This document shows, piece by piece, positions 1 through 64,000 of a stretch of 64,000 nucleotides of DNA (within the stretch, counting starts at the first letter, position 1; every line of letters starts with the position of its first letter). The notes beneath the pieces are model-generated. The model had not been told where the DNA came from. It ran no database searches and worked only from the letters and a program-made list of their open reading frames with translations. The DNA comes from Solwaraspora sp. WMMD792 (GTDB lineage: Bacteria; Actinomycetota; Actinomycetes; Mycobacteriales; Micromonosporaceae): NCBI RefSeq assembly GCF_029626105.1, contig NZ_JARUBH010000009.1, positions 6,938,011-7,002,010 on the forward strand, read 5' to 3'. Made by a program: the position numbers and the translations under genes.

Positions 1-1010
1 ATCATGTAGTACTGCAGGTCGTTGAACTCGTCCGAGCCCGGTGCGGTGGTGCGCACCATGGTCTGCAGGAAGGCGTCCTGCGGGTCGAACGTGCCCTCCT
101 TCGGCACCATGAACGCGCCGGTGCGCGGGTGGTCGATCAGGGTGCCGCCGACCCCGGGACGGTCGAGGAGCACATCGATGCCGAGCCGGCGCAGATCGCT
201 GGCCGGACCGATGCCCGAGCGCATCAGGATCGCCGGCGAGTTGACCGCTCCGGCGGCCAGCACGATGTTGCGGGCGTGGATCTCCTCGGTGCCGCCGGCC
301 GGGTTGGTGACCTCCACGCCGTGCGCCCGGGTCCCGGTGAACAGCACCCGGTTGACCTGCGCGCCGGAGTAGATGGTCAGGTTCGCCCGGCCGCGGGCCA
401 TGCCCAGGTAGCCCATCGCGGTGGAGAAGCGGGTACGGGTGTCGTTGCGGTTCGACGGGATGGGACCGACCCCGGTGGCCTCGGGGTGGTTGTGGTCCTC
501 CACGTCGGGGAAGCCGGCCTTGAGGGCGGCTTCGTGGAAGACGTGCTGCACCGGGGCCAGCTCGTCGGGCCGCCACCGGCGGATCGGGATCGGACCGCCC
601 TGACCGTGGTACTCGTTGTCGAAGTCCAGGTCGTTTTCGAGTCGCTTGTAGTACGGCAGGACCTCGTTCCAGGCCCACGCCGGATTGCCCATCGACGCCC
701 ATTCGTCGAAGTTGTTCGGCGTGCCACGCAGGGCGATGGTCGCGCCGACCGCAGACGATCCACCGGTCAGTTTCCCGCGCGGGAAGATGATGCGCCGGCG
801 GTCGGTGATTTCGGCCTTGAAGTGCCAGTCGTACGTGGACATCGACATGGCGCTGCCGTCGAGGATCTCGTCCGGTGTCTCGTCGACGGTGGCGTAGTCC
901 GGACCCGCCTCCAGCAGCAGCACCCTGCGCTGCGGGTCTTCGCTCAGGCGGGCGGCGAGTGCGGCTCCGGCGGACCCGGCTCCGACCACCAGATAATCGA
1001 ATTCGTTCAT
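1..1010 (-). CDS. GMC-family flavin oxidoreductase (choline dehydrogenase-like), 3' end outside window
   Basis: The first 336 residues are visible and the C-terminus runs off the left edge. The protein opens with an FAD-binding Rossmann motif (VVGAGSAGAALAARL, about residues 8-22). GMC signature 1 follows near residue 78 (GKLTGGSSAVGA) and GMC signature 2 near residue 249 (GAVNSPAILMRSGIGP). These flavoenzymes oxidise primary or secondary alcohols; the catalytic His pair lies in the missing part. The gene starts at the ATG at 1010 and is followed upstream by a TetR gene on the same strand. Substrate is unknown. Given the enediyne cassette 10 kb away it could be a tailoring alcohol oxidase, but that is inference. 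The family call is firm. Confidence 0.9.
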   Translation of the reverse strand, partial: MNEFDYLVVGAGSAGAALAARLSEDPQRRVLLLEAGPDYATVDETPDEILDGSAMSMSTYDWHFKAEITDRRRIIFPRGKLTGGSSAVGATIALRGTPNNFDEWASMGNPAWAWNEVLPYYKRLENDLDFDNEYHGQGGPIPIRRWRPDELAPVQHVFHEAALKAGFPDVEDHNHPEATGVGPIPSNRNDTRTRFSTAMGYLGMARGRANLTIYSGAQVNRVLFTGTRAHGVEVTNPAGGTEEIHARNIVLAAGAVNSPAILMRSGIGPASDLRRLGIDVLLDRPGVGGTLIDHPRTGAFMVPKEGTFDPQDAFLQTMVRTTAPGSDEFNDLQYYM

Positions 1011-1146
1011 CAGCGGCGTCCTTCGGCAGTGTCGAGTTGGCGATCCTGGGCGTTTTCGCAGGAGTGGATGCGCATCCATCGCAGGGACCTTCACGTCCCC
1101 CGATGAGCATCACATTTGCCAATTCGCGGTGCTTCTCCGCCGTTGC

Positions 1147-1902
1147 TCAGGGTGTTACTTCTCCGGTATTGCTCAGGGCGCTGTTTTTCTGGCTCGGTGG
1201 TGCCGACGCCGCAGGCGCCGATGCCGATGCCGATGCCGACGTCGACGCCGACGCCGGCCGTGGCGGTCGGCGTCGGCGGGCCCGGGCCAGCGAGATCATG
1301 GTGGCTTCGTGTTTGTCGCCGGCGCCCACCATCAGCGAGCGCAACTGGGTCTCGAAGCACAGGTCGGCGTCGTACGGGTCGATCAGGTAGCCGCCGAGTT
1401 CGAGGGCGACCAGGCCGTGCAGCGCGATCCACATGGTCTGCCCGACGAGCAGCGGGTCGGCCGGCCGGAACCGGCCCTGCTCGGTGGCCCGGGACACGGC
1501 GTCGACCAGCGGCTCCAGGGTGTACCGGCCGTGCTGGCGGTCACCCTCGCCGAGGGCGAACCCGCCGAGTGCCGAGCTGCCGAACATGACCAGGTAGAGC
1601 TGCGGGTGGTCGAGGGCGTTGGCGCGGTACGCGTAGCCGAGCGCCATCACGTCGGCCACGGCGTCGTTGGTGGCCCGGACGGTCGCCATCCGCCGGTGCA
1701 GCCGGGCGAAGCCTTCGTGCACCATCGCCCGGACCAGGTTGTCCATCCCGCCGTAGTAGGTGTAGACGACGGTGGTCGACGTGCCGACCTCGGCGGCCAG
1801 CCGGCGGGTGGTCAGCGCCGCCGTGCCGCCTTCGGCCAGCAGCCGCGCGGCTGCTTCGAGCAGGGCGGCGGCCAGCTGCGGATCGACCCGGCGCGGACTC
1901 AC
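1147..1902 (-). CDS. TetR-family transcriptional regulator with WHG-type C-terminal domain
   Basis: A 251-residue regulator. The N-terminal helix-turn-helix (about residues 10-58) contains TTRRLAAEVGTSTTVVYTYY, the classic TetR recognition helix. The ligand domain has the TetR WHG-like segment (YRANALDHPQLYLVMFG). It is divergent from the carotenoid oxygenase gene, and the 116-bp gap between their starts holds repeated CGTAAC words and a perfect palindrome. It therefore probably represses itself and that gene. The C-terminal tail after residue about 218 is a low-complexity Ala/Ser run encoded by tandem copies of a GCCGAT-like hexamer (about 1207-1255), so tail length may vary between strains. 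The ligand is unknown. Confidence 0.88.
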   Translation of the reverse strand: MSPRRVDPQLAAALLEAAARLLAEGGTAALTTRRLAAEVGTSTTVVYTYYGGMDNLVRAMVHEGFARLHRRMATVRATNDAVADVMALGYAYRANALDHPQLYLVMFGSSALGGFALGEGDRQHGRYTLEPLVDAVSRATEQGRFRPADPLLVGQTMWIALHGLVALELGGYLIDPYDADLCFETQLRSLMVGAGDKHEATMISLARARRRRPPRPASASTSASASASAPAASAPPSQKNSALSNTGEVTP

Positions 1903-1940
1903 ATTGACATGATCTCACGCCCGGCGTACCGTCGAGACAT

Positions 1941-1983
1941 AACGTTGTTACGTAACTGCGAAACGTAACGCTGGTGCGTAACG
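1941..1983. promoter_or_regulatory. Putative TetR operator cluster
   Basis: The region between the divergent TetR and carotenoid oxygenase genes contains the perfect 10-bp palindrome GTTACGTAAC (1947-1956). Flanking it are AACGTT (1941-1946) and two more CGTAACG words (1964-1970 and 1977-1983). Its position and symmetry are typical of a TetR binding site. The assignment rests on position and symmetry only. Confidence 0.55.
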
Positions 1984-2018
1984 ATGCCGTCCAGGTCGTA
2001 CGGCCGGTGGAGGCCCCG

Positions 2019-3377
2019 ATGAGCGTCGTCACCCACTCACCCCTGACCCCCGCGACCGTCCGCCGGGACAACCGGCGACCCGTCGCCTACGAGACGACCG
2101 GGAGCGAGACCGACCTCGTCGTCACCGGCCGGCTGCCCGCCGAACTCGACGGCTGCCTGGTCCGGATCGGCCCCAACCCGACCCGGCCCGACCCGCGGGC
2201 ACACCCGCTGGTCGGCGACGGCATGGTGCACGGCGTGCGACTGCGGCACGGCCGGGCGCTGTGGTACCGCAACCGGTGGGTACGCAGCGACAGCGTCGCC
2301 CGTACCCGCGGTGAACTGCCCATCCCCGGCCCCCGGCACGGGCTGAGTGACAACGCCAACGCCAACGTGATCCGGCACGCCGGCCGTACCCTCGCGCTCG
2401 GCGAAGCCGGCGTCCTGCCGATCGAGCTCGACGGCGAGCTCGACTCGGTGGCCCGGACGGACTTCGACGCGACCCTGCCGCACGGCTTCACCGCGCACGC
2501 CGAGACCGACCCGGTCACCGGGGAGCTGTTCGCCGTCGCCTACTACCACGACCTGCCCTACGTCGAACACCTGGTCGTCGGCGTGGACGGCCGGGTACAG
2601 CGCAGCACCCGGATCGAGGTGGTCGGCACCCCGCTGATGCACTCGGTCGCCCTGACCGACCGGCACACCGTGCTGTTCGACCTGCCGGTCGCCTTCGACC
2701 CGGCCCTGGCCCACGCCGGATCCCGGTTCCCGTACGCCTGGTCCGCCGGTCGGCCGGCCCGGATCGGCCTGCTGCCCCGGGCCGCCGCCGGGCCGGACGT
2801 GCGCTGGTTCGAGGTCGATCCGTGCTACGTCTTCCACCCGGTGAACGCCTACGAGACCGCCGACCGGTGCGTGATCGACGTCGTACGGCACGAGCGGGTC
2901 TTCGACCGGGACCGCCGGGCGCCCGGCGAGTGCGCCCCGACGCTGTGGCGCTGGACCCTCGATCTGACCAGCGGGTCCGTGACGGCGGAACAGCTCGACG
3001 ACATTCCGCAGGAGTTCCCGCGCATCGACGACCGGCGCAAGACCACCCCCTACCGCTACGCGTACACGGTGGCCATGCAGGACGGTGCCGGCGCGCTCGG
3101 CGGCTCGGCGCTACTGCGGCACGATCTGGACCGTCGGGACGTGGCGGTGCACGACTTCGGGCCGCACCGGGAGGCGGGGGAGGCCGTCTTCGTGCCGCGC
3201 GGCCCGGTCGGCGCGGAGGACGACGGCTGGCTACTCACCTTTGTGTACGACGGCCGGGTCGACCGCAGCAGCCTGGTGGTGCTCGACGCCGCCGACTTCA
3301 CCGGCGAGCCGGTGGCCGTGGTGCACCTGCCGGTGCGGGTGCCCAGCGGCTTCCACGCCAACTGGCTCGCCGGCTGA
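2019..3377 (+). CDS. Carotenoid cleavage oxygenase (RPE65/CCD family)
   Basis: A 452-residue non-haem iron oxygenase of the family that splits conjugated double bonds in carotenoids, apocarotenoids or stilbenes. The four iron-binding histidines can be placed in FTAHAE, LMHSVAL, YVFHPVNAY and the C-terminal SGFHANW. The N-terminal GCLVRIGPNPT and GDGMVHGV motifs are also family marks, and length is normal. I chose the ATG at 2019 because GGTGGAGG sits just upstream; an in-frame GTG at 1974 lies inside the repeated operator words. It is divergent from a TetR gene and upstream of a His-rich membrane protein. Whether its substrate is a carotenoid or a polyene product of the nearby enediyne synthase cannot be told from sequence. 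Confidence 0.9.
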   Translation: MSVVTHSPLTPATVRRDNRRPVAYETTGSETDLVVTGRLPAELDGCLVRIGPNPTRPDPRAHPLVGDGMVHGVRLRHGRALWYRNRWVRSDSVARTRGELPIPGPRHGLSDNANANVIRHAGRTLALGEAGVLPIELDGELDSVARTDFDATLPHGFTAHAETDPVTGELFAVAYYHDLPYVEHLVVGVDGRVQRSTRIEVVGTPLMHSVALTDRHTVLFDLPVAFDPALAHAGSRFPYAWSAGRPARIGLLPRAAAGPDVRWFEVDPCYVFHPVNAYETADRCVIDVVRHERVFDRDRRAPGECAPTLWRWTLDLTSGSVTAEQLDDIPQEFPRIDDRRKTTPYRYAYTVAMQDGAGALGGSALLRHDLDRRDVAVHDFGPHREAGEAVFVPRGPVGAEDDGWLLTFVYDGRVDRSSLVVLDAADFTGEPVAVVHLPVRVPSGFHANWLAG

Positions 3378-3472
3378 TTCAGCGAACAGGGCAATTTCCG
3401 CTATCCACGATGTCATATTGCCGGCTAGCTTCGCCACAGGATGTCATGCCTGTCTCACGGAAGGTATGTAAA

Positions 3473-4084
3473 ATGGCCCATTCCGCCGCCCACCCCACCC
3501 CCCACCCCGCCCGTTCCGGGTCTACCGGCATGCTGGCCCGGCTCAACGGCGCACACCACAAGCTGGCCCTGAACGGTTTCCTCGTCGTCGTGCTCGCGCA
3601 CTGGGCCGAGCACCTGGTCCAGGCGTACCAGATCTGGGTGCTCGGCAACCCCCGGCCGCAGGCCCGTGGTGTGCTCGGCCAGTGGTTCCCCTGGCTGGTC
3701 AGTTCCGAGTGGCTGCACTACGGGTACGCGATCGTGATGCTCGTCTTCCTGTTCCTGCTCCGCCCCGGGTTCACCGGGCGGGCCCGGACCTGGTGGACGA
3801 TCGCACTGGCCATCCAGTTCTGGCACCACATCGAACATCTGCTGCTGCTGATTCAGGCGCAGACCGGCACCATCTTCTTCGGTCAGCCGGTGGTGACCAG
3901 CGTGGTGCAGCTGATCGTGCCCCGCGTCGAGCTGCACCTGTTCTACAACTCGGTGGTCTTCATCCCGATGGTGGTCGCCATGTACCTGCACCTGCGCCCG
4001 AACGAGCGGGAGCGGGAGCAGATGAGGTGCAGCTGCGCCGGCCATCGGTCGGGAGTCCGACCGCTCGCCCCCCATGCGGCCTGA
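3473..4084 (+). CDS. His-rich polytopic membrane protein, function unknown
   Basis: A 203-residue protein with about four hydrophobic spans. Histidines recur at or near membrane segments: HWAEH, WLHYGY, FWHHIEH, ELHLFYN and YLHLRP. Such clustered histidines suggest metal or haem binding, but I do not recognise the family. The start is the ATG at 3473 with GGAAGG upstream. Its end overlaps the start of a CopC-like gene by 11 bp, so the two are almost certainly co-translated, and a role in metal (perhaps copper) handling is a reasonable inference. It lies 95 bp after the iron-dependent carotenoid oxygenase. Confidence 0.7.
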   Translation: MAHSAAHPTPHPARSGSTGMLARLNGAHHKLALNGFLVVVLAHWAEHLVQAYQIWVLGNPRPQARGVLGQWFPWLVSSEWLHYGYAIVMLVFLFLLRPGFTGRARTWWTIALAIQFWHHIEHLLLLIQAQTGTIFFGQPVVTSVVQLIVPRVELHLFYNSVVFIPMVVAMYLHLRPNEREREQMRCSCAGHRSGVRPLAPHAA

Positions 4085-4715
4085 CCCCCGCCCAGGCGTA
4101 CCAGCCGGCACCTTCGGGCTGACCGGCATCGTCGCGGCGGCCGCCGTGGTGGCGGTGGCCGCGGTGGCCGGCGTCGCCGTGGTCGCCGCGGTGCTGCTGG
4201 CCACTCCCGGCAGCGCCCGTGCCGACGACGGCAGGCTGCTCCTGGCGGACCCACCGGTCGACGCGGCGCTCAGCGTCGCGCCGACCGGCGTGACCCTGTC
4301 CTTCACCGACACCGTGCAGCCGGAACTGTCCCACGTCGAGGTGTTCGACGGGGCCGGCGACGAGGTCACCGACGGCGACTACCGGCAGGTCGCGCCAGAC
4401 CGGGTGCACCAGCCGGTGCAGATCGGTGCCGACGGTGACTACACGGTCGCGTACCACGTGACCTTTCCCGACGGTTCGGACGTGACAGACGTCTACCGGT
4501 TCAGCGTTGGCACCGGCGTGCCGCCGGCCGCGCTGGACGCCGCGACCCGCGAGGCCCGTACGGACGCGGTATCCGAACACGCGCACGAGATCGACGGATT
4601 CAGCGCGACCCTGCTGGTCATCGACGGGCTGGTGCTGTTCGTGGTGATCGCGCTGCTGTGGCTGCGCCCGCGCGACGGCCGGCCGACGTCACTGCGCTAC
4701 CGCGATCCTGACTGA
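4074..4715 (+). CDS. CopC-domain protein with N- and C-terminal membrane anchors
   Basis: A 213-residue protein. It has a long hydrophobic N-terminal segment ending near ARADD (residues about 15-50). An extracytoplasmic CopC-like beta-sandwich follows (LLLADPPVDAALSVAPTGVTL, then YTVAYHVTFPDGSDVTDVYRFSVG), and a second membrane span lies near the C-terminus (LLVIDGLVLFVVIALLWL). CopC proteins bind copper outside the membrane. The usual N-terminal copper His of mature CopC is not obvious; the domain begins ADDGRLLLADPP. It overlaps the preceding His-rich membrane gene by 11 bp. Operon and fold suggest metal uptake or delivery; copper itself is inference. Confidence 0.75.
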   Translation: MRPDPRPGVPAGTFGLTGIVAAAAVVAVAAVAGVAVVAAVLLATPGSARADDGRLLLADPPVDAALSVAPTGVTLSFTDTVQPELSHVEVFDGAGDEVTDGDYRQVAPDRVHQPVQIGADGDYTVAYHVTFPDGSDVTDVYRFSVGTGVPPAALDAATREARTDAVSEHAHEIDGFSATLLVIDGLVLFVVIALLWLRPRDGRPTSLRYRDPD

Positions 4716-4766
4716 CCGATCAGGCAGCGGGCGGAGCGCGCCGTCCGTCGCCGTGCCAGACCGACC

Positions 4767-4802
4767 GATCGGCGCCGGTGGGCGGACCCGCCGGCGCCGA
4801 TC
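4767..4802. terminator. Bidirectional terminator-like hairpin
   Basis: The arms 4767-4782 and 4787-4802 pair over 16 bp (one G-T wobble) around the loop CGGA. It sits in the 107-bp gap between the convergent CopC-like and SDR genes, so it probably ends both transcripts. There is no T-tract, which is usual in GC-rich actinomycetes. Confidence 0.7.
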
Positions 4803-4822
4803 AGTCGTTGGTCATGGTCAGG

Positions 4823-5698
4823 TCAGGGGATAGGGAAGAACGCGCGGACGAACCGGTCCCAGTTGCGGTCACCGATCGTCGCCCGCATCCGGGTCAGCAG
4901 CCGGGCGGGTATCCCGAGCCGGTACCGGACGCGCGGGTTGGGGTGGGTGACCGCGGTCTCGATGACCTTGGCGACATGCTCGGCGCGGACCGCCATCTTG
5001 CCGCGCAGCGGCGGGTTGTCGCTGAGCCGGTATGCCTGGTGCCACTGTACGAAGTAGTCCCAGAAGTCCTTGTACAGCGCCGGGTTGCCGTGCGACTGCA
5101 TGCCAAGGTCGGCGACGCTGTCCGGGACGAAGCCACCGAGGATCGGCGACGGCTCGATCAGCACCACCTTGATGTCGAACCGGGCCACCTCGTGCCGCAG
5201 CGAGTCGCCGATCGCCTCCAACGCGTGCTTGGTGGCCTGGTAGTAGCCCCGACCCGGCGTCGCGAACAGCCCGAAGATCGACGACATCAGCACCACCCGG
5301 CCGCCGCCCTGCTCCCGCATCCCGGGCAGGACCATCTGGGTGAGCCGGCACAGACCGAAGACGTTCGTCTCGAACTGGGCCCGCACCTCGTCCATCGGGG
5401 TCTCCCCGATGGTGCCGTTGAGGCTGTACGCCGCGTTGTTGATCAACGTACCGACCGCGCCGTGCTCATCGGTGATCCGTTTGACCGCGGCGGCCATCGA
5501 CTCCTCGTCGGTGACGTCGAGATGCATCACGGTGATGCCCTCGGCGGCCAGATCGGCCAGCGCGTCGACGTTGCGGCCGGTGGCGTAGACCGGCCAGCCG
5601 GCCCGGTGCAGGCGCAGCGCGGCCGCCCGGCCCGAGCCGGATGACATGCCGGTGCCTGACGACGCACCGGTCAGCAGGATCGCGCGGGATCGTGTCAC
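4823..5698 (-). CDS. Short-chain dehydrogenase/reductase (classical SDR)
   Basis: A 291-residue NAD(P)-dependent oxidoreductase. Visible marks are the glycine-rich loop at residues 10-24, NNAAY for the NNAG motif, the catalytic Ser in LMSSIFG and the YQATK catalytic Tyr/Lys. The glycine loop is odd: TGASSGTGMSSGSG looks like a normal TGASSG-SG loop with a short duplicated insert, which may alter cofactor binding. Gene order with the AhpD-like gene (25-bp gap, same strand) implies an operon. The substrate is unknown; the family includes fatty-aldehyde, steroid and polyketide reductases. Confidence 0.88.
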   Translation of the reverse strand: MTRSRAILLTGASSGTGMSSGSGRAAALRLHRAGWPVYATGRNVDALADLAAEGITVMHLDVTDEESMAAAVKRITDEHGAVGTLINNAAYSLNGTIGETPMDEVRAQFETNVFGLCRLTQMVLPGMREQGGGRVVLMSSIFGLFATPGRGYYQATKHALEAIGDSLRHEVARFDIKVVLIEPSPILGGFVPDSVADLGMQSHGNPALYKDFWDYFVQWHQAYRLSDNPPLRGKMAVRAEHVAKVIETAVTHPNPRVRYRLGIPARLLTRMRATIGDRNWDRFVRAFFPIP

Positions 5699-5723
5699 GA
5701 CCGGACTCCTTTCCGACCGGAGG

Positions 5724-6323
5724 TCACTCGTCGCCCTGTCGGGCGATCCGGCTGCGGTCGGTCGACGTACCCAACCCGGTCGCGTCGACCAGCCGGTTGA
5801 TGAAGGCGAACAGGCTGGCGCAGAAGACCGCCTCGAGCATCTCGGCGTCGCTCCAACCGGCGGCGGCGGCCCGTTCCCAGTCGGCGTCGGTGATCTTGTA
5901 CGCGCCGGTGCTGACCTTCTCGACCAGCTTCATCAGCGGCCGAGTCCGCTCGTCGACCGGCAGTTCCTCCGCGGTCGAGGCGGTCGAGACGGCCTCGACC
6001 AGCTCCTCGCTGCCGCCGAACTCGCTGAGGAACCAGCTGTGCGTGCCCACACAGTACGGGCAGCCGTTCAGCTTGGATGTCCAGGCCGAGATCAACTCTT
6101 TGAGGTCGCGGGGCAGGGTGTCGCCCTTGAAGATCCCCCCGTAGCCAGCGACAACCACCTCGAGCAGCCGGGGATTGGTCGAGGTGAGCCGGAACATGTC
6201 CGGCACGAACGGCAGCCCGGTGACCGCCTTGATCTGCTCGTAGAGTTCGGCGGTGCGGCCTTCGGCGTGCTCCTCGTCAATCAGCGGGACCCGGATTCCC
6301 GGCTGCTTTGTCGTCGTTTCCAT
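5724..6323 (-). CDS. AhpD-like / carboxymuconolactone decarboxylase-family protein
   Basis: A 199-residue protein of the peroxidase-related AhpD fold. The redox motif CPYCVGTHSWFLSEFG (near residue 88) carries the CxxC pair and downstream His expected of an alkylhydroperoxidase-type thiol enzyme. Length matches the family. GGAGAA lies ahead of the ATG at 6323. It is the first gene of an operon with the SDR and is divergent from a second, longer AhpD-like gene, so both may share control. It probably detoxifies peroxides or thiol-reactive compounds; the physiological substrate is not shown. Confidence 0.85.
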   Translation of the reverse strand: METTTKQPGIRVPLIDEEHAEGRTAELYEQIKAVTGLPFVPDMFRLTSTNPRLLEVVVAGYGGIFKGDTLPRDLKELISAWTSKLNGCPYCVGTHSWFLSEFGGSEELVEAVSTASTAEELPVDERTRPLMKLVEKVSTGAYKITDADWERAAAAGWSDAEMLEAVFCASLFAFINRLVDATGLGTSTDRSRIARQGDE

Positions 6324-6649
6324 TGAGTGTTCTCCTCAGTGGGTGAGCGGGTGCCGGGCCTGCCCGTGCGTCAACTCTCCACACCAGACCCGAACCGGGG
6401 ACGACACCTGCCGTGCCAGCCGCGACGGTGGCGCACGGCGGAGCAGGCAGCACCTGTGGCAACGGTCGACAGGCATTTTGGTCGCCTCATGATGGCACGT
6501 GTGGCAGGGCGCCGTGCTCTCCCAGATTGCCTAGTCGGGGCACCATTTTGAAGACCGGCGAAAGAGGGGCGCGATCTCCGATAGCTCTGGCTACGTGGCA
6601 GTATCAACCGATAGCCTGTCACCAATCAATTGGAACGGATGAGGTCATG
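6324..6649. promoter_or_regulatory. Divergent intergenic region between two AhpD-like genes
   Basis: These 326 bases lie between divergent starts and so should carry both promoters. I see no convincing ORF, no long palindrome and no recognised operator. Confidence 0.4.
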
Positions 6650-7693
6650 ATGCCGGGAAGTCTGATGCGTCCGGTGCTGAGCGGCCTGGGGCTGACTCAG
6701 ATTCGCTACGTCTCCGCAGTGCGGCGAGGAAGGGCGAGTGGTCTCGTATCTCAGGTGTACCGACAGATGGAAGGCGACTTCGGGGTGCTCGCGCCGCCGG
6801 TGGCCCTGCACGCTGCGGCGCCCGAGATGCTCGCCGCGGCGTGGCTGGTGCTGCGCGAGACGTTGATCGTGCCCGGGCTGGCGTCCCGGGCGGCCAAGGA
6901 GGCGGTGGCCACCGCCGTTTCGGCCGGTAACGCCTGCCCGTACTGCGCGATGATCCACAACAGCGCGCTCACCGTGCTCGGTCCGGGCCGGCGCGACCAG
7001 CCCGCGACGAATGACCCGGAACTGGACGTCGTCGTCGAGTGGGTGATGTCGGTGGATAATCCGGGCAAGCCGGTCGATCCCCAGTTTCCGGACGAGCAGT
7101 TCGCCGACCTGGCCGGTGTGGCGGTGCTGTTGCACTACCTCAACCGGATGGTGAACGTGTTCCTCCGTGACGTACCGCTACCGCCCGGGGTGCCGGAGTT
7201 CACGCTGCCGCCGGTGCTGTGGATACTCGGTCGGCAGATGGCCGCGGCTGCCCGTCAGGCGCACGTACCCGGTGCCGCCCTCGGGCTGTTGCCCGCCGCC
7301 GATCTGCCCGCCGACCTGTCCTGGGCGGCCGGCAACGACACCGTCGCCCAGGCGTACGCACGGGCCTGCGCCGTGATCGACGACGCCGGCGCCCGCGCGC
7401 TGCCGGCGAACATCCGCGCCCTGGTGTCGGACAACCTTGCCCGGTGGCACGGCGGGCCACGCGGGATCAGCCGGGTCTGGGTCGAGGAGCTGATCGCGCC
7501 GTTGCCCGCCGACCAGCGGCCGGTGGCCCGGTTGGCGCTGCTGGTCGCCTTCGCCTCGTACCAGGTGGATCCCGCCGTCATCGAGCGCTGCCGACAGGTC
7601 GGCACCAGCGACCGTACGCTGGTCGAACTCTCCTCCTGGGCGGCGATGGCGGCGGCCCGCCGGGTGGGCAATTTGCTCCCGATGCGGGGGTAG
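6650..7693 (+). CDS. AhpD-like (carboxymuconolactone decarboxylase-family) protein, long form
   Basis: A 347-residue protein with one clear redox motif, NACPYCAMIHNSAL (near residue 103), as in AhpD-type peroxidases. The second half (from about residue 190) is helical and may be a degenerate second AhpD domain without cysteines (ELSSWAAMAAARRVGNLLP resembles the end of such a domain). Two adjacent ATGs exist; I prefer 6650 because GAGG is 5 bp upstream of it and only 2 bp from the first. Transcribed away from the first AhpD gene. Likely peroxide or organic hydroperoxide defence. Confidence 0.78.
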   Translation: MPGSLMRPVLSGLGLTQIRYVSAVRRGRASGLVSQVYRQMEGDFGVLAPPVALHAAAPEMLAAAWLVLRETLIVPGLASRAAKEAVATAVSAGNACPYCAMIHNSALTVLGPGRRDQPATNDPELDVVVEWVMSVDNPGKPVDPQFPDEQFADLAGVAVLLHYLNRMVNVFLRDVPLPPGVPEFTLPPVLWILGRQMAAAARQAHVPGAALGLLPAADLPADLSWAAGNDTVAQAYARACAVIDDAGARALPANIRALVSDNLARWHGGPRGISRVWVEELIAPLPADQRPVARLALLVAFASYQVDPAVIERCRQVGTSDRTLVELSSWAAMAAARRVGNLLPMRG

Positions 7694-8111
7694 GCGACAT
7701 TCCGTTCGGACAGAAAGGGCATCGCCGAGTAATGCGGGTATCCGCTACGGATGGTGATCGACGCTCGGCCATTGATAGAGCAAGAACGTCGAAATTTGGC
7801 TGCACTTATTGTTCTCGATTTATGGTAGGGTCTTAACTCATCCAGACCGGTCAGGGCCTAGATGGTGGAGCGTTGTTCGACACTTTCCTGCCTCCCGTGA
7901 GCCGTCGCGCAGCCAAGCAGCGTGTTGGTGATTACCCTCAGTGCATCACTACCGTCGCCCCCAGCCAGGGTGGTGGCGGCACGGTGATGCGCCTGAGCTG
8001 GGACAATAGGTGTGTGTCGATGCTCCCGGAATCTGTAGTGGGTGACCAGCGCGCGAGCGCACTGTTCGAGAGGCGACCTCGTCGTCTACAGCCGAATGGA
8101 GTTGATCCGCA
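7694..8111. other. Intergenic region with locally AT-rich stretch, no gene seen
   Basis: These 418 bases separate two plus-strand genes. The segment 7745-7850 is clearly more AT-rich than its neighbours and is a plausible promoter region for the AraC gene. Short ORFs here show neither a ribosome binding site nor actinomycete codon bias. Confidence 0.4.
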
Positions 8112-8924
8112 GTGCCTAACGCCGTCGAACGGGCTATTGCCATCATGTGGGACCGCTACCACGAGCCACTCTCACTCGACGCTATGGCCGATTCTGCCTT
8201 TCTGAGTCGTTTCTACTTTTCTAGATTGTTTCGGTCCAAGACGGGCACGTCGCCCGGCCGCTTCCTGACCGCGATCCGGCTGTACAAGGCGAAACACCTG
8301 TTGCTGGAGACCGACATGAGCGTGACCGACATCGCCTACGCCGTCGGCTACAACAGCCTGGGTACCTTCATCAGCCGGTTCACCCGCAGCGTCGGCATCT
8401 CACCGGCACGCTACCGGTGGCTCGCCGAGCACGGCATCCCACAGCTGTCCCAGCCCCGGTCGGCCGGCAGCCGGCGAGCCGCCACGATCAGCGGAAAGGT
8501 CGTGCTGCCGCCGATCGACGTCCCGGTCAAGGTCTACGTCGGAGTGTTCGACAGCCCGATCGTGCAAGGGCTGCCCGCGGCCTGCGACATCCTCGAGGCG
8601 TCCGGCGACTACCTGCTCACCGACGTCCCGGAAGGCGAATGGTACCTGCGGGCCGCCGCGATCGCGCTGGACGACATCAGCGCCCGCCCGTCGACCCGAC
8701 GTCCGCTCGCGGTCGGCGCGCACGAGCCGCTGTCGGTGACGGTCGGCACCGATCTCACCGTCGACCTGGAGCTGCACGCCACCGGCGTCTTCGACCTGCC
8801 CATCCTGATCGCACTGCCCGAACTCGACGGACACGTGACCGGGTCTCGGGGCCGTCGGTCCCGCAGCCGTGACGAACGGCGCGTCGCCGGTCGGACCCGG
8901 GTGGTCGGCGCGATCCGATCGTGA
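8112..8924 (+). CDS. AraC-family transcriptional regulator with N-terminal DNA-binding domain
   Basis: A 270-residue regulator in which the two AraC helix-turn-helix motifs lie at the N-terminus (residues about 5-105) rather than the usual C-terminus. The first is LSLDAMADSAFLSRFYFSRLF; the second is MSVTDIAYAVGYNSLGTFISRF. The rest is a beta-rich segment of unknown type (VPVKVYVGVFDSPIVQG, LLTDVPEGEWYLRAA) that looks like a transthyretin/carboxypeptidase-regulatory-like sandwich. It ends in an Arg-rich tail. The start is GTG 8112 with GGAG upstream. Its targets are probably neighbours; no binding site is evident. Confidence 0.85.
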   Translation: MPNAVERAIAIMWDRYHEPLSLDAMADSAFLSRFYFSRLFRSKTGTSPGRFLTAIRLYKAKHLLLETDMSVTDIAYAVGYNSLGTFISRFTRSVGISPARYRWLAEHGIPQLSQPRSAGSRRAATISGKVVLPPIDVPVKVYVGVFDSPIVQGLPAACDILEASGDYLLTDVPEGEWYLRAAAIALDDISARPSTRRPLAVGAHEPLSVTVGTDLTVDLELHATGVFDLPILIALPELDGHVTGSRGRRSRSRDERRVAGRTRVVGAIRS

Positions 8925-9059
8925 CCCGAGGGCCTGCCCTCGCCCGGCCGGCGGCACCTGCTGCCGGCCGGGCGACCGAGCGACGTCGATACGTGTGCTC
9001 CCCGACCGCCGGGGACGAGGGATCCTCAACGACGCCTCCGGTAAGTGCTTCCGAAGACG

Positions 9060-9097
9060 TGATGCCGCAGGTGCATCAATATGCACCTGCGGCATCA
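9060..9097. repeat. Dispersed hairpin repeat, copy 1 of 3
   Basis: A perfect 17-bp inverted repeat (TGATGCCGCAGGTGCAT at 9060-9076, complement at 9081-9097) surrounds the loop CAAT. It differs from the other two copies (41465-41506 and 63529-63568) at one base pair of the stem plus the loop, and the change is made on both arms, so pairing is kept. It lies between the convergent AraC and MDMPI-like genes. Confidence 0.9.
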
Positions 9098-9190
9098 AGC
9101 TCAGTCAGGTACCTCGACCCGGCGAGGTGACACTGCGTCCACCGGCCGAGGCAACCGCCCCGGGCCAGGCAGCGACGTCTGGCGGTGACG

Positions 9191-9970
9191 TCAGCGGCCG
9201 GGGACGACGAACGGTCCCCAGGTGAACGCCGCGATCCACGGTGCCGGGTCGGCGCTCCAGCGCAGCGCGCGGATCCGTTCCTCGGTCAGCCGGCCGGACA
9301 TCGCCTGGTAGACGTCGTGCCAGGAGCCGGCGACGGTGATCGCCGGCGCACCCTCGCCGACCGGCCACTGGCCGAGGTCGGTCTCGACCCGCAGGGCCGG
9401 CAGGCCACGGTTGCGGGTCGACAGCGAAAGTCCTTTCGCCAGGATGCCCATCGCCACCGGCAGCGCCGGGTGCTCCGGTGCCGGCGGATCCATCCCGAGC
9501 GCCTGGCGCAGATCCAGCTCGTGGGTGAACGCGTCCATCACGAGAATGCCCCGCCGGACGGAGAACGGCTCGCCGAGGAACTGCTCGACCGGCCCGCTCA
9601 ACCGCGTCCAGTCGTCGAGGAGCTCGCCGATCCCGCCAGCCGGCAGCGGTGCGGTCGCGCGGTCCGCCGGCAGCAGCGAGAACTGGATGCCGGCCGGCGG
9701 CGGTCCGCCGCCGGTGCCTTCCGCCGCCGCCTCACCCGAGACGATCCGCTCATGCACCCGGGCACAGACCTGGACCAGGTGGCTGGCCAGGTCTGCGATG
9801 CTCCAGTCCGGGCAGCCGGGTACGGCTGCGGCCAGGTCCGGCGAACCGGCGGTGAGCAGCTCGGCCACGTTCCGGCGGACCTGCCGGTACCCGGCCGCGG
9901 CCGGTCCGGCCGGGGTCGGTCCGGCGCCCGAGGCATTCGACTCGGCGCGGACGGAGTCGCTTACGGACAT
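9191..9970 (-). CDS. Maleylpyruvate isomerase-like (MDMPI/DinB-fold) protein
   Basis: A 259-residue protein of the mycothiol-dependent maleylpyruvate isomerase-like family. The N-terminal four-helix domain includes CPDWSIADLASHLVQVCARV (metal-ligand His near residue 64) and MDAFTHELDLRQALG (near residue 150), whose histidines normally bind zinc. The C-terminal part is the family's smaller second domain. Many members act in mycothiol-dependent isomerisation or detoxification; others are uncharacterised. It is 37 bp from the epimerase gene upstream on the same strand, so it is probably the second gene of that operon. Confidence 0.8.
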   Translation of the reverse strand: MSVSDSVRAESNASGAGPTPAGPAAAGYRQVRRNVAELLTAGSPDLAAAVPGCPDWSIADLASHLVQVCARVHERIVSGEAAAEGTGGGPPPAGIQFSLLPADRATAPLPAGGIGELLDDWTRLSGPVEQFLGEPFSVRRGILVMDAFTHELDLRQALGMDPPAPEHPALPVAMGILAKGLSLSTRNRGLPALRVETDLGQWPVGEGAPAITVAGSWHDVYQAMSGRLTEERIRALRWSADPAPWIAAFTWGPFVVPGR

Positions 9971-10007
9971 GCTTGCCTCCCTGGTACGGCCGTGTCGCCA
10001 CGGCGGA

Positions 10008-11078
10008 TCACTGTCGGTCGGGCAATGGCTGTCCGGCCGGGTCGGTCGACGCCCGCCCGGCCTGTTCGGCAGAAAGCCGCCCGGTCCGGTGCAGCCAGCG
10101 CACCGTGTCGGCGACCGTCCGGTCGAACGGGCGGGCGGGCGGTCCGATCAACGGCGCGTCCTGCGGCGGGTGGGCCGCGCAGGCGCAGACGTAGCAGGCT
10201 CCGTACTCGGCCGGGATGTGCCACGGCCAGACCCGTTGCACCAGGTCGGTGAGCCGGGCGAACGGCAACATCGCCCGAGCCGGCAGGAACACCGTCGGCA
10301 GCCGTCGCCCGGTCACCGCACGGACGGTGGCCACGTAGTCGCGGGTGCTGACGTACCGTCCCGGCCCGAAGTGCCGGTCCAGGCCGTCGCTCGGCGCGGT
10401 GAGCAGCGCCGCGTGCAGGGCGGCGGTGTCGCGGACGTCGCCGACCGGGAAACCGCCGGTCGGCCAGACCGGCATCATGCCGCGCAGCACGTACCGCAGC
10501 CGGGCGGTCTGGTCGCCGATCTTCGGGTCGTCCGGACCGAGCAGCGCCGGGGGATAGCTGATCACCACCGGCGCGCCCTGCTCCTGGTGCCGGCGGGCGA
10601 TCCGTTCCGCCGCCGCCTTGCTGGCCAGGTAGGTCTCGCTGGCGGTGCCGACCGGCGAGCGCGGGCCGAGCGGCGAGCGCGCGCCGAGCGGTGAGCCGCC
10701 TGCCGGCAGCAAAGCACCCACTGTGGACACGTACACCGTGCGGGCCACCCCATGGTCACGCGCCGCCGCCAGCACCAGTTCGGTGCCGCGTACGTTGGTC
10801 CGCCGGGTAGCGGCGTGCCGCCGGCTGTCGAACGAGTAGACCGAGGCGGCGTGCACCACCGCGTCGGTGCCCCGGACCGCCCGGTCGACCGCGGCCGGGT
10901 CGGTGACGTCACCGACCACCACGTCGACCGCCGTGTCGGGCACTCCCAGCGGTGCCACCGCCCGGGCCACCCCGGCGACGTCGCGGGCCAGTACCCGGAC
11001 CTGGTGGCCGGCGGCCAGGATGGCCGCGACCGTGTGCGCGCCGACGAATCCGGTGCCACCGGTGACCAGGACCAGCAT
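10008..11078 (-). CDS. NAD-dependent epimerase/dehydratase-family protein (extended SDR)
   Basis: A 356-residue extended SDR. It begins with the NAD-binding loop VTGGTGFVGAHTV (residues 5-17). DVVVGDVTDP and VVHAASVYSF follow, and the catalytic YLASK motif lies near residue 148. It resembles 3-beta-HSD/dihydroflavonol reductase-like members more than sugar epimerases. Between about residues 125 and 140 it carries three short Ser-Pro-Leu/Val-Gly repeats (SPLGARSPLGPRSPVG), apparently a small tandem expansion. I chose the ATG at 11078, preceded by GGAGGAGACCG. The pathway is unknown; it is divergent from the enediyne gene unbL and could be a tailoring reductase. Confidence 0.83.
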   Translation of the reverse strand: MLVLVTGGTGFVGAHTVAAILAAGHQVRVLARDVAGVARAVAPLGVPDTAVDVVVGDVTDPAAVDRAVRGTDAVVHAASVYSFDSRRHAATRRTNVRGTELVLAAARDHGVARTVYVSTVGALLPAGGSPLGARSPLGPRSPVGTASETYLASKAAAERIARRHQEQGAPVVISYPPALLGPDDPKIGDQTARLRYVLRGMMPVWPTGGFPVGDVRDTAALHAALLTAPSDGLDRHFGPGRYVSTRDYVATVRAVTGRRLPTVFLPARAMLPFARLTDLVQRVWPWHIPAEYGACYVCACAAHPPQDAPLIGPPARPFDRTVADTVRWLHRTGRLSAEQAGRASTDPAGQPLPDRQ

Positions 11079-11406
11079 CGGTCTCCTCCATTTCTGGAAT
11101 CCACCCATGCGCCATGGTCGGATATCGTGCGCCGACCGGGCCGATAACGGCGCCTGGGCAAAACAAATCTCCCGTACCGGCGTGGAGTGCCCGCACAGGT
11201 CGTCGCTCGGTGTGTCGTACAACAATTTCGTTGGTGTCGGTCCGGTCCGATCGTGCCCCGGCGAGCGACGGTGGTCTTCTCTCATCGTGCCGTTGTTGAC
11301 GCTACTTAGCCGCAGGTCACAGGGCAATCGGGAAGTGGCGCCCGCACTGCCGCGCCGGCACGATCAATGATGATGCTTGTCTGATCTGGATGAATGGGAG
11401 CGATAG
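11079..11406. promoter_or_regulatory. Divergent region between epimerase and unbL
   Basis: These 328 bases separate the minus-strand epimerase from plus-strand unbL and should contain promoters for both. I see no coding signal, strong palindrome or recognised operator. Confidence 0.4.
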
Positions 11407-12393
11407 GTGACCGGAATCATCCGAGGACTCCGGCAACGGGTCCTGACCCCTGACATTTCGCAGACCCGGGTATCCGTTCGCGGCTTCCACGACAAAGGGC
11501 CGGAAGCAGTTGAGGTCCTGGAATCCGTCGGTGCCGCGTTCCTCGCCGGGCTCTCCTCGGCCGCCGGCGCCCGGCGGGTCACCGACGTCGACACCGACCT
11601 CGCTCCGTTGCCGACCCGCTTCCAGGGGTTCGCCTACGAGGGCGCGGCGATGGGCTTCGCCCTGGTCGACGCGATCACCCCGGGGAAACCCCGGCGCAGC
11701 GCCGAGTTCCTCGCCGGGACCGGCGACCGGCACGTCTACATGGCGTACGTCGGCATCGGCTGGGCGATGGCCCGGCTGCCCCGGTTCCTCTGGGGCCGGG
11801 CCAGCGCCGCCGCCACCGACCCGTTGCTGCGCTGGCTGGTGCTCGACGGGTACGGCTTTCACCAGGCGTACTTCCACACCACCGAGTACGTCGTCAACCG
11901 GCGGACGGTACGCGGCTTCCCCTGGCCGGCGGAAGGCCCGACGTGGTACGCCGACCGCGTCGTGGACCAGGGCATCGGCCGGGCCATCTGGTTCGTCGCC
12001 GGCTCCGACCCGACGCGCGCCGCGGACCTGATCGACGCGTTCCCGGTCGCCCGGCACCAGGACCTGTACAGCGGTGCCGGCCTGGCCGCTACGTACGCCG
12101 GTGGCGCCACCGAGGCGGAGCTCGCCCTCTTCCTGCGCCGCTCCGGTGACCATGCCCCGTTCGTCGCCCAGGCGAGCGCGTTCGCGGCCCAGGCCCGGAT
12201 CCGTGCCGGGCTGCTGACGCCGCACACCGAGCTGGGCACCGAGGTGTTCTGCCGGACCAGCGCGGCCGAGGCGGCCAAGATCACCGACGAGGAGATCCCG
12301 CCCGTCGCGGCGGAGTCCGACCTGCCGGCGTACGAGGTGTGGCGGTGCGCCGTCGCCGCACGCTTCCGCGCCGACGTCGGGGCGCAACCGTGA
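11407..12393 (+). CDS. unbL: Enediyne biosynthesis protein UnbL / E3 (DUF1702)
   Basis: A 328-residue member of DUF1702, one of the five proteins conserved with enediyne polyketide synthases. Family marks include FQGFAYEGAAMGFALVD, RHVYMAYVGIGWAMARLP, VLDGYGFHQAYF, GIGRAIWFVAG and SGAGLAATYAGG. The biochemical role is not established; it is needed for converting the linear polyene to the enediyne core. It starts with GTG 11407 behind GGGAG, and its stop overlaps the P450 start (GTGA). Unusually, it is on the strand opposite its usual partners unbV, unbU and pksE, separated from them by the P450 and two hairpins. Confidence 0.9.
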   Translation: MTGIIRGLRQRVLTPDISQTRVSVRGFHDKGPEAVEVLESVGAAFLAGLSSAAGARRVTDVDTDLAPLPTRFQGFAYEGAAMGFALVDAITPGKPRRSAEFLAGTGDRHVYMAYVGIGWAMARLPRFLWGRASAAATDPLLRWLVLDGYGFHQAYFHTTEYVVNRRTVRGFPWPAEGPTWYADRVVDQGIGRAIWFVAGSDPTRAADLIDAFPVARHQDLYSGAGLAATYAGGATEAELALFLRRSGDHAPFVAQASAFAAQARIRAGLLTPHTELGTEVFCRTSAAEAAKITDEEIPPVAAESDLPAYEVWRCAVAARFRADVGAQP

Positions 12394-13760
12394 CCGCGCT
12401 CGCCGACCAACCCAGCCGGTTGCGTCCCCCCGGGCCGTCACCCTGGTCGGCACCGGCCCTCCTGGCCCGGATGGCCCGCAACCGGCTGGACGTGATGCGG
12501 TCGGTGTCGGCCCGCTACGGCGACGCCGTCCGGCTGCCACTGGGGCCGAAGACGCTGTACTTCTTCAACCACCCCGACCACGCCAAGCACGTGCTCGCCG
12601 AGAACCCGGGCAACTACCACAAGGGGATCGGGCTGGTCCACGCCCGCCGTACCCTCGGCGACGGCCTGCTCACCAGCGAGGGTGAGCTGTGGCGCAAACA
12701 GCGCAAGACGATCCAGCCGGTGTTCCAGGCCCGGCGCATCGCCCGGCAGGCCGGCGCGATCGCCGAGGAGGCGGTCGGTCTGGCCGACCGACTGCACACC
12801 ATGGTCGGCCGCGACGAACCGGTCGACATCCGGCACGAGATGACCGACCTGACCCTCGGGGTGCTGGGGCGGACACTGCTCGACACCGACCTGGGTGAGT
12901 TCGGCGGCATCGGCGACGCGTTCGAAGCCGTCCAGGACCAGGCCATCTTCGAGATGATGTCGCTGGGCGCGGTGCCGACCTGGGTGCCGTTGCCCCGGCA
13001 GCGGCGGTTCCGCCGGGCCCGCGCCGAGCTGCAGGACGTCGTCGATCAGCTGGTCGCCCGGCGCCGCGCGGCCGGCGGCATCGCCGAACGCGACGACGTG
13101 GTGTCCCGGCTGATCGGATCGACCAGCGAGGAGACCGATCCGCAGGTCGCCCGGCAGCGGATGCGCGACGAGCTGGTGACCCTGCTGCTGGCCGGCCACG
13201 AGACCACCGCCAGCACCCTGACCTGGGCGTTCCATCTGCTCGACCGACACCACGACGTCTGGGAGCGGGTGCACGCCGAAGCGGTCGAGGTGCTCGGCGA
13301 CCGGACACCGGTCTACGAGGATCTGCACCGGCTGCGGTACACCGCGATGGTCGTCGACGAGGTGATGCGGCTCTACCCACCGGTCTGGCTGCTGCCCCGG
13401 ATCGCCCAGGGCGACGACGTGGTGGGCGGCTACCACGTGCCGGCCGGCGCTGACCTGGTGCTCTGCCCGTACACCCTGCACCGGCATCCGGAGTTCTGGC
13501 CGCATCCGGACCGGTTCGACCCGGACCGGTTCGACCCCGACCGCGGCACCGACCGGCCCCGGTACGCGTACATCCCGTTCGGTGCCGGTCCGCGCTTCTG
13601 CGTCGGCAACAACCTGGGGCTGATGGAGGCGGTGTTCGTGATCGCCTGCGTGGCGCGCCGGCTGCGGATGTCGGTGCAGCCCGGCTACCGCCTGGTCCCC
13701 GAACCGATGCTGACTCTGCGGGTCCGGGGCGGCCTGCCGATGCGGGTCCACGAGGCCTGA
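12390..13760 (+). CDS. Cytochrome P450
   Basis: A 456-residue P450. The I-helix oxygen-binding motif LLAGHETTAST lies near residue 268 and the K-helix motif EVMRLYPP (ExxR) near residue 325. The haem-binding loop is FGAGPRFCVGNN, with the Cys ligand near residue 403. It carries a small duplication, DPDRFDPDRFDPDR. The start is a GTG overlapping the unbL stop by 4 bp, so the two are translationally coupled. The sequence resembles CYP102/CYP4-like fatty-acid-type P450s rather than typical macrolide P450s. Coupling to unbL suggests oxidation of the enediyne core or its polyene precursor; no ferredoxin gene is nearby. Confidence 0.93.
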   Translation: MTALADQPSRLRPPGPSPWSAPALLARMARNRLDVMRSVSARYGDAVRLPLGPKTLYFFNHPDHAKHVLAENPGNYHKGIGLVHARRTLGDGLLTSEGELWRKQRKTIQPVFQARRIARQAGAIAEEAVGLADRLHTMVGRDEPVDIRHEMTDLTLGVLGRTLLDTDLGEFGGIGDAFEAVQDQAIFEMMSLGAVPTWVPLPRQRRFRRARAELQDVVDQLVARRRAAGGIAERDDVVSRLIGSTSEETDPQVARQRMRDELVTLLLAGHETTASTLTWAFHLLDRHHDVWERVHAEAVEVLGDRTPVYEDLHRLRYTAMVVDEVMRLYPPVWLLPRIAQGDDVVGGYHVPAGADLVLCPYTLHRHPEFWPHPDRFDPDRFDPDRGTDRPRYAYIPFGAGPRFCVGNNLGLMEAVFVIACVARRLRMSVQPGYRLVPEPMLTLRVRGGLPMRVHEA

Positions 13761-13775
13761 CCGGGCCGCCCACCT

Positions 13776-13815
13776 GACGCAGCCGGCGCTCGCACCTGCG
13801 AGCGCCGGCTGCGTC
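13776..13815. terminator. Bidirectional terminator hairpin 1
   Basis: The arms GACGCAGCCGGCGCTCGC (13776-13793) and 13798-13815 pair perfectly over 18 bp around ACCT. It lies 15 bp after the P450 stop, in the gap between the convergent unbL-P450 and unbV-to-flavin-reductase operons. Confidence 0.8.
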
Positions 13816-13907
13816 GTGTCCGGCCGGCGACGGGCACCCGATCTCCGGTGTGGACCCGGGCCGCATCGAAGAACGGGGTCGCATCGAAGGACCGGGCTGC
13901 AACGAAG

Positions 13908-13944
13908 GACCGGGCGGTCCCGCTGTGCGCGGGACCGCCCGGTC
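13908..13944. terminator. Bidirectional terminator hairpin 2
   Basis: The arms 13908-13923 and 13929-13944 pair perfectly over 16 bp (GACCGGGCGGTCCCGC) with a 5-nt loop. It lies 15 bp past the flavin reductase stop, so it probably ends the minus-strand enediyne operon. The space between this and hairpin 1 (13855-13907) contains three imperfect copies of a GCATCGAAGAACCGGG-like word. Confidence 0.8.
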
Positions 13945-13959
13945 GGGTGGCGGGTCGGG

Positions 13960-14538
13960 TCAGCCTCGGCCGGCGACCTCGACGAACCGGCCACCGTGGA
14001 ACAGCAGCGCGTCGTGGCCGTCACCGCGGCCGGTGCCGAGCACCGAACCGAGGAAGATGGAGTGGTCGCCGCCGTCGTAGACGGCGGCCAGCTTGCACTC
14101 CACCCAGGCCAGGCTGCCGGAGATGATCGGGGCGCCGGTGTGCCGCCCCGCCCAGTGGTCGACCGTCTCGAACTCCCGCTCGTCACGCGGCCGCGACGAG
14201 CTGGCGAAGTAGCGGGCCAGCCCTTCCTGGTCGGCGCCGAGGATCGACACCGCGAAGGTGCCCTGGGCCAGGACCGTCGCGTGCAGCACCGCGGTGCGCT
14301 TGACACACACCAGCACCAACGCCGGCTCCAGCGACACCGAGGAGAACGCGTTCGCGGTCATCCCGTGCGGCAGGTCGGTCCCGGACGTCACCAGGGTGAC
14401 GCCGGTGGCGAACATGCCCATCACGGTGCGCAGCTCGGCGTGGTCACCCCTGCCCGTACCGTTGGATCCGGCCGCCCCGACCGTACCGTTGGAACCGGCC
14501 GTTGCGACGCCCGGCACGGTCTGCTTGTCGGTAGCCAC
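13960..14538 (-). CDS. Flavin reductase (HpaC/SgcE6-like)
   Basis: A 192-residue short-chain flavin reductase that supplies reduced flavin from NAD(P)H. The domain begins near residue 33 after a low-complexity Gly/Ala/Asn leader. Marks are MGMFATGVTLVTSG, PHGMTANAFSSVSLEPALVLVCV, FAVSILGADQEGLARYF and the C-terminal GRFVEV. Such E6-type reductases accompany many enediyne clusters, where they serve a flavin-dependent monooxygenase. No obvious two-component monooxygenase partner is in this window, so the client is unknown. It begins 3 bases after the thioesterase stop and is the last gene of the five-gene operon. Confidence 0.9.
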   Translation of the reverse strand: MATDKQTVPGVATAGSNGTVGAAGSNGTGRGDHAELRTVMGMFATGVTLVTSGTDLPHGMTANAFSSVSLEPALVLVCVKRTAVLHATVLAQGTFAVSILGADQEGLARYFASSSRPRDEREFETVDHWAGRHTGAPIISGSLAWVECKLAAVYDGGDHSIFLGSVLGTGRGDGHDALLFHGGRFVEVAGRG

Positions 14539-14540
14539 GG

Positions 14541-15026
14541 TCAGCCCTCCCTGACGTCTTCGAGCACCCGGCGCTGCCCGTTGCCGTTGCCGTTACCACT
14601 GGCGACGGCGTAGTGCGACAGCGCGATCCGCAGCGGGTCCGGCACCCGGGCCGGGCGGGTGTCGGTGTTCGGCCCGCGCATGCACGCGATCCGCTGCCGG
14701 CCGCGGGCGACCAGCTCCTCGAACCCGTCCCGCAGCCGGACGTAGTCGAACGCGAAGCCGATCTGGGTCTGGGTCAGATCCTCCAACCGCATCCGGATCG
14801 ACAGCTCGTCGAAGGCGCTGATCTCGGCGAAGAACTCACACTCGCACTTGAGGGTGAACAGCTTGAGATCGTCGCGGATGTCGGCCAGCACCTCCGGCGC
14901 GCGGTCCCGGAGGAACATCTCCCGGCACCGGCCCTGCCAGCGTAGATAGTTGACGTAGTAGACGTTGCCCACCAGGTTGGTTTCCTCGAAACCCACCAGG
15001 TGCCGGTACTCGTAGTAGGACTCCAT
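14541..15026 (-). CDS. Enediyne thioesterase (E10/CalE7/DynE7 type, hot-dog fold)
   Basis: A 161-residue hot-dog thioesterase. The segment VGFEETNLVGNVYYVNYLRWQ (residues 11-31) and CREMFLRDRAPEVL are characteristic of the enediyne-specific family, which lacks the usual acidic catalytic residue of 4-hydroxybenzoyl-CoA thioesterases. In studied systems it releases the polyene chain from the ACP of the enediyne synthase. It begins 3 bases after the pksE stop, so expression is coupled to the PKS. The C-terminal tail has a short Gly/Asn repeat (SGNGNGNGQ), probably disordered. Confidence 0.93.
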   Translation of the reverse strand: MESYYEYRHLVGFEETNLVGNVYYVNYLRWQGRCREMFLRDRAPEVLADIRDDLKLFTLKCECEFFAEISAFDELSIRMRLEDLTQTQIGFAFDYVRLRDGFEELVARGRQRIACMRGPNTDTRPARVPDPLRIALSHYAVASGNGNGNGQRRVLEDVREG

Positions 15027-15029
15027 GAC

Positions 15030-18000
15030 TCACCTGCCTCCGTCGGCGGACATCGCGAAGACCACCGGGTCGTCGACGCCCTGCAGCGCGGTGGTGAAGG
15101 TGACGATCCGGGTGGTTCCGGACCGCAACGCCACCCAGCCAGCCGGTGCGTTCGGCTCAGCGGCCAGGTCGACCCGCGCGTGGCCGTTCTTGCGCAGACA
15201 CTCGATGGCGCCCCACACCCGGGTCGCCGACACCGACAACTCCTCGCCGTGCTCCCGGGCGACCAGCCTGGCCAGCGCCAGGTTCTCCGCGCCGAGCAGG
15301 TCGGCCCACTCCTCGTCGGTGCGGCCGGCGGCCACCTCGACGTCGCAGCCGACCGCCGCCGGGCCGGTGACCGCCACGGTCACCCCGGCGCCGTGCGACG
15401 CCGAGATCTGCGGCCCGCCGGTGACCTCCGGTTTTCCGTCCGGCCGGTAGCGCACCTGCGTGTCGCCGCCCAGCGCCCAGCTGACCGCCTTGCGGGTCTG
15501 CTCCCGCCGGTCGGCCACCTCGGTCGCCTGCGGGTCGTCCGGGCGGACCACCACCCGCAGGTCGGTCGGCAGGAACGCGCCGACCCGCCGCTCCAGGTAG
15601 GGCCCGACCAGCGCCGGCAGCCACGGACCGGAACCGTCCAGTTTGCGTACGGCGTGCAGCCGCAACCCCACCCACCGCTCGACGAGGTTGCCGTCCGGGT
15701 CACAGACGTCCACGTCGTACAGGTAGGTGTCGCCCTCCCGGGACCGCTCCAGCGCGTGGATGGTGACGGCGTCCAGGGTGGCGGCGACCTTCGCGTCGGC
15801 CAGGTGCAGCCGTTCGATCGCCCCCGGCAGCAGCGTGGCGTCCGGTACGCAGCACTGCAGGGCGTGCATCACCGTGTCCCGGGTGCCGGGGTCACCGAGC
15901 ACCAGCTCACCCGGCCGGAACCGGGCGAACCACGGCGCCACCGACCGGTTCGACACCCGCGCCACGCAGCTGGTGGCGGCCAGATCCAGATAGCCCTGCA
16001 GCCGCTGGAACCGCGACCCCTGGAACAGCACCGGCCCGTACAGCTCGTTGGCCGGGTCGATGGGCAGCAGCTCGGTGGCCGCGGGCGCCGGCCGTACCTC
16101 GGGACGGGCCGGCAGGTCGTAGCGCAGCCGGGCCCGGAAATGGTCGGCCGCGAACCCGGTGTCGCTGCTGCGGACCACCGCGTCGACGGCACCGTCCGGC
16201 GCGGCGAGCACCGCGATCCGGATGGTATTGCTGCCGTCGGGCGGTACCACGATCGGCCGGAGCAGTTCGACGTTCTCCAGTACCGGCGTCTCGATCCGCC
16301 CGGTCAGCGCCCGCGCCGCCTGGGCCATCGCCTCCATGCCGAGCACCGCCGGCAGCAGCAGGTCCCCGTCGAGCAGGTGGTCCGGCAGGTAGAGGTCGTC
16401 GTCGGCGGTCAGGTCGGCGTCGACGATCAGCTCGACGCCCGGGTAGTGCACCTGCGGCCGGTCGACGAAGCGCAGCAGCGGCAGCTCCCGCCGCTCCATG
16501 GTGACCGTCGGCAGCCCGTCGGAGCGGCTCATCACCACCATCGCCTGCGGCGCGGACGGGCTGGCCAGCACCTCCTTGAGGATCGCGATGCCGTCCTCGA
16601 CCGGGATCGGGGCGATGCCGTCGCGGGTCAGCGACTCCAGCACCCCGAGCCGTTCACCCATACCGGCACCCGACCACACCGACCACTCCAGGGCGAGGCA
16701 GCGGATGTGCGGGTGGTCCTCGCCGACCTTGCGGGTCAGGTCGGTCATCCAGTCGTTCGCGGTGGCATAGTGCGCCTCGCCGCGCAGACCGGCCCGACCG
16801 ATGATGCTGCCGAAGGTGATCAGCAGCCGCAGCGCCTGCGGGTCGGTAGCGGCGAGCACCGCGTCCAGGCCGTCGATCTTCGGAGCCAGGGTACGGCGGA
16901 AAGCGGCCTCGTCGAGCGCGGCCAACGGTGTCGGTTCGTTGCGTCCGGCGCCGTGCAGCACCCCGGTGACCTGGCCGAGCGCCTGCTCGACGGCGTTCAC
17001 CGCCGCCTTCACCTGGTCCACCGCGGTGATGTCGGCCCGGGCGTAGTGGAACCGGACACCAGCGGCCCGCAACCGGTCCAGGTTGGCGGCCAGTTCGGCG
17101 TCGTCGGCCGGGTCGGAGCGGCCGAGCAGACCGACGGCGGTGCCGGTGTCCCGGCCCAGCGCCAACGCGCACTCGGCGGTGATGCCCTTGCCGCCGCCGG
17201 TGACCAGCAGCACGTCGTCCGGGCCGATCCCGGCGCCGCCGTTGGGCGGCAGCTGGATCGGCCGCAGCACCGGCTCGTACCGCTCACCGGCGGCGTCGTA
17301 GTGGACCTCGCTGAATCCGGTCGTCGCACCGACGTCGGCGACGAGCCGGCGCACCACCTCGTCGAGTCCCTCGTCGCGGGCCGCCGGATCGTCGTCGGCC
17401 GCCGGGTACTCCGGCAACGGCAGCAGCACCACCGTGGTGTCGATCTCCGGATGCTCCTGGTGCAGCGTCTTGGCCAGACCGGCGGCGGACCGCCGGTCAC
17501 CGACCGCGACGAACCGGACCGGCCCGCCGGCGGACAGCGCCGCGCGGGCGGCCCGCAGCAGCACCGGGACGTGCTCCGGCTGACCGTCGCGGGGCAGACA
17601 GAGCAGCACCCCGTCGCCAACTCCGGCCGTCCGTAGCGCCGCCGCCAGCGGCTCGGCGAACGGATTGTGGCCGGCGGTGAAGACCTGCCAGTCACCGTCG
17701 ACACCCGACCCGGCGGACGGGGCAGGCGAGGTCGGCACCAGGTCCACGGCGAACGCCCGGACCCAGGGGGCCACTCCGGCGACGACCGGCTCCGCGTCGT
17801 CGCCGGCCGGTGCGGCACCGGCGGCGTCGTCGAGGATCTGCGCGATCTCGGCCACCGTCGCGGTGGCGTAGCTGGAGGTCAGCGTCGGCGCCGGAACGTC
17901 GAGCTCGCGGGCCGCCTGGTTGACGATCTGGCCCACGGTGATCGAGCTCAGATGCAGCTCGTCAAGGGGCCGGCTGTCCGGGCGTACCGCCTCCAGCGGC

Positions 18001-20876
18001 AGCTCGGCCCGTTCGGCGGCGAGCCGACGGAGCACCTCGAGACTGTCGGCACCGGAGCGCCCCGCCGCTTGGTCCCGGGAGCTGTTCGCGGATCCCGGGG
18101 CGTGATCGGCCGGCTGGGCTCCGGCCTGCCGGGCGACGGCGAAGTCGCCGGCCGGGGCCGACTCGGCCGGGCTGGCGAGGAAGCGCAGCGGCCGACCGGG
18201 TTCCAGCGGTCGGGTGAACCGGCCCTGAAACAACGCATCGTGGTCGATCGAAGCGCCCAGTGCGTACGCCGCCCCGACGGCGTTGAGCAGCCCGGACAGC
18301 GACAGGCTGTCGGTTTCCAGCGAGATCGTCGGCACGTCCGGGGCGATCTCACCGGCCAGGCCCCGCAGGATCCGACCCGGGCCGACCTCCAGCAGCAGGT
18401 CACTGCTCTGCGCCAGCCGGCTCACCGCCTGGGTGAACCGCACCGGGTCGAGCACCTGCCGGCGCAGCAGGTCGACGACGTCGGTGTCGGCCGGCAGCGG
18501 CTCACCGGTGACAGTGGAGACCATCGACCTGGCCAGCGGGGTGAACGACTGACCGGCCAGGTGCTCGCCGAACGCCACCGCGGCCGGGGCGACCGCCTCG
18601 GAGTGGAAGGCGTGCGACACGGCGATCCGGGTCCAGAACAGGCCCTGTCGTTGCGCCCGGGCACCGACCTCCTCGACCGCGGCGACCGGGCCGGAGACCA
18701 CGGTCTGCTGCGGACTGTTGTAGCCGGCGATCACCGCCGCCGTACCGGACAGCAGCGGCTGCACCACCTCGGGCGCGGCGGAGATGCTGGCCATGGTGCC
18801 GTCACCGGCGCTGGCGTCGGCCATGATCCGGCCCCGGGCGGCGGCCGTGGCGAGCAGCGTCGGCTCGTCCATCGCCCCGGCCCAGTGCAGCGCGGTCAGT
18901 TCACCGAGGCTGTGCCCGGCGGCGCCGGTGGCCTCGATGCCCACCATGGACAGCACCCGCAGCCCGGCGACCGATCCGGTGACGATCCGTGGCTGGGCGA
19001 CCGCCGTGGCCACCAGGTCGGTGCCGGCCGGCGGCTGGTACGTCCGGTACAGCGCGTCGACGTCGGCGAACCGGCGACGCAGTGCGCCACCGTCGGCCCG
19101 CCGGCCGGCACCCTGCCCGGGGAACAGGTACCCGATGCGCGGGTTGCCGCCGGCGGCGCCGAGGAACACGCCGTCGGTGGCGTCGATCACCGTACGTTCG
19201 CCAGCGGCGACCGCCTCTGCCAGCCGGCTGAGCCGGGCGGCGGCCTGCTCCGGGGAGCCGGCGACGACCGCGGCCCGGACCGGCTGGCCGGCCAGCTGCC
19301 CGGCCAGCGCGGCGGCCAGGTCGCCGAGCTCGGCGTAGGACAGCCGGGCCACCCACGGGGCCAGCCCGCCGAGCCGTTCGCCGAGCTCCTGTGGGCTCCG
19401 GGCGTCGAACAGCAGCAGTTCGGTGTCCTGCCGGGACCGCACCAGCGCCGTCGTCGCGGTGCCGACCCGGGTCCGCCGACTGGTCTCGGCGGTCTCCACC
19501 ACCACGTGGGCGTTGATCCCGCCGAAGCCCATCGACGAGACCGCGGCCCGGATCGGCTTGTCCGCCGGCCACAGCTCGGCGCTGTCCGGCACCCGCAGCG
19601 CGGGCTGCTCGACGTCGAGTTCCGGGTGGGTCTCGACGTGTCCGGTTGCCGGCGGGATCACCTGCTGGCGGACCGCCAGGATCGCCTTGAGTAGACCGGC
19701 GACCCCGGCGGCGGCCTTGGTGTGGCCGAAGTTGCCCTTGACCGTACTGATCGCGGCCGGCTCGGCCTCCGGCGCCGCCTCCCGGCGGGCCTCGGTGAAC
19801 GCGCGCAACTCGGTGGCGTCGCCGACGGCCGTCCCGGTGCCGTGCCCCTCCAGGTAGGCGACCGAGTCGATGCCGAAGCCGGCCCGCTGGTACGCCCGCC
19901 GGATGGCCAGCCGGTGGCCGCTGGCCTCCGGCCGGGTGATGCCGCCCTTGCCGTCGGAGGAGTAGCCCCAGCCGGCGATGACCGCGTGCCGCCGCAGCCC
20001 CCGGGCGATGGCGTCCTCGTCGCGCATCAGCACCAGCATGCCGCAGCCCTCACCGGGCCAGAAGCCGTTGGAGTTGCGGTCGTACACCCGCATCTCGGCG
20101 GTGGCCAGCGCGCCGGTCTTGGCGAACCCGATCACTTCGAACGGGTCGATGCTCAGGTCCACCCCGCCGGCGATCGCCGCGTCCAGTTCGCCGTTGCTCA
20201 GCGCGTTGCAGGCGGTGGCCACCGACAGCAGCGACGACGAGCAGGCACCGTCGACGGTGTACCCGCCGCCCTTGAAGTCGAAGTGGTTGCAGATCCGCCC
20301 GGCGATGGTGTTGGCCAGCCCACCGGCGAGGGTGTCCTCGTCGATCGGCGGGAACGGCGCCTTGTAGCGCGGCTCCAGGTCGTCCAGGAAGGCGGTCACC
20401 GCGGTGTCGTCCCAGCCCTGCTCGCGCAGGGCCGCGCCGACCGTGCGTCGCACGTACGGCCAGCGCAGCCGCAGCAGGTTCGCCCGGCTGAACTCACCGG
20501 TCAGGGTGTTGCCGATGACCACGCCGGTGCTGGCCGCCGGCAGCCCTTCACCGTCGGCGAAGCCGGCGTCGGCCAGCGCCCGGGCGACGGTGTCCAGGGC
20601 CAGCCAGTGGGTCATGTCGGTGGACCGGAACGTGCTGCCGGCGATCCGGTACTTGACCCGGTCGAACTCGAACCCCTCCAGCACCGCCGCCTTGGCCGAG
20701 TAGAACCGGTCCGGTGCGGCCGGGTCGGGGGAGTAGTAGTCCTCGTGGTTCATCCGCTCGTCCGGCAGCCGGCGGAAGGCCCGGCGGCCGGTGAGTACGT
20801 TCTCCCACAGTTGGTTGGGGGAGTCGGCGTCGGGATACCGGCAGGCGATCCCGACCACCGCGATACGGTCAGTCAT
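15030..20876 (-). CDS. pksE: Enediyne iterative type I polyketide synthase (PKSE)
   Basis: A 1948-residue iterative PKS that builds the polyene from which the enediyne core is made. The KS (about 1-455) has the active-site VDGACSSS near residue 210 and the histidines EGHGTGT and GNFGHTKAAAG. The AT (about 570-880) has GHSLGE near 655. The ACP (about 955-1035) has the phosphopantetheine Ser in DELHLSSITV near 975. The KR starts with VTGGGKGIT near 1222. The DH has DHLLDGDLLLPAV near 1497. The C-terminal integral phosphopantetheinyl transferase (about 1825-1948) has VGCDVEVA. This order and length are diagnostic of PKSE, and all catalytic motifs appear intact. Whether the final core is 9- or 10-membered cannot be read here; no apoprotein gene is present. 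Confidence 0.97.
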   Translation of the reverse strand: MTDRIAVVGIACRYPDADSPNQLWENVLTGRRAFRRLPDERMNHEDYYSPDPAAPDRFYSAKAAVLEGFEFDRVKYRIAGSTFRSTDMTHWLALDTVARALADAGFADGEGLPAASTGVVIGNTLTGEFSRANLLRLRWPYVRRTVGAALREQGWDDTAVTAFLDDLEPRYKAPFPPIDEDTLAGGLANTIAGRICNHFDFKGGGYTVDGACSSSLLSVATACNALSNGELDAAIAGGVDLSIDPFEVIGFAKTGALATAEMRVYDRNSNGFWPGEGCGMLVLMRDEDAIARGLRRHAVIAGWGYSSDGKGGITRPEASGHRLAIRRAYQRAGFGIDSVAYLEGHGTGTAVGDATELRAFTEARREAAPEAEPAAISTVKGNFGHTKAAAGVAGLLKAILAVRQQVIPPATGHVETHPELDVEQPALRVPDSAELWPADKPIRAAVSSMGFGGINAHVVVETAETSRRTRVGTATTALVRSRQDTELLLFDARSPQELGERLGGLAPWVARLSYAELGDLAAALAGQLAGQPVRAAVVAGSPEQAAARLSRLAEAVAAGERTVIDATDGVFLGAAGGNPRIGYLFPGQGAGRRADGGALRRRFADVDALYRTYQPPAGTDLVATAVAQPRIVTGSVAGLRVLSMVGIEATGAAGHSLGELTALHWAGAMDEPTLLATAAARGRIMADASAGDGTMASISAAPEVVQPLLSGTAAVIAGYNSPQQTVVSGPVAAVEEVGARAQRQGLFWTRIAVSHAFHSEAVAPAAVAFGEHLAGQSFTPLARSMVSTVTGEPLPADTDVVDLLRRQVLDPVRFTQAVSRLAQSSDLLLEVGPGRILRGLAGEIAPDVPTISLETDSLSLSGLLNAVGAAYALGASIDHDALFQGRFTRPLEPGRPLRFLASPAESAPAGDFAVARQAGAQPADHAPGSANSSRDQAAGRSGADSLEVLRRLAAERAELPLEAVRPDSRPLDELHLSSITVGQIVNQAARELDVPAPTLTSSYATATVAEIAQILDDAAGAAPAGDDAEPVVAGVAPWVRAFAVDLVPTSPAPSAGSGVDGDWQVFTAGHNPFAEPLAAALRTAGVGDGVLLCLPRDGQPEHVPVLLRAARAALSAGGPVRFVAVGDRRSAAGLAKTLHQEHPEIDTTVVLLPLPEYPAADDDPAARDEGLDEVVRRLVADVGATTGFSEVHYDAAGERYEPVLRPIQLPPNGGAGIGPDDVLLVTGGGKGITAECALALGRDTGTAVGLLGRSDPADDAELAANLDRLRAAGVRFHYARADITAVDQVKAAVNAVEQALGQVTGVLHGAGRNEPTPLAALDEAAFRRTLAPKIDGLDAVLAATDPQALRLLITFGSIIGRAGLRGEAHYATANDWMTDLTRKVGEDHPHIRCLALEWSVWSGAGMGERLGVLESLTRDGIAPIPVEDGIAILKEVLASPSAPQAMVVMSRSDGLPTVTMERRELPLLRFVDRPQVHYPGVELIVDADLTADDDLYLPDHLLDGDLLLPAVLGMEAMAQAARALTGRIETPVLENVELLRPIVVPPDGSNTIRIAVLAAPDGAVDAVVRSSDTGFAADHFRARLRYDLPARPEVRPAPAATELLPIDPANELYGPVLFQGSRFQRLQGYLDLAATSCVARVSNRSVAPWFARFRPGELVLGDPGTRDTVMHALQCCVPDATLLPGAIERLHLADAKVAATLDAVTIHALERSREGDTYLYDVDVCDPDGNLVERWVGLRLHAVRKLDGSGPWLPALVGPYLERRVGAFLPTDLRVVVRPDDPQATEVADRREQTRKAVSWALGGDTQVRYRPDGKPEVTGGPQISASHGAGVTVAVTGPAAVGCDVEVAAGRTDEEWADLLGAENLALARLVAREHGEELSVSATRVWGAIECLRKNGHARVDLAAEPNAPAGWVALRSGTTRIVTFTTALQGVDDPVVFAMSADGGR

Positions 20877-20889
20877 CAGATACCTTTCC

Positions 20890-21885
20890 TCACGCCGCCG
20901 CGCCGGCCACCGGCGCGGGGGCGGGTGCCACCGCCGCCTGCTGCTGGGCGCGCTTGCGCAGGTGAACCATCCACCAGTAGATGCCGCGGGCGCCGCAGAC
21001 CACGACGACGGCGAAGAACAGCGTGTAGACGACGTTGAACAGCATCAGTACGCCGTAGACCATGGCCACCGACGACCCGAACATGAACTGGTGGATCGGC
21101 TTGACCGGGGTGGTCCCCGGGTCGGTGATCATGTAGTTGGTGAACAGCACGAACGCCACCCCGGCCATCACGCCGAGCGCGGAGAACAGCGCCACGTCCC
21201 AGATCCAGTGCCGCAGCAGCGCCTGGATGGCGAAGCCGCCCAGCCAGCCGACGATCAACGCCACCTTGCGGGTCAGCATGGCGTTGATCACCGTACCGGC
21301 GGTGACGATGATGATCGGGATCATGATCCGGAAGAAGGTGTTGGCACCCTCGGTGAACTGGTACGGCGGGGCGATCGAGATCCACGAGCCGAAGCAGACC
21401 AGGGCCGCGGTGATGCCCAGGTTGGACGGGTTCATGTAGTGCCGCATCCGGCCGTACACCGGGGCCTGGAAGACGTACTTGCCGGTGACACCGACGATCA
21501 CCGCGAACGCGATCGGCAGGAACATGTCGTTGGCGTACAGCAGCATGTTGCAGGCCAGCGCGGTGATGTGGGCGGGCAGCAGGAACTCGTACAGGCCGCG
21601 TCCGCCGCGCCCGGCGTACCGGGGTGCCCGCTGCTGCATCCGGGCGCTGAAGGTCTCGAAGACCAGGTCGGTGGCGTAGCCCACCAGCACCGCCAGGATC
21701 GGCCACAGCCAGGGCTGCTCGAAGCCCAGGACGGTGTATCCGAGGATGTTGAACACGGTCATCGAGATGGCGAAGTTGCGCAGCGCCAGGTAGCGGCGGT
21801 CCGGCTCCTTCGCCGCCGGCGCTGGTGGGCCGGCGGGGGCCGTCGTCGTGCCGACGGTCTGTTGGCGTTCGGCGGTCGTGGTCAT
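20890..21885 (-). CDS. unbU: Enediyne biosynthesis protein UnbU / E4 (RnfD/NqrB-like membrane protein)
   Basis: A 331-residue polytopic membrane protein with several hydrophobic segments, conserved with enediyne synthases. It resembles the RnfD/NqrB membrane subunits of flavin-linked redox pumps (YMNPSNLGITAALVCFGSWISIAPPYQF). Its exact step is unknown; an electron-transfer or export role has been proposed for the family. It overlaps the 3' end of unbV by 4 bp and is followed 13 bp later by pksE. A Pro/Ala-rich linker (residues about 12-30) precedes the first membrane segment, and the C-terminus ends in a Pro-Ala run. Confidence 0.92.
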   Translation of the reverse strand: MTTTAERQQTVGTTTAPAGPPAPAAKEPDRRYLALRNFAISMTVFNILGYTVLGFEQPWLWPILAVLVGYATDLVFETFSARMQQRAPRYAGRGGRGLYEFLLPAHITALACNMLLYANDMFLPIAFAVIVGVTGKYVFQAPVYGRMRHYMNPSNLGITAALVCFGSWISIAPPYQFTEGANTFFRIMIPIIIVTAGTVINAMLTRKVALIVGWLGGFAIQALLRHWIWDVALFSALGVMAGVAFVLFTNYMITDPGTTPVKPIHQFMFGSSVAMVYGVLMLFNVVYTLFFAVVVVCGARGIYWWMVHLRKRAQQQAAVAPAPAPVAGAAA

Positions 21886-23852
21886 CGGTTCGGAACCTCC
21901 TGGACACGGTCGGTCAGCACGAGGGTGTGCGTGCCGGCCGACAGCTGCTGGGTGGTGCTGTGCAGATCGCCGTCGAGGTCACGCCAGCGCAGGTCGACGG
22001 TGACCGGGCCGGTGGCGTCGCCGAGCCCGAGGTGGACCTCGAAGCTGCGCTTGCCGCCGTGGCCGCTGCCGCCGTCGAGCTGGGAGACCTGCCGGCGCCC
22101 GTCTGCGGTGGTGACCGTGACGGTGGCGCCGTAGGCCGGCGTACCGGGCAGGTCGGCGTCGGTGCCGTCCAGCGTCGGCCGGTACAGCCGCAGGTTGAGG
22201 TAGTCGCCGAGGTCCGGTGCCTCGTTGGTGTAGAACGCCGGGGCGGCCCACTGCCGGGCCACGGCCAGGTCGAGCGCGCCGGTCGCCCGGGTGTCGGCGG
22301 TGGCGATGCCGCGGGTCGGGATCGGCACGTCCAGGCCGAGCTGCTCGGTGATGTTGGTGAACTCGCCGCTGTCGGTCCGGGCGAAGAAGGCGAGCGGCTG
22401 GTCACCGGCGATGTCGTCGCCGGGCTGCATGTTCGGCCACATCGCCGGGTTGGACAGCAGGTTGTCGTTGGACATCGCCATCTCCTGCAGCCACGGCCAC
22501 CGGTCGATGTCGCCCTTGACGAAGCCGAGCGTCTGCACGACCTCCAGGTCGCCGTCGTTGCGGAAGTCGGCGAACTTCACGTCCCAGCCCCAGCCGCTCC
22601 AGGCCATGCCGAGCGGCCGGGCCTGCTGGATGAACGGCGCGGTACCGGCGGAGAGGCTCTGCAGAGCCTCCTCCTCGGAGCCGGCCTGGTTCACCCAGAC
22701 GAAGTTGCTCTCCTCCAGCCCCCAGGCGGTGGTGATGTTGGAGACCACCATGTCGAAGCTGCCGTTGGCGTTCAGGTCGCCGAAGTCGACGCCCATCCCC
22801 TTGAACGAGTCCTTGCCCAGCTGGAACGACTTCGGCGTACCGTGGCTGCGCTCGCCGTAGACCGCCTCGAACTTGATCCGACCGGGGCGGGAGACGTTGT
22901 GCAGCAGGGCGTCGAAGGTGAAGTCGTTCGCCACGTACATGTCCGGCAGGCCGCGACCGGTCAGGTCGGCGGAGCCGAGCGCCAGGGTCCAGCCGGTGCT
23001 CTTGGCGAACGGGACCGCGCCCCGCTCCGGCACGAACGTCACCGACGGCGTGTCACCGGCGGTCGCCGCATGCCAGCGCAGCACCTGCAGCCCGCCGCCG
23101 TTGGTGGCGGTGGAGAGCGAGTCGTTCATCTCGACGTTGTCCTGGCCGTCCGGGTCGAGCACGTCGGACTCGGGGAAGTAGTTGCCGATCACCACATCCG
23201 GCTTGCCGTCGCCGTCGAAGTCGTTGACCGTGGCGGCGTTGGTGTGCCACTTAGGACCGTGGTAGCGGCCGTCCGGCGAGTCCTGCGGCAGGATCTCCTG
23301 TCGGTGGTACGCCTCGTTGGCGGGCAGCTCGGTGCCGGCCTTGCGCAGGAACAGGATCGGCACCCGACCCCAGTAGGTCACCATGATGTCCATCCGGCCG
23401 TCCAGGTTGTAGTCACCCGGTACGCAGCCCATCGGTGCCATCGTGTGGTCGATCGGCAGCGGGGCCGGGTCGAGCAGGAACGGCTCGAACCGGTCGGCGG
23501 CCGGTGCGGTCGGCGCGTAGGTGACCACCACCTCGTTGGTCCGCACGTCGACGAAGCACAGGCTGTTGGCCACCCCGTGGCCGGTCAGGTCGTTGACGGC
23601 GATGCTCGCGCCCACCGAGGAGATCCAGGACCGGATCTTGTGGTACGACTCGTTGACCTCACGGATGTTCCGTTTAGGTAGTTGGTCGTAACCCTCCGGA
23701 TAGTCGATCTCAAGCTCGGTGAACCGGTACTTTTGGGCAACCTCGTCAGCGCCGGCCACCGACACGCGAGCGTCGATGACGAAGAACATCACGGCGAGGA
23801 GTAAAATCGCCGCTATTCCGGGGCTGATCGAGCGCAGGCGTTGACCCAGCAC
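21882..23852 (-). CDS. unbV: Enediyne biosynthesis protein UnbV / E5 (FG-GAP and ASPIC/UnbV domains)
   Basis: A 656-residue exported or membrane-anchored protein. An N-terminal hydrophobic segment (SPGIAAILLLAVMFFVID, residues about 9-26) is followed by several FG-GAP/VCBS-type repeats (VNDFDGDGKPDVVIGNYF, DLTGRGLPDMYVANDF, DLNANGSFDMVVSN, ADFRNDGDLEVVQT). These resemble integrin-like calcium-binding beta-propeller blades. The C-terminus carries the ASPIC/UnbV domain (GPVTVDLRWRDLDG). It is the promoter-proximal gene of the operon unbV-unbU-pksE-TE-flavin reductase. The chemical role is unknown; the extracytoplasmic location suggests a late or export-linked step. Confidence 0.94.
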   Translation of the reverse strand: MLGQRLRSISPGIAAILLLAVMFFVIDARVSVAGADEVAQKYRFTELEIDYPEGYDQLPKRNIREVNESYHKIRSWISSVGASIAVNDLTGHGVANSLCFVDVRTNEVVVTYAPTAPAADRFEPFLLDPAPLPIDHTMAPMGCVPGDYNLDGRMDIMVTYWGRVPILFLRKAGTELPANEAYHRQEILPQDSPDGRYHGPKWHTNAATVNDFDGDGKPDVVIGNYFPESDVLDPDGQDNVEMNDSLSTATNGGGLQVLRWHAATAGDTPSVTFVPERGAVPFAKSTGWTLALGSADLTGRGLPDMYVANDFTFDALLHNVSRPGRIKFEAVYGERSHGTPKSFQLGKDSFKGMGVDFGDLNANGSFDMVVSNITTAWGLEESNFVWVNQAGSEEEALQSLSAGTAPFIQQARPLGMAWSGWGWDVKFADFRNDGDLEVVQTLGFVKGDIDRWPWLQEMAMSNDNLLSNPAMWPNMQPGDDIAGDQPLAFFARTDSGEFTNITEQLGLDVPIPTRGIATADTRATGALDLAVARQWAAPAFYTNEAPDLGDYLNLRLYRPTLDGTDADLPGTPAYGATVTVTTADGRRQVSQLDGGSGHGGKRSFEVHLGLGDATGPVTVDLRWRDLDGDLHSTTQQLSAGTHTLVLTDRVQEVPNR

Positions 23853-24309
23853 GGTCTGGTCTCCTTACTGCGGGAACCATCGGCTGTTGTCCAGGCCGAC
23901 GGAGTTGACAGGGCGGACGTCGTTGCCGCAACGCCGATCCGATGAATTTCCGGAAATGGCGTGCGGTGAACGGGAGCCCTTGTGGCTCCCGGCTCGCCGG
24001 GGATCCTCCTGAAGCCGAGGGTGGGTGGAGATGGGGAGGCCGCACGGCACGGTCGGCCACCGGGATCATCGTCCGACGGTCGTACGGCGGAGCGCTTCTT
24101 TCACATTGCCTCCGATGATTCGCTGCATTCCCTGGATCTGTCACAATCCGTCGACGATCCGGTCGGACGGAAAGACGGCAATATTGCGAAACCCTCGGCG
24201 GCGGGAGCTGGCTAGCCTGAGTGAGGTGTCGCATGACGCGTCATCCGGACACCGTGCACCGTCGTATTGCGGTCGGCTGTCCGGCTCACCGCGCAGAGAA
24301 GGAGCCGTC
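23853..24309. promoter_or_regulatory. Divergent promoter region of the enediyne operon
   Basis: These 457 bases separate unbV (minus) from the small protein gene at 24310 (plus) and should hold the main promoter of the enediyne operon. An 8-bp perfect stem (CGGGAGCC, 23971-23978, pairing with 23984-23991) with a 5-nt loop lies about 120 bp upstream of unbV and could be an operator or a leader hairpin. I see no complete gene in the gap. Confidence 0.5.
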
Positions 24310-24624
24310 GTGTCTGTCGAGGGATTCTGGAAGGTCGCCGTGGCCACCCCGCTGGGTACCCGGCACACCGTGCTCGAATTGTTCACCAAGGACGGTGCGC
24401 TGCAGGGGATCTCCCGTGGGGAGAAGGAGGAGTTGGTACTGCAGGACCTGCAGCTGGCCGGCGACCGGTTGTCCTGGTTCCAGTCGATCACCAAGCCGAT
24501 CCGGATGAACCTGGTGTTCGACGTGGTCGTCGACGGTGACGAGATGTCCGGCACCGCGAAGGGCGGCCCGATGCCGCCGGCGAAGGTCAGTGGCCGGCGC
24601 GAACCGGCGACCCAGGCGGCCTGA
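24310..24624 (+). CDS. Small calycin-like conserved protein, function unknown
   Basis: A 104-residue protein. Start GTG 24310 has AGGAG 7 bp upstream. Sequence features (VEGFWKVAVATPLG, LELFTKDGALQG, LSWFQSITKPIRMNLVFDVVVDGDEMSGTAKGG) match a widespread family of small beta-barrel proteins that typically read VEGxWxxxVxTPxG...ITxPMxxxLxFxxxVDGDxMSGxxKxG. No enzymatic function is known to me; the fold suggests binding of a small hydrophobic ligand. It is divergent from the enediyne operon and the first plus-strand gene after it. A ligand-binding or protective role for an enediyne intermediate is speculative. Confidence 0.75.
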   Translation: MSVEGFWKVAVATPLGTRHTVLELFTKDGALQGISRGEKEELVLQDLQLAGDRLSWFQSITKPIRMNLVFDVVVDGDEMSGTAKGGPMPPAKVSGRREPATQAA

Positions 24625-24834
24625 CCTCGGCCGCAGCGGCGATCCCGGGCGCCCGGCCCGTCCACCACGGCTGGGTATCCGGGTGCCCCGGGTCGTCCAC
24701 CGTGGCCCGGCGACCGGGATCCCCGGTGGGGCCGCGCAACCGCCCCTCGGACGGTCGTCGATGATCCGTACGACCGATTGACTTATTCTCATTTATCATT
24801 AAAAGTCATGGATATTCCGACCGGGGAGAGATCC

Positions 24835-26388
24835 ATGACCGACGCGTCGCCCGCGACCATCCACCATCGGTATCTGATCGTCGGCGCCGGCCCGGCCGGC
24901 TTGCAGCTCAGCTACTACCTGCAGCAGGCCGGCAGCGACTACCTCGCGCTGGAGCGGTCCGACGCTCCCGGGGAGTTCTTCCGGCGGTTCCCCAGACACC
25001 GCGGCCTGATCTCGCTGAACAAGGTGCACACCGTCAGCACCGACCCGGAGATCCGGCTCCGCTGGGACTGGAACTCGCTGCTGCACGAGCCGTTCGAGCT
25101 GCCCTTCTCCGACTACAGCCGGGAGTACTACCCGAGCGCCGACGACCTGGTCCGCTACCTGGCCGACTTCGCCCGGCACCACCGGCTGGCCATCCGGTAC
25201 GGGGTCGGCGTCGACCGGGTCGAGAAGACCGACAAGGGCTTCCTGGTGTTCGCCGGCGACCAGACGTACAGCTGCGAGTGCCTGGTCGTGGCCACCGGCT
25301 GGGGCCGGCCGAACATCCCCGACGTGCCCGGCATCGAACACGCGGTCGGCTACGAGGCGATGAGCACCGACGCGGCGGACTACGCCGGCCACCGGGTGCT
25401 GATCCTCGGCAAGGGCAACTCCGCGTTCGAGACCGCCTCGGCGATCCTCGGCCACGCCGCCATGGTGCACCTGGCCAGCCCGCGGCCGATGCGGCTGGCC
25501 TGGAACACCAAACACCCCGGGGACGTACGCGGCCACCACGGCGCGGTGCTGGACAGTTACCAGTTCAAGACCCTGCACTCGGTGCTGGACTGCGTCATCG
25601 ACGAGATCCGCCCGGTCGGCGACCGGTACGAGGTGCACCTCACCTACACCCACGCCGACGGCGAGACCGCGGTGATGGAGTACGAATCGGTGCTGCGCTG
25701 CACCGGCTTCGCCATGGACACCTCGATCTTCGGTGACAGCGCGCGGCCGAGGCTGGTCCCCAGCGGCCGGATGCCGGCCACCGACCCGGACTGGCAGTCG
25801 GTCGACGTCGACGGGCTCTACTTCGCCGGCACCCTGGCCCAGGACCGCGACTTCAAGAAGGCCTCCTCGGCGTTCATTGACGGGTTCCGGTACAACCTGC
25901 GGACCCTGACCGCGTTGCTGCGCGAGCGGTACGAGGCGGCGCCGCTGGACTTCGACAAGGTCTCCGCCGACGCCGACTCGTTGACCCGGGCGGTGCTCGA
26001 CCGGGTCAACTGGAGCTCGGCGCTGTGGACCCAGTTCGAGTTCCTGGTCGACGCCCTGGTCGTCGACCAGGCCACCGGTCACGTCCGGCACTACCACGAC
26101 CTGCCGGAGGACTACGCGGTACGCCGATTCGGCAGCGAGAGCCACTACTACACGTTCGGGCTGCGGTGGGGGCGGGACGACTACCCGGACGTCTTCTCGA
26201 TCGAACGCCATCCGCAGCCCGACCGGGCGTCGGAGAGCGCCTTCATCCACCCGGTGGTGCGCCGCTACCGGGGCGGTGAACTCGTCGAGGAGCTGCACCT
26301 GCTGGAGGATCTGCTGGCCGAGTGGCGTCGACCGGACCGGCACGTCCAGCCGCTTCTCCGGTTCTTCGCCGCCGACCTGCACCGCTGA
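24835..26388 (+). CDS. FAD-dependent oxidoreductase, FOXRED2/flavin monooxygenase-like
   Basis: A 517-residue flavoprotein with two Rossmann motifs: FAD-binding LIVGAGPAGLQLSYYL (residues about 14-29) and NAD(P)-binding VLILGKGNSAFETASAIL (near 200). CLVVATGWGRPNIPDVPG is the usual ATG-type motif of flavin monooxygenases. The N-terminal arrangement with LERSDAPGEFFRRFPRHRG and ISLNKVHT resembles FOXRED2 proteins. The C-terminal 130 residues (from about 390) are a helical extension. I chose ATG 24835 because GGGGAGAG precedes it; an in-frame ATG lies at 24808. An AT-rich stretch at 24777-24806 is a likely promoter. It could be an oxygenase acting on a cluster product; the substrate is unknown. 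Confidence 0.82.
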   Translation: MTDASPATIHHRYLIVGAGPAGLQLSYYLQQAGSDYLALERSDAPGEFFRRFPRHRGLISLNKVHTVSTDPEIRLRWDWNSLLHEPFELPFSDYSREYYPSADDLVRYLADFARHHRLAIRYGVGVDRVEKTDKGFLVFAGDQTYSCECLVVATGWGRPNIPDVPGIEHAVGYEAMSTDAADYAGHRVLILGKGNSAFETASAILGHAAMVHLASPRPMRLAWNTKHPGDVRGHHGAVLDSYQFKTLHSVLDCVIDEIRPVGDRYEVHLTYTHADGETAVMEYESVLRCTGFAMDTSIFGDSARPRLVPSGRMPATDPDWQSVDVDGLYFAGTLAQDRDFKKASSAFIDGFRYNLRTLTALLRERYEAAPLDFDKVSADADSLTRAVLDRVNWSSALWTQFEFLVDALVVDQATGHVRHYHDLPEDYAVRRFGSESHYYTFGLRWGRDDYPDVFSIERHPQPDRASESAFIHPVVRRYRGGELVEELHLLEDLLAEWRRPDRHVQPLLRFFAADLHR

Positions 26389-26437
26389 CACCAGGGAAGC
26401 TGCCATCCGGCCACCAGGGAGCCGGCGTCGCTGCCGG

Positions 26438-27091
26438 CTACCGGTGGACCAGGACCTCGGACAGCGGCTTGCGGGTCAGCTGCGGCACGGTCACCCCGGC
26501 CGCCGGGTAGCCGACCGGCATCACCACGCAGGCCCGTTCCTCGGCGGGGCGGTCGCAGATCTCGTTGAGGAACTTCATCGGGCTGGGCGTGTGGGTGAGG
26601 GTGGCCAACCCGGCCAGGTGCAGCGCGGTGATCAGCACCCCGGTGGCGATGCCGACCGACTCCTTGACGTAGTACGGCTTGGGTGAGTTGGGGCCCCGGT
26701 GCACCTCGAACACCACGATGACCACCGGGGCGGTCTCCAGGAACGGCTTCTGCCAGTCGGTGCCCATCGGGGCCACCGCCCGCAGCCACTCGGCGGACGC
26801 CCGCCGGGTATAGAACTCCAGCTCCTCCGCCTCGGCGGCCTGACGTAGCCGGCGTTTGCGCTGCGGGTCGGTGACCACGACGAACCGCCACGGCTGCAGG
26901 TTCGCCCCGCTGGGCGAGCAGGCCGCCGCGCGTACCGCCTCCTCGATGACCTCAAGCGGCACCGGGTCGGGCGCGAAGTGCCGCACCGAACGGCGGCTGG
27001 CCATCTGGTCGGCGAACCGGCGGGCGGTGGAACCCATCGCGGCCGGGTCGAGCCGGTCGAGATGGAACGGGACCGTCGCGACGTTCTGCAC
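26438..27091 (-). CDS. Nitroreductase-fold flavoprotein closely resembling iodotyrosine deiodinase
   Basis: A 217-residue FMN protein. The N-terminal RRSVRHFAPDPVPLEVIEEA and SPSGANLQPWRFVVV are nitroreductase marks. The lid segment ELEFYTRRASAEWL, the TDWQKPFL element, ESVGIATGVLITALHLAGL, LTHTPSPMKFL and the ending MPVGYPAAGVTVPQLTRKPL follow the vertebrate/bacterial iodotyrosine deiodinase pattern. The Glu, Tyr and Lys that hold the zwitterion of halotyrosine in that family all appear to be present. Reductive dehalogenation of halotyrosine is therefore predicted. It is convergent with the FOXRED2-like gene, with a 49-bp gap. Some enediynes incorporate halogenated beta-tyrosine, but no halogenase is visible here. 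Confidence 0.8.
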   Translation of the reverse strand: MQNVATVPFHLDRLDPAAMGSTARRFADQMASRRSVRHFAPDPVPLEVIEEAVRAAACSPSGANLQPWRFVVVTDPQRKRRLRQAAEAEELEFYTRRASAEWLRAVAPMGTDWQKPFLETAPVVIVVFEVHRGPNSPKPYYVKESVGIATGVLITALHLAGLATLTHTPSPMKFLNEICDRPAEERACVVMPVGYPAAGVTVPQLTRKPLSEVLVHR

Positions 27092-27218
27092 GGGGACCTC
27101 CAGGGCCGGTCGGGCTGTCCTTCAAGGATCACCCACCGTGGGCCCCGATAGTTGCCACCGATTGCCGTTGTCGCCGCTGTCGTTGTCGCTGCCGCCGGCC
27201 CGGTCGCGCGTGCGTGCG

Positions 27219-28337
27219 TCAGCTGGACGTGCGCTCGGCGAGGTAGTCGACCACGGCGGCCAGCCCGCCCGGTCGTTGCGCGGCCAGCCGCTGCCGTCGC
27301 GCGCCGGTGCCGTCGGCCAGCAGCCGGTCCACCCCGTCGACCACCATCCGGTGGGCGCGTTGGGCCCGTAGCTGGCCCTCCACCGCCGCGACCAGGTCAC
27401 CGACCAGGTCGGCGGCCGGCCGGAGCCGGCCGGTGGCCGGATCCAGGCCGGCGCCGTCCAACCCGTCGCGCGCCGCCCGCCAGTACGCCACCCGCAGCAG
27501 CTCGTCCGGTACGTCGGGCGCGGGCACACCCTGCTCGACCAGCGCCGACAGCCGGGTCACCAGGGCGCGGACCACGGCCGCGTACAGCGCGGTCTCCTCG
27601 ACGGTGAGCGCGGCGTCGGCGACCCGGACCTCCACGGTCGGGCTGTGCTCGGACGGGCGGACGTCCCAGAAGATCGTGCCCCGGTCGACCAACGCACCGG
27701 CGGCCAGCAGCGAGTCGACCACCCGGTCGTAGTGCGCGGCCGAGTCGAACCGGGGCGGCGGACCGGCCACCGGCCAACGCGGCCAGGTCATCGTCCGCCA
27801 GCTGGCGTAGCCGGAGTCCCGGTTGTCCCAGAATGGCGAGTTCGCCGTGAGGGTCAGCAGCACCGGCAGGTACGGCCGCAGATGGTTGCCGACCTGCACC
27901 GCCCGCTCCCGGTCGGGCATCTCCACGTGCACATGCAGCGCGCAGATGGCCAGCTCGTCGTGCAGGCCGCGGAACGTCTCGATGCCCCGGTCCTGCCGTG
28001 GCCCGGTGGTGATCGGCGGCGGCACCGGCCCGGCGACGGCGGCCGAGCCGGTGGCCACCAGCCGCAGTCCGCGCTCCCGGGCGCATCCGCCAGCGACCTT
28101 GCGGGCCTCGGCCAGCTGCGCCGCCAGCTCGGTGTGCCCGACGCACGGCTCGGTACGGGTCTCCACCTGCAGCGGGGTGATCTCGCCGGCCACCCGTCCG
28201 GGCAACCGGGACGCGGCGCTGGCGACGACCTCGGCGGCGCGCGGCACCGGAGCCCGGGTGACCGGGTCGACGACGAGGAACTCCTCTTCCACCCCGAACC
28301 GCGGGGCGATGTCCGGCTGGCGGTTGGTCGGACTCAT
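27219..28337 (-). CDS. Carboxylate-amine ligase, YbdK / glutamate-cysteine ligase 2 family
   Basis: A 372-residue ATP-dependent ligase of the GCS2 family, which forms gamma-glutamyl or related amide bonds. Marks are FGVEEEFLVVDP near the N-terminus, ALHVHVEMPDRERAVQVGNHLRPYLP, LTANSPFWDNRDSGYASWR and WDVRPSEHSPTVEVRVADA. The start ATG 28337 has GGAGG 11 bp upstream; an in-frame GTG lies at 28355. In mycothiol-producing actinomycetes such YbdK-like proteins are common and rarely characterised; the acceptor is unknown. It lies 59 bp after the stop of the M20 peptidase gene on the same strand and may share its transcript. Confidence 0.88.
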   Translation of the reverse strand: MSPTNRQPDIAPRFGVEEEFLVVDPVTRAPVPRAAEVVASAASRLPGRVAGEITPLQVETRTEPCVGHTELAAQLAEARKVAGGCARERGLRLVATGSAAVAGPVPPPITTGPRQDRGIETFRGLHDELAICALHVHVEMPDRERAVQVGNHLRPYLPVLLTLTANSPFWDNRDSGYASWRTMTWPRWPVAGPPPRFDSAAHYDRVVDSLLAAGALVDRGTIFWDVRPSEHSPTVEVRVADAALTVEETALYAAVVRALVTRLSALVEQGVPAPDVPDELLRVAYWRAARDGLDGAGLDPATGRLRPAADLVGDLVAAVEGQLRAQRAHRMVVDGVDRLLADGTGARRQRLAAQRPGGLAAVVDYLAERTSS

Positions 28338-28396
28338 GGCGGCGGAGACCTCCACGGCTGGCTCGACGTCGGCCGCGATCCCGGGCCGTCCGGAGC

Positions 28397-29563
28397 CTAA
28401 CCGGTCGGCGCGTGGTCCCGCGCCGTCGAAAGTGCACTAAGCCGATGATCGTCCAGAATGTCGATCATCATGGCAGCCAGCAATGCCGTCCTGTCCGACA
28501 TCTGTGACAGGTCAGCCCATTCGCTACGGGCGTGCGACCCGCCGCCGACCACCCCCAGTCCGTCCAGCGTAGGTATGCCCATCGAGCCGGTGAAGTTCGC
28601 GTCGGACGCGCCCGGCGCGCGTACCCCGACCAATGGCGGCAGCCCCATCCGCCGGCCGACCCGCTGGGCCACCTCCAGCAGCGGCACCGCTACCGACTCG
28701 GGCAGCGGGTACCGGTTCACCCCGCCGTCGACGTCGAGCGTGGCCTCGGCCAGCCGCGCCGGCAACGCCCGGATCATCCGGTCCACCCGGTGCAGTTCGT
28801 CGCGGGTCCAGGCCCGTACGTCGACACTGAACTCGGCGGACTCCGGCACCTGGTTGGTCATCGCGCCGCCGTGCAGCACGGTGGGTGTGACCGTGGTGCC
28901 GTCGGCGGCCAACGACCGTACCGCCAGCACCTGGTGGGCCAGCTCGACCGCCGCGTTGACCCCGCGGTGCGGCTCCACGCCCGCGTGCGCGGCCCGGCCA
29001 CGGACGGTGATCCGGTAGACGGAGCCGCCCTTGCGGGCGACCTTGAGCCCACCGTCCTCGCTGCTCGGCTCGCCGACGAGCACCGCTCCGGATCGGCCGG
29101 CCTGCTGCTCGATAAGCTGCCGGGAGGTCGGCGACCCGCTCTCCTCGTCGCAGGTCAGCAGCAGCCCGACCCGGGACGGATCGGGCAGCAGCGCGAGCGC
29201 GCCGAGCAGCTGCACGATCCCGCCCTTCATGTCGCACACGCCCGGCCCGGTGGCGATCGGGCCGGACACGGTGAACGGCCAGTCGGTGACGGTGCCCGCC
29301 GGCCAGACCGTGTCGTAGTGGCCGAGCAGCAGGATCCGCTGATCGACCGCCGGCCAGAGCAGATGTGGCAGCCCGTCGCGGACGATCCGGCGGGCCGGTC
29401 GGCCGAGCACCTCGCTGCCCCAGGTGTCGAGCAGGTCGGCGCAGTCGTGCAGCAGCCGTACCGCGCCGGGCGGGGACTCGGCGGCCACCAGTGTGCCGAG
29501 TCGCCGTACCATCTCCGTCGCCTGGTCCCCCGCAGCGCGTCGGAGCTTGTCCAAGTCAGCCAT
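28397..29563 (-). CDS. M20-family metallopeptidase (carboxypeptidase G2/ArgE/DapE-like)
   Basis: A 388-residue zinc hydrolase. Metal ligands and catalytic acids are visible in LLGHYDTVWPAG, GPGVCDMKGG and LLTCDEESGSPTSR. A dimerisation domain follows (ARKGGSVYRITVRGRAAHAGVEPHRG with the conserved His). The last ligand region is near SHARSEWADLSQM. The sequence is closest in pattern to carboxypeptidase G2-type enzymes that remove C-terminal Glu. I chose ATG 29563; upstream ORF residues look non-coding. It probably acts in amino-acid or dipeptide turnover, perhaps with the YbdK-like ligase downstream. Confidence 0.9.
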   Translation of the reverse strand: MADLDKLRRAAGDQATEMVRRLGTLVAAESPPGAVRLLHDCADLLDTWGSEVLGRPARRIVRDGLPHLLWPAVDQRILLLGHYDTVWPAGTVTDWPFTVSGPIATGPGVCDMKGGIVQLLGALALLPDPSRVGLLLTCDEESGSPTSRQLIEQQAGRSGAVLVGEPSSEDGGLKVARKGGSVYRITVRGRAAHAGVEPHRGVNAAVELAHQVLAVRSLAADGTTVTPTVLHGGAMTNQVPESAEFSVDVRAWTRDELHRVDRMIRALPARLAEATLDVDGGVNRYPLPESVAVPLLEVAQRVGRRMGLPPLVGVRAPGASDANFTGSMGIPTLDGLGVVGGGSHARSEWADLSQMSDRTALLAAMMIDILDDHRLSALSTARDHAPTG

Positions 29564-29766
29564 GCGGCGATCGTGGCATCGGCTGATGGCCGGCGTCATC
29601 CGCCAGCGTGCCCACCTCGTCGCTGTCCGTGCCCAAGTTGGATGGTGTGGCCGCCGGGCGACAGTCGGGGCACTTTGGAAGAACCTCGTCGATCGAAGTT
29701 GCGGCATCATCCCGTTGGGACCGTGCCGCCGACCGACGGCGGACGACCGCCTCAGGAGGCCGCCGG

Positions 29767-30312
29767 ATGGCGCACATCGATCTTGGTCTGGACGAGACGG
29801 AACACCCGGGAATCACCGGCCTGTTCCGGTACCGGCCGGAGACCGCCGCCCCGCTCGGCGCGCTCGCCGAGGTGCTGCTGCACGCGCCGCACCCGACACT
29901 GACCCCGGGCGAGCGTGAGCTGATCGCCGCGTACGTGTCGCAGCGCAACGAGTGCTCGTTCTGCTCCGCGTCGCACTCGGCGTTCGCCGCCGAGCAACTC
30001 GACGGTGGAATGCCGATGGTGCAGGCGGTCCAGGTGGACGTCGACGGCGCCGCGATCACGCCGAAGCTGCGCGCCCTGCTGAAGATCGCCGGCGCCGTCG
30101 CGCGGTCCGGCCGACAGGTCGACGCCGCGCTGGTCGACGTCGCCCGGGCGGCCGGCGCCACCGACCTGGAGGTCCACGACACGGTGCTGATCGCGGCGGC
30201 GTTCTGCATGTTCAACCGCTACGTGGACGGACTCGGTACGGTGCTGCCGGCCGACCCGGGCGTCTACGCCGAGCGGGCAAAGCAGGTGGCCGCCAACGGA
30301 TACGGCGGTTGA
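29767..30312 (+). CDS. AhpD-like carboxymuconolactone decarboxylase-family protein
   Basis: A 181-residue peroxidase-related protein, the third AhpD-like gene in the window. The redox motif NECSFCSASHSAFAAEQL (near residue 62) has the CxxC pair and His. TLTPGERELIAAYVSQRN and FCMFNRYVDGLGT are typical of the PA2846/AhpD-type subgroup. The start ATG 29767 has a strong AGGAGG upstream. It is monocistronic as far as can be seen, divergent from the M20 gene and convergent with a membrane protein. Likely function is thiol-dependent peroxide removal. Confidence 0.87.
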   Translation: MAHIDLGLDETEHPGITGLFRYRPETAAPLGALAEVLLHAPHPTLTPGERELIAAYVSQRNECSFCSASHSAFAAEQLDGGMPMVQAVQVDVDGAAITPKLRALLKIAGAVARSGRQVDAALVDVARAAGATDLEVHDTVLIAAAFCMFNRYVDGLGTVLPADPGVYAERAKQVAANGYGG

Positions 30313-30353
30313 CCCTGCGCACGCGTCAACCGGTCACCGCGGCCGCCGGCAGG

Positions 30354-31307
30354 TCAGCGGCTGTTGTACGGCATGGTGGGGAACCAGCCGTAGTCGAACA
30401 TCGCCGGCAGTCGCACGTCCCAGTAGACGACCATGAAGACACCGAGCGCGATCAGCAGCCCGCCGGTGACCGCGGCGGTGCGGGCCGGATCGCTGGCCAG
30501 CCAACGGATCAGTCCGCCCCGGGTGACCACGACCAGCAGCGCGAACACCGCCGACACGATGACGATGTTGCCCAGCGACTGCAGGACGAACGCACCGGCC
30601 CCGTACAGCGGGTTGCCGCTGTCGACCGCCCAGATGAACAGCTTGTTGAACAGCGGGTACGGCCGGCCGATCAGGAACCCGCCGACGAGCGCGCCCAGGG
30701 TGACCACCCGGGCCACCGGGCGGCGGGCGAACGGGTCCGGCAGTACGCCGAGCGCCGCCAGCCCGAGGTAGGCGAAGGCGAGCCCGATCAGCCCGAAGAC
30801 CACCATCGACTGGACCAGGCGTACCGGCAGCCCGCCGACCGAGCCGGTGGACAGTTGCGGCAGCCGGTCGCCGATCAGCACGCCGACGAAGCCGTACGCC
30901 CCGGCGACGGCGACCATGCCGAGGGTGAGCCAGCCGATCGGCCGCAGCAGGCTGCGCAGCCCGGCCCGGGTGGCCGCGCTGCCGCTGGCCTGGCTCATCG
31001 GCCCGATCGACGCGGCCATCGCGACGTTGCAGGCGGTGAAGGTGCCGGCCAGCCCGGTGACGAACGCGAACACCAGACCGGCTACGGTGCCGCCGATCGC
31101 GGTCGCCTTGGCGTCGTGGCCGAGCAGCGCGTTCGCGACGTTGTCACCGATCACGTGGTCGACGAACTCGTACGACCAGAGCACCGCGAGCAGCACCCCG
31201 GCAGCGGCGCCGATCAGCGCGATCCGGGTCCGGGAGGCCGCGGCCGGATAGCCGGACGCCGGTTGGATGGTCTGGGGCTGTGGAGATCCACTCCTGGATA
31301 TAGTCAT
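30354..31307 (-). CDS. Polytopic membrane protein, DsbD/CcdA-like topology, function unknown
   Basis: A 317-residue integral membrane protein with about seven or eight hydrophobic spans. GLVFAFVTGLAGTFTACNVAMAASIGPMSQ and the later GGFLIGRPYPLFNKLF resemble the paired TM1/TM4 helices of cytochrome c biogenesis/thiol transporters (CcdA/DsbD). Only one Cys (TACNVA) is in the first motif and none is evident in the second, so classical thiol transfer looks unlikely. It is convergent with the AhpD-like gene and divergent from the MDMPI-like gene. No firm role. Confidence 0.7.
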   Translation of the reverse strand: MTISRSGSPQPQTIQPASGYPAAASRTRIALIGAAAGVLLAVLWSYEFVDHVIGDNVANALLGHDAKATAIGGTVAGLVFAFVTGLAGTFTACNVAMAASIGPMSQASGSAATRAGLRSLLRPIGWLTLGMVAVAGAYGFVGVLIGDRLPQLSTGSVGGLPVRLVQSMVVFGLIGLAFAYLGLAALGVLPDPFARRPVARVVTLGALVGGFLIGRPYPLFNKLFIWAVDSGNPLYGAGAFVLQSLGNIVIVSAVFALLVVVTRGGLIRWLASDPARTAAVTGGLLIALGVFMVVYWDVRLPAMFDYGWFPTMPYNSR

Positions 31308-31441
31308 GCGTTGATCATTTGGGCGGCGGGAAGTGGTGTCCTCTCAGATCTTGCCCCACTGCGGTGCCGGTCGATGCGGATGACGCCCAAGACGGCAATC
31401 CACGACAACTTCGCGACAGCGGGGAAACCCAGAATGAAGTC

Positions 31442-32287
31442 ATGTCGGTCACCTCGGACCAGTGGCGGTGCGCCGCCACCTCCGCCCCGGACCTGTCGCG
31501 ACGGCTGCTCACCCTGGTGGACGGACTGCCCGCCGACCATCCGGTGACCGCCGACTGGAGCCTCGCCGACACGATGGCTCATCTGGCCACCATCACCGCG
31601 ATGGACATCGCGCTGGTCACCGGCGGCGTCCCGAACCTGCCGGTGCCCGAGATCAACGAGCTGCGGGCGAACACGACCGTGGACACCGTCGCCGAGATGA
31701 ACCGGCGCGTGCTGGCGCAGTTCACCGAGCGCGACGTGCCGGCGCTGTCGGCCCGGATCCGCGCCGACGTCGCGGAGCTGACCCGACTGGCCGACTCGGT
31801 CGACCCGCAGCATGAGGTGAGCTGGCTCGGCGCCGCTCAGTTGCCGGTCGCCGGCCTCTACTCCCATCTGCTCAACGAGATGAACATCCACGCCTGGGAC
31901 ATCGCCCGGTCGGTCGGTGCCCGGTGGCACACCGACCCGCACCAGGCCGCCCTGTTCGTCGACGTTTTCCTGGCCGGAGTCACTCGCTGCGGCTACGGCC
32001 GGCTACTCGACCACGACCGGCCGGTCCGCGCCGGGCGGATCTCGGTGACCTTTCACCCGCGTACCGGTGGCCCGACCACCCTGGCCCTGGTCGACGGCCG
32101 GGTACTGCTGGAGCCGGTCGACCCGAGACCGGACGTGCGGCTGCGCTACGACCCGGCGACGTTCAACCTGATGCTGTTCGGCCGGGTGGGCCGGCTGCGG
32201 GCGGCGCTCGGCCGCAAGGTGGCGGTCGGCGGTCGGCGGCCGTGGCTGCTGCCCACGTTCATGTCGACGATGCGACTGCCGTCCTGA
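31442..32287 (+). CDS. Maleylpyruvate isomerase-like (MDMPI/DinB-fold) protein
   Basis: A 281-residue protein with the MDMPI N-terminal helical domain: DWSLADTMAHLATITAMDI has the first His and YSHLLNEMNIHAWDIARSVGARW has the others. A C-terminal SCP2-like domain (ISVTFHPRTGGPTTLALVDGRVLLEPV) follows. This is the common actinobacterial architecture of mycothiol-linked proteins. It is the second such protein in the window (also 9191-9970), but the two differ strongly. Start ATG 31442. Substrate unknown. Confidence 0.8.
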   Translation: MSVTSDQWRCAATSAPDLSRRLLTLVDGLPADHPVTADWSLADTMAHLATITAMDIALVTGGVPNLPVPEINELRANTTVDTVAEMNRRVLAQFTERDVPALSARIRADVAELTRLADSVDPQHEVSWLGAAQLPVAGLYSHLLNEMNIHAWDIARSVGARWHTDPHQAALFVDVFLAGVTRCGYGRLLDHDRPVRAGRISVTFHPRTGGPTTLALVDGRVLLEPVDPRPDVRLRYDPATFNLMLFGRVGRLRAALGRKVAVGGRRPWLLPTFMSTMRLPS

Positions 32288-32424
32288 CGTCAATCCGTCA
32301 CGGTCGCGCTGACCGCGCCGCGTAACAGCCTTGACGCAGACGCGTAGTGTGACGTACACAACCATCGCTGTTTGTCGATCATGGTGGGAGTCACCGTGAT
32401 CGGCGGCGGAGGGAGCGTACGCCC

Positions 32425-33684
32425 ATGTCTGACCAGGCGCCGTACAGCCGGCGCTCATTTCTCAGTGGAGTGATCGCCACCGGGACCCTGGCGGCGGTCG
32501 CCACCTACGCGGCCCCCGGCGGCCGGCTGCAATCGCGGGTCGAGCTGCGACTGTCCACAGGCGGAGACCCGACCGGCGCCCGGGACCTGCTGGTGAGCAT
32601 GTGGAACGAGACCAACCCGCAGACCATCGTACGGGTCGACCCGATCGACAGCGGCTCCGGCGACGAACGCCGGATCATGCTGGAGAAGGCCGCCGCAGGT
32701 GAGGCCGATCTGCTCAACCTCGACATCGTCGACGTGCCCGAGTTCGCCACCAAGGGTCTGATCGAGAAGATCCCGCCGACCGGCGGGCGGCAACTCATCA
32801 CCCCCCTCGACCAGGTCAGCCGGGTGCCCGACGAACCCGGCGCGTACTGGGCGGCACCGTTCAACACCGACGTCGGCATGCTGTTCACCCGGCTCGACGG
32901 CGACTCCACCGAGGCGCCGCCCCGCCGGCTGCCCGACCTGCTCGCCACGATCCCGGACGGGTCGCAGCAGTTCGTCGGCCAGCTGCGCCCCAACGTATCG
33001 GCGTTCTACGAGGCGTTCGTGGTCAACGTCCTGGAACACGCCGTCGCCGAGCGGCCCGCCGTACTGAAACCACTGGGTACGCCCGGTGTCGAACGGCCCG
33101 CCGACCGGATCTCCACCGACGTCGAACTGTGGAAGGCCGCGCTGCAGCCGTTGAAGGATGCGATCGACGCCGGAAAGGTGCTGACGTCCGGCGGCGAGCC
33201 CGAGTCACTCGAGGCGTTCGGCGCGGCCGACTCCACGATCCGGTACCTGCGCAGCTGGCCGGTCGAGTACCGCAAGCTGCAACTGGCCGGCAACCGGGAC
33301 GTGGCAACCGGACGGATCCGGGTCGACCCGCTCAGCCAGGGCATCCTCGGCGGCCAGAGCCTGGCCGTCGTCGCCGATTCGCGGTACGTCGACCGCGCCC
33401 TGGCGTTCATCTCGTTCGCCACCAGCGAAGGTGCGCAGAAGATCCTCGCCTCGCACGGCATCGCGCCGACGGCGATCGGCGCGTACAACGACCCCAACCT
33501 GCGGGCCTCGATCCCGCACCTGGTCAGAGTGCGCGAGGCGGTGGAGAACTCGCTGCCCCGGCCGGTGCACCCCGGTTACCGGCGGTTCTCCGACGTGGTC
33601 AAGGAGCATGTCGAACGGTTTCTCTACGAGGACCAGGACCTGTCGCCACAGTTCACCACGGAGATGGCAAGTGCGCTGGCCTGA
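32425..33684 (+). CDS. Tat-exported extracellular solute-binding protein
   Basis: A 419-residue protein with a twin-arginine signal (SRRSFLSGVIATGTLAAVA, residues 8-26) lacking a lipobox Cys. The mature part resembles ABC-type sugar/solute-binding proteins: LLVSMWNETNPQTIVRVDPI, GEADLLNLDIVDVPEF, YWAAPFNTDVGMLF, IPDGSQQFVG, LAFISFATSEGAQKIL. No permease or ATPase gene is nearby, so either the partner lies elsewhere or it is an orphan binder. A 110-residue membrane protein follows 36 bp downstream. An upstream TTGACG at about 32330 may be a -35 element. Confidence 0.83.
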   Translation: MSDQAPYSRRSFLSGVIATGTLAAVATYAAPGGRLQSRVELRLSTGGDPTGARDLLVSMWNETNPQTIVRVDPIDSGSGDERRIMLEKAAAGEADLLNLDIVDVPEFATKGLIEKIPPTGGRQLITPLDQVSRVPDEPGAYWAAPFNTDVGMLFTRLDGDSTEAPPRRLPDLLATIPDGSQQFVGQLRPNVSAFYEAFVVNVLEHAVAERPAVLKPLGTPGVERPADRISTDVELWKAALQPLKDAIDAGKVLTSGGEPESLEAFGAADSTIRYLRSWPVEYRKLQLAGNRDVATGRIRVDPLSQGILGGQSLAVVADSRYVDRALAFISFATSEGAQKILASHGIAPTAIGAYNDPNLRASIPHLVRVREAVENSLPRPVHPGYRRFSDVVKEHVERFLYEDQDLSPQFTTEMASALA

Positions 33685-33720
33685 CCCCGGGGCTGGCGGC
33701 ATGGTCCGGAGAGGTACGTC

Positions 33721-34053
33721 GTGCAGATAGAACCATGGCACGTCCCGCTGCTGGTGATGGCGGGCATCATCGTGCTCGAACTTCTCGCCGTCCTGGTGCT
33801 CCGCGACGCCGGACCGGCGGTACGGCAGTTCCTGCGCACCGCCGGCCTCGGCACGCTCGCCCTGGTGCTGCTGGTCGTCGTCGTGGTCAGCATCGGTCCG
33901 TCGCTGGCCGACCAGCTGGCCAGCGTCGCCGCCGCGATCGCCGGTATCGCCGCGCTGTGGCTGACCTACCGGTCACACCGTCCGTCGGCGGAACGCGGCG
34001 GCGGGCAACGATCCGCCGGGGAGGACGGCCGCGACCGTCAACAGGTGAGCTGA
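33721..34053 (+). CDS. Small membrane protein, unknown function
   Basis: A 110-residue protein with three hydrophobic spans (about residues 8-26, 40-60 and 62-80) and a charged C-terminal tail (SAERGGGQRSAGEDGRDRQQ). Start GTG 33721. It follows the solute-binding protein gene by 36 bp and is probably in the same operon. I do not recognise the family. Confidence 0.65.
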   Translation: MQIEPWHVPLLVMAGIIVLELLAVLVLRDAGPAVRQFLRTAGLGTLALVLLVVVVVSIGPSLADQLASVAAAIAGIAALWLTYRSHRPSAERGGGQRSAGEDGRDRQQVS

Positions 34054-34065
34054 CCCGCCCGTGGG

Positions 34066-34749
34066 CTACGCCGCCGCGCTGTGGGCGGTGCGCAGCGCGG
34101 ACGCGAACGTCTCGACCGGCTGGGCCCCGGAGATCCCCCACCGGTCGTTCAGCACGAAGAACGGCACCCCGGTGGCGCCCAGCCGGCGGGCGGCCCTGGC
34201 ATCGGCGTCAACCTCGGCGGCGTACCCGTCGCCGTGGACCACCTGCTCGGCGGCGGCCCGGTCCAGGCCGACCTCGACGGCGAGCCGGACCAGGGTCTGC
34301 GGGTCGTCCAGCACCGCGGCTTCGGCCAGATGCGCCCGCATCAGCCGCTCGTGCAGCGGCCCGCCGAGCCCGTTCGCCGAGGCGAACTGGTTCAACCGGT
34401 GCGCGTCGAAGGTGTTCACCGAGACCGCGCGGTCCAGTGCGTAGGTCAGGCCCTCGGCGGCGGCCAACTCGCTGACCCGCTGGGTCATCGCCCGGACCTG
34501 GGCCGGTGACCCGCCGGTCCGGCGGGCCAGCATCTCGGGCACCGGCAGCGGCTCACCGTGCGTGGGGTCCAGCTGGAAGCTGCGCCAGCGCACCTGCACC
34601 CGGTCGGCGTCCGGGAACTGCTCCAACGCGGTATCAAGCCGTCGCTTCCCGATGTAGCACCACGGGCAGATCACGTCGGACCACACGTCGACCCGGACCA
34701 GTGGGGTGGCGGCGGCGTCGGCCCGGCCGCCGGTCGTTGAGGTCGTCAT
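34066..34749 (-). CDS. DsbA-family oxidoreductase, FrnE-like
   Basis: A 227-residue cytoplasmic thioredoxin-fold protein. The active site is WSDVICPWCYIGKRRL (CPWC near residue 27), as in FrnE-type proteins. Other marks are FQLDPTHGEPLP, NTFDAHRLNQFA and the cis-Pro loop GATGVPFFVLNDRWGISGAQP. FrnE was named in frenolicin biosynthesis but most homologues are general thiol-disulfide or oxidative-stress proteins. I chose ATG 34749, preceded by GGAAGG; the longer upstream frame is not coding-like. It is convergent with the small membrane protein gene. Confidence 0.9.
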   Translation of the reverse strand: MTTSTTGGRADAAATPLVRVDVWSDVICPWCYIGKRRLDTALEQFPDADRVQVRWRSFQLDPTHGEPLPVPEMLARRTGGSPAQVRAMTQRVSELAAAEGLTYALDRAVSVNTFDAHRLNQFASANGLGGPLHERLMRAHLAEAAVLDDPQTLVRLAVEVGLDRAAAEQVVHGDGYAAEVDADARAARRLGATGVPFFVLNDRWGISGAQPVETFASALRTAHSAAA

Positions 34750-34984
34750 CGTCACCTTCCAGGCACGGGTTGGTCCCGCCGAGGCTAACCGGGTGCCGCG
34801 TCGCCGCCGGGGGCAACGTGCGAGACACCCTCGTCGGTGACACCCCTCGGGACACATTTTTGGGGTACTGCCCAGTAACAGGTGGAGCGGCCGGCGCCCG
34901 GCTGACACGATGACGGCGCGTCAGGTGGGTATGGGTTGACCAACTGAGCCATGTGCAGCGGGTAGTTTATCGACCGCAGTGCGC

Positions 34985-35048
34985 GATAACCGGGCCTGAA
35001 GTGGGAACAACCGGGCCGAAGCAAGCAACAACCGGGTCGAAGCAAGCA
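34985..35048. repeat. Tandem 21-bp direct repeats upstream of a LuxR-type gene
   Basis: Two adjacent 21-bp units (35007-35027 and 35028-35048) are identical except for one C/T change. A more degenerate unit precedes them (34985-35006). The core word is CAACCGGGYCGAAGCAAGC. They end 47 bp before the GTG of the LuxR-type regulator, a good position for an operator array. The period is exactly two helical turns. Confidence 0.75.
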
Positions 35049-35095
35049 GAAAATGGACTGCCGAATGAGCAGTCGAGCCGGGCAACGTACCTTTT

Positions 35096-35797
35096 GTGGA
35101 GACTGCCAGCATCACCAGCGTTGCCCGTACGGAACCCGGCCTGGCAGCCGGCGCCGACCCCGACCTGATCGGTGGGCTCCGGCTCCGGCCCGACGCCCGG
35201 GCCCTGCAGCTCGACCGGTACGGCCGGGTGGTGCGCGTCTCGGCCGGCCTGACCCGGTGGATCGGCTGGTCGGGCGCGCAGCTCGCCGGACGTCCGTTCG
35301 AGCTGGTGCTGCACCCGGACCGGCGGGCCTGGTTCCGCCACCGGTTCAGCATCCTGCTGACCGACGCGTACCCGCACTTCGTCGGCCTGGCCGAGGTGAC
35401 CACCACCGACGGCCGCCTCGCCTCCAGCCACATCACCGCCGTGGCGGTACGCGGGACGGAGCCGCCGGCCGACTCGGTGCTGGTGCTGCTCACCCCGGAG
35501 AACCGGGTACGCCGCCCGCAGCTGACCGAGGTCGGTGCCCGGGTGCTGGAAGGGCTGGCCGGCGGCGCCTCGACCGCCGAACTGGCCGCCAGTCTGCACC
35601 TGAGCCGCAAGGGCGTCGAGTACCACGTGACCGCGCTGCTGCGCCAGGCGCGGGTCACCAACCGGACCGCGTTGGTCGCCTGGGCGTACCACTGCGGGGT
35701 CCTGGTGCCCGGCAGTTGGCCACCCCGGCTGGCACCCGAGGCCCGGGAGCAGGTCCGGCCGCGCGCCCGGACCTCAGCCGCCGCCCAGCACGGGTAG
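35096..35797 (+). CDS. PAS-LuxR transcriptional regulator
   Basis: A 233-residue regulator. A PAS-like domain (residues about 35-130; VSAGLTRWIGWSGAQLAGRPFELVLHP, FRHRFSILLTDAYPHFVGLAEV) precedes a LuxR/GerE helix-turn-helix (RPQLTEVGARVLEGLAGGASTAE, then LHLSRKGVEYHVTALLRQ). PAS-LuxR proteins such as PimM control polyene and other antibiotic genes in actinomycetes. The HTH carries KGVEYHVTALL, typical of that group. The start is GTG 35096, and tandem 21-bp repeats lie just upstream. Its target may be itself or distant genes. Confidence 0.88.
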   Translation: METASITSVARTEPGLAAGADPDLIGGLRLRPDARALQLDRYGRVVRVSAGLTRWIGWSGAQLAGRPFELVLHPDRRAWFRHRFSILLTDAYPHFVGLAEVTTTDGRLASSHITAVAVRGTEPPADSVLVLLTPENRVRRPQLTEVGARVLEGLAGGASTAELAASLHLSRKGVEYHVTALLRQARVTNRTALVAWAYHCGVLVPGSWPPRLAPEAREQVRPRARTSAAAQHG

Positions 35798-35856
35798 GCC
35801 GGCAGCGCCGACGGTCGGGCCCGGCTCAGCGGCGGCCCGGTCAGAGTCGGACCGGC

Positions 35857-36180
35857 TCAGCGTCGGCCGGGCGGCGCCAGCGGTGAATAGCGGATCCTCG
35901 GCCCCGGGGCCTGCTTCGCTCGGGTCTGCTTCGGTCTGATCTGTTCCGGGTGTGCCTGTTCCGCGCGCGTGCGGGTCTGCTCCGGGTGGCGGGCTGCCCG
36001 GTGCCGCATCAGCAACCAGACGCCGAGGCCGCCGAGCAAGGCCCCCATCAGGACCGCCAGCACCAGCCGCACCGTGCCGCCGAAGACGATCTGCCCGAGC
36101 GCCGCCCCGACGATCCACCGGGCAACCCACGCGCCGACCGTCGACTCCGTGACCGAACTGGTGTCCGCTGCAACCGGCAT
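35857..36180 (-). CDS. Small membrane protein with Gln/Arg/Pro-rich tail
   Basis: A 107-residue protein with two hydrophobic spans between residues about 15 and 58 (WIVGAALGQIVFGGTVRL, VLMGALLGGLGVWLLM). A repetitive charged cytoplasmic tail follows (HPEQTRTRAEQAHPEQIRPK). No family recognised. It is convergent with the PAS-LuxR gene. Confidence 0.6.
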   Translation of the reverse strand: MPVAADTSSVTESTVGAWVARWIVGAALGQIVFGGTVRLVLAVLMGALLGGLGVWLLMRHRAARHPEQTRTRAEQAHPEQIRPKQTRAKQAPGPRIRYSPLAPPGRR

Positions 36181-36282
36181 GACCGCCTCCCCTGACCACG
36201 GTATCGATCCTTGGCGTTCCCGTGCGGGGGCAGCGGAAACCGTGTCGGCAACTTGACGGCGGTCACACCCCTGCCGGCCGGA

Positions 36283-36813
36283 CTATCCGGCCGTACCGTA
36301 GATGGTGTCCTTCAAGGAACGTACCTGGGCAAACTGGTCGCGGATCAACGCGGTGGCGGCCTGCTGCACGCGTACGGAGAATTCGTCCTCCCGGAACCGG
36401 CGCAGGCTGCCCGGCACGATCCGCACCGTCCAGTCCCGCATCCCGCGGACCTCGATCTGCACCGAACCGTCGTCGGAGCGGCCTTCGGCGACGATGCCGC
36501 CCCGGGCCGATTGGTAGTCGACGTCGCGCGGCCCGACCGGTGGGTCCTCGCCGGACACCGAGGTGCCGAGCGCCTCGCTGACCGCCGCCCAGTACGCCTT
36601 CATCCTGCCCGCCCACAACAGCCGGCCCAGCCCGGCCAGTTGCTGCTCGACGTAGCGTTCGTCCAGCCACTGGTAGCGGCCGGCGGCGAAGGTGACCCGT
36701 ACGCAGTCGCGGCCGCGCAGCTCACCGGAGATCGCGCCACCCGGCGCGACCGCCGTCACGTGCATGTTGTCGAGCCGGTCTGCCAGCAGTCCCACGATCC
36801 GTTCCCCAGTCAT
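36283..36813 (-). CDS. Hypothetical protein linked to WXG100-like genes
   Basis: A 176-residue soluble protein of unknown family. It is predicted mixed alpha/beta (AISGELRGRDCVRVTFAAGRYQ, then YVEQQLAGLGRLLWAGRMKAY). It lies 74 bp downstream of the WXG100-like protein gene and is probably the last gene of that operon. In Micromonosporaceae, genes in this position often encode accessory proteins of type VII-like loci; that role is inferred from context only. Confidence 0.65.
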   Translation of the reverse strand: MTGERIVGLLADRLDNMHVTAVAPGGAISGELRGRDCVRVTFAAGRYQWLDERYVEQQLAGLGRLLWAGRMKAYWAAVSEALGTSVSGEDPPVGPRDVDYQSARGGIVAEGRSDDGSVQIEVRGMRDWTVRIVPGSLRRFREDEFSVRVQQAATALIRDQFAQVRSLKDTIYGTAG

Positions 36814-36887
36814 TGTCGTCGTCGAAGTGGGCGTGTGGAGGGTCGTTGTGGATGGTCGAGCTAAACGGTCGAGGTGAACGGTCGCCG

Positions 36888-37841
36888 TCAGGTCGAGTAG
36901 CCCATGAACAGCGGCCCGGTCACGTCAGACTGGGTCGCGTCGGCCAGCGCCGGCCGTTTCGCGACGAAGCTGTCCCGCTGCTGCGCCACGGCCTGGCAGC
37001 AGTTGGTGAGCGCGTCGGCGATCTTCTGCTCCTGCTCGGCGATGTAGCCGTGCAGCAGGCGGATGGCGTCGCGCATCGAGTCGACGACCGCCGGCGCCGT
37101 CTCACCCTGGAACCGGACCGCCGGCGGGTCGTCGGGCACCCCGGCAGCCGCCACCTGCGACGAGGCCCCGACGGCGGTCAACCCCAGCGAGAGCCCGAAG
37201 CTGACCGGAGCGAGCGCCACGCCGGCCACCGCCGCCACCGACGACACCACGGTGAAGGTCATCACCCACTCGTTCTTGCCGCAGTCGTCCATCCGGTCCA
37301 GCGCGGTGATCGTGTCGTGGGCGATCTTGTCGATGTCGTCGCGCGCCCGGACCCAGATCTCCCGCTCCGCGTCCAACGCCGCCCTGAGGACCGCGATCCC
37401 CATGAACTGGTTGTAGACGATCGACGGGAACGGGGAGATGAAGTTGCTCTTGAACTCCATGGCTGCCCGACCCGTCCAGCTCTCGATGTGGCTCTCCGCG
37501 TCAAGCATCTCGTCGAGATCGTGGTTGGCGCGGTAGCTTGCACGGGTCACCGGATCCTCGGAGATCCATCCCGACGACAATTGCTTGAGCGCTTGATCGA
37601 CAACACTGATCCGGCTGCTGAACGCTGCCGGGTCGGGCATCTCGGCGAACGCCTGGAACAGCTCCGGAATGTCGCCGAACATCTGCTCGACCCGATGGCG
37701 GGTCTCCTGCTCACCGTGCCGCGGTGCCAGCTGCGGTTCACCGGCCGGGGCAGCCGGGCGCGCTCCGGACTCGGTCAGCGCCTTCAACGTGGCCTGCTGC
37801 CGGATCTCGTACGCGTGCTGCATCAGGTTGTCGAAGCTCAT
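36888..37841 (-). CDS. WXG100-like protein with hydrophobic domain (type VII secretion-type)
   Basis: A 317-residue protein. SWTGRAAMEFKSNF near residue 120 is a W-x-G turn between long helices, the hallmark of WXG100/ESX-type proteins. It is followed by a hydrophobic hairpin (VMTFTVVSSVAAVAGVALAPVSFGLSLGLTAVGA in two segments) and a C-terminal coiled helix. Its ATG overlaps the preceding gene's stop by 4 bp. No EccC-type ATPase or other secretion machinery is visible in the window, so the export route is unknown. Confidence 0.65.
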   Translation of the reverse strand: MSFDNLMQHAYEIRQQATLKALTESGARPAAPAGEPQLAPRHGEQETRHRVEQMFGDIPELFQAFAEMPDPAAFSSRISVVDQALKQLSSGWISEDPVTRASYRANHDLDEMLDAESHIESWTGRAAMEFKSNFISPFPSIVYNQFMGIAVLRAALDAEREIWVRARDDIDKIAHDTITALDRMDDCGKNEWVMTFTVVSSVAAVAGVALAPVSFGLSLGLTAVGASSQVAAAGVPDDPPAVRFQGETAPAVVDSMRDAIRLLHGYIAEQEQKIADALTNCCQAVAQQRDSFVAKRPALADATQSDVTGPLFMGYST

Positions 37842-38224
37842 CCGATGTCGGCCCTCGGCTCGCCGTTGACCTCCAGCAACCGGGCGAACTCACTGGCCGC
37901 CTCGTAGTCGGCACGGGCGTACTCGACGGTGGCGACGCAGAGCGCGTCCGCCGTCGCTTCGATGTTGTCGGCCGTGTCGTGGCAGATCTTCGCCAGGATG
38001 TCGTGCAGCTCGACCCAGGGTTGGTACGCCGGACCGTACGGCACCCCGGGCAGATTGCCTGACCGGACGAACGCCCCGGCGACGCCGACGGCGGCAGCGT
38101 CGAGGGCGTCACCAGCCGCCGAGTAGACCGCCGCCACGGTGGGGAGATTGTCCCGGCCGGCACACCAGAGCCCGTACAGGTCCGCGCCCAACCTGGTGCC
38201 GCTGTTGGGCTCACTGTTCGTCAC
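37838..38224 (-). CDS. Small helical protein, partner of the WXG100-like protein
   Basis: A 128-residue, mostly helical protein (LPTVAAVYSAAGDALDAAA, then ELHDILAKICHDTADNIEAT). It has the size and helix-turn-helix-hairpin character of ESX-type partner proteins. It overlaps the following 317-residue gene by 4 bp, so the pair probably forms a heterodimer. No W-x-G is seen; the turn may be YGPAYQPWVEL. Confidence 0.6.
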   Translation of the reverse strand: MTNSEPNSGTRLGADLYGLWCAGRDNLPTVAAVYSAAGDALDAAAVGVAGAFVRSGNLPGVPYGPAYQPWVELHDILAKICHDTADNIEATADALCVATVEYARADYEAASEFARLLEVNGEPRADIG

Positions 38225-38279
38225 GTGATCCTCCCTCTGCCCGTCGAGTGCCCGTCGAGTGGCCGACCCTGCCAGCCGG

Positions 38280-39146
38280 TTAGTTGAAGGGAGCTGCCGT
38301 CGACCACCCCGGCGAACTGGGCGCGGGGCCGAAGTCGCAGTACGGGTAGCTCTCGGTCCGCGAGTCGTCGATGTTCGACGGGATGCCGGTGTCGATGTAC
38401 GTCACCTGCTCGCGCTGGTCAGTGCCGCACCGGCCTGGCCCTTTGTCGCCGTCGATGCTGCCGCCGACGATCTGGCCGGTGGCGTCCCGGAAGATGGTGC
38501 CGACGCCCCGGGTGAACAGGCCGGTGCAGTACGGCGACACCATCCGGTAGTACACGATCCCACTGTGCGACTCCGCGTCGACAATGGTGGTGCGGTCGTG
38601 AGTGGTGGTGACGCCGGCGACCTCGTCCGGCCGGTGCTCGACCCAGGTGGTGGCACCGAGGGTGGTGTCCACCTCGACCCGGTCGGCGGTGCCGGCCGCT
38701 CCGTCGACGTACACGGCGGTGCCGACGCCGGACCGGGCACCGGGCAGCAGCAGCGGCACTTCCAGCAGCACCGTCCCGCCGCCGTCTCCGATCACGACGG
38801 TGTCACCGACGCCGTCGAGCACGTCAAAAGAGACCCGGGTGCGGTAGGCGACGTACCCGCTGGTGTTCTCGACGATGACCCCGATGCTCGCGGTCGCCGA
38901 GCCGAGTCGTCGCACCGGTGGGACGATCGTCACGCCGGATTCGACGACTCGCAGCCCGCCGCCGTCTGGTGCCTCGGCGGACGGGCCGGCGGTGCCGGTG
39001 AGCGGGCGGTCGGGTGCCTCGATACAGGAGGCTGCCGGGTCGGGCTCCGAGTCGGGTGAGCAGGCGGCGGTGACAGCGGCAGCCGCGACCAGGACGACGG
39101 CGAGCGCCGCCGGCACGGTTGGCCGGAGCCGGATCGATGCGGGCAT
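38280..39146 (-). CDS. Secreted lipoprotein, paralogue of 40340-41296
   Basis: A 288-residue protein with a hydrophobic signal ending in a lipobox-like VTAACS (Cys near residue 29). The mature part is an immunoglobulin-like or FxLD-type sandwich: GGGLRVVESGVTIV, IGVIVENTSGYVAYRTRVSFDVLDG, and later YYRMVSPYCTGLFTRGVGTIFRD. It shares this block order with the protein at 40340-41296 (DVVESGF, VVANTS, FDVLDS, HSPYC), so the two are clear paralogues. I chose ATG 39146; a GTG at 39164 is also possible. Function unknown; Cys residues suggest disulfides outside the cell. Confidence 0.75.
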   Translation of the reverse strand: MPASIRLRPTVPAALAVVLVAAAAVTAACSPDSEPDPAASCIEAPDRPLTGTAGPSAEAPDGGGLRVVESGVTIVPPVRRLGSATASIGVIVENTSGYVAYRTRVSFDVLDGVGDTVVIGDGGGTVLLEVPLLLPGARSGVGTAVYVDGAAGTADRVEVDTTLGATTWVEHRPDEVAGVTTTHDRTTIVDAESHSGIVYYRMVSPYCTGLFTRGVGTIFRDATGQIVGGSIDGDKGPGRCGTDQREQVTYIDTGIPSNIDDSRTESYPYCDFGPAPSSPGWSTAAPFN

Positions 39147-39308
39147 GGCGCGCCTGTTCCCCACTCTTGAGCCGATGGACTGCCGCGGTTACCCCAACGT
39201 ACTACATGGACACATTCCGTACGTGGCGCAGGGAGGTTGCGGTGACTCTAGGTGAGGATGATCAGTCTGCTGAGCTCCTGTCGCCAATCCGTCACTTTCC
39301 GGTACGGC

Positions 39309-40343
39309 TCAATCGGCGATCGCCTGCTGGCCCTGCCGCAGCGCGGCGGCCATCGCATCCCGGTATCCGGACAGTTCGGCACCGTGCCGGTCGACCGCAG
39401 CGTCCAGCGCCTTCTCCCACGCCAGCCGCTGTGCCTCACGCAGGCCGGTCCGGTCGGCACATCCGGCGTCTGCGACGGCGAGCCCGATCTCCTTCTCCCG
39501 AGCCACCTCGGCCGGCCACGGGCCGCCCTCCGGCACCGGACCGCCCGGCCGCTCACCGACCGGGTAGTGGAAGTACTGGGCGAAGCGCCGGGCGTCCGCC
39601 GGGTCGAGCAGCTGCGGCTGGCCGGCCTGCTGGAGGCAGTCCGACCAGGCGGCCGTCGCCGAGGTCACGGTCGGATCGGCGGCGTACCCGGCGCGCGCCG
39701 CCTCGTCGATCACGGTCACCGGGCTCGGCGGTGCGGCGACCTCGCCGTACACAGCGGATCTGGCCTCGCCGACGCAGCCGCCGAGTGTCGGGTTGCCGGC
39801 GTCGTCGGTGAGCGTCTCGCCGTCCGCTGCACCGGTCAGCGCCTCCTGGTAGCGACGCTCCTCGGCCGGTGACGGCCAGGTGAACCGTTCGGTGGTGGCA
39901 CCGGCACCGGCACCGGCGTCGGCGTCGGCCTGGTCGGCGGTCTCGGCAGCTCGGATGCCGTACCCGTTCGCTTCTGCCTCGTCCAGCGTCGGTGACTGCT
40001 GCGGTGGCACGACCACCGGCCCGGGAAGCCCGGCCGGGAGCTGGGCGGGAAACCGGTCGATGCCGGCATCGCGCAGACACGCTTCGGTGAGCCGGCCGAC
40101 GACGGCACGTACCTGCGGGTCCATCTCCAACGCGGCGGCGAGCAGCGGATGCTGGCCCGACGCCGGATCGGCTCCGGCGGGCTGCCCGCCCGAACCGGCC
40201 GGCGGCTCGGCTGCCTCGTCGGATGTCGACGGCTCCGGTGAGCAGGCCGCCAGCATTGCCAGTACGCCGACCATCGCGGCGGTGGGCAGCAGCTTGCCGA
40301 GGCGTTCGTGGTGCAGCATGTTCAGACCGTCTCCGTTGATCAT
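39309..40343 (-). CDS. Secreted lipoprotein, unknown function
   Basis: A 344-residue protein with a signal peptide and lipobox (VGVLAMLAACSPEP; Cys near residue 34) followed by an acidic Pro/Gly/Ser linker. The mature part is helical (CVGEARSAVYGEVA, AARAGYAADPTVTSATAAWSDCLQQAG) with paired cysteines. This is the pattern of a family of actinobacterial lipoproteins often found beside ABC transporters, but none is here. Its ATG overlaps the stop of the upstream paralogue gene by 4 bp. Confidence 0.75.
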   Translation of the reverse strand: MINGDGLNMLHHERLGKLLPTAAMVGVLAMLAACSPEPSTSDEAAEPPAGSGGQPAGADPASGQHPLLAAALEMDPQVRAVVGRLTEACLRDAGIDRFPAQLPAGLPGPVVVPPQQSPTLDEAEANGYGIRAAETADQADADAGAGAGATTERFTWPSPAEERRYQEALTGAADGETLTDDAGNPTLGGCVGEARSAVYGEVAAPPSPVTVIDEAARAGYAADPTVTSATAAWSDCLQQAGQPQLLDPADARRFAQYFHYPVGERPGGPVPEGGPWPAEVAREKEIGLAVADAGCADRTGLREAQRLAWEKALDAAVDRHGAELSGYRDAMAAALRQGQQAIAD

Positions 40344-41296
40344 TGTTGCGGGTCGTCAGGGGGCGCGCAGTGCTGGTAAACCTCGGTCCGGGTGTCGGCT
40401 GCGGCCGGCGGCAGACTGCTCGGCAGCAGCGTCGACCCGGGGTGCTGGCCGGGCAGGCAGGCGGACGGCGAGACGGTGGGGTCGAAGCCCCCGCCGACCA
40501 CCGTGCCGGCGTCGTCGCGGAACACCGCGCTGGTGCCGACTGAGGTCCACTTTCGGCAGTACGGTGAGTGGACCTCGTAGGTGACCGTAGCGTCGATCTG
40601 GTCCGTACCGTGCCGCCGGGTCTCCAGATGCCGGGTGGTGATTCCGCCGGCCGTGTTTGCCGCAGCGTCTACGGCCGTGTCCGCGGCCGCGGCCCGGGTC
40701 GCATCTGGCGTGTTTGCCGTCGCCGTCGCGGTCGCGGTCCAGTTCGCGCCGGAGACGGTGGCGTTCACCCGGGCGACCTCGACCCGCTGGCCGTCCTCGG
40801 ACCGGATCCAGAACTGGCCGCCCACGCCGACGCGTTCGCCGGGGAGGATGACCGGGATCTCCCGAGGCTGGTCGAGGATCGTGGTGAGGACTGCGGACTC
40901 ACCCGCACTGTCGAGGACGTCGAAGGTCACCAGGGCACGATGCGCGGTGTGCGTACTCGTGTTGGCGACGACGGCGCCGATGCTGACCATGGAGTTGCGG
41001 GTGATCGGCGCCGAGCTGCTGCCGAGCTGGGTGAAGCCGGACTCGACCACGTCGAGCCCGTTGCCGTCCGGCGCGGCAGTCGCTGTCGCTTCCTCCGCCG
41101 CCGATGGTGCCGCTCGATCCGGCGGTCCGACGCACGGCGCGGTGGGGGTTGCGGTCGCGTCCGGCTGGCCTCGCATCTGCAGGGCGACAGCCGCACCGGC
41201 GGTCACCACCGCGACGAGCACCACTACGGACAGAGGCATGAGGATCTTTCGCCTTAGTCGGCTGGGATCAGGGGCATCCACGGTCGGTGTGGCCAT
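40340..41296 (-). CDS. Membrane-anchored secreted protein, paralogue of 38280-39146
   Basis: A 318-residue protein with a single N-terminal anchor (ILMPLSVVVLVAVVTAGAAVAL) and an extracytoplasmic beta-rich domain. DGNGLDVVESGFTQLG, VSIGAVVANTSTHTAHRALVTF and VHSPYCRKWTSVGTSAVFRDD align block by block with the lipoprotein at 38280. It differs in a threonine/alanine-rich insert (NWTATATATANTP). The start ATG 41296 has GGGAG upstream. It is translationally coupled to the lipoprotein gene that separates it from its paralogue. Function unknown. Confidence 0.75.
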   Translation of the reverse strand: MATPTVDAPDPSRLRRKILMPLSVVVLVAVVTAGAAVALQMRGQPDATATPTAPCVGPPDRAAPSAAEEATATAAPDGNGLDVVESGFTQLGSSSAPITRNSMVSIGAVVANTSTHTAHRALVTFDVLDSAGESAVLTTILDQPREIPVILPGERVGVGGQFWIRSEDGQRVEVARVNATVSGANWTATATATANTPDATRAAAADTAVDAAANTAGGITTRHLETRRHGTDQIDATVTYEVHSPYCRKWTSVGTSAVFRDDAGTVVGGGFDPTVSPSACLPGQHPGSTLLPSSLPPAAADTRTEVYQHCAPPDDPQQ

Positions 41297-41311
41297 GAAG
41301 CGTACTCCCAC

Positions 41312-41857
41312 TTTCCAATGCGGACTGAAGGCGGCTCTGCCACGGTACAGCTTGGCAACCGTCGATGCCGACCGCCGCGCGACCGGCTGCTCGCCGCCGC
41401 CGGTCGCAGGTGCGGGTGGGCGGCGTGCCGCTCGTCATGGCTCCCGGGGCAGATGTCGCCACAGTCTTGATGCCACAGGTGCATCAAGATGCACCTGTGG
41501 CATCAAGCCCGAGAAGCACACCAGCCCGGTAGTCGGTAACGCTGCGTACAAGTTTCGGGCGGGCCGGGGTGGTCCGTCGGTCAGCTGACTCCGTACGCCA
41601 CCGGCCCACGGGCCGGTCTCGGCTGCGAGCGCCAGCGTGGCGTGGAGCTCTCCGTGTACGACCTCGCCCTTCACCGACTTGAGAAGTCGATCTCCGTCGG
41701 GGGCGGGCGGCTGCTGTTAGTGCCGGACGACGCGCACCTACGGACAGCGATATCCGGCCCCAGAGCCAATCAAGTCATAGTGGCTCAACCGCGAGCGCCG
41801 GCCGCCTCGCCAGGGTGGCTGGCGAGGCGGCCGGCTGCGGGAATAGCAGCAGGGGGG
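41312..41857. other. Intergenic region, no gene seen apart from the hairpin repeat
   Basis: These 546 bases between two minus-strand operons contain the second copy of the dispersed hairpin repeat (41465-41506). I see no convincing coding sequence. The promoter of the 40340 gene should lie at the left edge. Confidence 0.5.
41465..41506. repeat. Dispersed hairpin repeat, copy 2 of 3
   Basis: A perfect 19-bp stem (CTTGATGCCACAGGTGCAT at 41465-41483, complement at 41488-41506) with the loop CAAG. It is the longest of the three copies and is identical in its inner 17 bp and loop to copy 3. Confidence 0.92.
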
Positions 41858-42112
41858 TCAGTCAGCGGGCGGGGTGTGGGTGAGGAAGCTGGTCCAGGCG
41901 GTGGGGGAGAAGGTGAGGATGCCGCCGTCCCGGTCCTTCGAGTCGCGGACCAGGACCCGACCCGGCAGATTGCCGGCGACCTCGACACAGTCGCCACCAG
42001 TGTTAGTGGAACGGCTGGACTTGCGCCACCAGGCGGCTACCTCCACACAGTTGCCACCGGTGTTGGTGGAACGGCTGGACTTGCGCCACCGCAGGCCGTC
42101 AGGAGTCGTCAT
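41858..42112 (-). CDS. DUF397 protein with internal 20-residue duplication
   Basis: An 84-residue small protein of the DUF397 family, typically encoded next to XRE regulators in actinomycetes (as here, with a 4-bp overlap). The family signature WRKSSRS...GGNCVEVA is present twice in tandem, encoded by a 60-bp duplication (42001-42060 versus 42061-42090 and adjoining bases, with the second half near 41981-42000). It is then followed once by VRDSKDRDGGILTFSPTAW. DUF397 proteins such as those in bld/whi-type pairs work with their XRE partner, probably as antitoxin-like modulators. The duplication is recent, since the copies are nearly identical. Confidence 0.9.
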   Translation of the reverse strand: MTTPDGLRWRKSSRSTNTGGNCVEVAAWWRKSSRSTNTGGDCVEVAGNLPGRVLVRDSKDRDGGILTFSPTAWTSFLTHTPPAD

Positions 42113-42894
42113 GGCGTCAGCCTATATTTGGCGATGATGCTCAGCGATTCACTCGTGGAAGCGGCGTCGCCGAGCAGGCTGTCCCACTGGCGGTTCAGTA
42201 GGTCGATCGTCTCCTCGTCGTCGGCGACCTGGCCCTTGGTGGCGGTCTCCAGGTAGGCGATCGGGTCGAGGTCGGGTAACTGGGCGAGAGCGAAACCGCC
42301 GCCGAGCGCGGCATGCGCGCCAACTCCAGTCGGCAGGATGTGGATCCGCACGTTTGGTAACTTGACGGCCTCCTGCAGGTGCTGAAGTTGCCGGTCGAGG
42401 ATGGCGTGGTCGCCCACGGGGCGGCTCAGAGCACTTTCGTCGATGATGAAGATGCACTCGGGCGGTTCGTCGCGGGTCAGCAGCTCCTGCCGCTCCATCC
42501 GGACCCGGACCAGCTCCTCGGCCTTGGCCGGCGTGTGCAACCGGCCGCCCGCGATGACTGCTCGGGCGTACTCCTCGGTTTGTAACAGGCCCGGGATGAC
42601 CGTCGGTTGGAAGGTGCGGAGGCGCTTGGCCTGGGCTTCCTGTTTGCGCCAGGCAAGGAACCAGGCGGGGGTGCGTTGGCGTTCGGCGCGGTCCAGCAGC
42701 TCGGTCAGCAGGCCGCCGGTGTCCAGAGCTACGTCGGCTTCTTCGGCAAACTTGAAGGTCGGCTTGCGTCGGCCGGTCTCGATCGCGGCAATTGTCGACG
42801 CGCTCCAATTGATCTTCTCGGCGAGCCCGTCCTGGCTTACTCCGGCAGCGACCCGCGCTGCTTTGAGCGCGCGTATCCACATGATCATGTCCAC
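42109..42894 (-). CDS. XRE-family regulator with DUF5753 domain
   Basis: A 261-residue regulator. The N-terminal XRE helix-turn-helix (residues about 8-62) includes GVSQDGLAEKINWSASTIAAIETG. The DUF5753 domain follows (LRTFQPTVIPGLLQTEEYARAVI, ECIFIIDESALSRPVG, LPNVRIHILPTGVGAHAALGG). Such proteins pair with DUF397 proteins and regulate development or secondary metabolism. It overlaps the DUF397 gene by 4 bp. Confidence 0.93.
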   Translation of the reverse strand: MDMIMWIRALKAARVAAGVSQDGLAEKINWSASTIAAIETGRRKPTFKFAEEADVALDTGGLLTELLDRAERQRTPAWFLAWRKQEAQAKRLRTFQPTVIPGLLQTEEYARAVIAGGRLHTPAKAEELVRVRMERQELLTRDEPPECIFIIDESALSRPVGDHAILDRQLQHLQEAVKLPNVRIHILPTGVGAHAALGGGFALAQLPDLDPIAYLETATKGQVADDEETIDLLNRQWDSLLGDAASTSESLSIIAKYRLTP

Positions 42895-43013
42895 CGCTTA
42901 CCCCTCCGTACGTGAGTGATTTCACGGGTATGCCGATCCATCCTTACGGGAGAGTGCCGGCGGAGTCCAGAGTGTTCGCAGGACAAGTTTCCGAGGATCA
43001 GCGGAGGGCAGAA

Positions 43014-43289
43014 ATGAGTGTCTTGGTACCAGGTTCCCAACCGCCGGCCATCCCCGAGTTGAGCGAGGAGCAGACCCGTGACGTCGCCATCCGGTACGCG
43101 ACGAGCGTCGTCACCGATCACTGGCCTTCAACGGAGTGGGCAGGCTGCCCGGTCTGTCTGACCGACGGATGCCGCCCGATGGACACCGCGCTGCAATTTC
43201 TACGTGTGGAAGACTTCAGGGCGTACGAGCGGTTCGCCGAGTTGCTGCGCGACGGCAAGCCGGTGGAAATGATCAACAATGAGAAATGA
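43014..43289 (+). CDS. Small conserved protein with CxxC motif next to the XRE gene
   Basis: A 91-residue protein. WAGCPVCLTDGCRPMD (near residue 43) has three cysteines that could bind zinc. Start ATG 43014 has GGAGGG upstream; an in-frame ATG at 42912 is less likely. It is divergent from the XRE gene and overlaps the next gene by 11 bp. Unknown function; possible DNA- or protein-binding role in the XRE/DUF397 circuit is inference. Confidence 0.72.
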   Translation: MSVLVPGSQPPAIPELSEEQTRDVAIRYATSVVTDHWPSTEWAGCPVCLTDGCRPMDTALQFLRVEDFRAYERFAELLRDGKPVEMINNEK

Positions 43290-43509
43290 TCCGCTGGTCA
43301 AAGTCGGCGACACGGTTTCGCTGAATACCGGCGACTACTGCTACGGCCTCGGCCGACTCGTGCTGCGGGTCACCCGGGTCGACGACGGCGTACAGCATCC
43401 GGGGATCGAATGGGTCCACCTGGTCGGGGTCGAGGTCGTCGGCGGTGAGGATCAACGCTTCCGCTCGATCGTCGTACGGGCGGACGCGCTGCGCCCCCCG
43501 GCGCGGTGA
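43279..43509 (+). CDS. Small conserved beta-rich protein
   Basis: A 76-residue protein (VKVGDTVSLNTGDYCYGLGR, LRVTRVDDGVQHPGIEWVHLVG) with an SH3/KOW-like barrel pattern. It overlaps the preceding gene by 11 bp and is followed by a strong terminator hairpin. Family unknown to me. Confidence 0.68.
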   Translation: MRNDPLVKVGDTVSLNTGDYCYGLGRLVLRVTRVDDGVQHPGIEWVHLVGVEVVGGEDQRFRSIVVRADALRPPAR

Positions 43510-43539
43510 CCCGGCCGGCCCGTCGCCGCCCGTGAACTT

Positions 43540-43602
43540 GTCGAGTGGAGGGCTGGGGTACCTAACTTGTCGAGAATTACGTACCCCAGCCCTCCACTCG
43601 AC
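43540..43602. terminator. Long bidirectional hairpin between convergent operons
   Basis: The arms 43540-43561 and 43581-43602 are perfect 22-bp inverted repeats with a 19-nt loop. The loop contains a second copy of the ACTTGTCGAG word that begins the left arm (near 43537). It lies between the convergent 43279 and VOC genes, so it is a likely bidirectional terminator. Its length is unusual for a terminator. Confidence 0.75.
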
Positions 43603-43628
43603 GCGCCGGTGGCGCAGCGGCGGTGCGA

Positions 43629-44036
43629 CTACGCGGACAGCCGCTGCGAGAAGCGGATGTTGTTGCCGGACGGGTCGCGGACACCGCAGTCGCGTACCCC
43701 GTACGGCTGGTCGATGGGCTCTTGCATGACCTCCGCCCCGGCGGCCCGGACCCGCTCGAACGTCGCGTCCACGTCGTCGACCAGGAAGATCAGCCCACTG
43801 AGCGAGCCCTTGGCGAGCAGCAGCTCCAGGGTCTCCTGGTCGGCGGCGCGACCCATCGCGGCGACTTCGAGCACGATCTCGACGTCCGGCTGTCCGGGCG
43901 GGCCGACGGTCAGCCAGCGGACGCCCTCGAACGGCACGTCGGTGCGGACCTCCAGGCCGAGCACGTCGCGGTAGAACTTCAGCGCCTCGTCCTGGTCGCG
44001 GACAAGCAGGAACGTGTGGGAAAGCTTGATTGTCAT
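43629..44036 (-). CDS. VOC-superfamily (glyoxalase/bleomycin resistance-like) protein
   Basis: A 135-residue protein with two betaalphabetabetabeta modules: HTFLLVRDQDEALKFYRDVLGLEV at the start and LIFLVDDVDATFERVRAAGAEVMQEP, then YGVRDCGVRDPSGNNIRFSQ at the end. Members are metal-dependent lyases, dioxygenases or drug-binding proteins. Potential ligands are the N-terminal His and the C-terminal region; the usual final Glu is replaced (NNIRFSQ), so activity is uncertain. It follows the AraC gene by 10 bp in one operon. Confidence 0.88.
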   Translation of the reverse strand: MTIKLSHTFLLVRDQDEALKFYRDVLGLEVRTDVPFEGVRWLTVGPPGQPDVEIVLEVAAMGRAADQETLELLLAKGSLSGLIFLVDDVDATFERVRAAGAEVMQEPIDQPYGVRDCGVRDPSGNNIRFSQRLSA

Positions 44037-44046
44037 GCCAGCGACG

Positions 44047-44487
44047 CTACGCCGGCCGGCTGACCTGGGCTTCTCCAAACCGACTTGATACTCCACCCGG
44101 GCGGGTCGGGCGGGTGACGGCCTTGACGTAGCAAGCCGGGATGGCCGCACCGACCGTATGTGACCTGGCCCGGTACGCGCTGGGCGTCTCACCGACCAGC
44201 TCGGTGAAGCGGGAGCTGAACGAGCCGAGCGAGGTGAACCCGACCGCCATGCAGACGTCGGTGACGCTCAGGTCGCCACGGCGCAGCAGCGCCTTGGCCC
44301 GCTCGACCCGCCGGGTCGACAGGTAGCCGTATGGGCTTTCGCCGTAGGCGGCCCGGAACAGCCGGGTGAAATGCGACGGCGACATGTACGCCGCCCGCGC
44401 CATCGCCGGTACGTCCAGCGGGCGGGCGTACTCTCGGTCGAGCAGGTCCCGGGCGCGGCGCAGTCGGACGGCTTCCTCGACGTTCAC
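44047..44487 (-). CDS. AraC-family transcriptional regulator (short)
   Basis: A 146-residue regulator made almost only of the two AraC helix-turn-helix motifs (PLDVPAMARAAYMSPSHFTRLF and LSVTDVCMAVGFTSLGSFSSRF). It lacks a ligand domain; its C-terminal 40 residues are low complexity. It lies directly upstream of the VOC gene and probably controls it. Confidence 0.88.
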   Translation of the reverse strand: MNVEEAVRLRRARDLLDREYARPLDVPAMARAAYMSPSHFTRLFRAAYGESPYGYLSTRRVERAKALLRRGDLSVTDVCMAVGFTSLGSFSSRFTELVGETPSAYRARSHTVGAAIPACYVKAVTRPTRPGGVSSRFGEAQVSRPA

Positions 44488-44537
44488 CCCGTCAGGGTGC
44501 CACGCCCCACCGACGGACTCTCCCCGGTTTCAACCTC

Positions 44538-44921
44538 TCACCGGGGTCGGACCTCGGTGACGTTGGGTCGACGAAGGGCCCGGGAGCGGGCGGCGCGCCA
44601 CCCTGGGCCGACGACCGCCACCAGGCCGATGGCGCCGACGCCACCGAGCCACGCTGTGGTGATCGTTCGTCCCGCGTCCCGCCCGGGGATACAGGAGGTG
44701 GTCAGCGGCTCTCGCGTCCGGTGATGACGACCGTCGTCAACCGGCTGGGCCCGGTTACCGGAAGCTGCGCGAGCGGGCCAGATGGCGGCGACCACGTAGG
44801 CGGCTGCAGCTGCCCACAGCACCAGGACCGCCGTGACGAAGGCGAGTCCCGGTTCCTGGCCCAACAGGAAGCCGCTGAGCAGAGTCAGCAGCACCGCTGC
44901 GCCGAGCCACAGCATCGCCAT
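44538..44921 (-). CDS. Small membrane protein downstream of the YcaO gene
   Basis: About 127 residues with two N-terminal hydrophobic spans (LWLGAAVLLTLLSGFLLG and FVTAVLVLWAAAAAYVVAAIWP) and a third near the C-terminus (AWLGGVGAIGLVAVVG). The start is uncertain: I give ATG 44921, but TTG 44978, close behind the YcaO stop at 44992, would extend it by 19 residues. It lies directly after ycaO on the same strand and could be an immunity or export partner of the RiPP; position is the only evidence. Confidence 0.5.
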   Translation of the reverse strand: MAMLWLGAAVLLTLLSGFLLGQEPGLAFVTAVLVLWAAAAAYVVAAIWPARAASGNRAQPVDDGRHHRTREPLTTSCIPGRDAGRTITTAWLGGVGAIGLVAVVGPGWRAARSRALRRPNVTEVRPR

Positions 44922-44991
44922 GCTGCCGATTGTCTGCGCTGCCGGGCCTGCCGCGCCAGGGCAGCCGGCCCAGCGCAATGATCAACGTCAG

Positions 44992-46305
44992 CTATCTGAC
45001 ATCGTGCACAGATTCAGGCCGTACTCCGTTGTTCTTGACCGCCATACCTCGCTTTCCCGGCACCACCACCTGTCCGTCGGTGACGAGCATGAACCGCTCC
45101 AGGCCGGGGACGAAGATGTTGACCACGGCCAGGTTGCCGGTGACGTAGTGATCACGCTGCAACGGTGTGAAGCCGTGTCTGGCGAGGGCGTCGACGAGCG
45201 CGTCGAAATGGCCGTCGGCAGTGTCCGGCGCTTCCGTCTCCGCGTACGGCACAAGGGTGGCGTCGGCGAGCCGGGTGCTGAAGTCGCTTCGGTAACAGGC
45301 CTGGAGCGCGGGATAGGGTGTCGTCCAATCGTGCCGGGTGGGCGTCATGGCGGCGAACGCGGAGTGGATGTTCCCGAGCGAGGAGGCCAGGTGGACCTGG
45401 ACCAGCTCGCTCACCGCACGGGCGACCGCATAGTGGCGGGAGAGTGAGGCGCCGCAGCCGCGAATCCGGGCCGGTTCGCCGCCGGGCGTGGGAAGGTAGG
45501 CGAAGATCGCCGGTACGCCCAGGTCGGTGGTCATGTCGATCAGGTACAGCCGCTGACCGGTGATGGTTTCCGCCGCCGACACCAGGGCTGCGAGGTCGTC
45601 CGGCAACGTGTCCGCCTCGATGAGGATCAGCGGTGACCTGCGCCGCCCCAGGAACTGGTCGACCAGCAGGAGGGAGAGGGCATCCCGCTCGATGGTCTCG
45701 TTGAGCGCGTGGACCGCCGCCTCGACCGGGTCGGTGCCCGCCGCCCAGCCGTTGTTGCAGGAGTAACGGCTCACCCCGGTGTAGTCGTAGTGGTCACCCA
45801 GACTGTCCCGCAGCGGGTCGGCTTCCTCGTCGAGGTAGTCCGGCACGGAAAGGAACAGCGGCACGTCAATTTCGGCTCCGCTGGTCACCACCCGGAAGGG
45901 CAGGCATCCCAGCGGCCCGTCGGGCAACTCCCCGAGCAGACCGAGCGCCACGTCCTGGCTGAGCGTCACGTCGCGGGAGATCTCACCCGCGCGGCGCAGC
46001 GTCGTCCCGCCGCCAGCAAGGCCCTGCAGCCCACTGAGGTGGTGCTCCAGCGCTTCGAAGATCGCGCCGACCCGCGCCGCCGCCGAGTTTCCCTTGCCGA
46101 GTCCCAGCCCGCTGGGCACCGGGTCGTCGCCACGCCACAACGTCGCGGTCCAGACTGCCGGATCACCGTCGAGCACCGCCGTGCAGTCCACCCGGAGATC
46201 GAGCTCGGCCGCCGCCGCCAAACCCCGCAGGTGGGCCTCGGACAAGCTCAGCGTCCGCTCACCGTCCTGGACCACCGAGCCGGCCGCAAGATCCGTTCCC
46301 GACAT
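44992..46305 (-). CDS. YcaO-domain protein (RiPP backbone-modifying ATPase)
   Basis: A 437-residue YcaO enzyme, which activates peptide backbone amides with ATP to make azolines, thioamides or amidines. The ATP-binding signature is visible as GKGNSAAARVGAIFEALEHH (residues about 70-90) and NNGWAAGTDPVEAAVHALNE followed by TIERDA (near 185-210). The C-terminus ends VHDVR, lacking the PxPxP of azoline-forming YcaO proteins, and no E1-like C protein, ThiF or TfuA is adjacent. It may be a stand-alone YcaO (bottromycin/amidine type) or act on a non-peptide substrate. The ATG at 46305 has GGAGG 7 bp upstream; GTG 46308 is adjacent. A 44-codon gene and a stem-loop lie just upstream on the same strand. 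Confidence 0.88.
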   Translation of the reverse strand: MSGTDLAAGSVVQDGERTLSLSEAHLRGLAAAAELDLRVDCTAVLDGDPAVWTATLWRGDDPVPSGLGLGKGNSAAARVGAIFEALEHHLSGLQGLAGGGTTLRRAGEISRDVTLSQDVALGLLGELPDGPLGCLPFRVVTSGAEIDVPLFLSVPDYLDEEADPLRDSLGDHYDYTGVSRYSCNNGWAAGTDPVEAAVHALNETIERDALSLLLVDQFLGRRRSPLILIEADTLPDDLAALVSAAETITGQRLYLIDMTTDLGVPAIFAYLPTPGGEPARIRGCGASLSRHYAVARAVSELVQVHLASSLGNIHSAFAAMTPTRHDWTTPYPALQACYRSDFSTRLADATLVPYAETEAPDTADGHFDALVDALARHGFTPLQRDHYVTGNLAVVNIFVPGLERFMLVTDGQVVVPGKRGMAVKNNGVRPESVHDVR

Positions 46306-46358
46306 CACTGCACCTCCGAGTCACTCCACCTGAGACTTGACGCACTGCGGGACCGGGT

Positions 46359-46387
46359 GGGGCCGGGCGGGCGAGCCGCCCGGCCCC
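46359..46387 (-). terminator. Stem-loop between putative precursor gene and ycaO (attenuator)
   Basis: The arms GGGGCCGGGCGG (46359-46370) and 46376-46387 pair perfectly over 12 GC pairs around a 5-nt loop. It begins 12 bp after the precursor stop and ends 53 bp before the YcaO start. Partial terminators in this position are common in RiPP operons, where they give more precursor than enzyme. Confidence 0.7.
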
Positions 46388-46399
46388 TGTGACGTCGAC

Positions 46400-46534
46400 T
46401 CAGCCGGCGGACTCGGCCGCCGCCACCTCGGAGTCCTGGTCACGCTCGGCCAGCTCGTCGAGGACCAGCTGCTCGGTCTCGGCGAGTTCCGGCTTGTCCT
46501 GCTGGGCCCGGTAGATCGCGTCGTGCAGTCCCAT
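46400..46534 (-). CDS. Putative RiPP precursor peptide (44 aa)
   Basis: A 44-codon gene starting ATG 46534 with a strong AAGGAGG six bases upstream, too small for most gene callers. The peptide starts MGLHDAIYRAQQDKPE and ends DSEVAAAESAG. It has 12 acidic residues, no Cys, one Thr and two Ser, with a helix-forming middle (LVLDELAERD). It is followed by the stem-loop and then ycaO on the same strand, the standard precursor-enzyme order. The composition does not suit azole formation; if modified, the amide backbone near the C-terminus or the N-terminus would be the target. It could instead be a small regulatory or scaffold peptide. Confidence 0.7.
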   Translation of the reverse strand: MGLHDAIYRAQQDKPELAETEQLVLDELAERDQDSEVAAAESAG

Positions 46535-46771
46535 CTGCTTCCTCCTTCATCGAGAGGTGCCTTGGATCGAGCTTCGGGTACGCCGATAGACACCGGATAC
46601 GCGATTTGATATATCCGCAGTCAGGCACTGCTGTCGATCGATGCCGCCGTCATCCACGCCCCCGTCTATGGGTTCACCTACAGCCGGGTCCGCCGGCCGC
46701 TCTGGTTTGCCAGGATGGCGAGATGAGGGTGGATTTGCGGTACGCCGCCGACGCGATCGTCTGCGGTTGAC

Positions 46772-49700
46772 ATGGAATCCCTTCGATTCAACCTGCTCGG
46801 CGTGGTGCGCGGCCGCCGAGGCTCCGTCGATCTCGACATGGGAAGCCCGCAGCAACAGGCGCTGCTCGTCGTCCTTCTGCTGCGGCCGGGACAGGCGGTG
46901 AGCGCGGCCGTTCTGATGGAAGCGCTGTGGGGCGACGACCCGCCGGCCACGGCGACGAAAAGCCTTCGCACGTACGCCTGGCGCTGGCGCAAGGTGCTGG
47001 AGAACGACGTTGCCGAGCCCCGGCTCCTGACGACCGTCGGTGACGGCTACCGCCTGGAGGTGCCCGAGGACGCGGTCGATGTGCGGTACGCCGAGGCGCT
47101 GGCCCGTCGCGCCCGTCGCGCCCGCCGGGCCGGCGACGCGAGGAGCGCCCGCGCGATGCTGGCCGAGGCGCTTGCCCTGTTCAACGGCGAGCCGCTGGCC
47201 GGGGTGCCCGGCCCGTTCGCGCAACGGCATCGTCGCCGGCTGAGTGAGCTGCACCTGGACCTGCTGGAGGCGCGTCTGGCGTTGGACATCGACCTCGGCC
47301 GCGCCTCCTGGTGCGTGCCCGAGTTGCGGGCGCTCACCGACGAGAACCCGCTGCGGGAAAGCCTTGTCGTGCTGTTGATCCGGGCGCTGCACGCCAGTGG
47401 CCGGACGGGGGAGGCCGCCGCGGTGTTCCCGGCGGCTCGCCGCAGGATCGTGGACCGGCTGGGGCTGGAACCCAGCGCCGAGCTTGCCGACGCCCACCGG
47501 CGGCTTCTGGCCAGCGAAGGGCCCGCCGCCCTGCCGCTGCGGAGGAAGGAACCGGCGCGCACCGACGTGCTGACACGCACAAAGGAGCTGGCGCGGGGTG
47601 AGGAACCAGCAGGCAGTGAGGAACCAGAAGGCAGTGAGGAGCCGGCGGGCAGTGAGGTGGCGGCGCCACGGCCGGCTCAGGTCCCGGCCACCACAGCGGA
47701 CTTCACCGGTCGCGAGGCGGTGGCCCGTCTGATCACCAACGCGCTTATCCGGCCCGACCGCGATTCGTTGCCGATCGTCGCCGTGGCCGGCATGGGCGGC
47801 CTCGGCAAGACCACCCTGGCTCGGCACGTCGCTCACCGGCTCGGCGCGCACTACCCGGACGGTCAGCTGTACGCGGAGCTCAGGGGCGGAGACGCCAGGC
47901 CGGCATCGCCGCAGGACATCCTGGACGGTTTCCTCGCGGCACTCGGGGTGGAGTCCGTCCCGGACTGCCTGGACAGCAGGTCTGCGCTGTTTCGTTCGGT
48001 GACGTACGACCGCCGGCTGCTCGTGGTGCTGGATGACGCGCACAGCCTGACCCAGATCACCCCGTTGCTGCCGGGCGCCGCGACCTGCGGCGTGCTGGTC
48101 ACCTCCCGATCCCGGCTGGCCGGCCTGAACGGTGCCGTGCACGCCGATCTCGAGGTGTTCGACGAGACCGAGGCGATCGAGCTGTTGAGCCGGGTGATCG
48201 GTCACGACCGGGTGGCCGCCGAGCGCGAGACGGCGCGGGAGCTCGTGGTGGCCTGCGGCCTGCTGCCGCTGGCGGTTCGCATCGTGGCGGCCCGGTTGGC
48301 CGCCCGGCCGGGCTGGTCGATCGGCATGCTTCGCGACCGGTTCACCGGGGAGCGCCGGCTGGGCACGTTGCGGGCCGGTGACCTTGACGTGAGCGCGACT
48401 TTCCTGGCCAGTTGGCGGCAGCTCACTCCGGAGCAGCAGCGTGCGCTGGTCCTGTTGGCCGTCACCGACATGCCGCACTTCGCGCTGCCCATCGCGGCGC
48501 GGATGCTGGACCGGCCCGAGTCGGACAGCGAAGACCTGCTGGAGGAGTTGGTCGATCTGGGGTTGCTCGAGTCGGACACCGCCGGGCGGTACCACCTGCA
48601 TCCCCTCGTGCGGTCGTTCGCCCTGGCCCAGGACATCGCCGGATCGGCCGGAGCAGCCGAAGCGGCTGGACCGGCCGGATCGGTCGGGGAGATCGCCGCC
48701 TCCCGGGGGCGGCTGCTCGACGCTCTTCTCAACACCGCGGTCAACGCGTTCCGGTGGGCTGCTCCAGACGACCCGGTCGCTGATGCCCTGGCTGCGGACG
48801 GGGCCGCCGGGCAGCCGTTGGACAGCCTCGCCAGCGCCCGGCGCTGGGCAGCCGTGGAATTGCCGAACATCGTCGCGCTGGTCAGGCAGCTGGCGGCCGA
48901 CGAGGCGGACCTTCTTCGTCGTTCGGTGGATCTGATGATCGCGATGTCACCGTTCGGGCCGGATCCACGCGCCGAACCGACGACCGAGTTGTTGTCCGTG
49001 CTGTGCGCGGCGGCGGACCGCGCTGGCGACGGGAAGGTGGCCGGGCGCGCGCACTTCCTGCGCGGCAACCTGGCGATAGCGACGGTACGCCGCCAGGAGG
49101 CCGAGCGCGAGCTCAGGATCGCCGCCCGCCTGTGCGCCGAGCACGACGACATCCCCATCTTGCGGCAGGCGTTGGACACCCTGGGGTTGCTGGCGCTGCG
49201 TCTCGGTGACTTCGACGGTGCCGTCACCCATTTCGAGGAGGCGATCGGGCTGGCCCGCCGGCTTCGCCACCGCACCGGCGAGTTCATGTCGATCGTCAAC
49301 GCGGCACTGGCCGAGATCTACCGTGGACGGTCTGCCGAGGCGGAGGCCACCTGCCGGGAAGCCCTGGACTCGTTCGACGATCAGTCGGACGACGACGCGA
49401 CCGCGTACGCGTGGTATGTCATCGGGCTCGCGGTGTTCGACCAGCAGCGGTACGAGGACGCCGTGTCATGGTTCGGCCGGTGCCTCAATCTGTGTGTGTC
49501 GGCGGGTCTGCACGTGCGGGAGGCGAGGGCCCGCTACCGGCTGGCGGACGCCTTGCGGGAGAGCGGCGAGCTGGAGCTCGCTCTCTGGCATGCCCGACTG
49601 GCGGCCGGTCACTGCGAGCGGCTCAGTGACCAGCGAGATCAGGCCTACGCCTATGCGGTGCTCTCCCGGGTGCTGCACGCGCTCGGCGCCGACCACGAAT

Positions 49701-49795
49701 CCCGCGAACAGCTGATCCTGGCCCACGACCTGTTCACCGTGCTCGGCCTGCCGGAGGCCACCGAGACCGGACGGCAACTCGCCCGGCGTCCCTGA
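46772..49795 (+). CDS. SARP-family activator with NB-ARC and TPR domains (AfsR-like)
   Basis: A 1007-residue regulator. A winged-helix SARP DNA-binding domain (residues about 1-95; LLVVLLLRPGQAVSAAVLMEALWG) leads into a bacterial transcriptional-activator domain (to about 255). An acidic repeat linker (EEPAGSEEPEGSEEPAGSE, near 275-295, from an 18-bp DNA repeat) follows. Then come an NB-ARC ATPase with Walker A GMGGLGKTT (near 340) and LLVVLDDAH, and C-terminal TPR repeats (from about 740; ARLCAEHDDIPILRQALDTLG, AVTHFEEAIGLARRL). Such AfsR-type proteins activate antibiotic clusters. It is divergent from the precursor-ycaO operon and is its likely activator; control of the enediyne genes is also possible. 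Confidence 0.93.
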   Translation: MESLRFNLLGVVRGRRGSVDLDMGSPQQQALLVVLLLRPGQAVSAAVLMEALWGDDPPATATKSLRTYAWRWRKVLENDVAEPRLLTTVGDGYRLEVPEDAVDVRYAEALARRARRARRAGDARSARAMLAEALALFNGEPLAGVPGPFAQRHRRRLSELHLDLLEARLALDIDLGRASWCVPELRALTDENPLRESLVVLLIRALHASGRTGEAAAVFPAARRRIVDRLGLEPSAELADAHRRLLASEGPAALPLRRKEPARTDVLTRTKELARGEEPAGSEEPEGSEEPAGSEVAAPRPAQVPATTADFTGREAVARLITNALIRPDRDSLPIVAVAGMGGLGKTTLARHVAHRLGAHYPDGQLYAELRGGDARPASPQDILDGFLAALGVESVPDCLDSRSALFRSVTYDRRLLVVLDDAHSLTQITPLLPGAATCGVLVTSRSRLAGLNGAVHADLEVFDETEAIELLSRVIGHDRVAAERETARELVVACGLLPLAVRIVAARLAARPGWSIGMLRDRFTGERRLGTLRAGDLDVSATFLASWRQLTPEQQRALVLLAVTDMPHFALPIAARMLDRPESDSEDLLEELVDLGLLESDTAGRYHLHPLVRSFALAQDIAGSAGAAEAAGPAGSVGEIAASRGRLLDALLNTAVNAFRWAAPDDPVADALAADGAAGQPLDSLASARRWAAVELPNIVALVRQLAADEADLLRRSVDLMIAMSPFGPDPRAEPTTELLSVLCAAADRAGDGKVAGRAHFLRGNLAIATVRRQEAERELRIAARLCAEHDDIPILRQALDTLGLLALRLGDFDGAVTHFEEAIGLARRLRHRTGEFMSIVNAALAEIYRGRSAEAEATCREALDSFDDQSDDDATAYAWYVIGLAVFDQQRYEDAVSWFGRCLNLCVSAGLHVREARARYRLADALRESGELELALWHARLAAGHCERLSDQRDQAYAYAVLSRVLHALGADHESREQLILAHDLFTVLGLPEATETGRQLARRP

Positions 49796-49814
49796 CCGAC
49801 CGCAAGCGACCGGG

Positions 49815-50645
49815 CTAGCCGCGCAGGACGACGGTGTCGAGTACGTCGAAGCGGGTCGGGGCGTCGCGACGGCTGCCGACCAGGAACGCCACCTCGCGGC
49901 CGGGCTGGCACAGCGGCCCCCAGAACTCGCCGGCCAGCGCGCGCCGCAGCGGCAGCCCGCAGTAGCGCTGCCGCTGGCGTTGGTAGGCCACCACGTCCCG
50001 GTCACGCAATTCCTGTACGTGACTGCGGCAGACCGGATGGTGGCAGTGGTAGCGGTAGGCGACGGTGAACGGCGGCCGGCGCAGCAGGTCGCGCACCACC
50101 GGGCGGAACAGGTCGGGCTCGGTGCGGCGCCAGGTGGCGGCGGACCAGCGTTCGGCGGGCGGTGCCACCGGGGTCCGGTTGACCCGCACGTAGCGCAGCT
50201 CGGCGACCCGGATCAGGGCCAGCGACTGGGCATCGGGGCGCCGCGCCGCCGAGTCTTCCAGGTCGCACATGGACCACTCGGCGTGTCGGTGCAGGATCGC
50301 GGCGCGGCCGCGCCACCGCCGGGCTTCGTGGCGGACCCGCAGAGTTCCGGCGTGGACCCGCCAGCTTTCCGGGCGGGGGTCGTCCGGGTCCGGCTGGGCG
50401 ACAGCCGTGACGATGTCGTAGCGCCGTACGGGCGCAGCCTGGCTGAGCGGGTGGGCGGGGATCTCGTCGAACCGGATCCAGTGCTGGGGGCCGTCGAGGC
50501 GGAGGCCGACGAGGGTGGTCATCGCGCCGTGTGTCGCGGACGGCACCGGCGGGGTGACGCCGGTGACCAGTACCTGCATCCGGGTCGCACCGCTGTCCTT
50601 GCCCGGTGGTGGTTCGTAGTGTGGCGTCCGGTACAGCTCGCTCAC
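49815..50645 (-). CDS. Unknown protein with His/Cys-rich motif
   Basis: A 276-residue protein. The N-terminal part (VLVTGVTPPVPSATHGAMTT, LDGPQHWIRFDEIPAHPL) is a conserved beta-rich domain. The central YRYHCHHPVCRSHVQELRDRD carries a His/Cys cluster that may bind a metal. VAFLVGSRRDAPTRFDVLD closes the protein. I chose GTG 50645 because GGAGG lies 5 bp upstream. It ends 20 bp from the SARP stop in convergent orientation and is divergent from a TetR gene. The family is not one I can name. Confidence 0.65.
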   Translation of the reverse strand: MSELYRTPHYEPPPGKDSGATRMQVLVTGVTPPVPSATHGAMTTLVGLRLDGPQHWIRFDEIPAHPLSQAAPVRRYDIVTAVAQPDPDDPRPESWRVHAGTLRVRHEARRWRGRAAILHRHAEWSMCDLEDSAARRPDAQSLALIRVAELRYVRVNRTPVAPPAERWSAATWRRTEPDLFRPVVRDLLRRPPFTVAYRYHCHHPVCRSHVQELRDRDVVAYQRQRQRYCGLPLRRALAGEFWGPLCQPGREVAFLVGSRRDAPTRFDVLDTVVLRG

Positions 50646-50833
50646 GCACGCCTCCGGCTGAGGGGTAGCCATTGGTGATTGGGCGACTACTCATTGCGAA
50701 CAGGGTTGCACGGGTGGGCCCTCGAATCCAGAGCTGATTTCGCGGACCGGGTTGGCGTGGTAGCGTGTTGGTCATTCGCCCAGTGCAAACGTTCAGGGCG
50801 AGCGCCCAACGGCTGCTGCCCCGGAGGTGGGAG

Positions 50834-51409
50834 ATGACACAGACCGCCGCCGAACGCGGCCGGCAGGTGCGGGCCCGGCTGCGCGCCGCCGCTGTCGCGT
50901 TGATCGCCGAGCGCGGCTGGGCCGCGGTCAGCACCCGGCTCGTCGCCGAGCGGGCCGGGGTCGCCCCCGGGCTGGTCCACTACCACTACGCCTCGGTGCG
51001 GGCGCTGCTGATCGAGGCGGCCACCGGCACGATGACCGACCTCGTCGGCGAGCTCGACACGCTGCTGACCGGGGCAGCCAGCCCCGAGGCCGGCGTACGG
51101 GCCCTGCTCGCCGCTCTCGACGGCTATTCCGGCACCGACCCGACCTCGCTGCTGTTCGCCGAGGCGTACCTGGCCGCCGCCCGCGACGCCGAGTTGCGCC
51201 AGGTGCTGACCGGCATCCTCGACGGGCTGCGCGGGCGGACCGCCGACTGGCTGGCCGGCCACGGCGTCGCCGACCCGGCGGGCAGCGCCGCCGTGCTGGC
51301 CGCCGCCCTCGACGGCCTCATGTTGCACCGTCCACTGTCATCCGACCTCACCTCGGACGCGGTCGCCGGACTGCTGATCCGCCTGGTTACCACCGACACA
51401 CCAGCATGA
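50834..51409 (+). CDS. TetR-family transcriptional regulator
   Basis: A 191-residue repressor with the TetR helix-turn-helix (residues about 12-58; WAAVSTRLVAERAGVAPGLVHYHY) and a compact ligand domain. The start ATG 50834 has GGAGG upstream. It lies 60 bp ahead of an FAD monooxygenase on the same strand and probably controls it. The promoter gap contains TTCGCCC and GGGCGAG arms (about 50774-50801) that could be its operator. Confidence 0.9.
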   Translation: MTQTAAERGRQVRARLRAAAVALIAERGWAAVSTRLVAERAGVAPGLVHYHYASVRALLIEAATGTMTDLVGELDTLLTGAASPEAGVRALLAALDGYSGTDPTSLLFAEAYLAAARDAELRQVLTGILDGLRGRTADWLAGHGVADPAGSAAVLAAALDGLMLHRPLSSDLTSDAVAGLLIRLVTTDTPA

Positions 51410-51469
51410 GCGCCACGGTCAGATCAGCATGAGCGCCATCGACAACGCCACGACGGAAGGGGACCGACA

Positions 51470-52651
51470 GTGAAGGCGGTCATCTGCGGCGCCGGGATCG
51501 CCGGGCTGGCCCTGGCCCACCGGCTGGACGCCGCCGGCTGGGCGGTGACCGTCCTCGAACAGGCGCCGGCACCGCGTACCGAGGGCTACATGATGGACTT
51601 CTTCGGGCCGGGCTACGACGCCATCGAACGGATGCGGCTGCTGCCGCAACTGCACGAGTACGGCTACCAGGTCACCGCGCTGACCTACCGGGACGACCAG
51701 GGCCGTCGGCGGGCCAGCCTCAGCTACTCCCGGTTCGCCGACCTCGTCGACGGTCGGCTGGTCAGCATCATGCGTCCCGACCTGGAACGGATCCTGCGCG
51801 AGGCGCTGCCCGGCCGGGTCGCGCTGCGCTTCGGCAGCCGGCTGGCCCGCATCGACCACCGCGCCGACCGGGTCGACGCCACCACCGTCGACGGCACCGT
51901 ACACCGGGCCGACCTGCTGGTCGGCGCCGACGGCATCCACTCCACCGTCCGCCGGCTCACCTTCGGCGACGAACGGCACTTCCTGCGCCACCTCGGCTTC
52001 CACACCGCCGCCTGGGTGTTCGACGACCCGGCGGCCCGCGACGCCGTCGGCGACGAGTTCGCCCTTACCGACAGCACCCGGCGCCAGCTCGGCTGCTACG
52101 TGCTGCACGACGGGCGGATCGCCGTCTTCGCCGTGCACCGGACCACCGACCCGCAGCTGCCGGCCGATCCCCGGTCGGCCCTGCGCCAGGAGTACGCCGG
52201 CCTCGGCTGGATCGCGCCGCAGGCGCTCGCCGCCTGCCCACCCGCCGACGACATCTACTACGACCAGGTCGCCCAGATCGAGATGCCGGCCTGGAGCCAG
52301 GGCCGGGTGGTCCTGGTCGGCGACGCCTGTCAGGCGGTGTCCCTACTCGCCGGGCAGGGCGCCTCGCTGGCCGTCGCCGGGGCGGAAACCCTGTCCGCCG
52401 AGCTGACCCGGGCGCTCGACCCCACCGCCGGCGCCGACCCCGGCGTCCTGGCGATAGCGCTGCGCCGCTACGAGACCGCGATGCGACCGGTCGTCACCGA
52501 CAAACAGCAGGTGGCCCGGCGGGGGGTCCGCTGGTTCGTGCCGGAGCACCGGTGGTGGCTGCACGTCCGGCGGGCCGCGCTGGCCGCCGCCGGGCTGCCC
52601 GGCATGGACCGGGTCATCGCCGGAGCCATGGTCGGCAAGTCCAGCACCTGA
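51470..52651 (+). CDS. FAD-dependent aromatic monooxygenase (PHBH/TetX fold)
   Basis: A 393-residue flavoprotein monooxygenase. FAD-binding marks are GAGIAGLALAHRLDAAGWAVTV at the N-terminus, the RPDLERIL motif near residue 102, the second GADGIHSTVR near 145 and GDACQAVSLLAGQGASLA near 284. No second substrate domain is visible, so it is a single-component hydroxylase. Regulation by the upstream TetR gene is likely. It could hydroxylate antibiotics or their precursors; resemblance to TetX-like drug inactivators is at fold level only. The start GTG 51470 has GGAAGGGG upstream. Confidence 0.9.
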   Translation: MKAVICGAGIAGLALAHRLDAAGWAVTVLEQAPAPRTEGYMMDFFGPGYDAIERMRLLPQLHEYGYQVTALTYRDDQGRRRASLSYSRFADLVDGRLVSIMRPDLERILREALPGRVALRFGSRLARIDHRADRVDATTVDGTVHRADLLVGADGIHSTVRRLTFGDERHFLRHLGFHTAAWVFDDPAARDAVGDEFALTDSTRRQLGCYVLHDGRIAVFAVHRTTDPQLPADPRSALRQEYAGLGWIAPQALAACPPADDIYYDQVAQIEMPAWSQGRVVLVGDACQAVSLLAGQGASLAVAGAETLSAELTRALDPTAGADPGVLAIALRRYETAMRPVVTDKQQVARRGVRWFVPEHRWWLHVRRAALAAAGLPGMDRVIAGAMVGKSST

Positions 52652-52703
52652 CCCGCGGCAACGGCCGCCGGGTCGGAGCACCTGACCTGGGTACGCTCGC
52701 AGC

Positions 52704-53957
52704 ATGCCGGTGCCGACTCCGACCCCGCCGAGCTGGATGATCCGTGGCCGCGAGCTGCTGTTCGACCTGGCCATCGTCACGGTCGTCGGTTCCGCGTCGG
52801 TGCTCGCCAACGGCCCGTACGGACTGACCGGCATCGGCCACGGGCTGCTGATGGCGGCCCCGCTGCTCGCCCGCCGCCGCTTCCCGGCCGCCACCTACGC
52901 CGTGGTCGCCCTGCTCGCCGCCGCCCAACTGCTCGCCGGGGACAGCTTCGCCCTGCTGCCGCACGACGTGGCGATCCTGATCGCGCTCTACTCGGTGGTC
53001 AAGTACGCCCGGCAGGCCTGGATCGGGTTCGCCGCCCTGGTCACCACCCTGTTCGGCGGCTTCACCGCCGCCGTCCTGCTCAGCCCGGCGGTGCAGTGGG
53101 ACGACGGCAGCGGGACGTGGTTCGACCGGTACATCTTCCTGCTGGCCAGCTCGGTCGCCATCGGGGTGTGGCTGCTCGGCCTGACCGTACGAATCCGCCA
53201 CCTGTACGTCCGCAGCCTGGAGGAGCGGGCCGCCACCGCCGAACGGGAACGGGACCACCTGGCCCGGATCGCCGTCGTCGAGGAACGCGCCCGGATCGCC
53301 CGCGAACTGCACGACATCATCGCCCACTCGCTGTCGGTCATGATCGTGCACGCCGACGGCGGCCGGTTCGCCCTGGACCGCGACCCGGACCGCACCCGCA
53401 GCGCGCTGACCACGATCGGGGCCACCGGCCGGGAGGCGCTCGGCGAGATGCGTCAGCTCATCGACGTACTGCGTCATCCGCAGCGCTCCGCCGAAGCGGT
53501 GGTGGACCGCCCGCGCGGCAGCCTCGACCAGGTGGGCGAGGCGGTGGCCAAGGCGCGGGCCGCTGGGCTGGCTGTCGAGTTCACCGTGACCGGCGCCGTG
53601 CCCGAGGTGCCCGACGGGGTGGCGCTCGCCGTCTACCGGATCGTGCAGGAGTCGCTGACCAATACTCTGCGGCACGTGGGGGAGCGGGCCCGGGCGCGGG
53701 TGGCGATCACGTACGCCCGGCAGGCCATCGCGATCGAGATCGTCGACGACGGCGGCCGCCGGGCCGCGACCCCGGCGTTGAGCAACGTCACCCCGCTGCC
53801 GGTGCCGGCCCCCGCGCTGCCCGCTGGCGGGCACGGGCTGATCGGCATGCGCGAGCGGGTCGGGCTGTACGGCGGCGAGTTCAGCGCCGGGGCGCGGCTC
53901 GACGGCGGCTGGCAGGTGCGGGCGTCGATCCCGCTGACCCTGGCCGCAGCGGCATGA
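52704..53957 (+). CDS. Sensor histidine kinase, DesK/NarL class (HisKA_3)
   Basis: A 417-residue membrane sensor kinase. About four N-terminal hydrophobic segments (to residue about 165) are followed by a coiled linker, the HisKA_3 phospho-acceptor ARIARELHDIIAHSLSVMIV (His near residue 205) and an HATPase domain (VYRIVQESLTNTLRHV, IEIVDDGGR and GGHGLIGMRERVGLYGG). The stop overlaps the response regulator start by 4 bp. The kinase and the ABC transporter downstream form a probable envelope-stress or antimicrobial-peptide response unit. Confidence 0.93.
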   Translation: MPVPTPTPPSWMIRGRELLFDLAIVTVVGSASVLANGPYGLTGIGHGLLMAAPLLARRRFPAATYAVVALLAAAQLLAGDSFALLPHDVAILIALYSVVKYARQAWIGFAALVTTLFGGFTAAVLLSPAVQWDDGSGTWFDRYIFLLASSVAIGVWLLGLTVRIRHLYVRSLEERAATAERERDHLARIAVVEERARIARELHDIIAHSLSVMIVHADGGRFALDRDPDRTRSALTTIGATGREALGEMRQLIDVLRHPQRSAEAVVDRPRGSLDQVGEAVAKARAAGLAVEFTVTGAVPEVPDGVALAVYRIVQESLTNTLRHVGERARARVAITYARQAIAIEIVDDGGRRAATPALSNVTPLPVPAPALPAGGHGLIGMRERVGLYGGEFSAGARLDGGWQVRASIPLTLAAAA

Positions 53958-54661
53958 CCGGCGACCCGAGCGCCGGCGCGGCCGGGACCGGCGACGCCGC
54001 CATCCGGGTGGTCCTCGTCGACGATCAGGCCCTGGTCCGGGCCGGCTTCCGGATGGTGCTCGACTACTCCGGCGACATGACCGTGGTCGGTGAGGCCGCT
54101 GACGGCGCGGAGGCGCTGCGGCTGCTGCGTACCGTCGAAACCGACATCGTGGTGATGGACGTACGGATGCCGGTCCTCGACGGCGTCGAAGCGACCCGCC
54201 GGATCTGCGCCGCCGGCCCCACCCCCCGGGTGCTGGTGCTGACCACCTTCGACACCGAGGCCGACGCGTTCGCCGCGCTGCAGGCCGGTGCCAGCGGATT
54301 CCTGCTCAAGAGCGTCCCGCCGGAGGAACTGCTCGCCGCGATCCGGGTGATCGCCGCCGGCGACTCGGTGGTCGCGCCGCGGATCACCCGCCGCCTGCTG
54401 GACCGGTTCGCCGGCCAACTCGTCGCCGCCGGGCCGGCGGCCCCGGCCGTGGACGGGCTCACCGACCGGGAACGCGAGGTGCTGCTGCTGGTCGGCCAGG
54501 GGCTGTCCAACGCCGAGATCGCCGGCCGGCTCACCGTCGCCGAGGCCACCGTGAAGACCCACGTCGGGCGGATCCTGGCCAAACTGGGGCTGCGCGACCG
54601 GGTCCAGGCCGTCGTTCTGGCGTACGAGACAGGTCTGATCCGCCCCGGCACTACGACTTGA
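53954..54661 (+). CDS. Response regulator, NarL/LuxR family
   Basis: A 235-residue response regulator. The receiver domain (from about residue 18) has VVLVDDQALVRAGF, the phospho-acceptor Asp in IVVMDVRMPVLDG and the LLKSVPPEEL Lys. The C-terminal LuxR HTH is LTDREREVLLLVGQGLSNAE, then IAGRLTVAEATVKTHVGRIL. It overlaps the kinase by 4 bp and lies 96 bp ahead of the ABC transporter genes, which it probably activates. Confidence 0.95.
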   Translation: MTGDPSAGAAGTGDAAIRVVLVDDQALVRAGFRMVLDYSGDMTVVGEAADGAEALRLLRTVETDIVVMDVRMPVLDGVEATRRICAAGPTPRVLVLTTFDTEADAFAALQAGASGFLLKSVPPEELLAAIRVIAAGDSVVAPRITRRLLDRFAGQLVAAGPAAPAVDGLTDREREVLLLVGQGLSNAEIAGRLTVAEATVKTHVGRILAKLGLRDRVQAVVLAYETGLIRPGTTT

Positions 54662-54757
54662 GGCGTACGCCGGCCGGCGGCTGCGACCAGCGGCGGACCC
54701 GCAAGTGAGGCGCCACGGTGGACGCCGCGCGCTGCCCGCGTCCCTAGCGTTTCCGGC

Positions 54758-55519
54758 ATGTCTTCGACCACTACGACCACGGCTGCGGCGGTCACCGCCA
54801 CCGGCCTGACCAAGGTGTACGGCACCGGCGAGGCGGCCGTCACCGCGCTGGACGGCGTCGACGTCGCCTTCGACGCCGGCCGGTTCCACGCGATCATGGG
54901 CGCCTCCGGGTCCGGCAAGTCGACCCTGATGCACTGCCTCGCCGGCCTGGACCGGCCCACCGCCGGCTCGGTACGCGTCGGCGACGCCGACCTCACCCGG
55001 CTCGACGACCGGCGGCTGACGACGCTGCGCCGTGACCGGATCGGGTTCGTCTTCCAGCGCTACAACCTGCTGCCGACGCTCACCGCGCTGGAGAACGTCA
55101 CCCTGCCGCTGGCGATCGCCGGCCGCCGGGTCGACGGCGACTGGCTGAACCGGGTGGTCGCCGCCGTCGGGCTCACCGACCGGCTCGGGCACCGCCCGGC
55201 TGAACTCTCCGGCGGGCAGCAGCAACGGGTGGCCGTCGCCCGCGCGTTGGTCACCCGACCGTCGGTGATCTTCGCCGACGAGCCGACCGGCAACCTGGAC
55301 TCCCGTACCGGCGCAGAGGTGCTGCGCCTGCTGCGCGACGCCGTCGACCAGCTCGGGCAGACCGTGGTGATGGTGACCCACGACCCGCTCGCCGCCACCC
55401 GCGCCGACCGGGTCACCTTCCTCGCCGACGGACGTCGAGTCACCGACCTGGACCGGCCCGACGCCGACGCCATCCTCGACGTGATGTCCCGGCTCGACGG
55501 CACTCGCGTGGGTGGGTGA
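54758..55519 (+). CDS. ABC transporter ATP-binding protein (MacB/LolD type)
   Basis: A 253-residue ATPase with Walker A GASGSGKSTL, the Q-loop QRYNLLP, signature LSGGQQQRVAVARAL and Walker B VIFADEPTGNLDS. These patterns place it in the MacB/LolD/BceA group, which drives FtsX-type permeases in antimicrobial-peptide export or sensing. It is 6 bp ahead of the permease gene. Confidence 0.95.
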   Translation: MSSTTTTTAAAVTATGLTKVYGTGEAAVTALDGVDVAFDAGRFHAIMGASGSGKSTLMHCLAGLDRPTAGSVRVGDADLTRLDDRRLTTLRRDRIGFVFQRYNLLPTLTALENVTLPLAIAGRRVDGDWLNRVVAAVGLTDRLGHRPAELSGGQQQRVAVARALVTRPSVIFADEPTGNLDSRTGAEVLRLLRDAVDQLGQTVVMVTHDPLAATRADRVTFLADGRRVTDLDRPDADAILDVMSRLDGTRVGG

Positions 55520-55525
55520 GGTCAA

Positions 55526-58117
55526 GTGCTGCGGCTCACTCTGCGTTCGCTGCGCGCCCACGCCAGCCGACTGCTGCTCTCCTCGCTGGCGATCGTCCTC
55601 GGCGTCGGCTTCGTCACCGGCACCTTGATCTTCTCGGACGGGCTGACCGCCGCCACCGAGCAACGCGCCGGGCTGCTCGACCGCTTCGTCGACGTCGAGC
55701 TGACCCGCGACTTCGACGTACCGGCTGGCGAGGCCGGCGCTCCGGACGTCGATGGCGAGGTGCTGCCGGCCACGCTCGTCGACGCCGTCCGTCAGGTCGA
55801 CGGGGTCGCCGCCGCCGAGGGCACCTTCAGCTGGTACGGCGTCGGGCTGCTCGGCCCGGACAGCCAGTCCATCCCAGGCCTGAACAACCTGGTCACCGTC
55901 CCGGCGGACCCCCAGCTGGCCGGTCTGCCGCTGGCCGCCGGCCGGCTGCCGCAGCGTCCCGGGGAGGCGGTGCTCGATGCCCGGACCGCCGCCCGGCGGG
56001 ACATCGCCATCGGCGACCGGGTGCAGGCCGCCGTCACCGACCGGCAGCCGCAGCCGTACCAGGTGGTCGGTCTGGTCGACGTCGCCGGCACCGGCGTCGA
56101 CTCCGGTGGCGCGCTGCTCGGCCTGGTCGACGCCGACGCCCGCCAACTCACCGGCCGCACCGACCTGGACCGGGTGCTGGTCGTCGCCGAACCGGGGGTC
56201 GGCCAGGCCGAGCTGGCCGAACGACTGCGTTCGGCCGTCGGCGGGTACGTCACCACCCGCACCGGCGAGCAACTGCGGGCCGCCGCGTTGGACTTCACGG
56301 TCGGCAACGGCGAGCAGTTCACCCGGCTGCTGCTGGCGTTCGCCGCGATCGCGGTCTTCGTCGCCGCGTTCGTCATCGCCAACACGTTCACGATCCTGCT
56401 CGCCCAACGCACCCGGGAGACGGCGCTGCTGCGCCTCGTCGGGGCCACCCGGGCGCAGCTGTTCCGGGCCGGCGTCGTCGAGGCCGCCGTCGTCGGAGCG
56501 ATCGGCGCGGTCTGGGGACTGCTGCTCGGGGTGGTGGCCGCCGCCGGGCTGCGTCAGCTCTACGCCGAACTGGGCAGCGGGATGCCGAGCGGCACGGTGG
56601 TCAGCCCGCGTACCGTCGTCGTCGCCCTGGTCTGCGGCGTCGGGGTCACCGTCGGCGCGGCGCTGCTGCCGGCCTGGCGCGGCACCGCCGTACCGCCGGT
56701 CGCGGCGCTGACCGACGCGGCGCTGACCGTCGCCCGACCGGTCGGCCGGGTGCGGCTCGGCGCCGGCCTGCTGCTGATCGTCGTCGGCGTGCTCGGGCTG
56801 GTCGCCGCCGGCCGGCTCGAGGACCTGCTGGTGGTGGTCGTTGGTGGGATCCTGACCTTTGTCGGTCTGGTGCTGGCCAGCCCGTTGATCGTGCCGGCGG
56901 TCACCCGGCTGCTCGGCCGACTGACCGGGTGGGCGGCCGGGCCGACCGCCCGGCTCGCGGTCGCCAACGCGGTACGCAATCCGCGTCGCGCCGCTGCCAC
57001 GGCGATGGCGCTGGTGATCGGCATCGGGCTGGTGACAGCGTTCTCGGTCGGCGCGCACAGCGTCAAACGTGCCGTGGAGCGGGAGGTCGACGCCCGGATC
57101 GGAGCCGCCTTCCTGATTGAGTCCGATCTGGACCCGGTGCCGCCGGAGCTGATCGACCGGCTTCGTGACCTGCCGGAACTCGGCGTGGTGCTCGGCGGCG
57201 CCGAGGTGTACGGCGCTCCGGGCGGGTTCGACGTGGCCGCCAGCCACCCCGACCTGCTGGCCAAGGCGAAGCTGGCAGTGGCCGACGGGGACGTGCGGGA
57301 CTTCGGGCCGGGCCGGGTGATCGTCAACGAGGCGACTGGGTTCGCCGTCGGCGACCGGTTCCGCCTGGAACCCGTTCCCGCCGTTCCCGTCGAGTCGGCT
57401 GACTCGGCTGACCCGGCCGAGCCCGTCGGCCCCGTCGGCCCGGTCGGGCAGGCGCGCGACGTCGTCGTTGTCGCGGTCCTCGCCGACCCGAGCGGCGGCG
57501 ACCAGTCGGCCACCGGCCGGGTGCTGGCCGTCGAGGAGGACGTCACCGCCGTCTACCCCGACATCGACACCTGGCTGGTACAGCTCGACCCGGCAGCCGG
57601 CGTCGGCGCCGAGGTCGCCCGCGAGGCGGTGGAATCGATGGTCGTCAGCTACCCGTTCGTGACGTTCGTCGACCGGGCGGCGTACGCCGAGGCGCGTACC
57701 GGCACCGTCGACACGGTGCTGCGGTTCGTGCTGGCGCTGCTGGCCCTGGCGATCCTCATCTCGCTGCTCGGGCTGGCCAACACCCTGACTCTGTCGGTGG
57801 TCGAACGGACCCGGGAGAACGCCCTGCTGCGGGCTGTCGGCGTGACCCGGGGCCAGTTGCGCCGGATGCTCGCCGCCGAGGCGGTGCTGACGGCGGTCAG
57901 TGGTACGGCGTGTGGCATCGCGATCGGGGTGGCCGGGGCGGCGAGCGCGCTCGCCGTGCTCAACAGTGCCGAGGACGACATCTTCCGGCTGGACCTGCCG
58001 TGGACGCAGCTCGGGGTCGTCGTCGCGGTGGCGGCGGTCGCCGCACTGGTCGCCTCGGTGCTGCCGGCCCGCCGGGCGCTGCGCCAACCGGTCGTCGAGT
58101 CGCTGGCGGCCCACTAA
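55526..58117 (+). CDS. FtsX-like ABC transporter permease with two FtsX domains
   Basis: An 863-residue permease. It has an N-terminal TM segment (LLLSSLAIVLGVGFVTGTL), a large extracellular MacB-like domain and a first block of three TM segments (about 265-420). A second extracytoplasmic part follows with a Pro/Ala/Glu repeat (about residues 620-640; ESADSADPAEPVGPVGPVG), then a second FtsX block near the C-terminus (LALLALAILISLLGLANTLT). Its partner ATPase is just upstream. The start is GTG 55526. Likely substrates are peptides or lipids; the operon and kinase suggest self-defence or signalling. A 15-bp stem hairpin follows. Confidence 0.93.
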   Translation: MLRLTLRSLRAHASRLLLSSLAIVLGVGFVTGTLIFSDGLTAATEQRAGLLDRFVDVELTRDFDVPAGEAGAPDVDGEVLPATLVDAVRQVDGVAAAEGTFSWYGVGLLGPDSQSIPGLNNLVTVPADPQLAGLPLAAGRLPQRPGEAVLDARTAARRDIAIGDRVQAAVTDRQPQPYQVVGLVDVAGTGVDSGGALLGLVDADARQLTGRTDLDRVLVVAEPGVGQAELAERLRSAVGGYVTTRTGEQLRAAALDFTVGNGEQFTRLLLAFAAIAVFVAAFVIANTFTILLAQRTRETALLRLVGATRAQLFRAGVVEAAVVGAIGAVWGLLLGVVAAAGLRQLYAELGSGMPSGTVVSPRTVVVALVCGVGVTVGAALLPAWRGTAVPPVAALTDAALTVARPVGRVRLGAGLLLIVVGVLGLVAAGRLEDLLVVVVGGILTFVGLVLASPLIVPAVTRLLGRLTGWAAGPTARLAVANAVRNPRRAAATAMALVIGIGLVTAFSVGAHSVKRAVEREVDARIGAAFLIESDLDPVPPELIDRLRDLPELGVVLGGAEVYGAPGGFDVAASHPDLLAKAKLAVADGDVRDFGPGRVIVNEATGFAVGDRFRLEPVPAVPVESADSADPAEPVGPVGPVGQARDVVVVAVLADPSGGDQSATGRVLAVEEDVTAVYPDIDTWLVQLDPAAGVGAEVAREAVESMVVSYPFVTFVDRAAYAEARTGTVDTVLRFVLALLALAILISLLGLANTLTLSVVERTRENALLRAVGVTRGQLRRMLAAEAVLTAVSGTACGIAIGVAGAASALAVLNSAEDDIFRLDLPWTQLGVVVAVAAVAALVASVLPARRALRQPVVESLAAH

Positions 58118-58169
58118 GTCGGCACCTGTTGATCGCTGATTGCCAGATCAACGCTTTCCTGGATCGGTA

Positions 58170-58206
58170 ACTGCCCGGAGTCGCTGCGGGGGCGACTCCG
58201 GGCAGT
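58170..58206. terminator. Terminator hairpin after the ABC transporter operon
   Basis: The arms ACTGCCCGGAGTCGC (58170-58184) and 58192-58206 pair perfectly over 15 bp with a 7-nt loop, 53 bp after the permease stop. Confidence 0.75.
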
Positions 58207-58269
58207 CCGACAAAAACAGATATCTATAGACGATCATTGATATCCGGACCAATGGGTGCGATAGTCGGG

Positions 58270-58283
58270 TGGAAGCGCTCCCG
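58270..58283 (+). promoter_or_regulatory. CebR/CelR-like operator upstream of the LPMO gene
   Basis: TGGAAGCGCTCCCG differs at two positions from the actinomycete CebR/CelR operator TGGGAGCGCTCCCA and lies 36 bp before the LPMO start. This LacI-type operator is released by cellobiose in known cases. The match is by eye from remembered consensus. Confidence 0.6.
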
Positions 58284-58318
58284 CACCCGTATGAGCGCCC
58301 AGGAACGGAGGACGAACC

Positions 58319-58999
58319 GTGCGTTCACGCAACCTCGACCAACCCGGTCGGCGATCCCGACCGGCCGCCCGCCAGCCTGTTCGAGCGCTTGTTCTGCTGC
58401 TCGCCCTGATGGCCGGCATGCTGCCGTTCACCGGCGCGGCGCAGGCTCACGGCACCATCGTCAACCCGGCGAGCCGCGCCTACCAGTGTTGGCAGGACTG
58501 GGGACACCAGCACATGAACCCGGCCATGCAGCAGCAGGACCCGATGTGCTGGCAGGCCTTCCAGGCCAACCCGGACACCATGTGGAACTGGATGAGCGCG
58601 CTGCGCGACGGACTCGGCGGCAACTTCCAGGGCCGTACTCCCGACGGGCAGCTGTGCAGCAACGCGCTGTCCCGAAACAACAGTCTGAACCAGCCCGGAC
58701 AGTGGAAGAAGACCAACGTCGGTCGGAACTTCACGATCCAGTTGTACGACCAGGCCAGCCATGGCGCCGACTTCTTCCGGGTCTACGTGAGCAAGAACGG
58801 GTTCAACCCCGCTACCCAGCGGCTCGGGTGGGGAAACCTCGACTTCATCACTCAGACCGGCCGGTACGCGCCGGCACAGAACATCAGCTTCAACGTTTCG
58901 ACCTCCGGCTACACCGGACACCACATCGTTTTCGTGATCTGGCAGGCGTCCCACCTCGACCAGGCCTACATGTGGTGCAGTGACGTGAACTTCGTCTGA
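58319..58999 (+). CDS. Lytic polysaccharide monooxygenase, AA10 family
   Basis: A 226-residue secreted copper enzyme that oxidatively cleaves cellulose or chitin. A basic N-terminus and hydrophobic signal (VLLLALMAGMLPFTGAAQA) end just before His in AHGTIVNPASRAY, so signal cleavage exposes the N-terminal copper His. The second brace His is in YDQASHGADFF. HHIVFVIWQASHLDQAYMW and CSDVNF are family marks. No carbohydrate-binding module is present. The start is GTG 58319. A CebR-like box upstream suggests cellulose-responsive expression. Confidence 0.92.
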   Translation: MRSRNLDQPGRRSRPAARQPVRALVLLLALMAGMLPFTGAAQAHGTIVNPASRAYQCWQDWGHQHMNPAMQQQDPMCWQAFQANPDTMWNWMSALRDGLGGNFQGRTPDGQLCSNALSRNNSLNQPGQWKKTNVGRNFTIQLYDQASHGADFFRVYVSKNGFNPATQRLGWGNLDFITQTGRYAPAQNISFNVSTSGYTGHHIVFVIWQASHLDQAYMWCSDVNFV

Positions 59000-59147
59000 T
59001 CGACAGGGCCGACGAACGACGGCACGGCACTCCCGCCGGCCCGGGACATCCGCGTCCCGGGCCGGCGGTCCTGCACACTCGGGGGCTGTCCGGCCCCCGC
59101 CCGCACCGGTACGGTGTGCCGGGTCTGCCGACCCGGGGAGCGTGCAC

Positions 59148-61403
59148 ATGGCCGACATGTCAGCGGAGATCGCCGCCGAACAGGCGTACTTCGACGCCGC
59201 CGCCCGGGAGCGCGACCGGCGGGTGGCCGCGCTCGGCTCGCTGGCGAGCAGCGGGGCCGACCGGGCCACCGCCGCCCGGCTGCGCCGCCACGCCGAAGCC
59301 GTCACCCGGGCCCTCGGCGGCGCCGCCGACGCGGTCGCGTTCGGCCGCATCGACGACGAGTCCGGCGAGCAGTACTACCTCGGGCGGCACCTGATCGGCT
59401 CGCCCGACGGCGGCGACCCGCTGGTGATCAACTGGCAGTCGCCGGCCGCCGCCCGCTACTTCACCGCCAGCCCGGACGACCCCCAGGGCCTGGTGCGTAG
59501 ACGCGGATTCCAGTGCACCGGCAACGTCATCGACCACCTCGACGACGTCCTCTTCGCCGAGATCGCCGCCGGGATCGCGGGCGGGTCGGCCGACGGGGCA
59601 GGTCGGGCCGACGTCGACGCACACCTGCTCACCGAGCTGGCCCGGGGCCGCACCGGCACGTTGCGCGACATCGTCGCCACCATCCAGGCCGCCCAGTACG
59701 AACTGATCCGCGCGCCGCTGCAGCAGGTCCTGGTGATCGAGGGCGGCCCGGGCACCGGCAAGACCGCCATCGCCCTGCACCGGGTCTCCTGGCTGCTGTT
59801 TCAGCATCCCGAGCTGACCGCCGACGACGTACTCGTGGTCGGCCCGCATCCGACCTTCATGCGCTACATCGGCCAGGTGCTGCCTGGGCTCGGCGACGCC
59901 GAGGTCGAGCTGCGCGACATCAGCCGGCTCGCCCCGACGGTACGGCGTGGCCGGGCCGAGCCGGTGGCGGTGGCCCGGCTCAAGGGCGACGCCCGGATGG
60001 CCGGCCTGCTCGACCGGGCGCTGCGCAACCGGATCGGCACCCCGGACCCGGCGGAGCGGCTGCTGCTCGGCAGCCGGTTCGTCACCCTGCCCGGCGAGCA
60101 GGTGCAGCAGGCACTCGACGCCGCCGCCGGAGCCGACCTGCCGTACAACGGTCGCCGTCAGCTGTTCCGTGACCGGCTCGCCGACCTGGTCCACGACCGG
60201 TCCGGCGTCGACCCGCGCGGCGAACCGGCGTTGGTGAACCTGGTCGAGCGGCTCTGGCCGCAGCAGAGCCCGGCGGCGTTCCTGCGCGGCCTGCTGGCAT
60301 CCCGGCCCCGGCTGCGCGCCGCCGCCGGCCCGGCTGCTGCCGCCACTGGCTCGGCCGCCGACGGGTTCACCGCCGACGAGTTGGCGCTGCTGCACCGGCG
60401 CGGCGCCGACCGGATCTCCGAGGAGATCTGGTCCGCCGCCGACCTGCCGCTGCTCGACGAACTGGACCAGCTGATCGACGGCGGGCCGTCGCGCCGGTAC
60501 GGACACGTGGTGGTCGACGAGGCGCAGGACCTGTCACCGATGCAGCTGCGGGCGGTGGCCCGACGTAGCCGTACCGGCTCGTGCACGGTCATCGGCGACC
60601 TGGCCCAGTCGACCGGCGGTTGGGCCCGGGACAGCTGGGACGAGGTGACCCGACACCTGCCGACGACCTGCCCGGTGCGGGTCGCGCCGCTGCGGTACGG
60701 GTACCGGGTGCCCCGCCAGGCGTACCAGTTCGCCGCCCGGCTGCTGCCGGTCGCCGCGCCCGGGGTGACACCACCGGAGGTGGTCCGGGACGGCCCGGCC
60801 GAACCCGGCGTGCACCGGGTCGGGCTCACCGAGCGGGCCGGTCGGGTCGTCGCGGTGGCCGGCGAGCACGCCGCGCGAGGCGCGTTCGTCGGCGTCGTCT
60901 GCCCGCCGCGCTGCCGCCGCGAGGTCGAGGCGGCGCTCGCCGACAACGGGCTCGCCTGGAGCAGCGCCCAGCAGGGCGACCTCGGCGCGGCGATCAACCT
61001 GGTCAGCCCGGCCGAGGCGAAAGGCCTGGAGTTCGACGCCGTGGTGGTCGTCGAGCCGGAGCAGATCGTCGCCGACGACGAGCGCGGCCACCGGATGCTG
61101 TACGTCGCGTTGACCCGCACCACCGGCCACCTGGACGTGGTCTGTGTCGGCGACCCGCTGCCGCTGACCACGCCGTACCGCCCGGATCCGGGTTCGGCCG
61201 ACGACCAGCCCGACTTCACCGAACGGTCCGCCCGCCTGCTCGCCGAGCACCTCGCCGGTCAGCTGCGCGCCGGTGCGCCGGCCGCGCACTGGGCGGAAGT
61301 CCTCGACGAGGTACGCCGCCAGCTCGACAACCGATCCACGGTAGGGGATCAGTCGCCGGAGTCTCCGTCAAAGCCGGCGCTGGAGCCTTCCCCGACCTCC
61401 TGA
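59148..61403 (+). CDS. helR: HelD-class RNA polymerase-associated ATPase (HelR-like)
   Basis: A 751-residue UvrD-like superfamily 1 ATPase without a nuclease domain. N-terminal coiled residues (EIAAEQAYFDAAARERDRRV) precede Walker A EGGPGTGKTAIALHRV (near residue 204), Walker B VVVDEAQDLSPMQL (near 457) and the C-terminal RMLYVALTRTTGHL. This layout fits actinobacterial HelD/HelR, which removes stalled RNA polymerase and can protect it from rifamycins. The start ATG 59148 has GGGGAG 7 bp upstream. It overlaps the 3' end of the opposite-strand membrane gene by 55 bp. The helR name is tentative within HelD proteins. Confidence 0.82.
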   Translation: MADMSAEIAAEQAYFDAAARERDRRVAALGSLASSGADRATAARLRRHAEAVTRALGGAADAVAFGRIDDESGEQYYLGRHLIGSPDGGDPLVINWQSPAAARYFTASPDDPQGLVRRRGFQCTGNVIDHLDDVLFAEIAAGIAGGSADGAGRADVDAHLLTELARGRTGTLRDIVATIQAAQYELIRAPLQQVLVIEGGPGTGKTAIALHRVSWLLFQHPELTADDVLVVGPHPTFMRYIGQVLPGLGDAEVELRDISRLAPTVRRGRAEPVAVARLKGDARMAGLLDRALRNRIGTPDPAERLLLGSRFVTLPGEQVQQALDAAAGADLPYNGRRQLFRDRLADLVHDRSGVDPRGEPALVNLVERLWPQQSPAAFLRGLLASRPRLRAAAGPAAAATGSAADGFTADELALLHRRGADRISEEIWSAADLPLLDELDQLIDGGPSRRYGHVVVDEAQDLSPMQLRAVARRSRTGSCTVIGDLAQSTGGWARDSWDEVTRHLPTTCPVRVAPLRYGYRVPRQAYQFAARLLPVAAPGVTPPEVVRDGPAEPGVHRVGLTERAGRVVAVAGEHAARGAFVGVVCPPRCRREVEAALADNGLAWSSAQQGDLGAAINLVSPAEAKGLEFDAVVVVEPEQIVADDERGHRMLYVALTRTTGHLDVVCVGDPLPLTTPYRPDPGSADDQPDFTERSARLLAEHLAGQLRAGAPAAHWAEVLDEVRRQLDNRSTVGDQSPESPSKPALEPSPTS

Positions 61404-61951
61404 CCCGTATCGCCCACCAGGGGGGCTCCGACAGGGCCACCCGGTGCCCGCGTCCAGGGCGGGATCAGGCTGCGTCCGTTGAACCGGAGGTAGGGCAGGG
61501 AGGCAATCCAGAGGCAGGCCAGCCCGGCCACCGGAAAGATGATCCACCGCCAGGCGATGCTCTCCGCCACACCCAGCCCCATCGCTGCCCGGCCCAGGGG
61601 AACGGCCACCAACCAACCGAATACCAGGCCCACAGGACTCAGGACGAACAGTGATCCCGGCAGGCGTGCGACCACCACGTCGAACGCTCCCGTGAGGTCT
61701 TCGCCGACGATCCTGGCGACGATGGTGAGGAACACCATCGCCAGCAACGTGAGCACGGGTACGGCCACGGCCACCCACGTTGCCGCCGTGAGGTACGCCG
61801 AGTCGTCGTCGGGAAGTCGGAACAGGATGCTCCAGGCAAACATGCAGAGGCTCCCGTTGAGACCCATCAGGACCATCGCCCAGATAGGCATCGTGGGCAT
61901 GAAGATGCGATCGAACAAGTCGTCGTCAGGTGCCGGCCGTCTCCTGGACAT
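61349..61951 (-). CDS. Membrane protein, unknown function
   Basis: A 200-residue protein with about four hydrophobic spans (IWAMVLMGLNGSLCMFAWS, VAVAVPVLTLLAMVFLTIVA, LFVLSPVGLVFGWLVAVPLG, WIIFPVAGLACLWIASLPY) and a Gly/Asp-rich C-terminal tail. I chose ATG 61951 with GGGGAG upstream; the longer frame to 62020 lacks a site. The gene ends inside the 3' end of helR on the other strand. Confidence 0.65.
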   Translation of the reverse strand: MSRRRPAPDDDLFDRIFMPTMPIWAMVLMGLNGSLCMFAWSILFRLPDDDSAYLTAATWVAVAVPVLTLLAMVFLTIVARIVGEDLTGAFDVVVARLPGSLFVLSPVGLVFGWLVAVPLGRAAMGLGVAESIAWRWIIFPVAGLACLWIASLPYLRFNGRSLIPPWTRAPGGPVGAPLVGDTGQEVGEGSSAGFDGDSGD

Positions 61952-62069
61952 CGTCTCCCCAGCGTCTTCCGTCACGCCACTCCGCGAGGCGCGCGGGCGA
62001 GCTGCCGTGCTCTCCTGCAAGGTATCGAAGGAGTTCCATCACGACCGGTGGTGGTGACCGCTGTCGGAG

Positions 62070-62118
62070 GCTGCTGTCAGGAGCTGCTGTCAGGAGCTGC
62101 TGTCAGGAGCTGCTGGCG
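62070..62118. repeat. 13-bp tandem repeat at the 3' end of the ParA partner gene
   Basis: The word GCTGCTGTCAGGA is repeated about 3.6 times without interruption and overlaps the stop codon (62103-62105) of the 62103 gene. Because 13 is not a multiple of 3, gain or loss of units would change the C-terminus only if they fall before the stop. Confidence 0.8.
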
Positions 62119-62543
62119 GGGCGGCTGAGCACCGCCGAGGTGAGCCGCCGGCCGACGGTCGCCTGGACGATGTTCTTCTGGATGACGGCCTTCGTGGCCC
62201 GGCTCGGCAACGCCACCCCGAGTTCGGTGGCCAGGGCCCGTAGCTCGGCGACCTTCAGCCCGAGATCGTCGAGGTAGCGTCCGGCGGCCACCCGGTCATC
62301 GATCGCCGCCAGGTCGGCGCGGATCCGGTCGGTGTCGACGACGACCGCCGGCTTCGCCGCTTTGGCCCGGCTCCGGCGGGCCGGTGCCGGTGCCGCAGGC
62401 TGCTGCGGCCCGGACGCGGCGGTGGCGACCGTCAGCTGCGCGGTGCCGTCAGCGAGTGCGGCCAACTGCTCCGGCGGCAGGGTGCGAAGGAAGTCCGCGA
62501 CCCGGATCAGGACGGCGTGGGACAGGTCGGCGGCGCTGGTCAC
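62103..62543 (-). CDS. Small protein downstream of ParA, unknown function
   Basis: A 146-residue protein. A helical N-terminus (DLSHAVLIRVADFLRTLPPEQ) and a basic, Ala/Pro-rich linker (PAPARRSRAKAAKP) lead to a second helical domain (IRADLAAIDDRVAAGRYLDDL, then LRALATELGVALPS). It starts 9 bp after the ParA stop, so it is the partner in a ParA-type operon, possibly a ParB-like or cargo adaptor, but no HTH is clear. Confidence 0.7.
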   Translation of the reverse strand: MTSAADLSHAVLIRVADFLRTLPPEQLAALADGTAQLTVATAASGPQQPAAPAPARRSRAKAAKPAVVVDTDRIRADLAAIDDRVAAGRYLDDLGLKVAELRALATELGVALPSRATKAVIQKNIVQATVGRRLTSAVLSRPASSS

Positions 62544-62552
62544 GTGACTCTC

Positions 62553-63464
62553 CTACGGGCGGATCTTGGCGAGGAACTCGCTGGCGAGCTGTTGCAACTC
62601 GTACTGGACGTTGACGTTCGCGTCCGGCATCAGGACTGCGGGCAGGCCGTGCTCACCGGCGGAGGCGAACACCGTCTTGTTGTCGCGGATCATCTGCTGG
62701 AAGCGCGGAATCTCGATGGTCGCAGGATGGCCGATGAAGTTGCGCAGCGCCAGCAGTGGCCCGTGCCCGGTGTACTGGACCATCGTGAAGACGATGCCGA
62801 GGATCTCCGGGCTGATCTGGTCGGTCCGGCCCGCCGCGACCCGGTTGTAGTCGGTCACCAGCTCGGAGACCTTCTTCCGCAGATAGTCGATGCCGAGCGT
62901 GGACAGGTAGTCCGGCCGGGCCGGGATCAGGATGTGGTCGCTGGCGACCACCCCGGTGCGGGTGACCATGGTGAAGTTCGGTGGGCAGTCGACCAGGACG
63001 ACCTGGTAGTCGGTGAACGCGGGTGCGGCGAGCGCCTCGGCGAGCGCGCGGTGCAGGGACAGGAAGCGCGGGCTGCCGTGCTGGAACCGCGATCCGCCCA
63101 GGCTGGCGGCGAAGTCGAGGTCGGCGTCGGTGAGCATCAGATGGGACGGCACCAGGTCGAGCCGACCTTCGCTGTGCTGACCGATCACTTCGTTGACGGT
63201 GGGCGGGGTGAGCACGTAACGGTCCAGCGGTGCGGCACCGCCACGGTCCAGCACGTCACCGAACCACTGCAGGATGGTCCGCTCGTCGGCCAGTTCCCGC
63301 TCCCACATGGTCGGTTCGACGAAGGAGAAGGTCAGGCTGGCCTGTGGGTCGAGGTCGATGAGTAGCACCCGGTGCCCGCGGTACGCGAGTTCAGCCCCGA
63401 TGTTGGCGGTGAGGGTGGTCTTCCCGACGCCACCTTTGTAGTTGATGACGGACACCACGGTCAT
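62553..63464 (-). CDS. ParA-family ATPase (MinD/Soj-like)
   Basis: A 303-residue ATPase with the deviant Walker A YKGGVGKTTLTANIG (residues about 9-23), LLIDLDPQASLTF and VVLVDCPPNF. It is of the orphan ParA type that positions large complexes or regulates transcription; no ParB with HTH or parS-like site is nearby. The hairpin repeat lies about 65 bp upstream of its start. Confidence 0.9.
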   Translation of the reverse strand: MTVVSVINYKGGVGKTTLTANIGAELAYRGHRVLLIDLDPQASLTFSFVEPTMWERELADERTILQWFGDVLDRGGAAPLDRYVLTPPTVNEVIGQHSEGRLDLVPSHLMLTDADLDFAASLGGSRFQHGSPRFLSLHRALAEALAAPAFTDYQVVLVDCPPNFTMVTRTGVVASDHILIPARPDYLSTLGIDYLRKKVSELVTDYNRVAAGRTDQISPEILGIVFTMVQYTGHGPLLALRNFIGHPATIEIPRFQQMIRDNKTVFASAGEHGLPAVLMPDANVNVQYELQQLASEFLAKIRP

Positions 63465-63528
63465 CGGCCGCTCCGCACACGCATGGTCAGCAGCATGCCA
63501 CGTGACCCGATGGTTGTGTGCGGTGAGC

Positions 63529-63568
63529 CTGATGCCACAGGTGCATCAAGATGCACCTGTGGCATCAG
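63529..63568. repeat. Dispersed hairpin repeat, copy 3 of 3
   Basis: A perfect 18-bp stem (TGATGCCACAGGTGCAT at 63530-63546 plus one outer C-G pair; complement at 63551-63568) with loop CAAG. It is the same as copy 2 in its inner 17 bp and loop. It lies between the parA start and the right end of the window. Confidence 0.92.
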
Positions 63569-64000
63569 CCTCGTCCAGATCAACCAGCCCATCAGCCGGG
63601 CTGCCCGACGGCTCTGGTGCGACCCGGTCTCCCGCCACGTCACCAGTGGGTTCAGGCTGTCGTTGGGCGCCAAAGGTGACGCTGCGCGCGCTGAGCGTGT
63701 GCGGTTCCTGAGGCTCAGCCCGGCTGAGGCTTAGCCCGGCTGAGGCTCAGGCCGGCGCGGAATGATCCGGTGGGCGGGGTCGTTGTGCATGGTCGCGCCA
63801 CGCACTCCGGCCCGCAGCCGCCGGGCGGTAGTCAGGCTCCGGCCCGGCCGGGCGGGCAGCCTGGTTGGTGGACTTGGTCGGCCCGGTCAGTGGGTCGGGT
63901 CGGTGGACCCGGTCGGGAATCGTCGGCGGGTCGGCGTGGTTGTACATGGTCACGGCGCGCAGCAGCGCACCCGCGCCCCACCCCCCTTCGGGGCGTGCCG
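63569..64000. other. Right-edge region without recognised gene
   Basis: These 432 bases contain short, GC-rich, repeat-like sequence (the word AGGCTCAGCCCGGCTG near 63711-63745 is partly repeated). No ORF here has a credible start, coding bias or similarity. A gene beyond the right edge may begin here. Confidence 0.35.

Follow-up and report, generated by a model that had tools for sequence, protein, structure and literature searches.

Which ring size should be assigned to an enediyne cluster that carries neither of the two marker genes? E2 is the genetic marker of 9-membered enediynes and R3 that of 10-membered ones, whose clusters are without E2 (PMC5181780). The question is raised by a 64,000-nucleotide stretch of DNA from Solwaraspora sp. 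WMMD792 (here called the window). The genome holds a single DUF1702 gene, the E3-type unbL, and no E2, and no R3 (ABC1/UbiB-type) gene was found in the window cluster. A sequence-only reading had recognized a complete enediyne cassette here; the absence of E2, the main point of the locus, was missing from it. The best explanation, which we hold to be probable, is a complete and maintained enediyne-family biosynthetic cluster from a monophyletic E2-less branch. It is built on gene content, clade, E2 absence, co-conservation and purifying selection.

The cassette and its surroundings

The cassette genes lie where the sequence-only reading had placed them, as seen by Pfam hits and, for UnbU, by alignment. 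They are given below with two hairpins.

11407-12393, + strand: UnbL (E3, DUF1702; PF08012, E 9e-123)
12390-13760, + strand: cytochrome P450 (PF00067, E 2.6e-84 to 1e-82)
13776-13815, unstranded: perfect 19-bp hairpin, candidate terminator (fold z -7.5, no T-tract)
13908-13944, unstranded: perfect 16-bp hairpin, candidate terminator (fold z -7.2, -5.1 on the other strand, no T-tract)
13960-14538, - strand: E6-type flavin reductase (PF01613, 2e-39)
14541-15026, - strand: E10 thioesterase (4HBT_2, 4e-12)
15030-20876, - strand: enediyne PKS, 1948 aa (KS, AT, PP-binding, KR and DH domains and a PPTase-like end)
20890-21885, - strand: UnbU (E5), membrane-like, 331 aa (aligns with UnbU of other cassettes)
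21882-23852, - strand: UnbV (E4; UnbV_ASPIC, PF07593, 1e-13)

The published common enediyne set is E3/E4/E5/E/E10, and all five are present here and clustered; E6, which had been counted in the minimal set, is an extra gene (PMC5181780). E6 and the P450 are outside the common set yet widespread, with matches in 61/72 and 57/72 other named loci. UnbL is E3, and its assignment to E2 was rejected, because it scores and groups with E3; a PDB search with its profile found no structural relative (best E 0.5). UnbU has no family match in Pfam or NCBIfam, and UnbV could alternatively start at 23789. The PKS domains are ordered KS-AT-ACP-KR-DH-PPTase with active-site motifs matched, the PPTase by motif alone. 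The claimed integral PPTase stands as a candidate at the C-terminus, where GCDVE at 1843 is followed by a WxxxExxxK stretch (read by eye, and taken by us to be PPTase motifs), but it has no Pfam match. The AT region matches the DynE8 structures 4amn. The best solved relatives of the flavin reductase are 5cho, 4r82 and 4hx6 (5e-47 to 1e-45), the last two presumably SgcE6. The E10 thioesterase is 70% identical to 4i4j (listed as an ACP-polyene thioesterase, and which we take to be SgcE10), 72% to CalE7 and 53% to DynE7.

The cassette is complete but is not the whole unit: with the window extended, the conserved cluster starts to its left, running from roughly -4.7 kb to +32 kb (window coordinates). 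Co-conservation was assessed in 15 well-covered clusters (12 from Micromonosporaceae and three distant). UnbL, the P450, E6, UnbU, UnbV, the GMC oxidoreductase, SDR32, AhpD33 and the AraC-type regulator are found in 15/15, and the PKS and E10 in 14/15. The other genes of the cluster are listed below, with counts among these clusters for most of those outside the 15/15 set.

1-1010, - strand: GMC oxidoreductase g27, 513 aa, 3' end at about -531, left of the window (PF00732, 9.5e-44 on the in-window part)
1147-1902, - strand: TetR-type regulator g28 (PF00440/PF13305; 14/15)
1974-3377, + strand: carotenoid-cleavage-type oxygenase g29, RPE65 family (PF03055, 1e-108; 13/15)
3530-4084, + strand: membrane-like protein g30, 184 aa (no Pfam family; 12/15, and 11/72 other named loci)
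4074-4715, + strand: CopC-domain protein g31 (PF04234, 1e-14)
4823-5698, - strand: short-chain dehydrogenase g32, SDR32 (PF00106)
5724-6323, - strand: AhpD/CMD-like protein g33, AhpD33 (PF02627, 1e-10)
6767-7693, + strand: CMD-like protein g34, weak (PF02627, 1e-4, 22.7 bits against a cut-off of 23; 14/15)
8226-8924, + strand: AraC-type regulator g35 (PF12833, 8e-20)
9191-9970, - strand: mycothiol-dependent isomerase-like g36 (PF11716; TIGR03083, 75 bits, cut-off 50; 12/15)
10008-11078, - strand: NAD-dependent epimerase/SDR g37 (PF01370; 13/15)
24310-24624, + strand: 104-aa protein g45 (12/12 Micromonosporaceae, 0/3 distant)
24835-26388, + strand: FAD oxidoreductase g46 (PF13738; 9/15)
26438-27091, - strand: nitroreductase g47 (PF00881; 9/15)
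27219-28337, - strand: glutamate-cysteine-ligase-like g48, GCS2 (PF04107; 9/15)
28397-29563, - strand: M20 peptidase-like g49 (PF01546; 9/15)
29767-30312, + strand: AhpD-like g50 (PF02627, 3e-13)
30354-31196, - strand: membrane-like protein g51 (no Pfam family; 12/15)
31442-32287, + strand: mycothiol-isomerase-like g52 (PF11716; 12/15)

The right edge is likely g52, since g53-g56, beyond it, are shared with the two nearest genomes alone. The GMC protein occurs at no less than 69% identity in 14/14 genomes with a window-type UnbL and in 1/340 others (G007, partial), the next best being 57%; SDR32 is the best-hit gene in 0/66 other named loci. The closest solved relative of the g29 oxygenase is a carotenoid 9,10-dioxygenase (2e-69). 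Its histidines 175, 223, 288 and 461, presumably the iron ligands, are kept in 18, 21, 21 and 17 of 21 rows, some of which are the same genome twice. The oxygenase is absent from the Salinispora fenicalii and Actinosynnema pretiosum clusters. A. pretiosum retains a large part of the set, yet where the PKS would be it has only an AT-like piece of 429 aa, and E10 is lacking; this is hard to reconcile with a strictly PKS-dependent pathway. An Rfam scan of the 64-kb window gave nothing at gathering scores.

Purifying selection is evident in 16 genes compared with S. fenicalii (dN/dS 0.05-0.26). A PUFA-synthase-like or decayed locus, suggested by a PfaA (TIGR02813) alignment of the PKS, is thus far-fetched: the 449 bits fall far under the 1010-bit cut-off (the trees held no PfaA sequence), the reading frames are open and the five-gene cassette is present, in agreement with the enediyne-type assignment of the sequence-only reading.

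A branch without E2

Of 80 named loci, 64 have E2 in view, and the window-type clade accounts for 14 of the remaining 16; 14/20 member genomes have one DUF1702 match each. In three PKS trees, which included no named 9-membered PKS, CalE8 or PfaA sequence, the E2-less rows come together on a single branch (support 100), nested among E2-bearing rows and spanning window-type clusters of Micromonosporaceae and Streptomycetaceae. By gene content, the clade extends to Pseudonocardiaceae. Placing the E2-bearing rows in one clade is rejected in an AU test, made after the first tree had already shown the pattern (p-AU 0.0118 for 18 rows with E2 in view; 0.0088 for 19 rows, one of which, G003b, has E2 elsewhere in its genome). 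The UnbL tree alone does not recover the clade and implies four changes; holding the clade together there is not rejected (p-AU 0.676). The E2-less clusters are a monophyletic, distinct branch of the enediyne family with an uncommon complement of oxidative enzymes, and E2 being missing from a branch so nested in the PKS trees points to its loss inside an E2-bearing branch.

The window has the features that define the clade: a single E3, an unbL-P450 unit opposite the PKS, GMC, SDR32 and AhpD33. Named members are S. fenicalii, Micromonospora haikouensis, M. halophytica, M. rosaria, M. rubida and Kitasatospora paracochleata. The enediyne family, whose products cut DNA, is already known, and the E2-less branch is apparently uncharacterized: in the portions of the literature available to us, no paper was recognized as describing the clade and no metabolite was found tied to a member, although the survey cited in PMC5181780 may include members.

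The gene order had also been read as unusual, with unbL moved to the other strand, coupled to the P450 and fenced off by two terminator-like hairpins. The strand and coupling are borne out, with a 4-nt overlap (GTGA) between the P450 GTG start at 12390 and the unbL stop. However, a split order peculiar to the window was rejected, as the arrangement is clade-wide: the P450 directly follows unbL in 14/14 E2-less loci, a count that depends partly on how those loci were chosen, against 5/64 E2-bearing loci. The 4-nt overlap is called in 8/14 E2-less loci; in the other six the P450 starts 2-83 nt past the unbL stop. The hairpins are there too, but both are on one side, between the 3' ends of the P450 and flavin reductase genes. 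On the 5' side of unbL (11060-11420) the inverted repeats are imperfect and wide-looped only (18 nt at 78%, 63 nt between; 13 nt at 85%, 164 nt between). Neither stem runs into a T-tract and 0 terminator-like sites were called, which leaves both as putative terminators. The unbL and P450 genes would be made as one coupled unit, converging on a V-U-PKS-E10-E6 unit with the hairpins between the two ends.

Tailoring and self-resistance

Window proteins of at least 60 aa from our own gene caller (for the GMC protein, the N-terminal 336 aa) were scanned with Pfam. No apoprotein, START/AHSA1 (which we take to be the CalC-type fold), glycosyltransferase, halogenase or aminomutase family was found among them, as the sequence-only reading had said, and neither an exporter nor an apoprotein, glycosyltransferase or halogenase turned up in the conserved block. 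The cluster's own genes probably neither glycosylate nor halogenate the core. The same reading saw no obvious self-resistance. This holds for the conserved block; to the right of the block, the window has a candidate, a glyoxalase/bleomycin-resistance-family gene (43629-44036; PF00903, 1.6e-21). Both of the nearest genomes retain this gene at 100%; neither the remaining 14 regions nor the 80 named loci gave a match, most of these stopping short of its position. An ABC-transporter pair (54758-58117) also lies right of the block. An AHSA1 protein does exist farther out (L010:5882-6391): it lies 25 kb to the left of unbL, beyond the left edge of the conserved block, and has no match in 16 compared regions or the 80 named loci, again mostly not reaching that far.

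A neocarzinostatin-family apoprotein gene, the marker of chromoprotein enediynes, was not found. The sole whole-genome match to PF00960, 91.4-92.3 kb right of the window start, was rejected as borderline (25.9 bits in the genome scan, 23.7 with the whole protein, cut-off 25). It covers 57/110 positions; its gene, some 68 kb away from the cassette, adjoins one for a periplasmic binding protein and has a heme-oxygenase gene close by.

In place of an apoprotein, self-protection may draw on redox and thiol chemistry, by way of the mycothiol-isomerase-like, GCS2-like and nitroreductase-like proteins. This idea is weakened because the mycothiol-type genes (12/15 each) and GCS2 (9/15) are not in all members.

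Ring size and the proposed pathway

The equation of R3 with ABC1 rests on tnmR3 (PMC9464397) and on ABC1 genes near 4/5 dynemicin-side loci. A PF03109 match of 30 bits, 9 kb to the left of the window, falls on g19, a gene that looks protein-kinase-like. ABC1 (R3-type) kinases do occur in the clusters of K. paracochleata and A. pretiosum, both distant E2-less members, and the Kitasatospora cluster also has an HxlR regulator, which recalls the TnmR1/R3 pair of tiancimycin. Since E2 and R3 are both absent in the window and an R3-type kinase is present in two distant members, these markers cannot call the ring size.

The locus could be an ordinary 9-membered-type cluster, for whose chemistry the loss of E2 made no difference and whose extra oxidoreductases do routine tailoring; we regard this as a real possibility, though not a favored one. 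The PKS and E3 sit among E2-bearing clusters, many of which also have the P450 and E6, and in the E10 tree the window is on the side of SgcE10. With a C-1027-type sgc cluster the window shares E3, E4, E5, PKS, E10, the E6-type reductase and the P450; unlike it, the window lacks E2 and the apoprotein, aminomutase, halogenase and sugar-transfer families, and has unbL-P450 on the other strand. The Salinispora loci L104, L105, L107 and L108, presumably linked to cyanosporaside and sporolide, share the cassette family and the bacterial family, but carry an E2+E3 pair in a one-strand order, and their PKSs are 53-55% identical to that of the window. Against a mere 9-membered type is the concentration of E2 absence in this one clade, and the kinase typical of 10-membered clusters in two of its distant members.

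A 10-membered, calicheamicin-like cluster, whose R3 some members still have and Micromonosporaceae have lost, is to our mind slightly less likely than that. The absence of E2 is what the published rule demands of such clusters, calicheamicin's included, the distant kinases and HxlR regulator would fit, and CalE7 is on the window's side of the E10 tree. However, CalE7 is there on a long branch, the window cluster has no R3-type gene, nor is such a kinase nearby, and no glycosyltransferase or CalC-like family is in the window. The dynemicin/tiancimycin type shares the five-gene cassette, but in the PKS trees the branch anchored by dynemicin lies apart, the window PKS being 43% identical to that of locus G165, whose E10 is 100% DynE7. 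It is unlikely, to our mind, that the GMC/SDR/AhpD set has replaced E2 and that the polyene is diverted with the carotenoid-cleavage-type oxygenase to a core neither classically 9- nor 10-membered.

The oxygenase is odd for an enediyne cluster and could mean that the polyene is put to a different use, which counts against the best explanation. In a non-enediyne pathway it would cut the polyene to apo-polyene aldehydes, to be finished by the SDRs and GMC. It is present in 13/15 clusters alongside alcohol/aldehyde-type oxidoreductases, and no genes for peripheral moieties were found. But two members lack it, and UnbL, UnbU, UnbV, E6 and the P450, kept in all 15, seem superfluous for a simple polyene; we give this pathway little credence.

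For the enediyne cluster of the E2-less branch, we infer the chemical steps as follows. Primed by the PPTase-like part at its own C-terminus, the PKS would build a conjugated polyene on its ACP, and the E10 thioesterase would free it. UnbL, UnbU and UnbV, with the P450 and flavin reductase, would convert the polyene to an enediyne-type core, and oxidative changes to this core may then be made by the GMC oxidoreductase linked to the clade together with the SDRs and AhpD-like proteins.

The E2-less branch, lying among E2-bearing clusters and with R3 in some members only, escapes the E2/R3 typing rule and is a natural experiment on the role of E2. Since the conserved block has no sugar, halogen or apoprotein genes, its product may show a nearly bare core.

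Cassette content and gene order

The gene set that the sequence-only reading had proposed for this 7.4 Mb Micromonosporaceae genome is borne out: UnbL (E3, DUF1702 family), the P450, the E6-like flavin reductase, the E10-type thioesterase, the PKS and UnbV (E4) are each found by Pfam at their assigned window positions, and UnbU (E5), which is without a family model, aligns with the equivalent gene of other cassettes. For the thioesterase, identity is 70% to 4i4j (which we take to be SgcE10), 72% to CalE7 and 53% to DynE7. The PKS has KS motifs (ACSSS, GHGTGT and GHTKA), an AT motif (GHSLGE) and Pfam matches for ACP, KR and DH; the integral PPTase once read into it is represented by PPTase-like motifs in its C-terminal stretch. 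A PUFA-synthase (PfaA) identity was rejected, the score being far below the PfaA cut-off. Against S. fenicalii, 16 genes give dN/dS of 0.05-0.26.

A four-base overlap (GTGA) joins unbL to the P450 gene, and the pair runs convergently towards the E6-E10-PKS-U-V unit. The terminator-like hairpins thought to fence off unbL exist as two perfect hairpins between the units, but no T-tract was found at either.

Gene order was compared across the best 80 of the 469 relatives that an UnbL-profile search gave; these are the named loci. Fourteen were set apart because E2 (the second DUF1702 gene of most cassettes) is absent from view and unbL adjoins a P450; since adjacency was among the selection criteria, its presence there is partly by choice. 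The PKS lies on the strand opposite unbL in all ten of these with a PKS in view, including one AT-like piece, that of Actinosynnema pretiosum. In the 64 E2-bearing loci of the same best 80, unbL is followed by UnbV (45), the PKS (14) or a P450 (5); where a PKS can be seen (61 loci), it shares a strand with unbL in 55. Two other loci of the 80 (L125 and L156) are also without E2 in view, yet there the gene after unbL is UnbV or the PKS. These counts indicate that the split arrangement is the rule within one clade and the exception elsewhere. Thus the split order with a moved, P450-coupled unbL is present as first described, but it is not particular to the window.

Absence of E2 and the ring-size markers

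Most cassettes compared among the best 80 of 469 have both E2 and E3. The window UnbL scores higher against E3 than against E2 and is placed outside the E2 branch of the tree; judged by its sequence, it is E3. A search across the window genome found no second DUF1702 gene. Among 354 Micromonosporaceae genomes, 146 have an UnbL match and 14 a window-type UnbL (at least 74% identity), with a single match in 11 of the 14. Six member genomes outside the family have one match (three genomes), two (two) or three (one), giving one match in 14 of 20 member genomes overall. Extra copies were inspected in two genomes: G004, where the locus has no PKS, and G149, which proved to have two E3-type genes. 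In G149 (C1:1293240-1333239; L092/L093) the two E3-type genes share one cluster, one adjoining a P450 and the other apart, with a second UnbV close by. UnbV, UnbU and a DUF1702 gene also occur with an ABC1 kinase in genomes G003 (L044:2946-19129 and L025) and G004 (L042/L043), at loci that also bear a selenocysteine set (selA, selB, selD-like and tRNA-Sec; Pfam covered the G003 genes). No enediyne PKS or thioesterase was found in the 40 kb covered. Their DUF1702 has three matches at E <= 1e-95 in the 354 genomes, namely G003, G004 and a 53% match in an ordinary cassette with a PKS.

A FastTree PKS tree of 62 rows and 1924 columns, two of the rows being partial and two outgroups, joins the 15 E2-less rows (Micromonosporaceae and Streptomycetaceae) in one branch with support 100. 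This branch lies inside the other C-1027-side rows, and the five dynemicin-side rows stand apart. The E2-bearing group of this tree includes two rows without adjacent E2, L156 and G003b, the latter from a genome with E2 elsewhere. IQ-TREE with a mixture model gave the same result for 29 chosen rows. The E2-bearing rows as one clade, a group named after the first tree, were rejected (p-AU 0.0088, G003b included; 0.0118 in a repeat with 28 rows, 18 with E2 in view). Rooted among the dynemicin-side rows, the tree means a single E2 loss in this branch. The UnbL tree has little resolution: the E2-less rows require four changes on it, but a tree constrained to unite them is not rejected (p-AU 0.676).

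In PMC5181780, E2 marks 9-membered and R3 10-membered enediynes; TnmR3 is an AarF/ABC1/UbiB-type protein (PMC9464397). Four of five dynemicin-side cassettes have an ABC1 homologue close by. So do two E2-less clusters, those of Kitasatospora paracochleata and A. pretiosum, at 164 and 167 bits by Pfam; none occurs in the other 78 of the named loci (best 80 of 469). An HxlR regulator and an MFS transporter are encoded in the Kitasatospora cluster as well. The homologue search found no ABC1 gene in the window region. Genome-wide, PF03109 has one strong gene (185 bits), far from the window; other matches are weak, among them a 30-bit one to the protein-kinase-like gene g19, which lies 9 kb to the left of the window. 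With E2 and R3 both absent, the marker rule gives no ring size for the window cluster; it reads '10-membered' for the K. paracochleata and A. pretiosum relatives. In the thioesterase tree the dynemicin cluster is anchored by G165, identical to DynE7. As SgcE10 and CalE7 both fall on the window's side and Kitasatospora and Actinacidiphila stand apart from the window group, ring size is not fixed by this tree.

The conserved cluster

Fifteen well-covered clusters were compared (12 Micromonosporaceae, K. paracochleata, Actinacidiphila acididurans and A. pretiosum); a sixteenth, in Actinocrispum wychmicini, is at a contig end and was left out of the counts. The GMC oxidoreductase, SDR32, AhpD33, AraC, UnbL, P450, E6, UnbU and UnbV genes are in all 15, the PKS, E10, TetR and CMD34 genes in 14, and the carotenoid-type oxygenase and SDR37 genes in 13. 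Before the window starts, at -4698 to -610, lies a set of acyl-CoA-ligase-like, enoyl-CoA-hydratase-like, DUF899 and SDR26 genes that six of 15 keep, two distant members among these. Judged by best hits, one or more of GMC, SDR32 and AhpD33 occurs in 11 of the 14 E2-less loci set apart above, against none of the 66 others (view up to 10 kb per side; best 80 of 469); plain tblastn gives weaker AhpD33-like matches (median 34%) in eight of the 72 named loci, of the same 80, beyond the eight nearest. Across the 354 family genomes, every one of the 14 with window-type UnbL has a GMC gene at 69% identity or higher, and of the others G007 alone, an incomplete genome; the next-best identities are 57% (a second copy in G149) and 52%. 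In genome G237 the GMC and UnbL genes are on separate contigs.

At window 3530-4715, g30 and a CopC-domain gene next to it may form a generally enediyne-associated pair: among the 72 other named loci (best 80 of 469), g30 is matched in 11, at up to 77% identity, and the CopC-domain gene in four. Opposite the FAD oxidoreductase gene runs an antisense open frame of 535 aa (window 24799-26406, minus strand) with no Pfam family, most likely a GC-rich shadow frame.

To our knowledge, no product is known for the clade. It is not described in the available parts of PMC10868606, PMC12838356, PMC5765111, PMC9967187 and PMC7692728. Nine orphan cluster families of Salinispora similar to enediyne clusters, reported in PMC12838356, suggest that clade members may already have been seen by software.

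Product and self-protection

Some observations speak against an enediyne product. Much of the set is retained in A. pretiosum, yet E10 is missing there, and at the PKS place there is only an AT-like piece (42% identity):

L216, 28110-29399 of the joined region: A. pretiosum AT-like protein of 429 aa at the PKS place

We know of no step for the carotenoid-type oxygenase in any enediyne route. The gene caller broke up the PKS of Micromonospora sp. ATCC 39149 into three, a sign perhaps of sequence error or of decay.

Self-protection could, as a guess, involve mycothiol-type and redox proteins, but only some clade members have their genes. A glyoxalase-family gene beyond the conserved block (window 43629-44036) is another candidate. 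This glyoxalase/bleomycin-resistance-family gene adjoins an AraC-type regulator (43629-44487); the two nearest genomes keep it at 100%, and it could serve as a resistance gene for this cluster or for a different one. At window 44992-49795 lies a possible small peptide (RiPP) locus, in which a YcaO gene adjoins a 44-aa ORF (46400-46534) and a large BTAD/NB-ARC-domain regulator.

In the enediyne family the PKS makes a polyene, E10 releases it and the E3-E5 proteins help its conversion to the core. Here too the PKS would build the polyene, E10 would release it, and UnbL, UnbU and UnbV would help turn it into a core. Core formation is favoured over a plain polyene because E6 and the P450 are kept with UnbL, UnbU and UnbV in every member compared. 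The cluster quite probably makes an enediyne-type product, with no call on ring size, and the clade-linked oxidoreductases most likely act where other pathways have E2-dependent steps or sugar or halogen tailoring.
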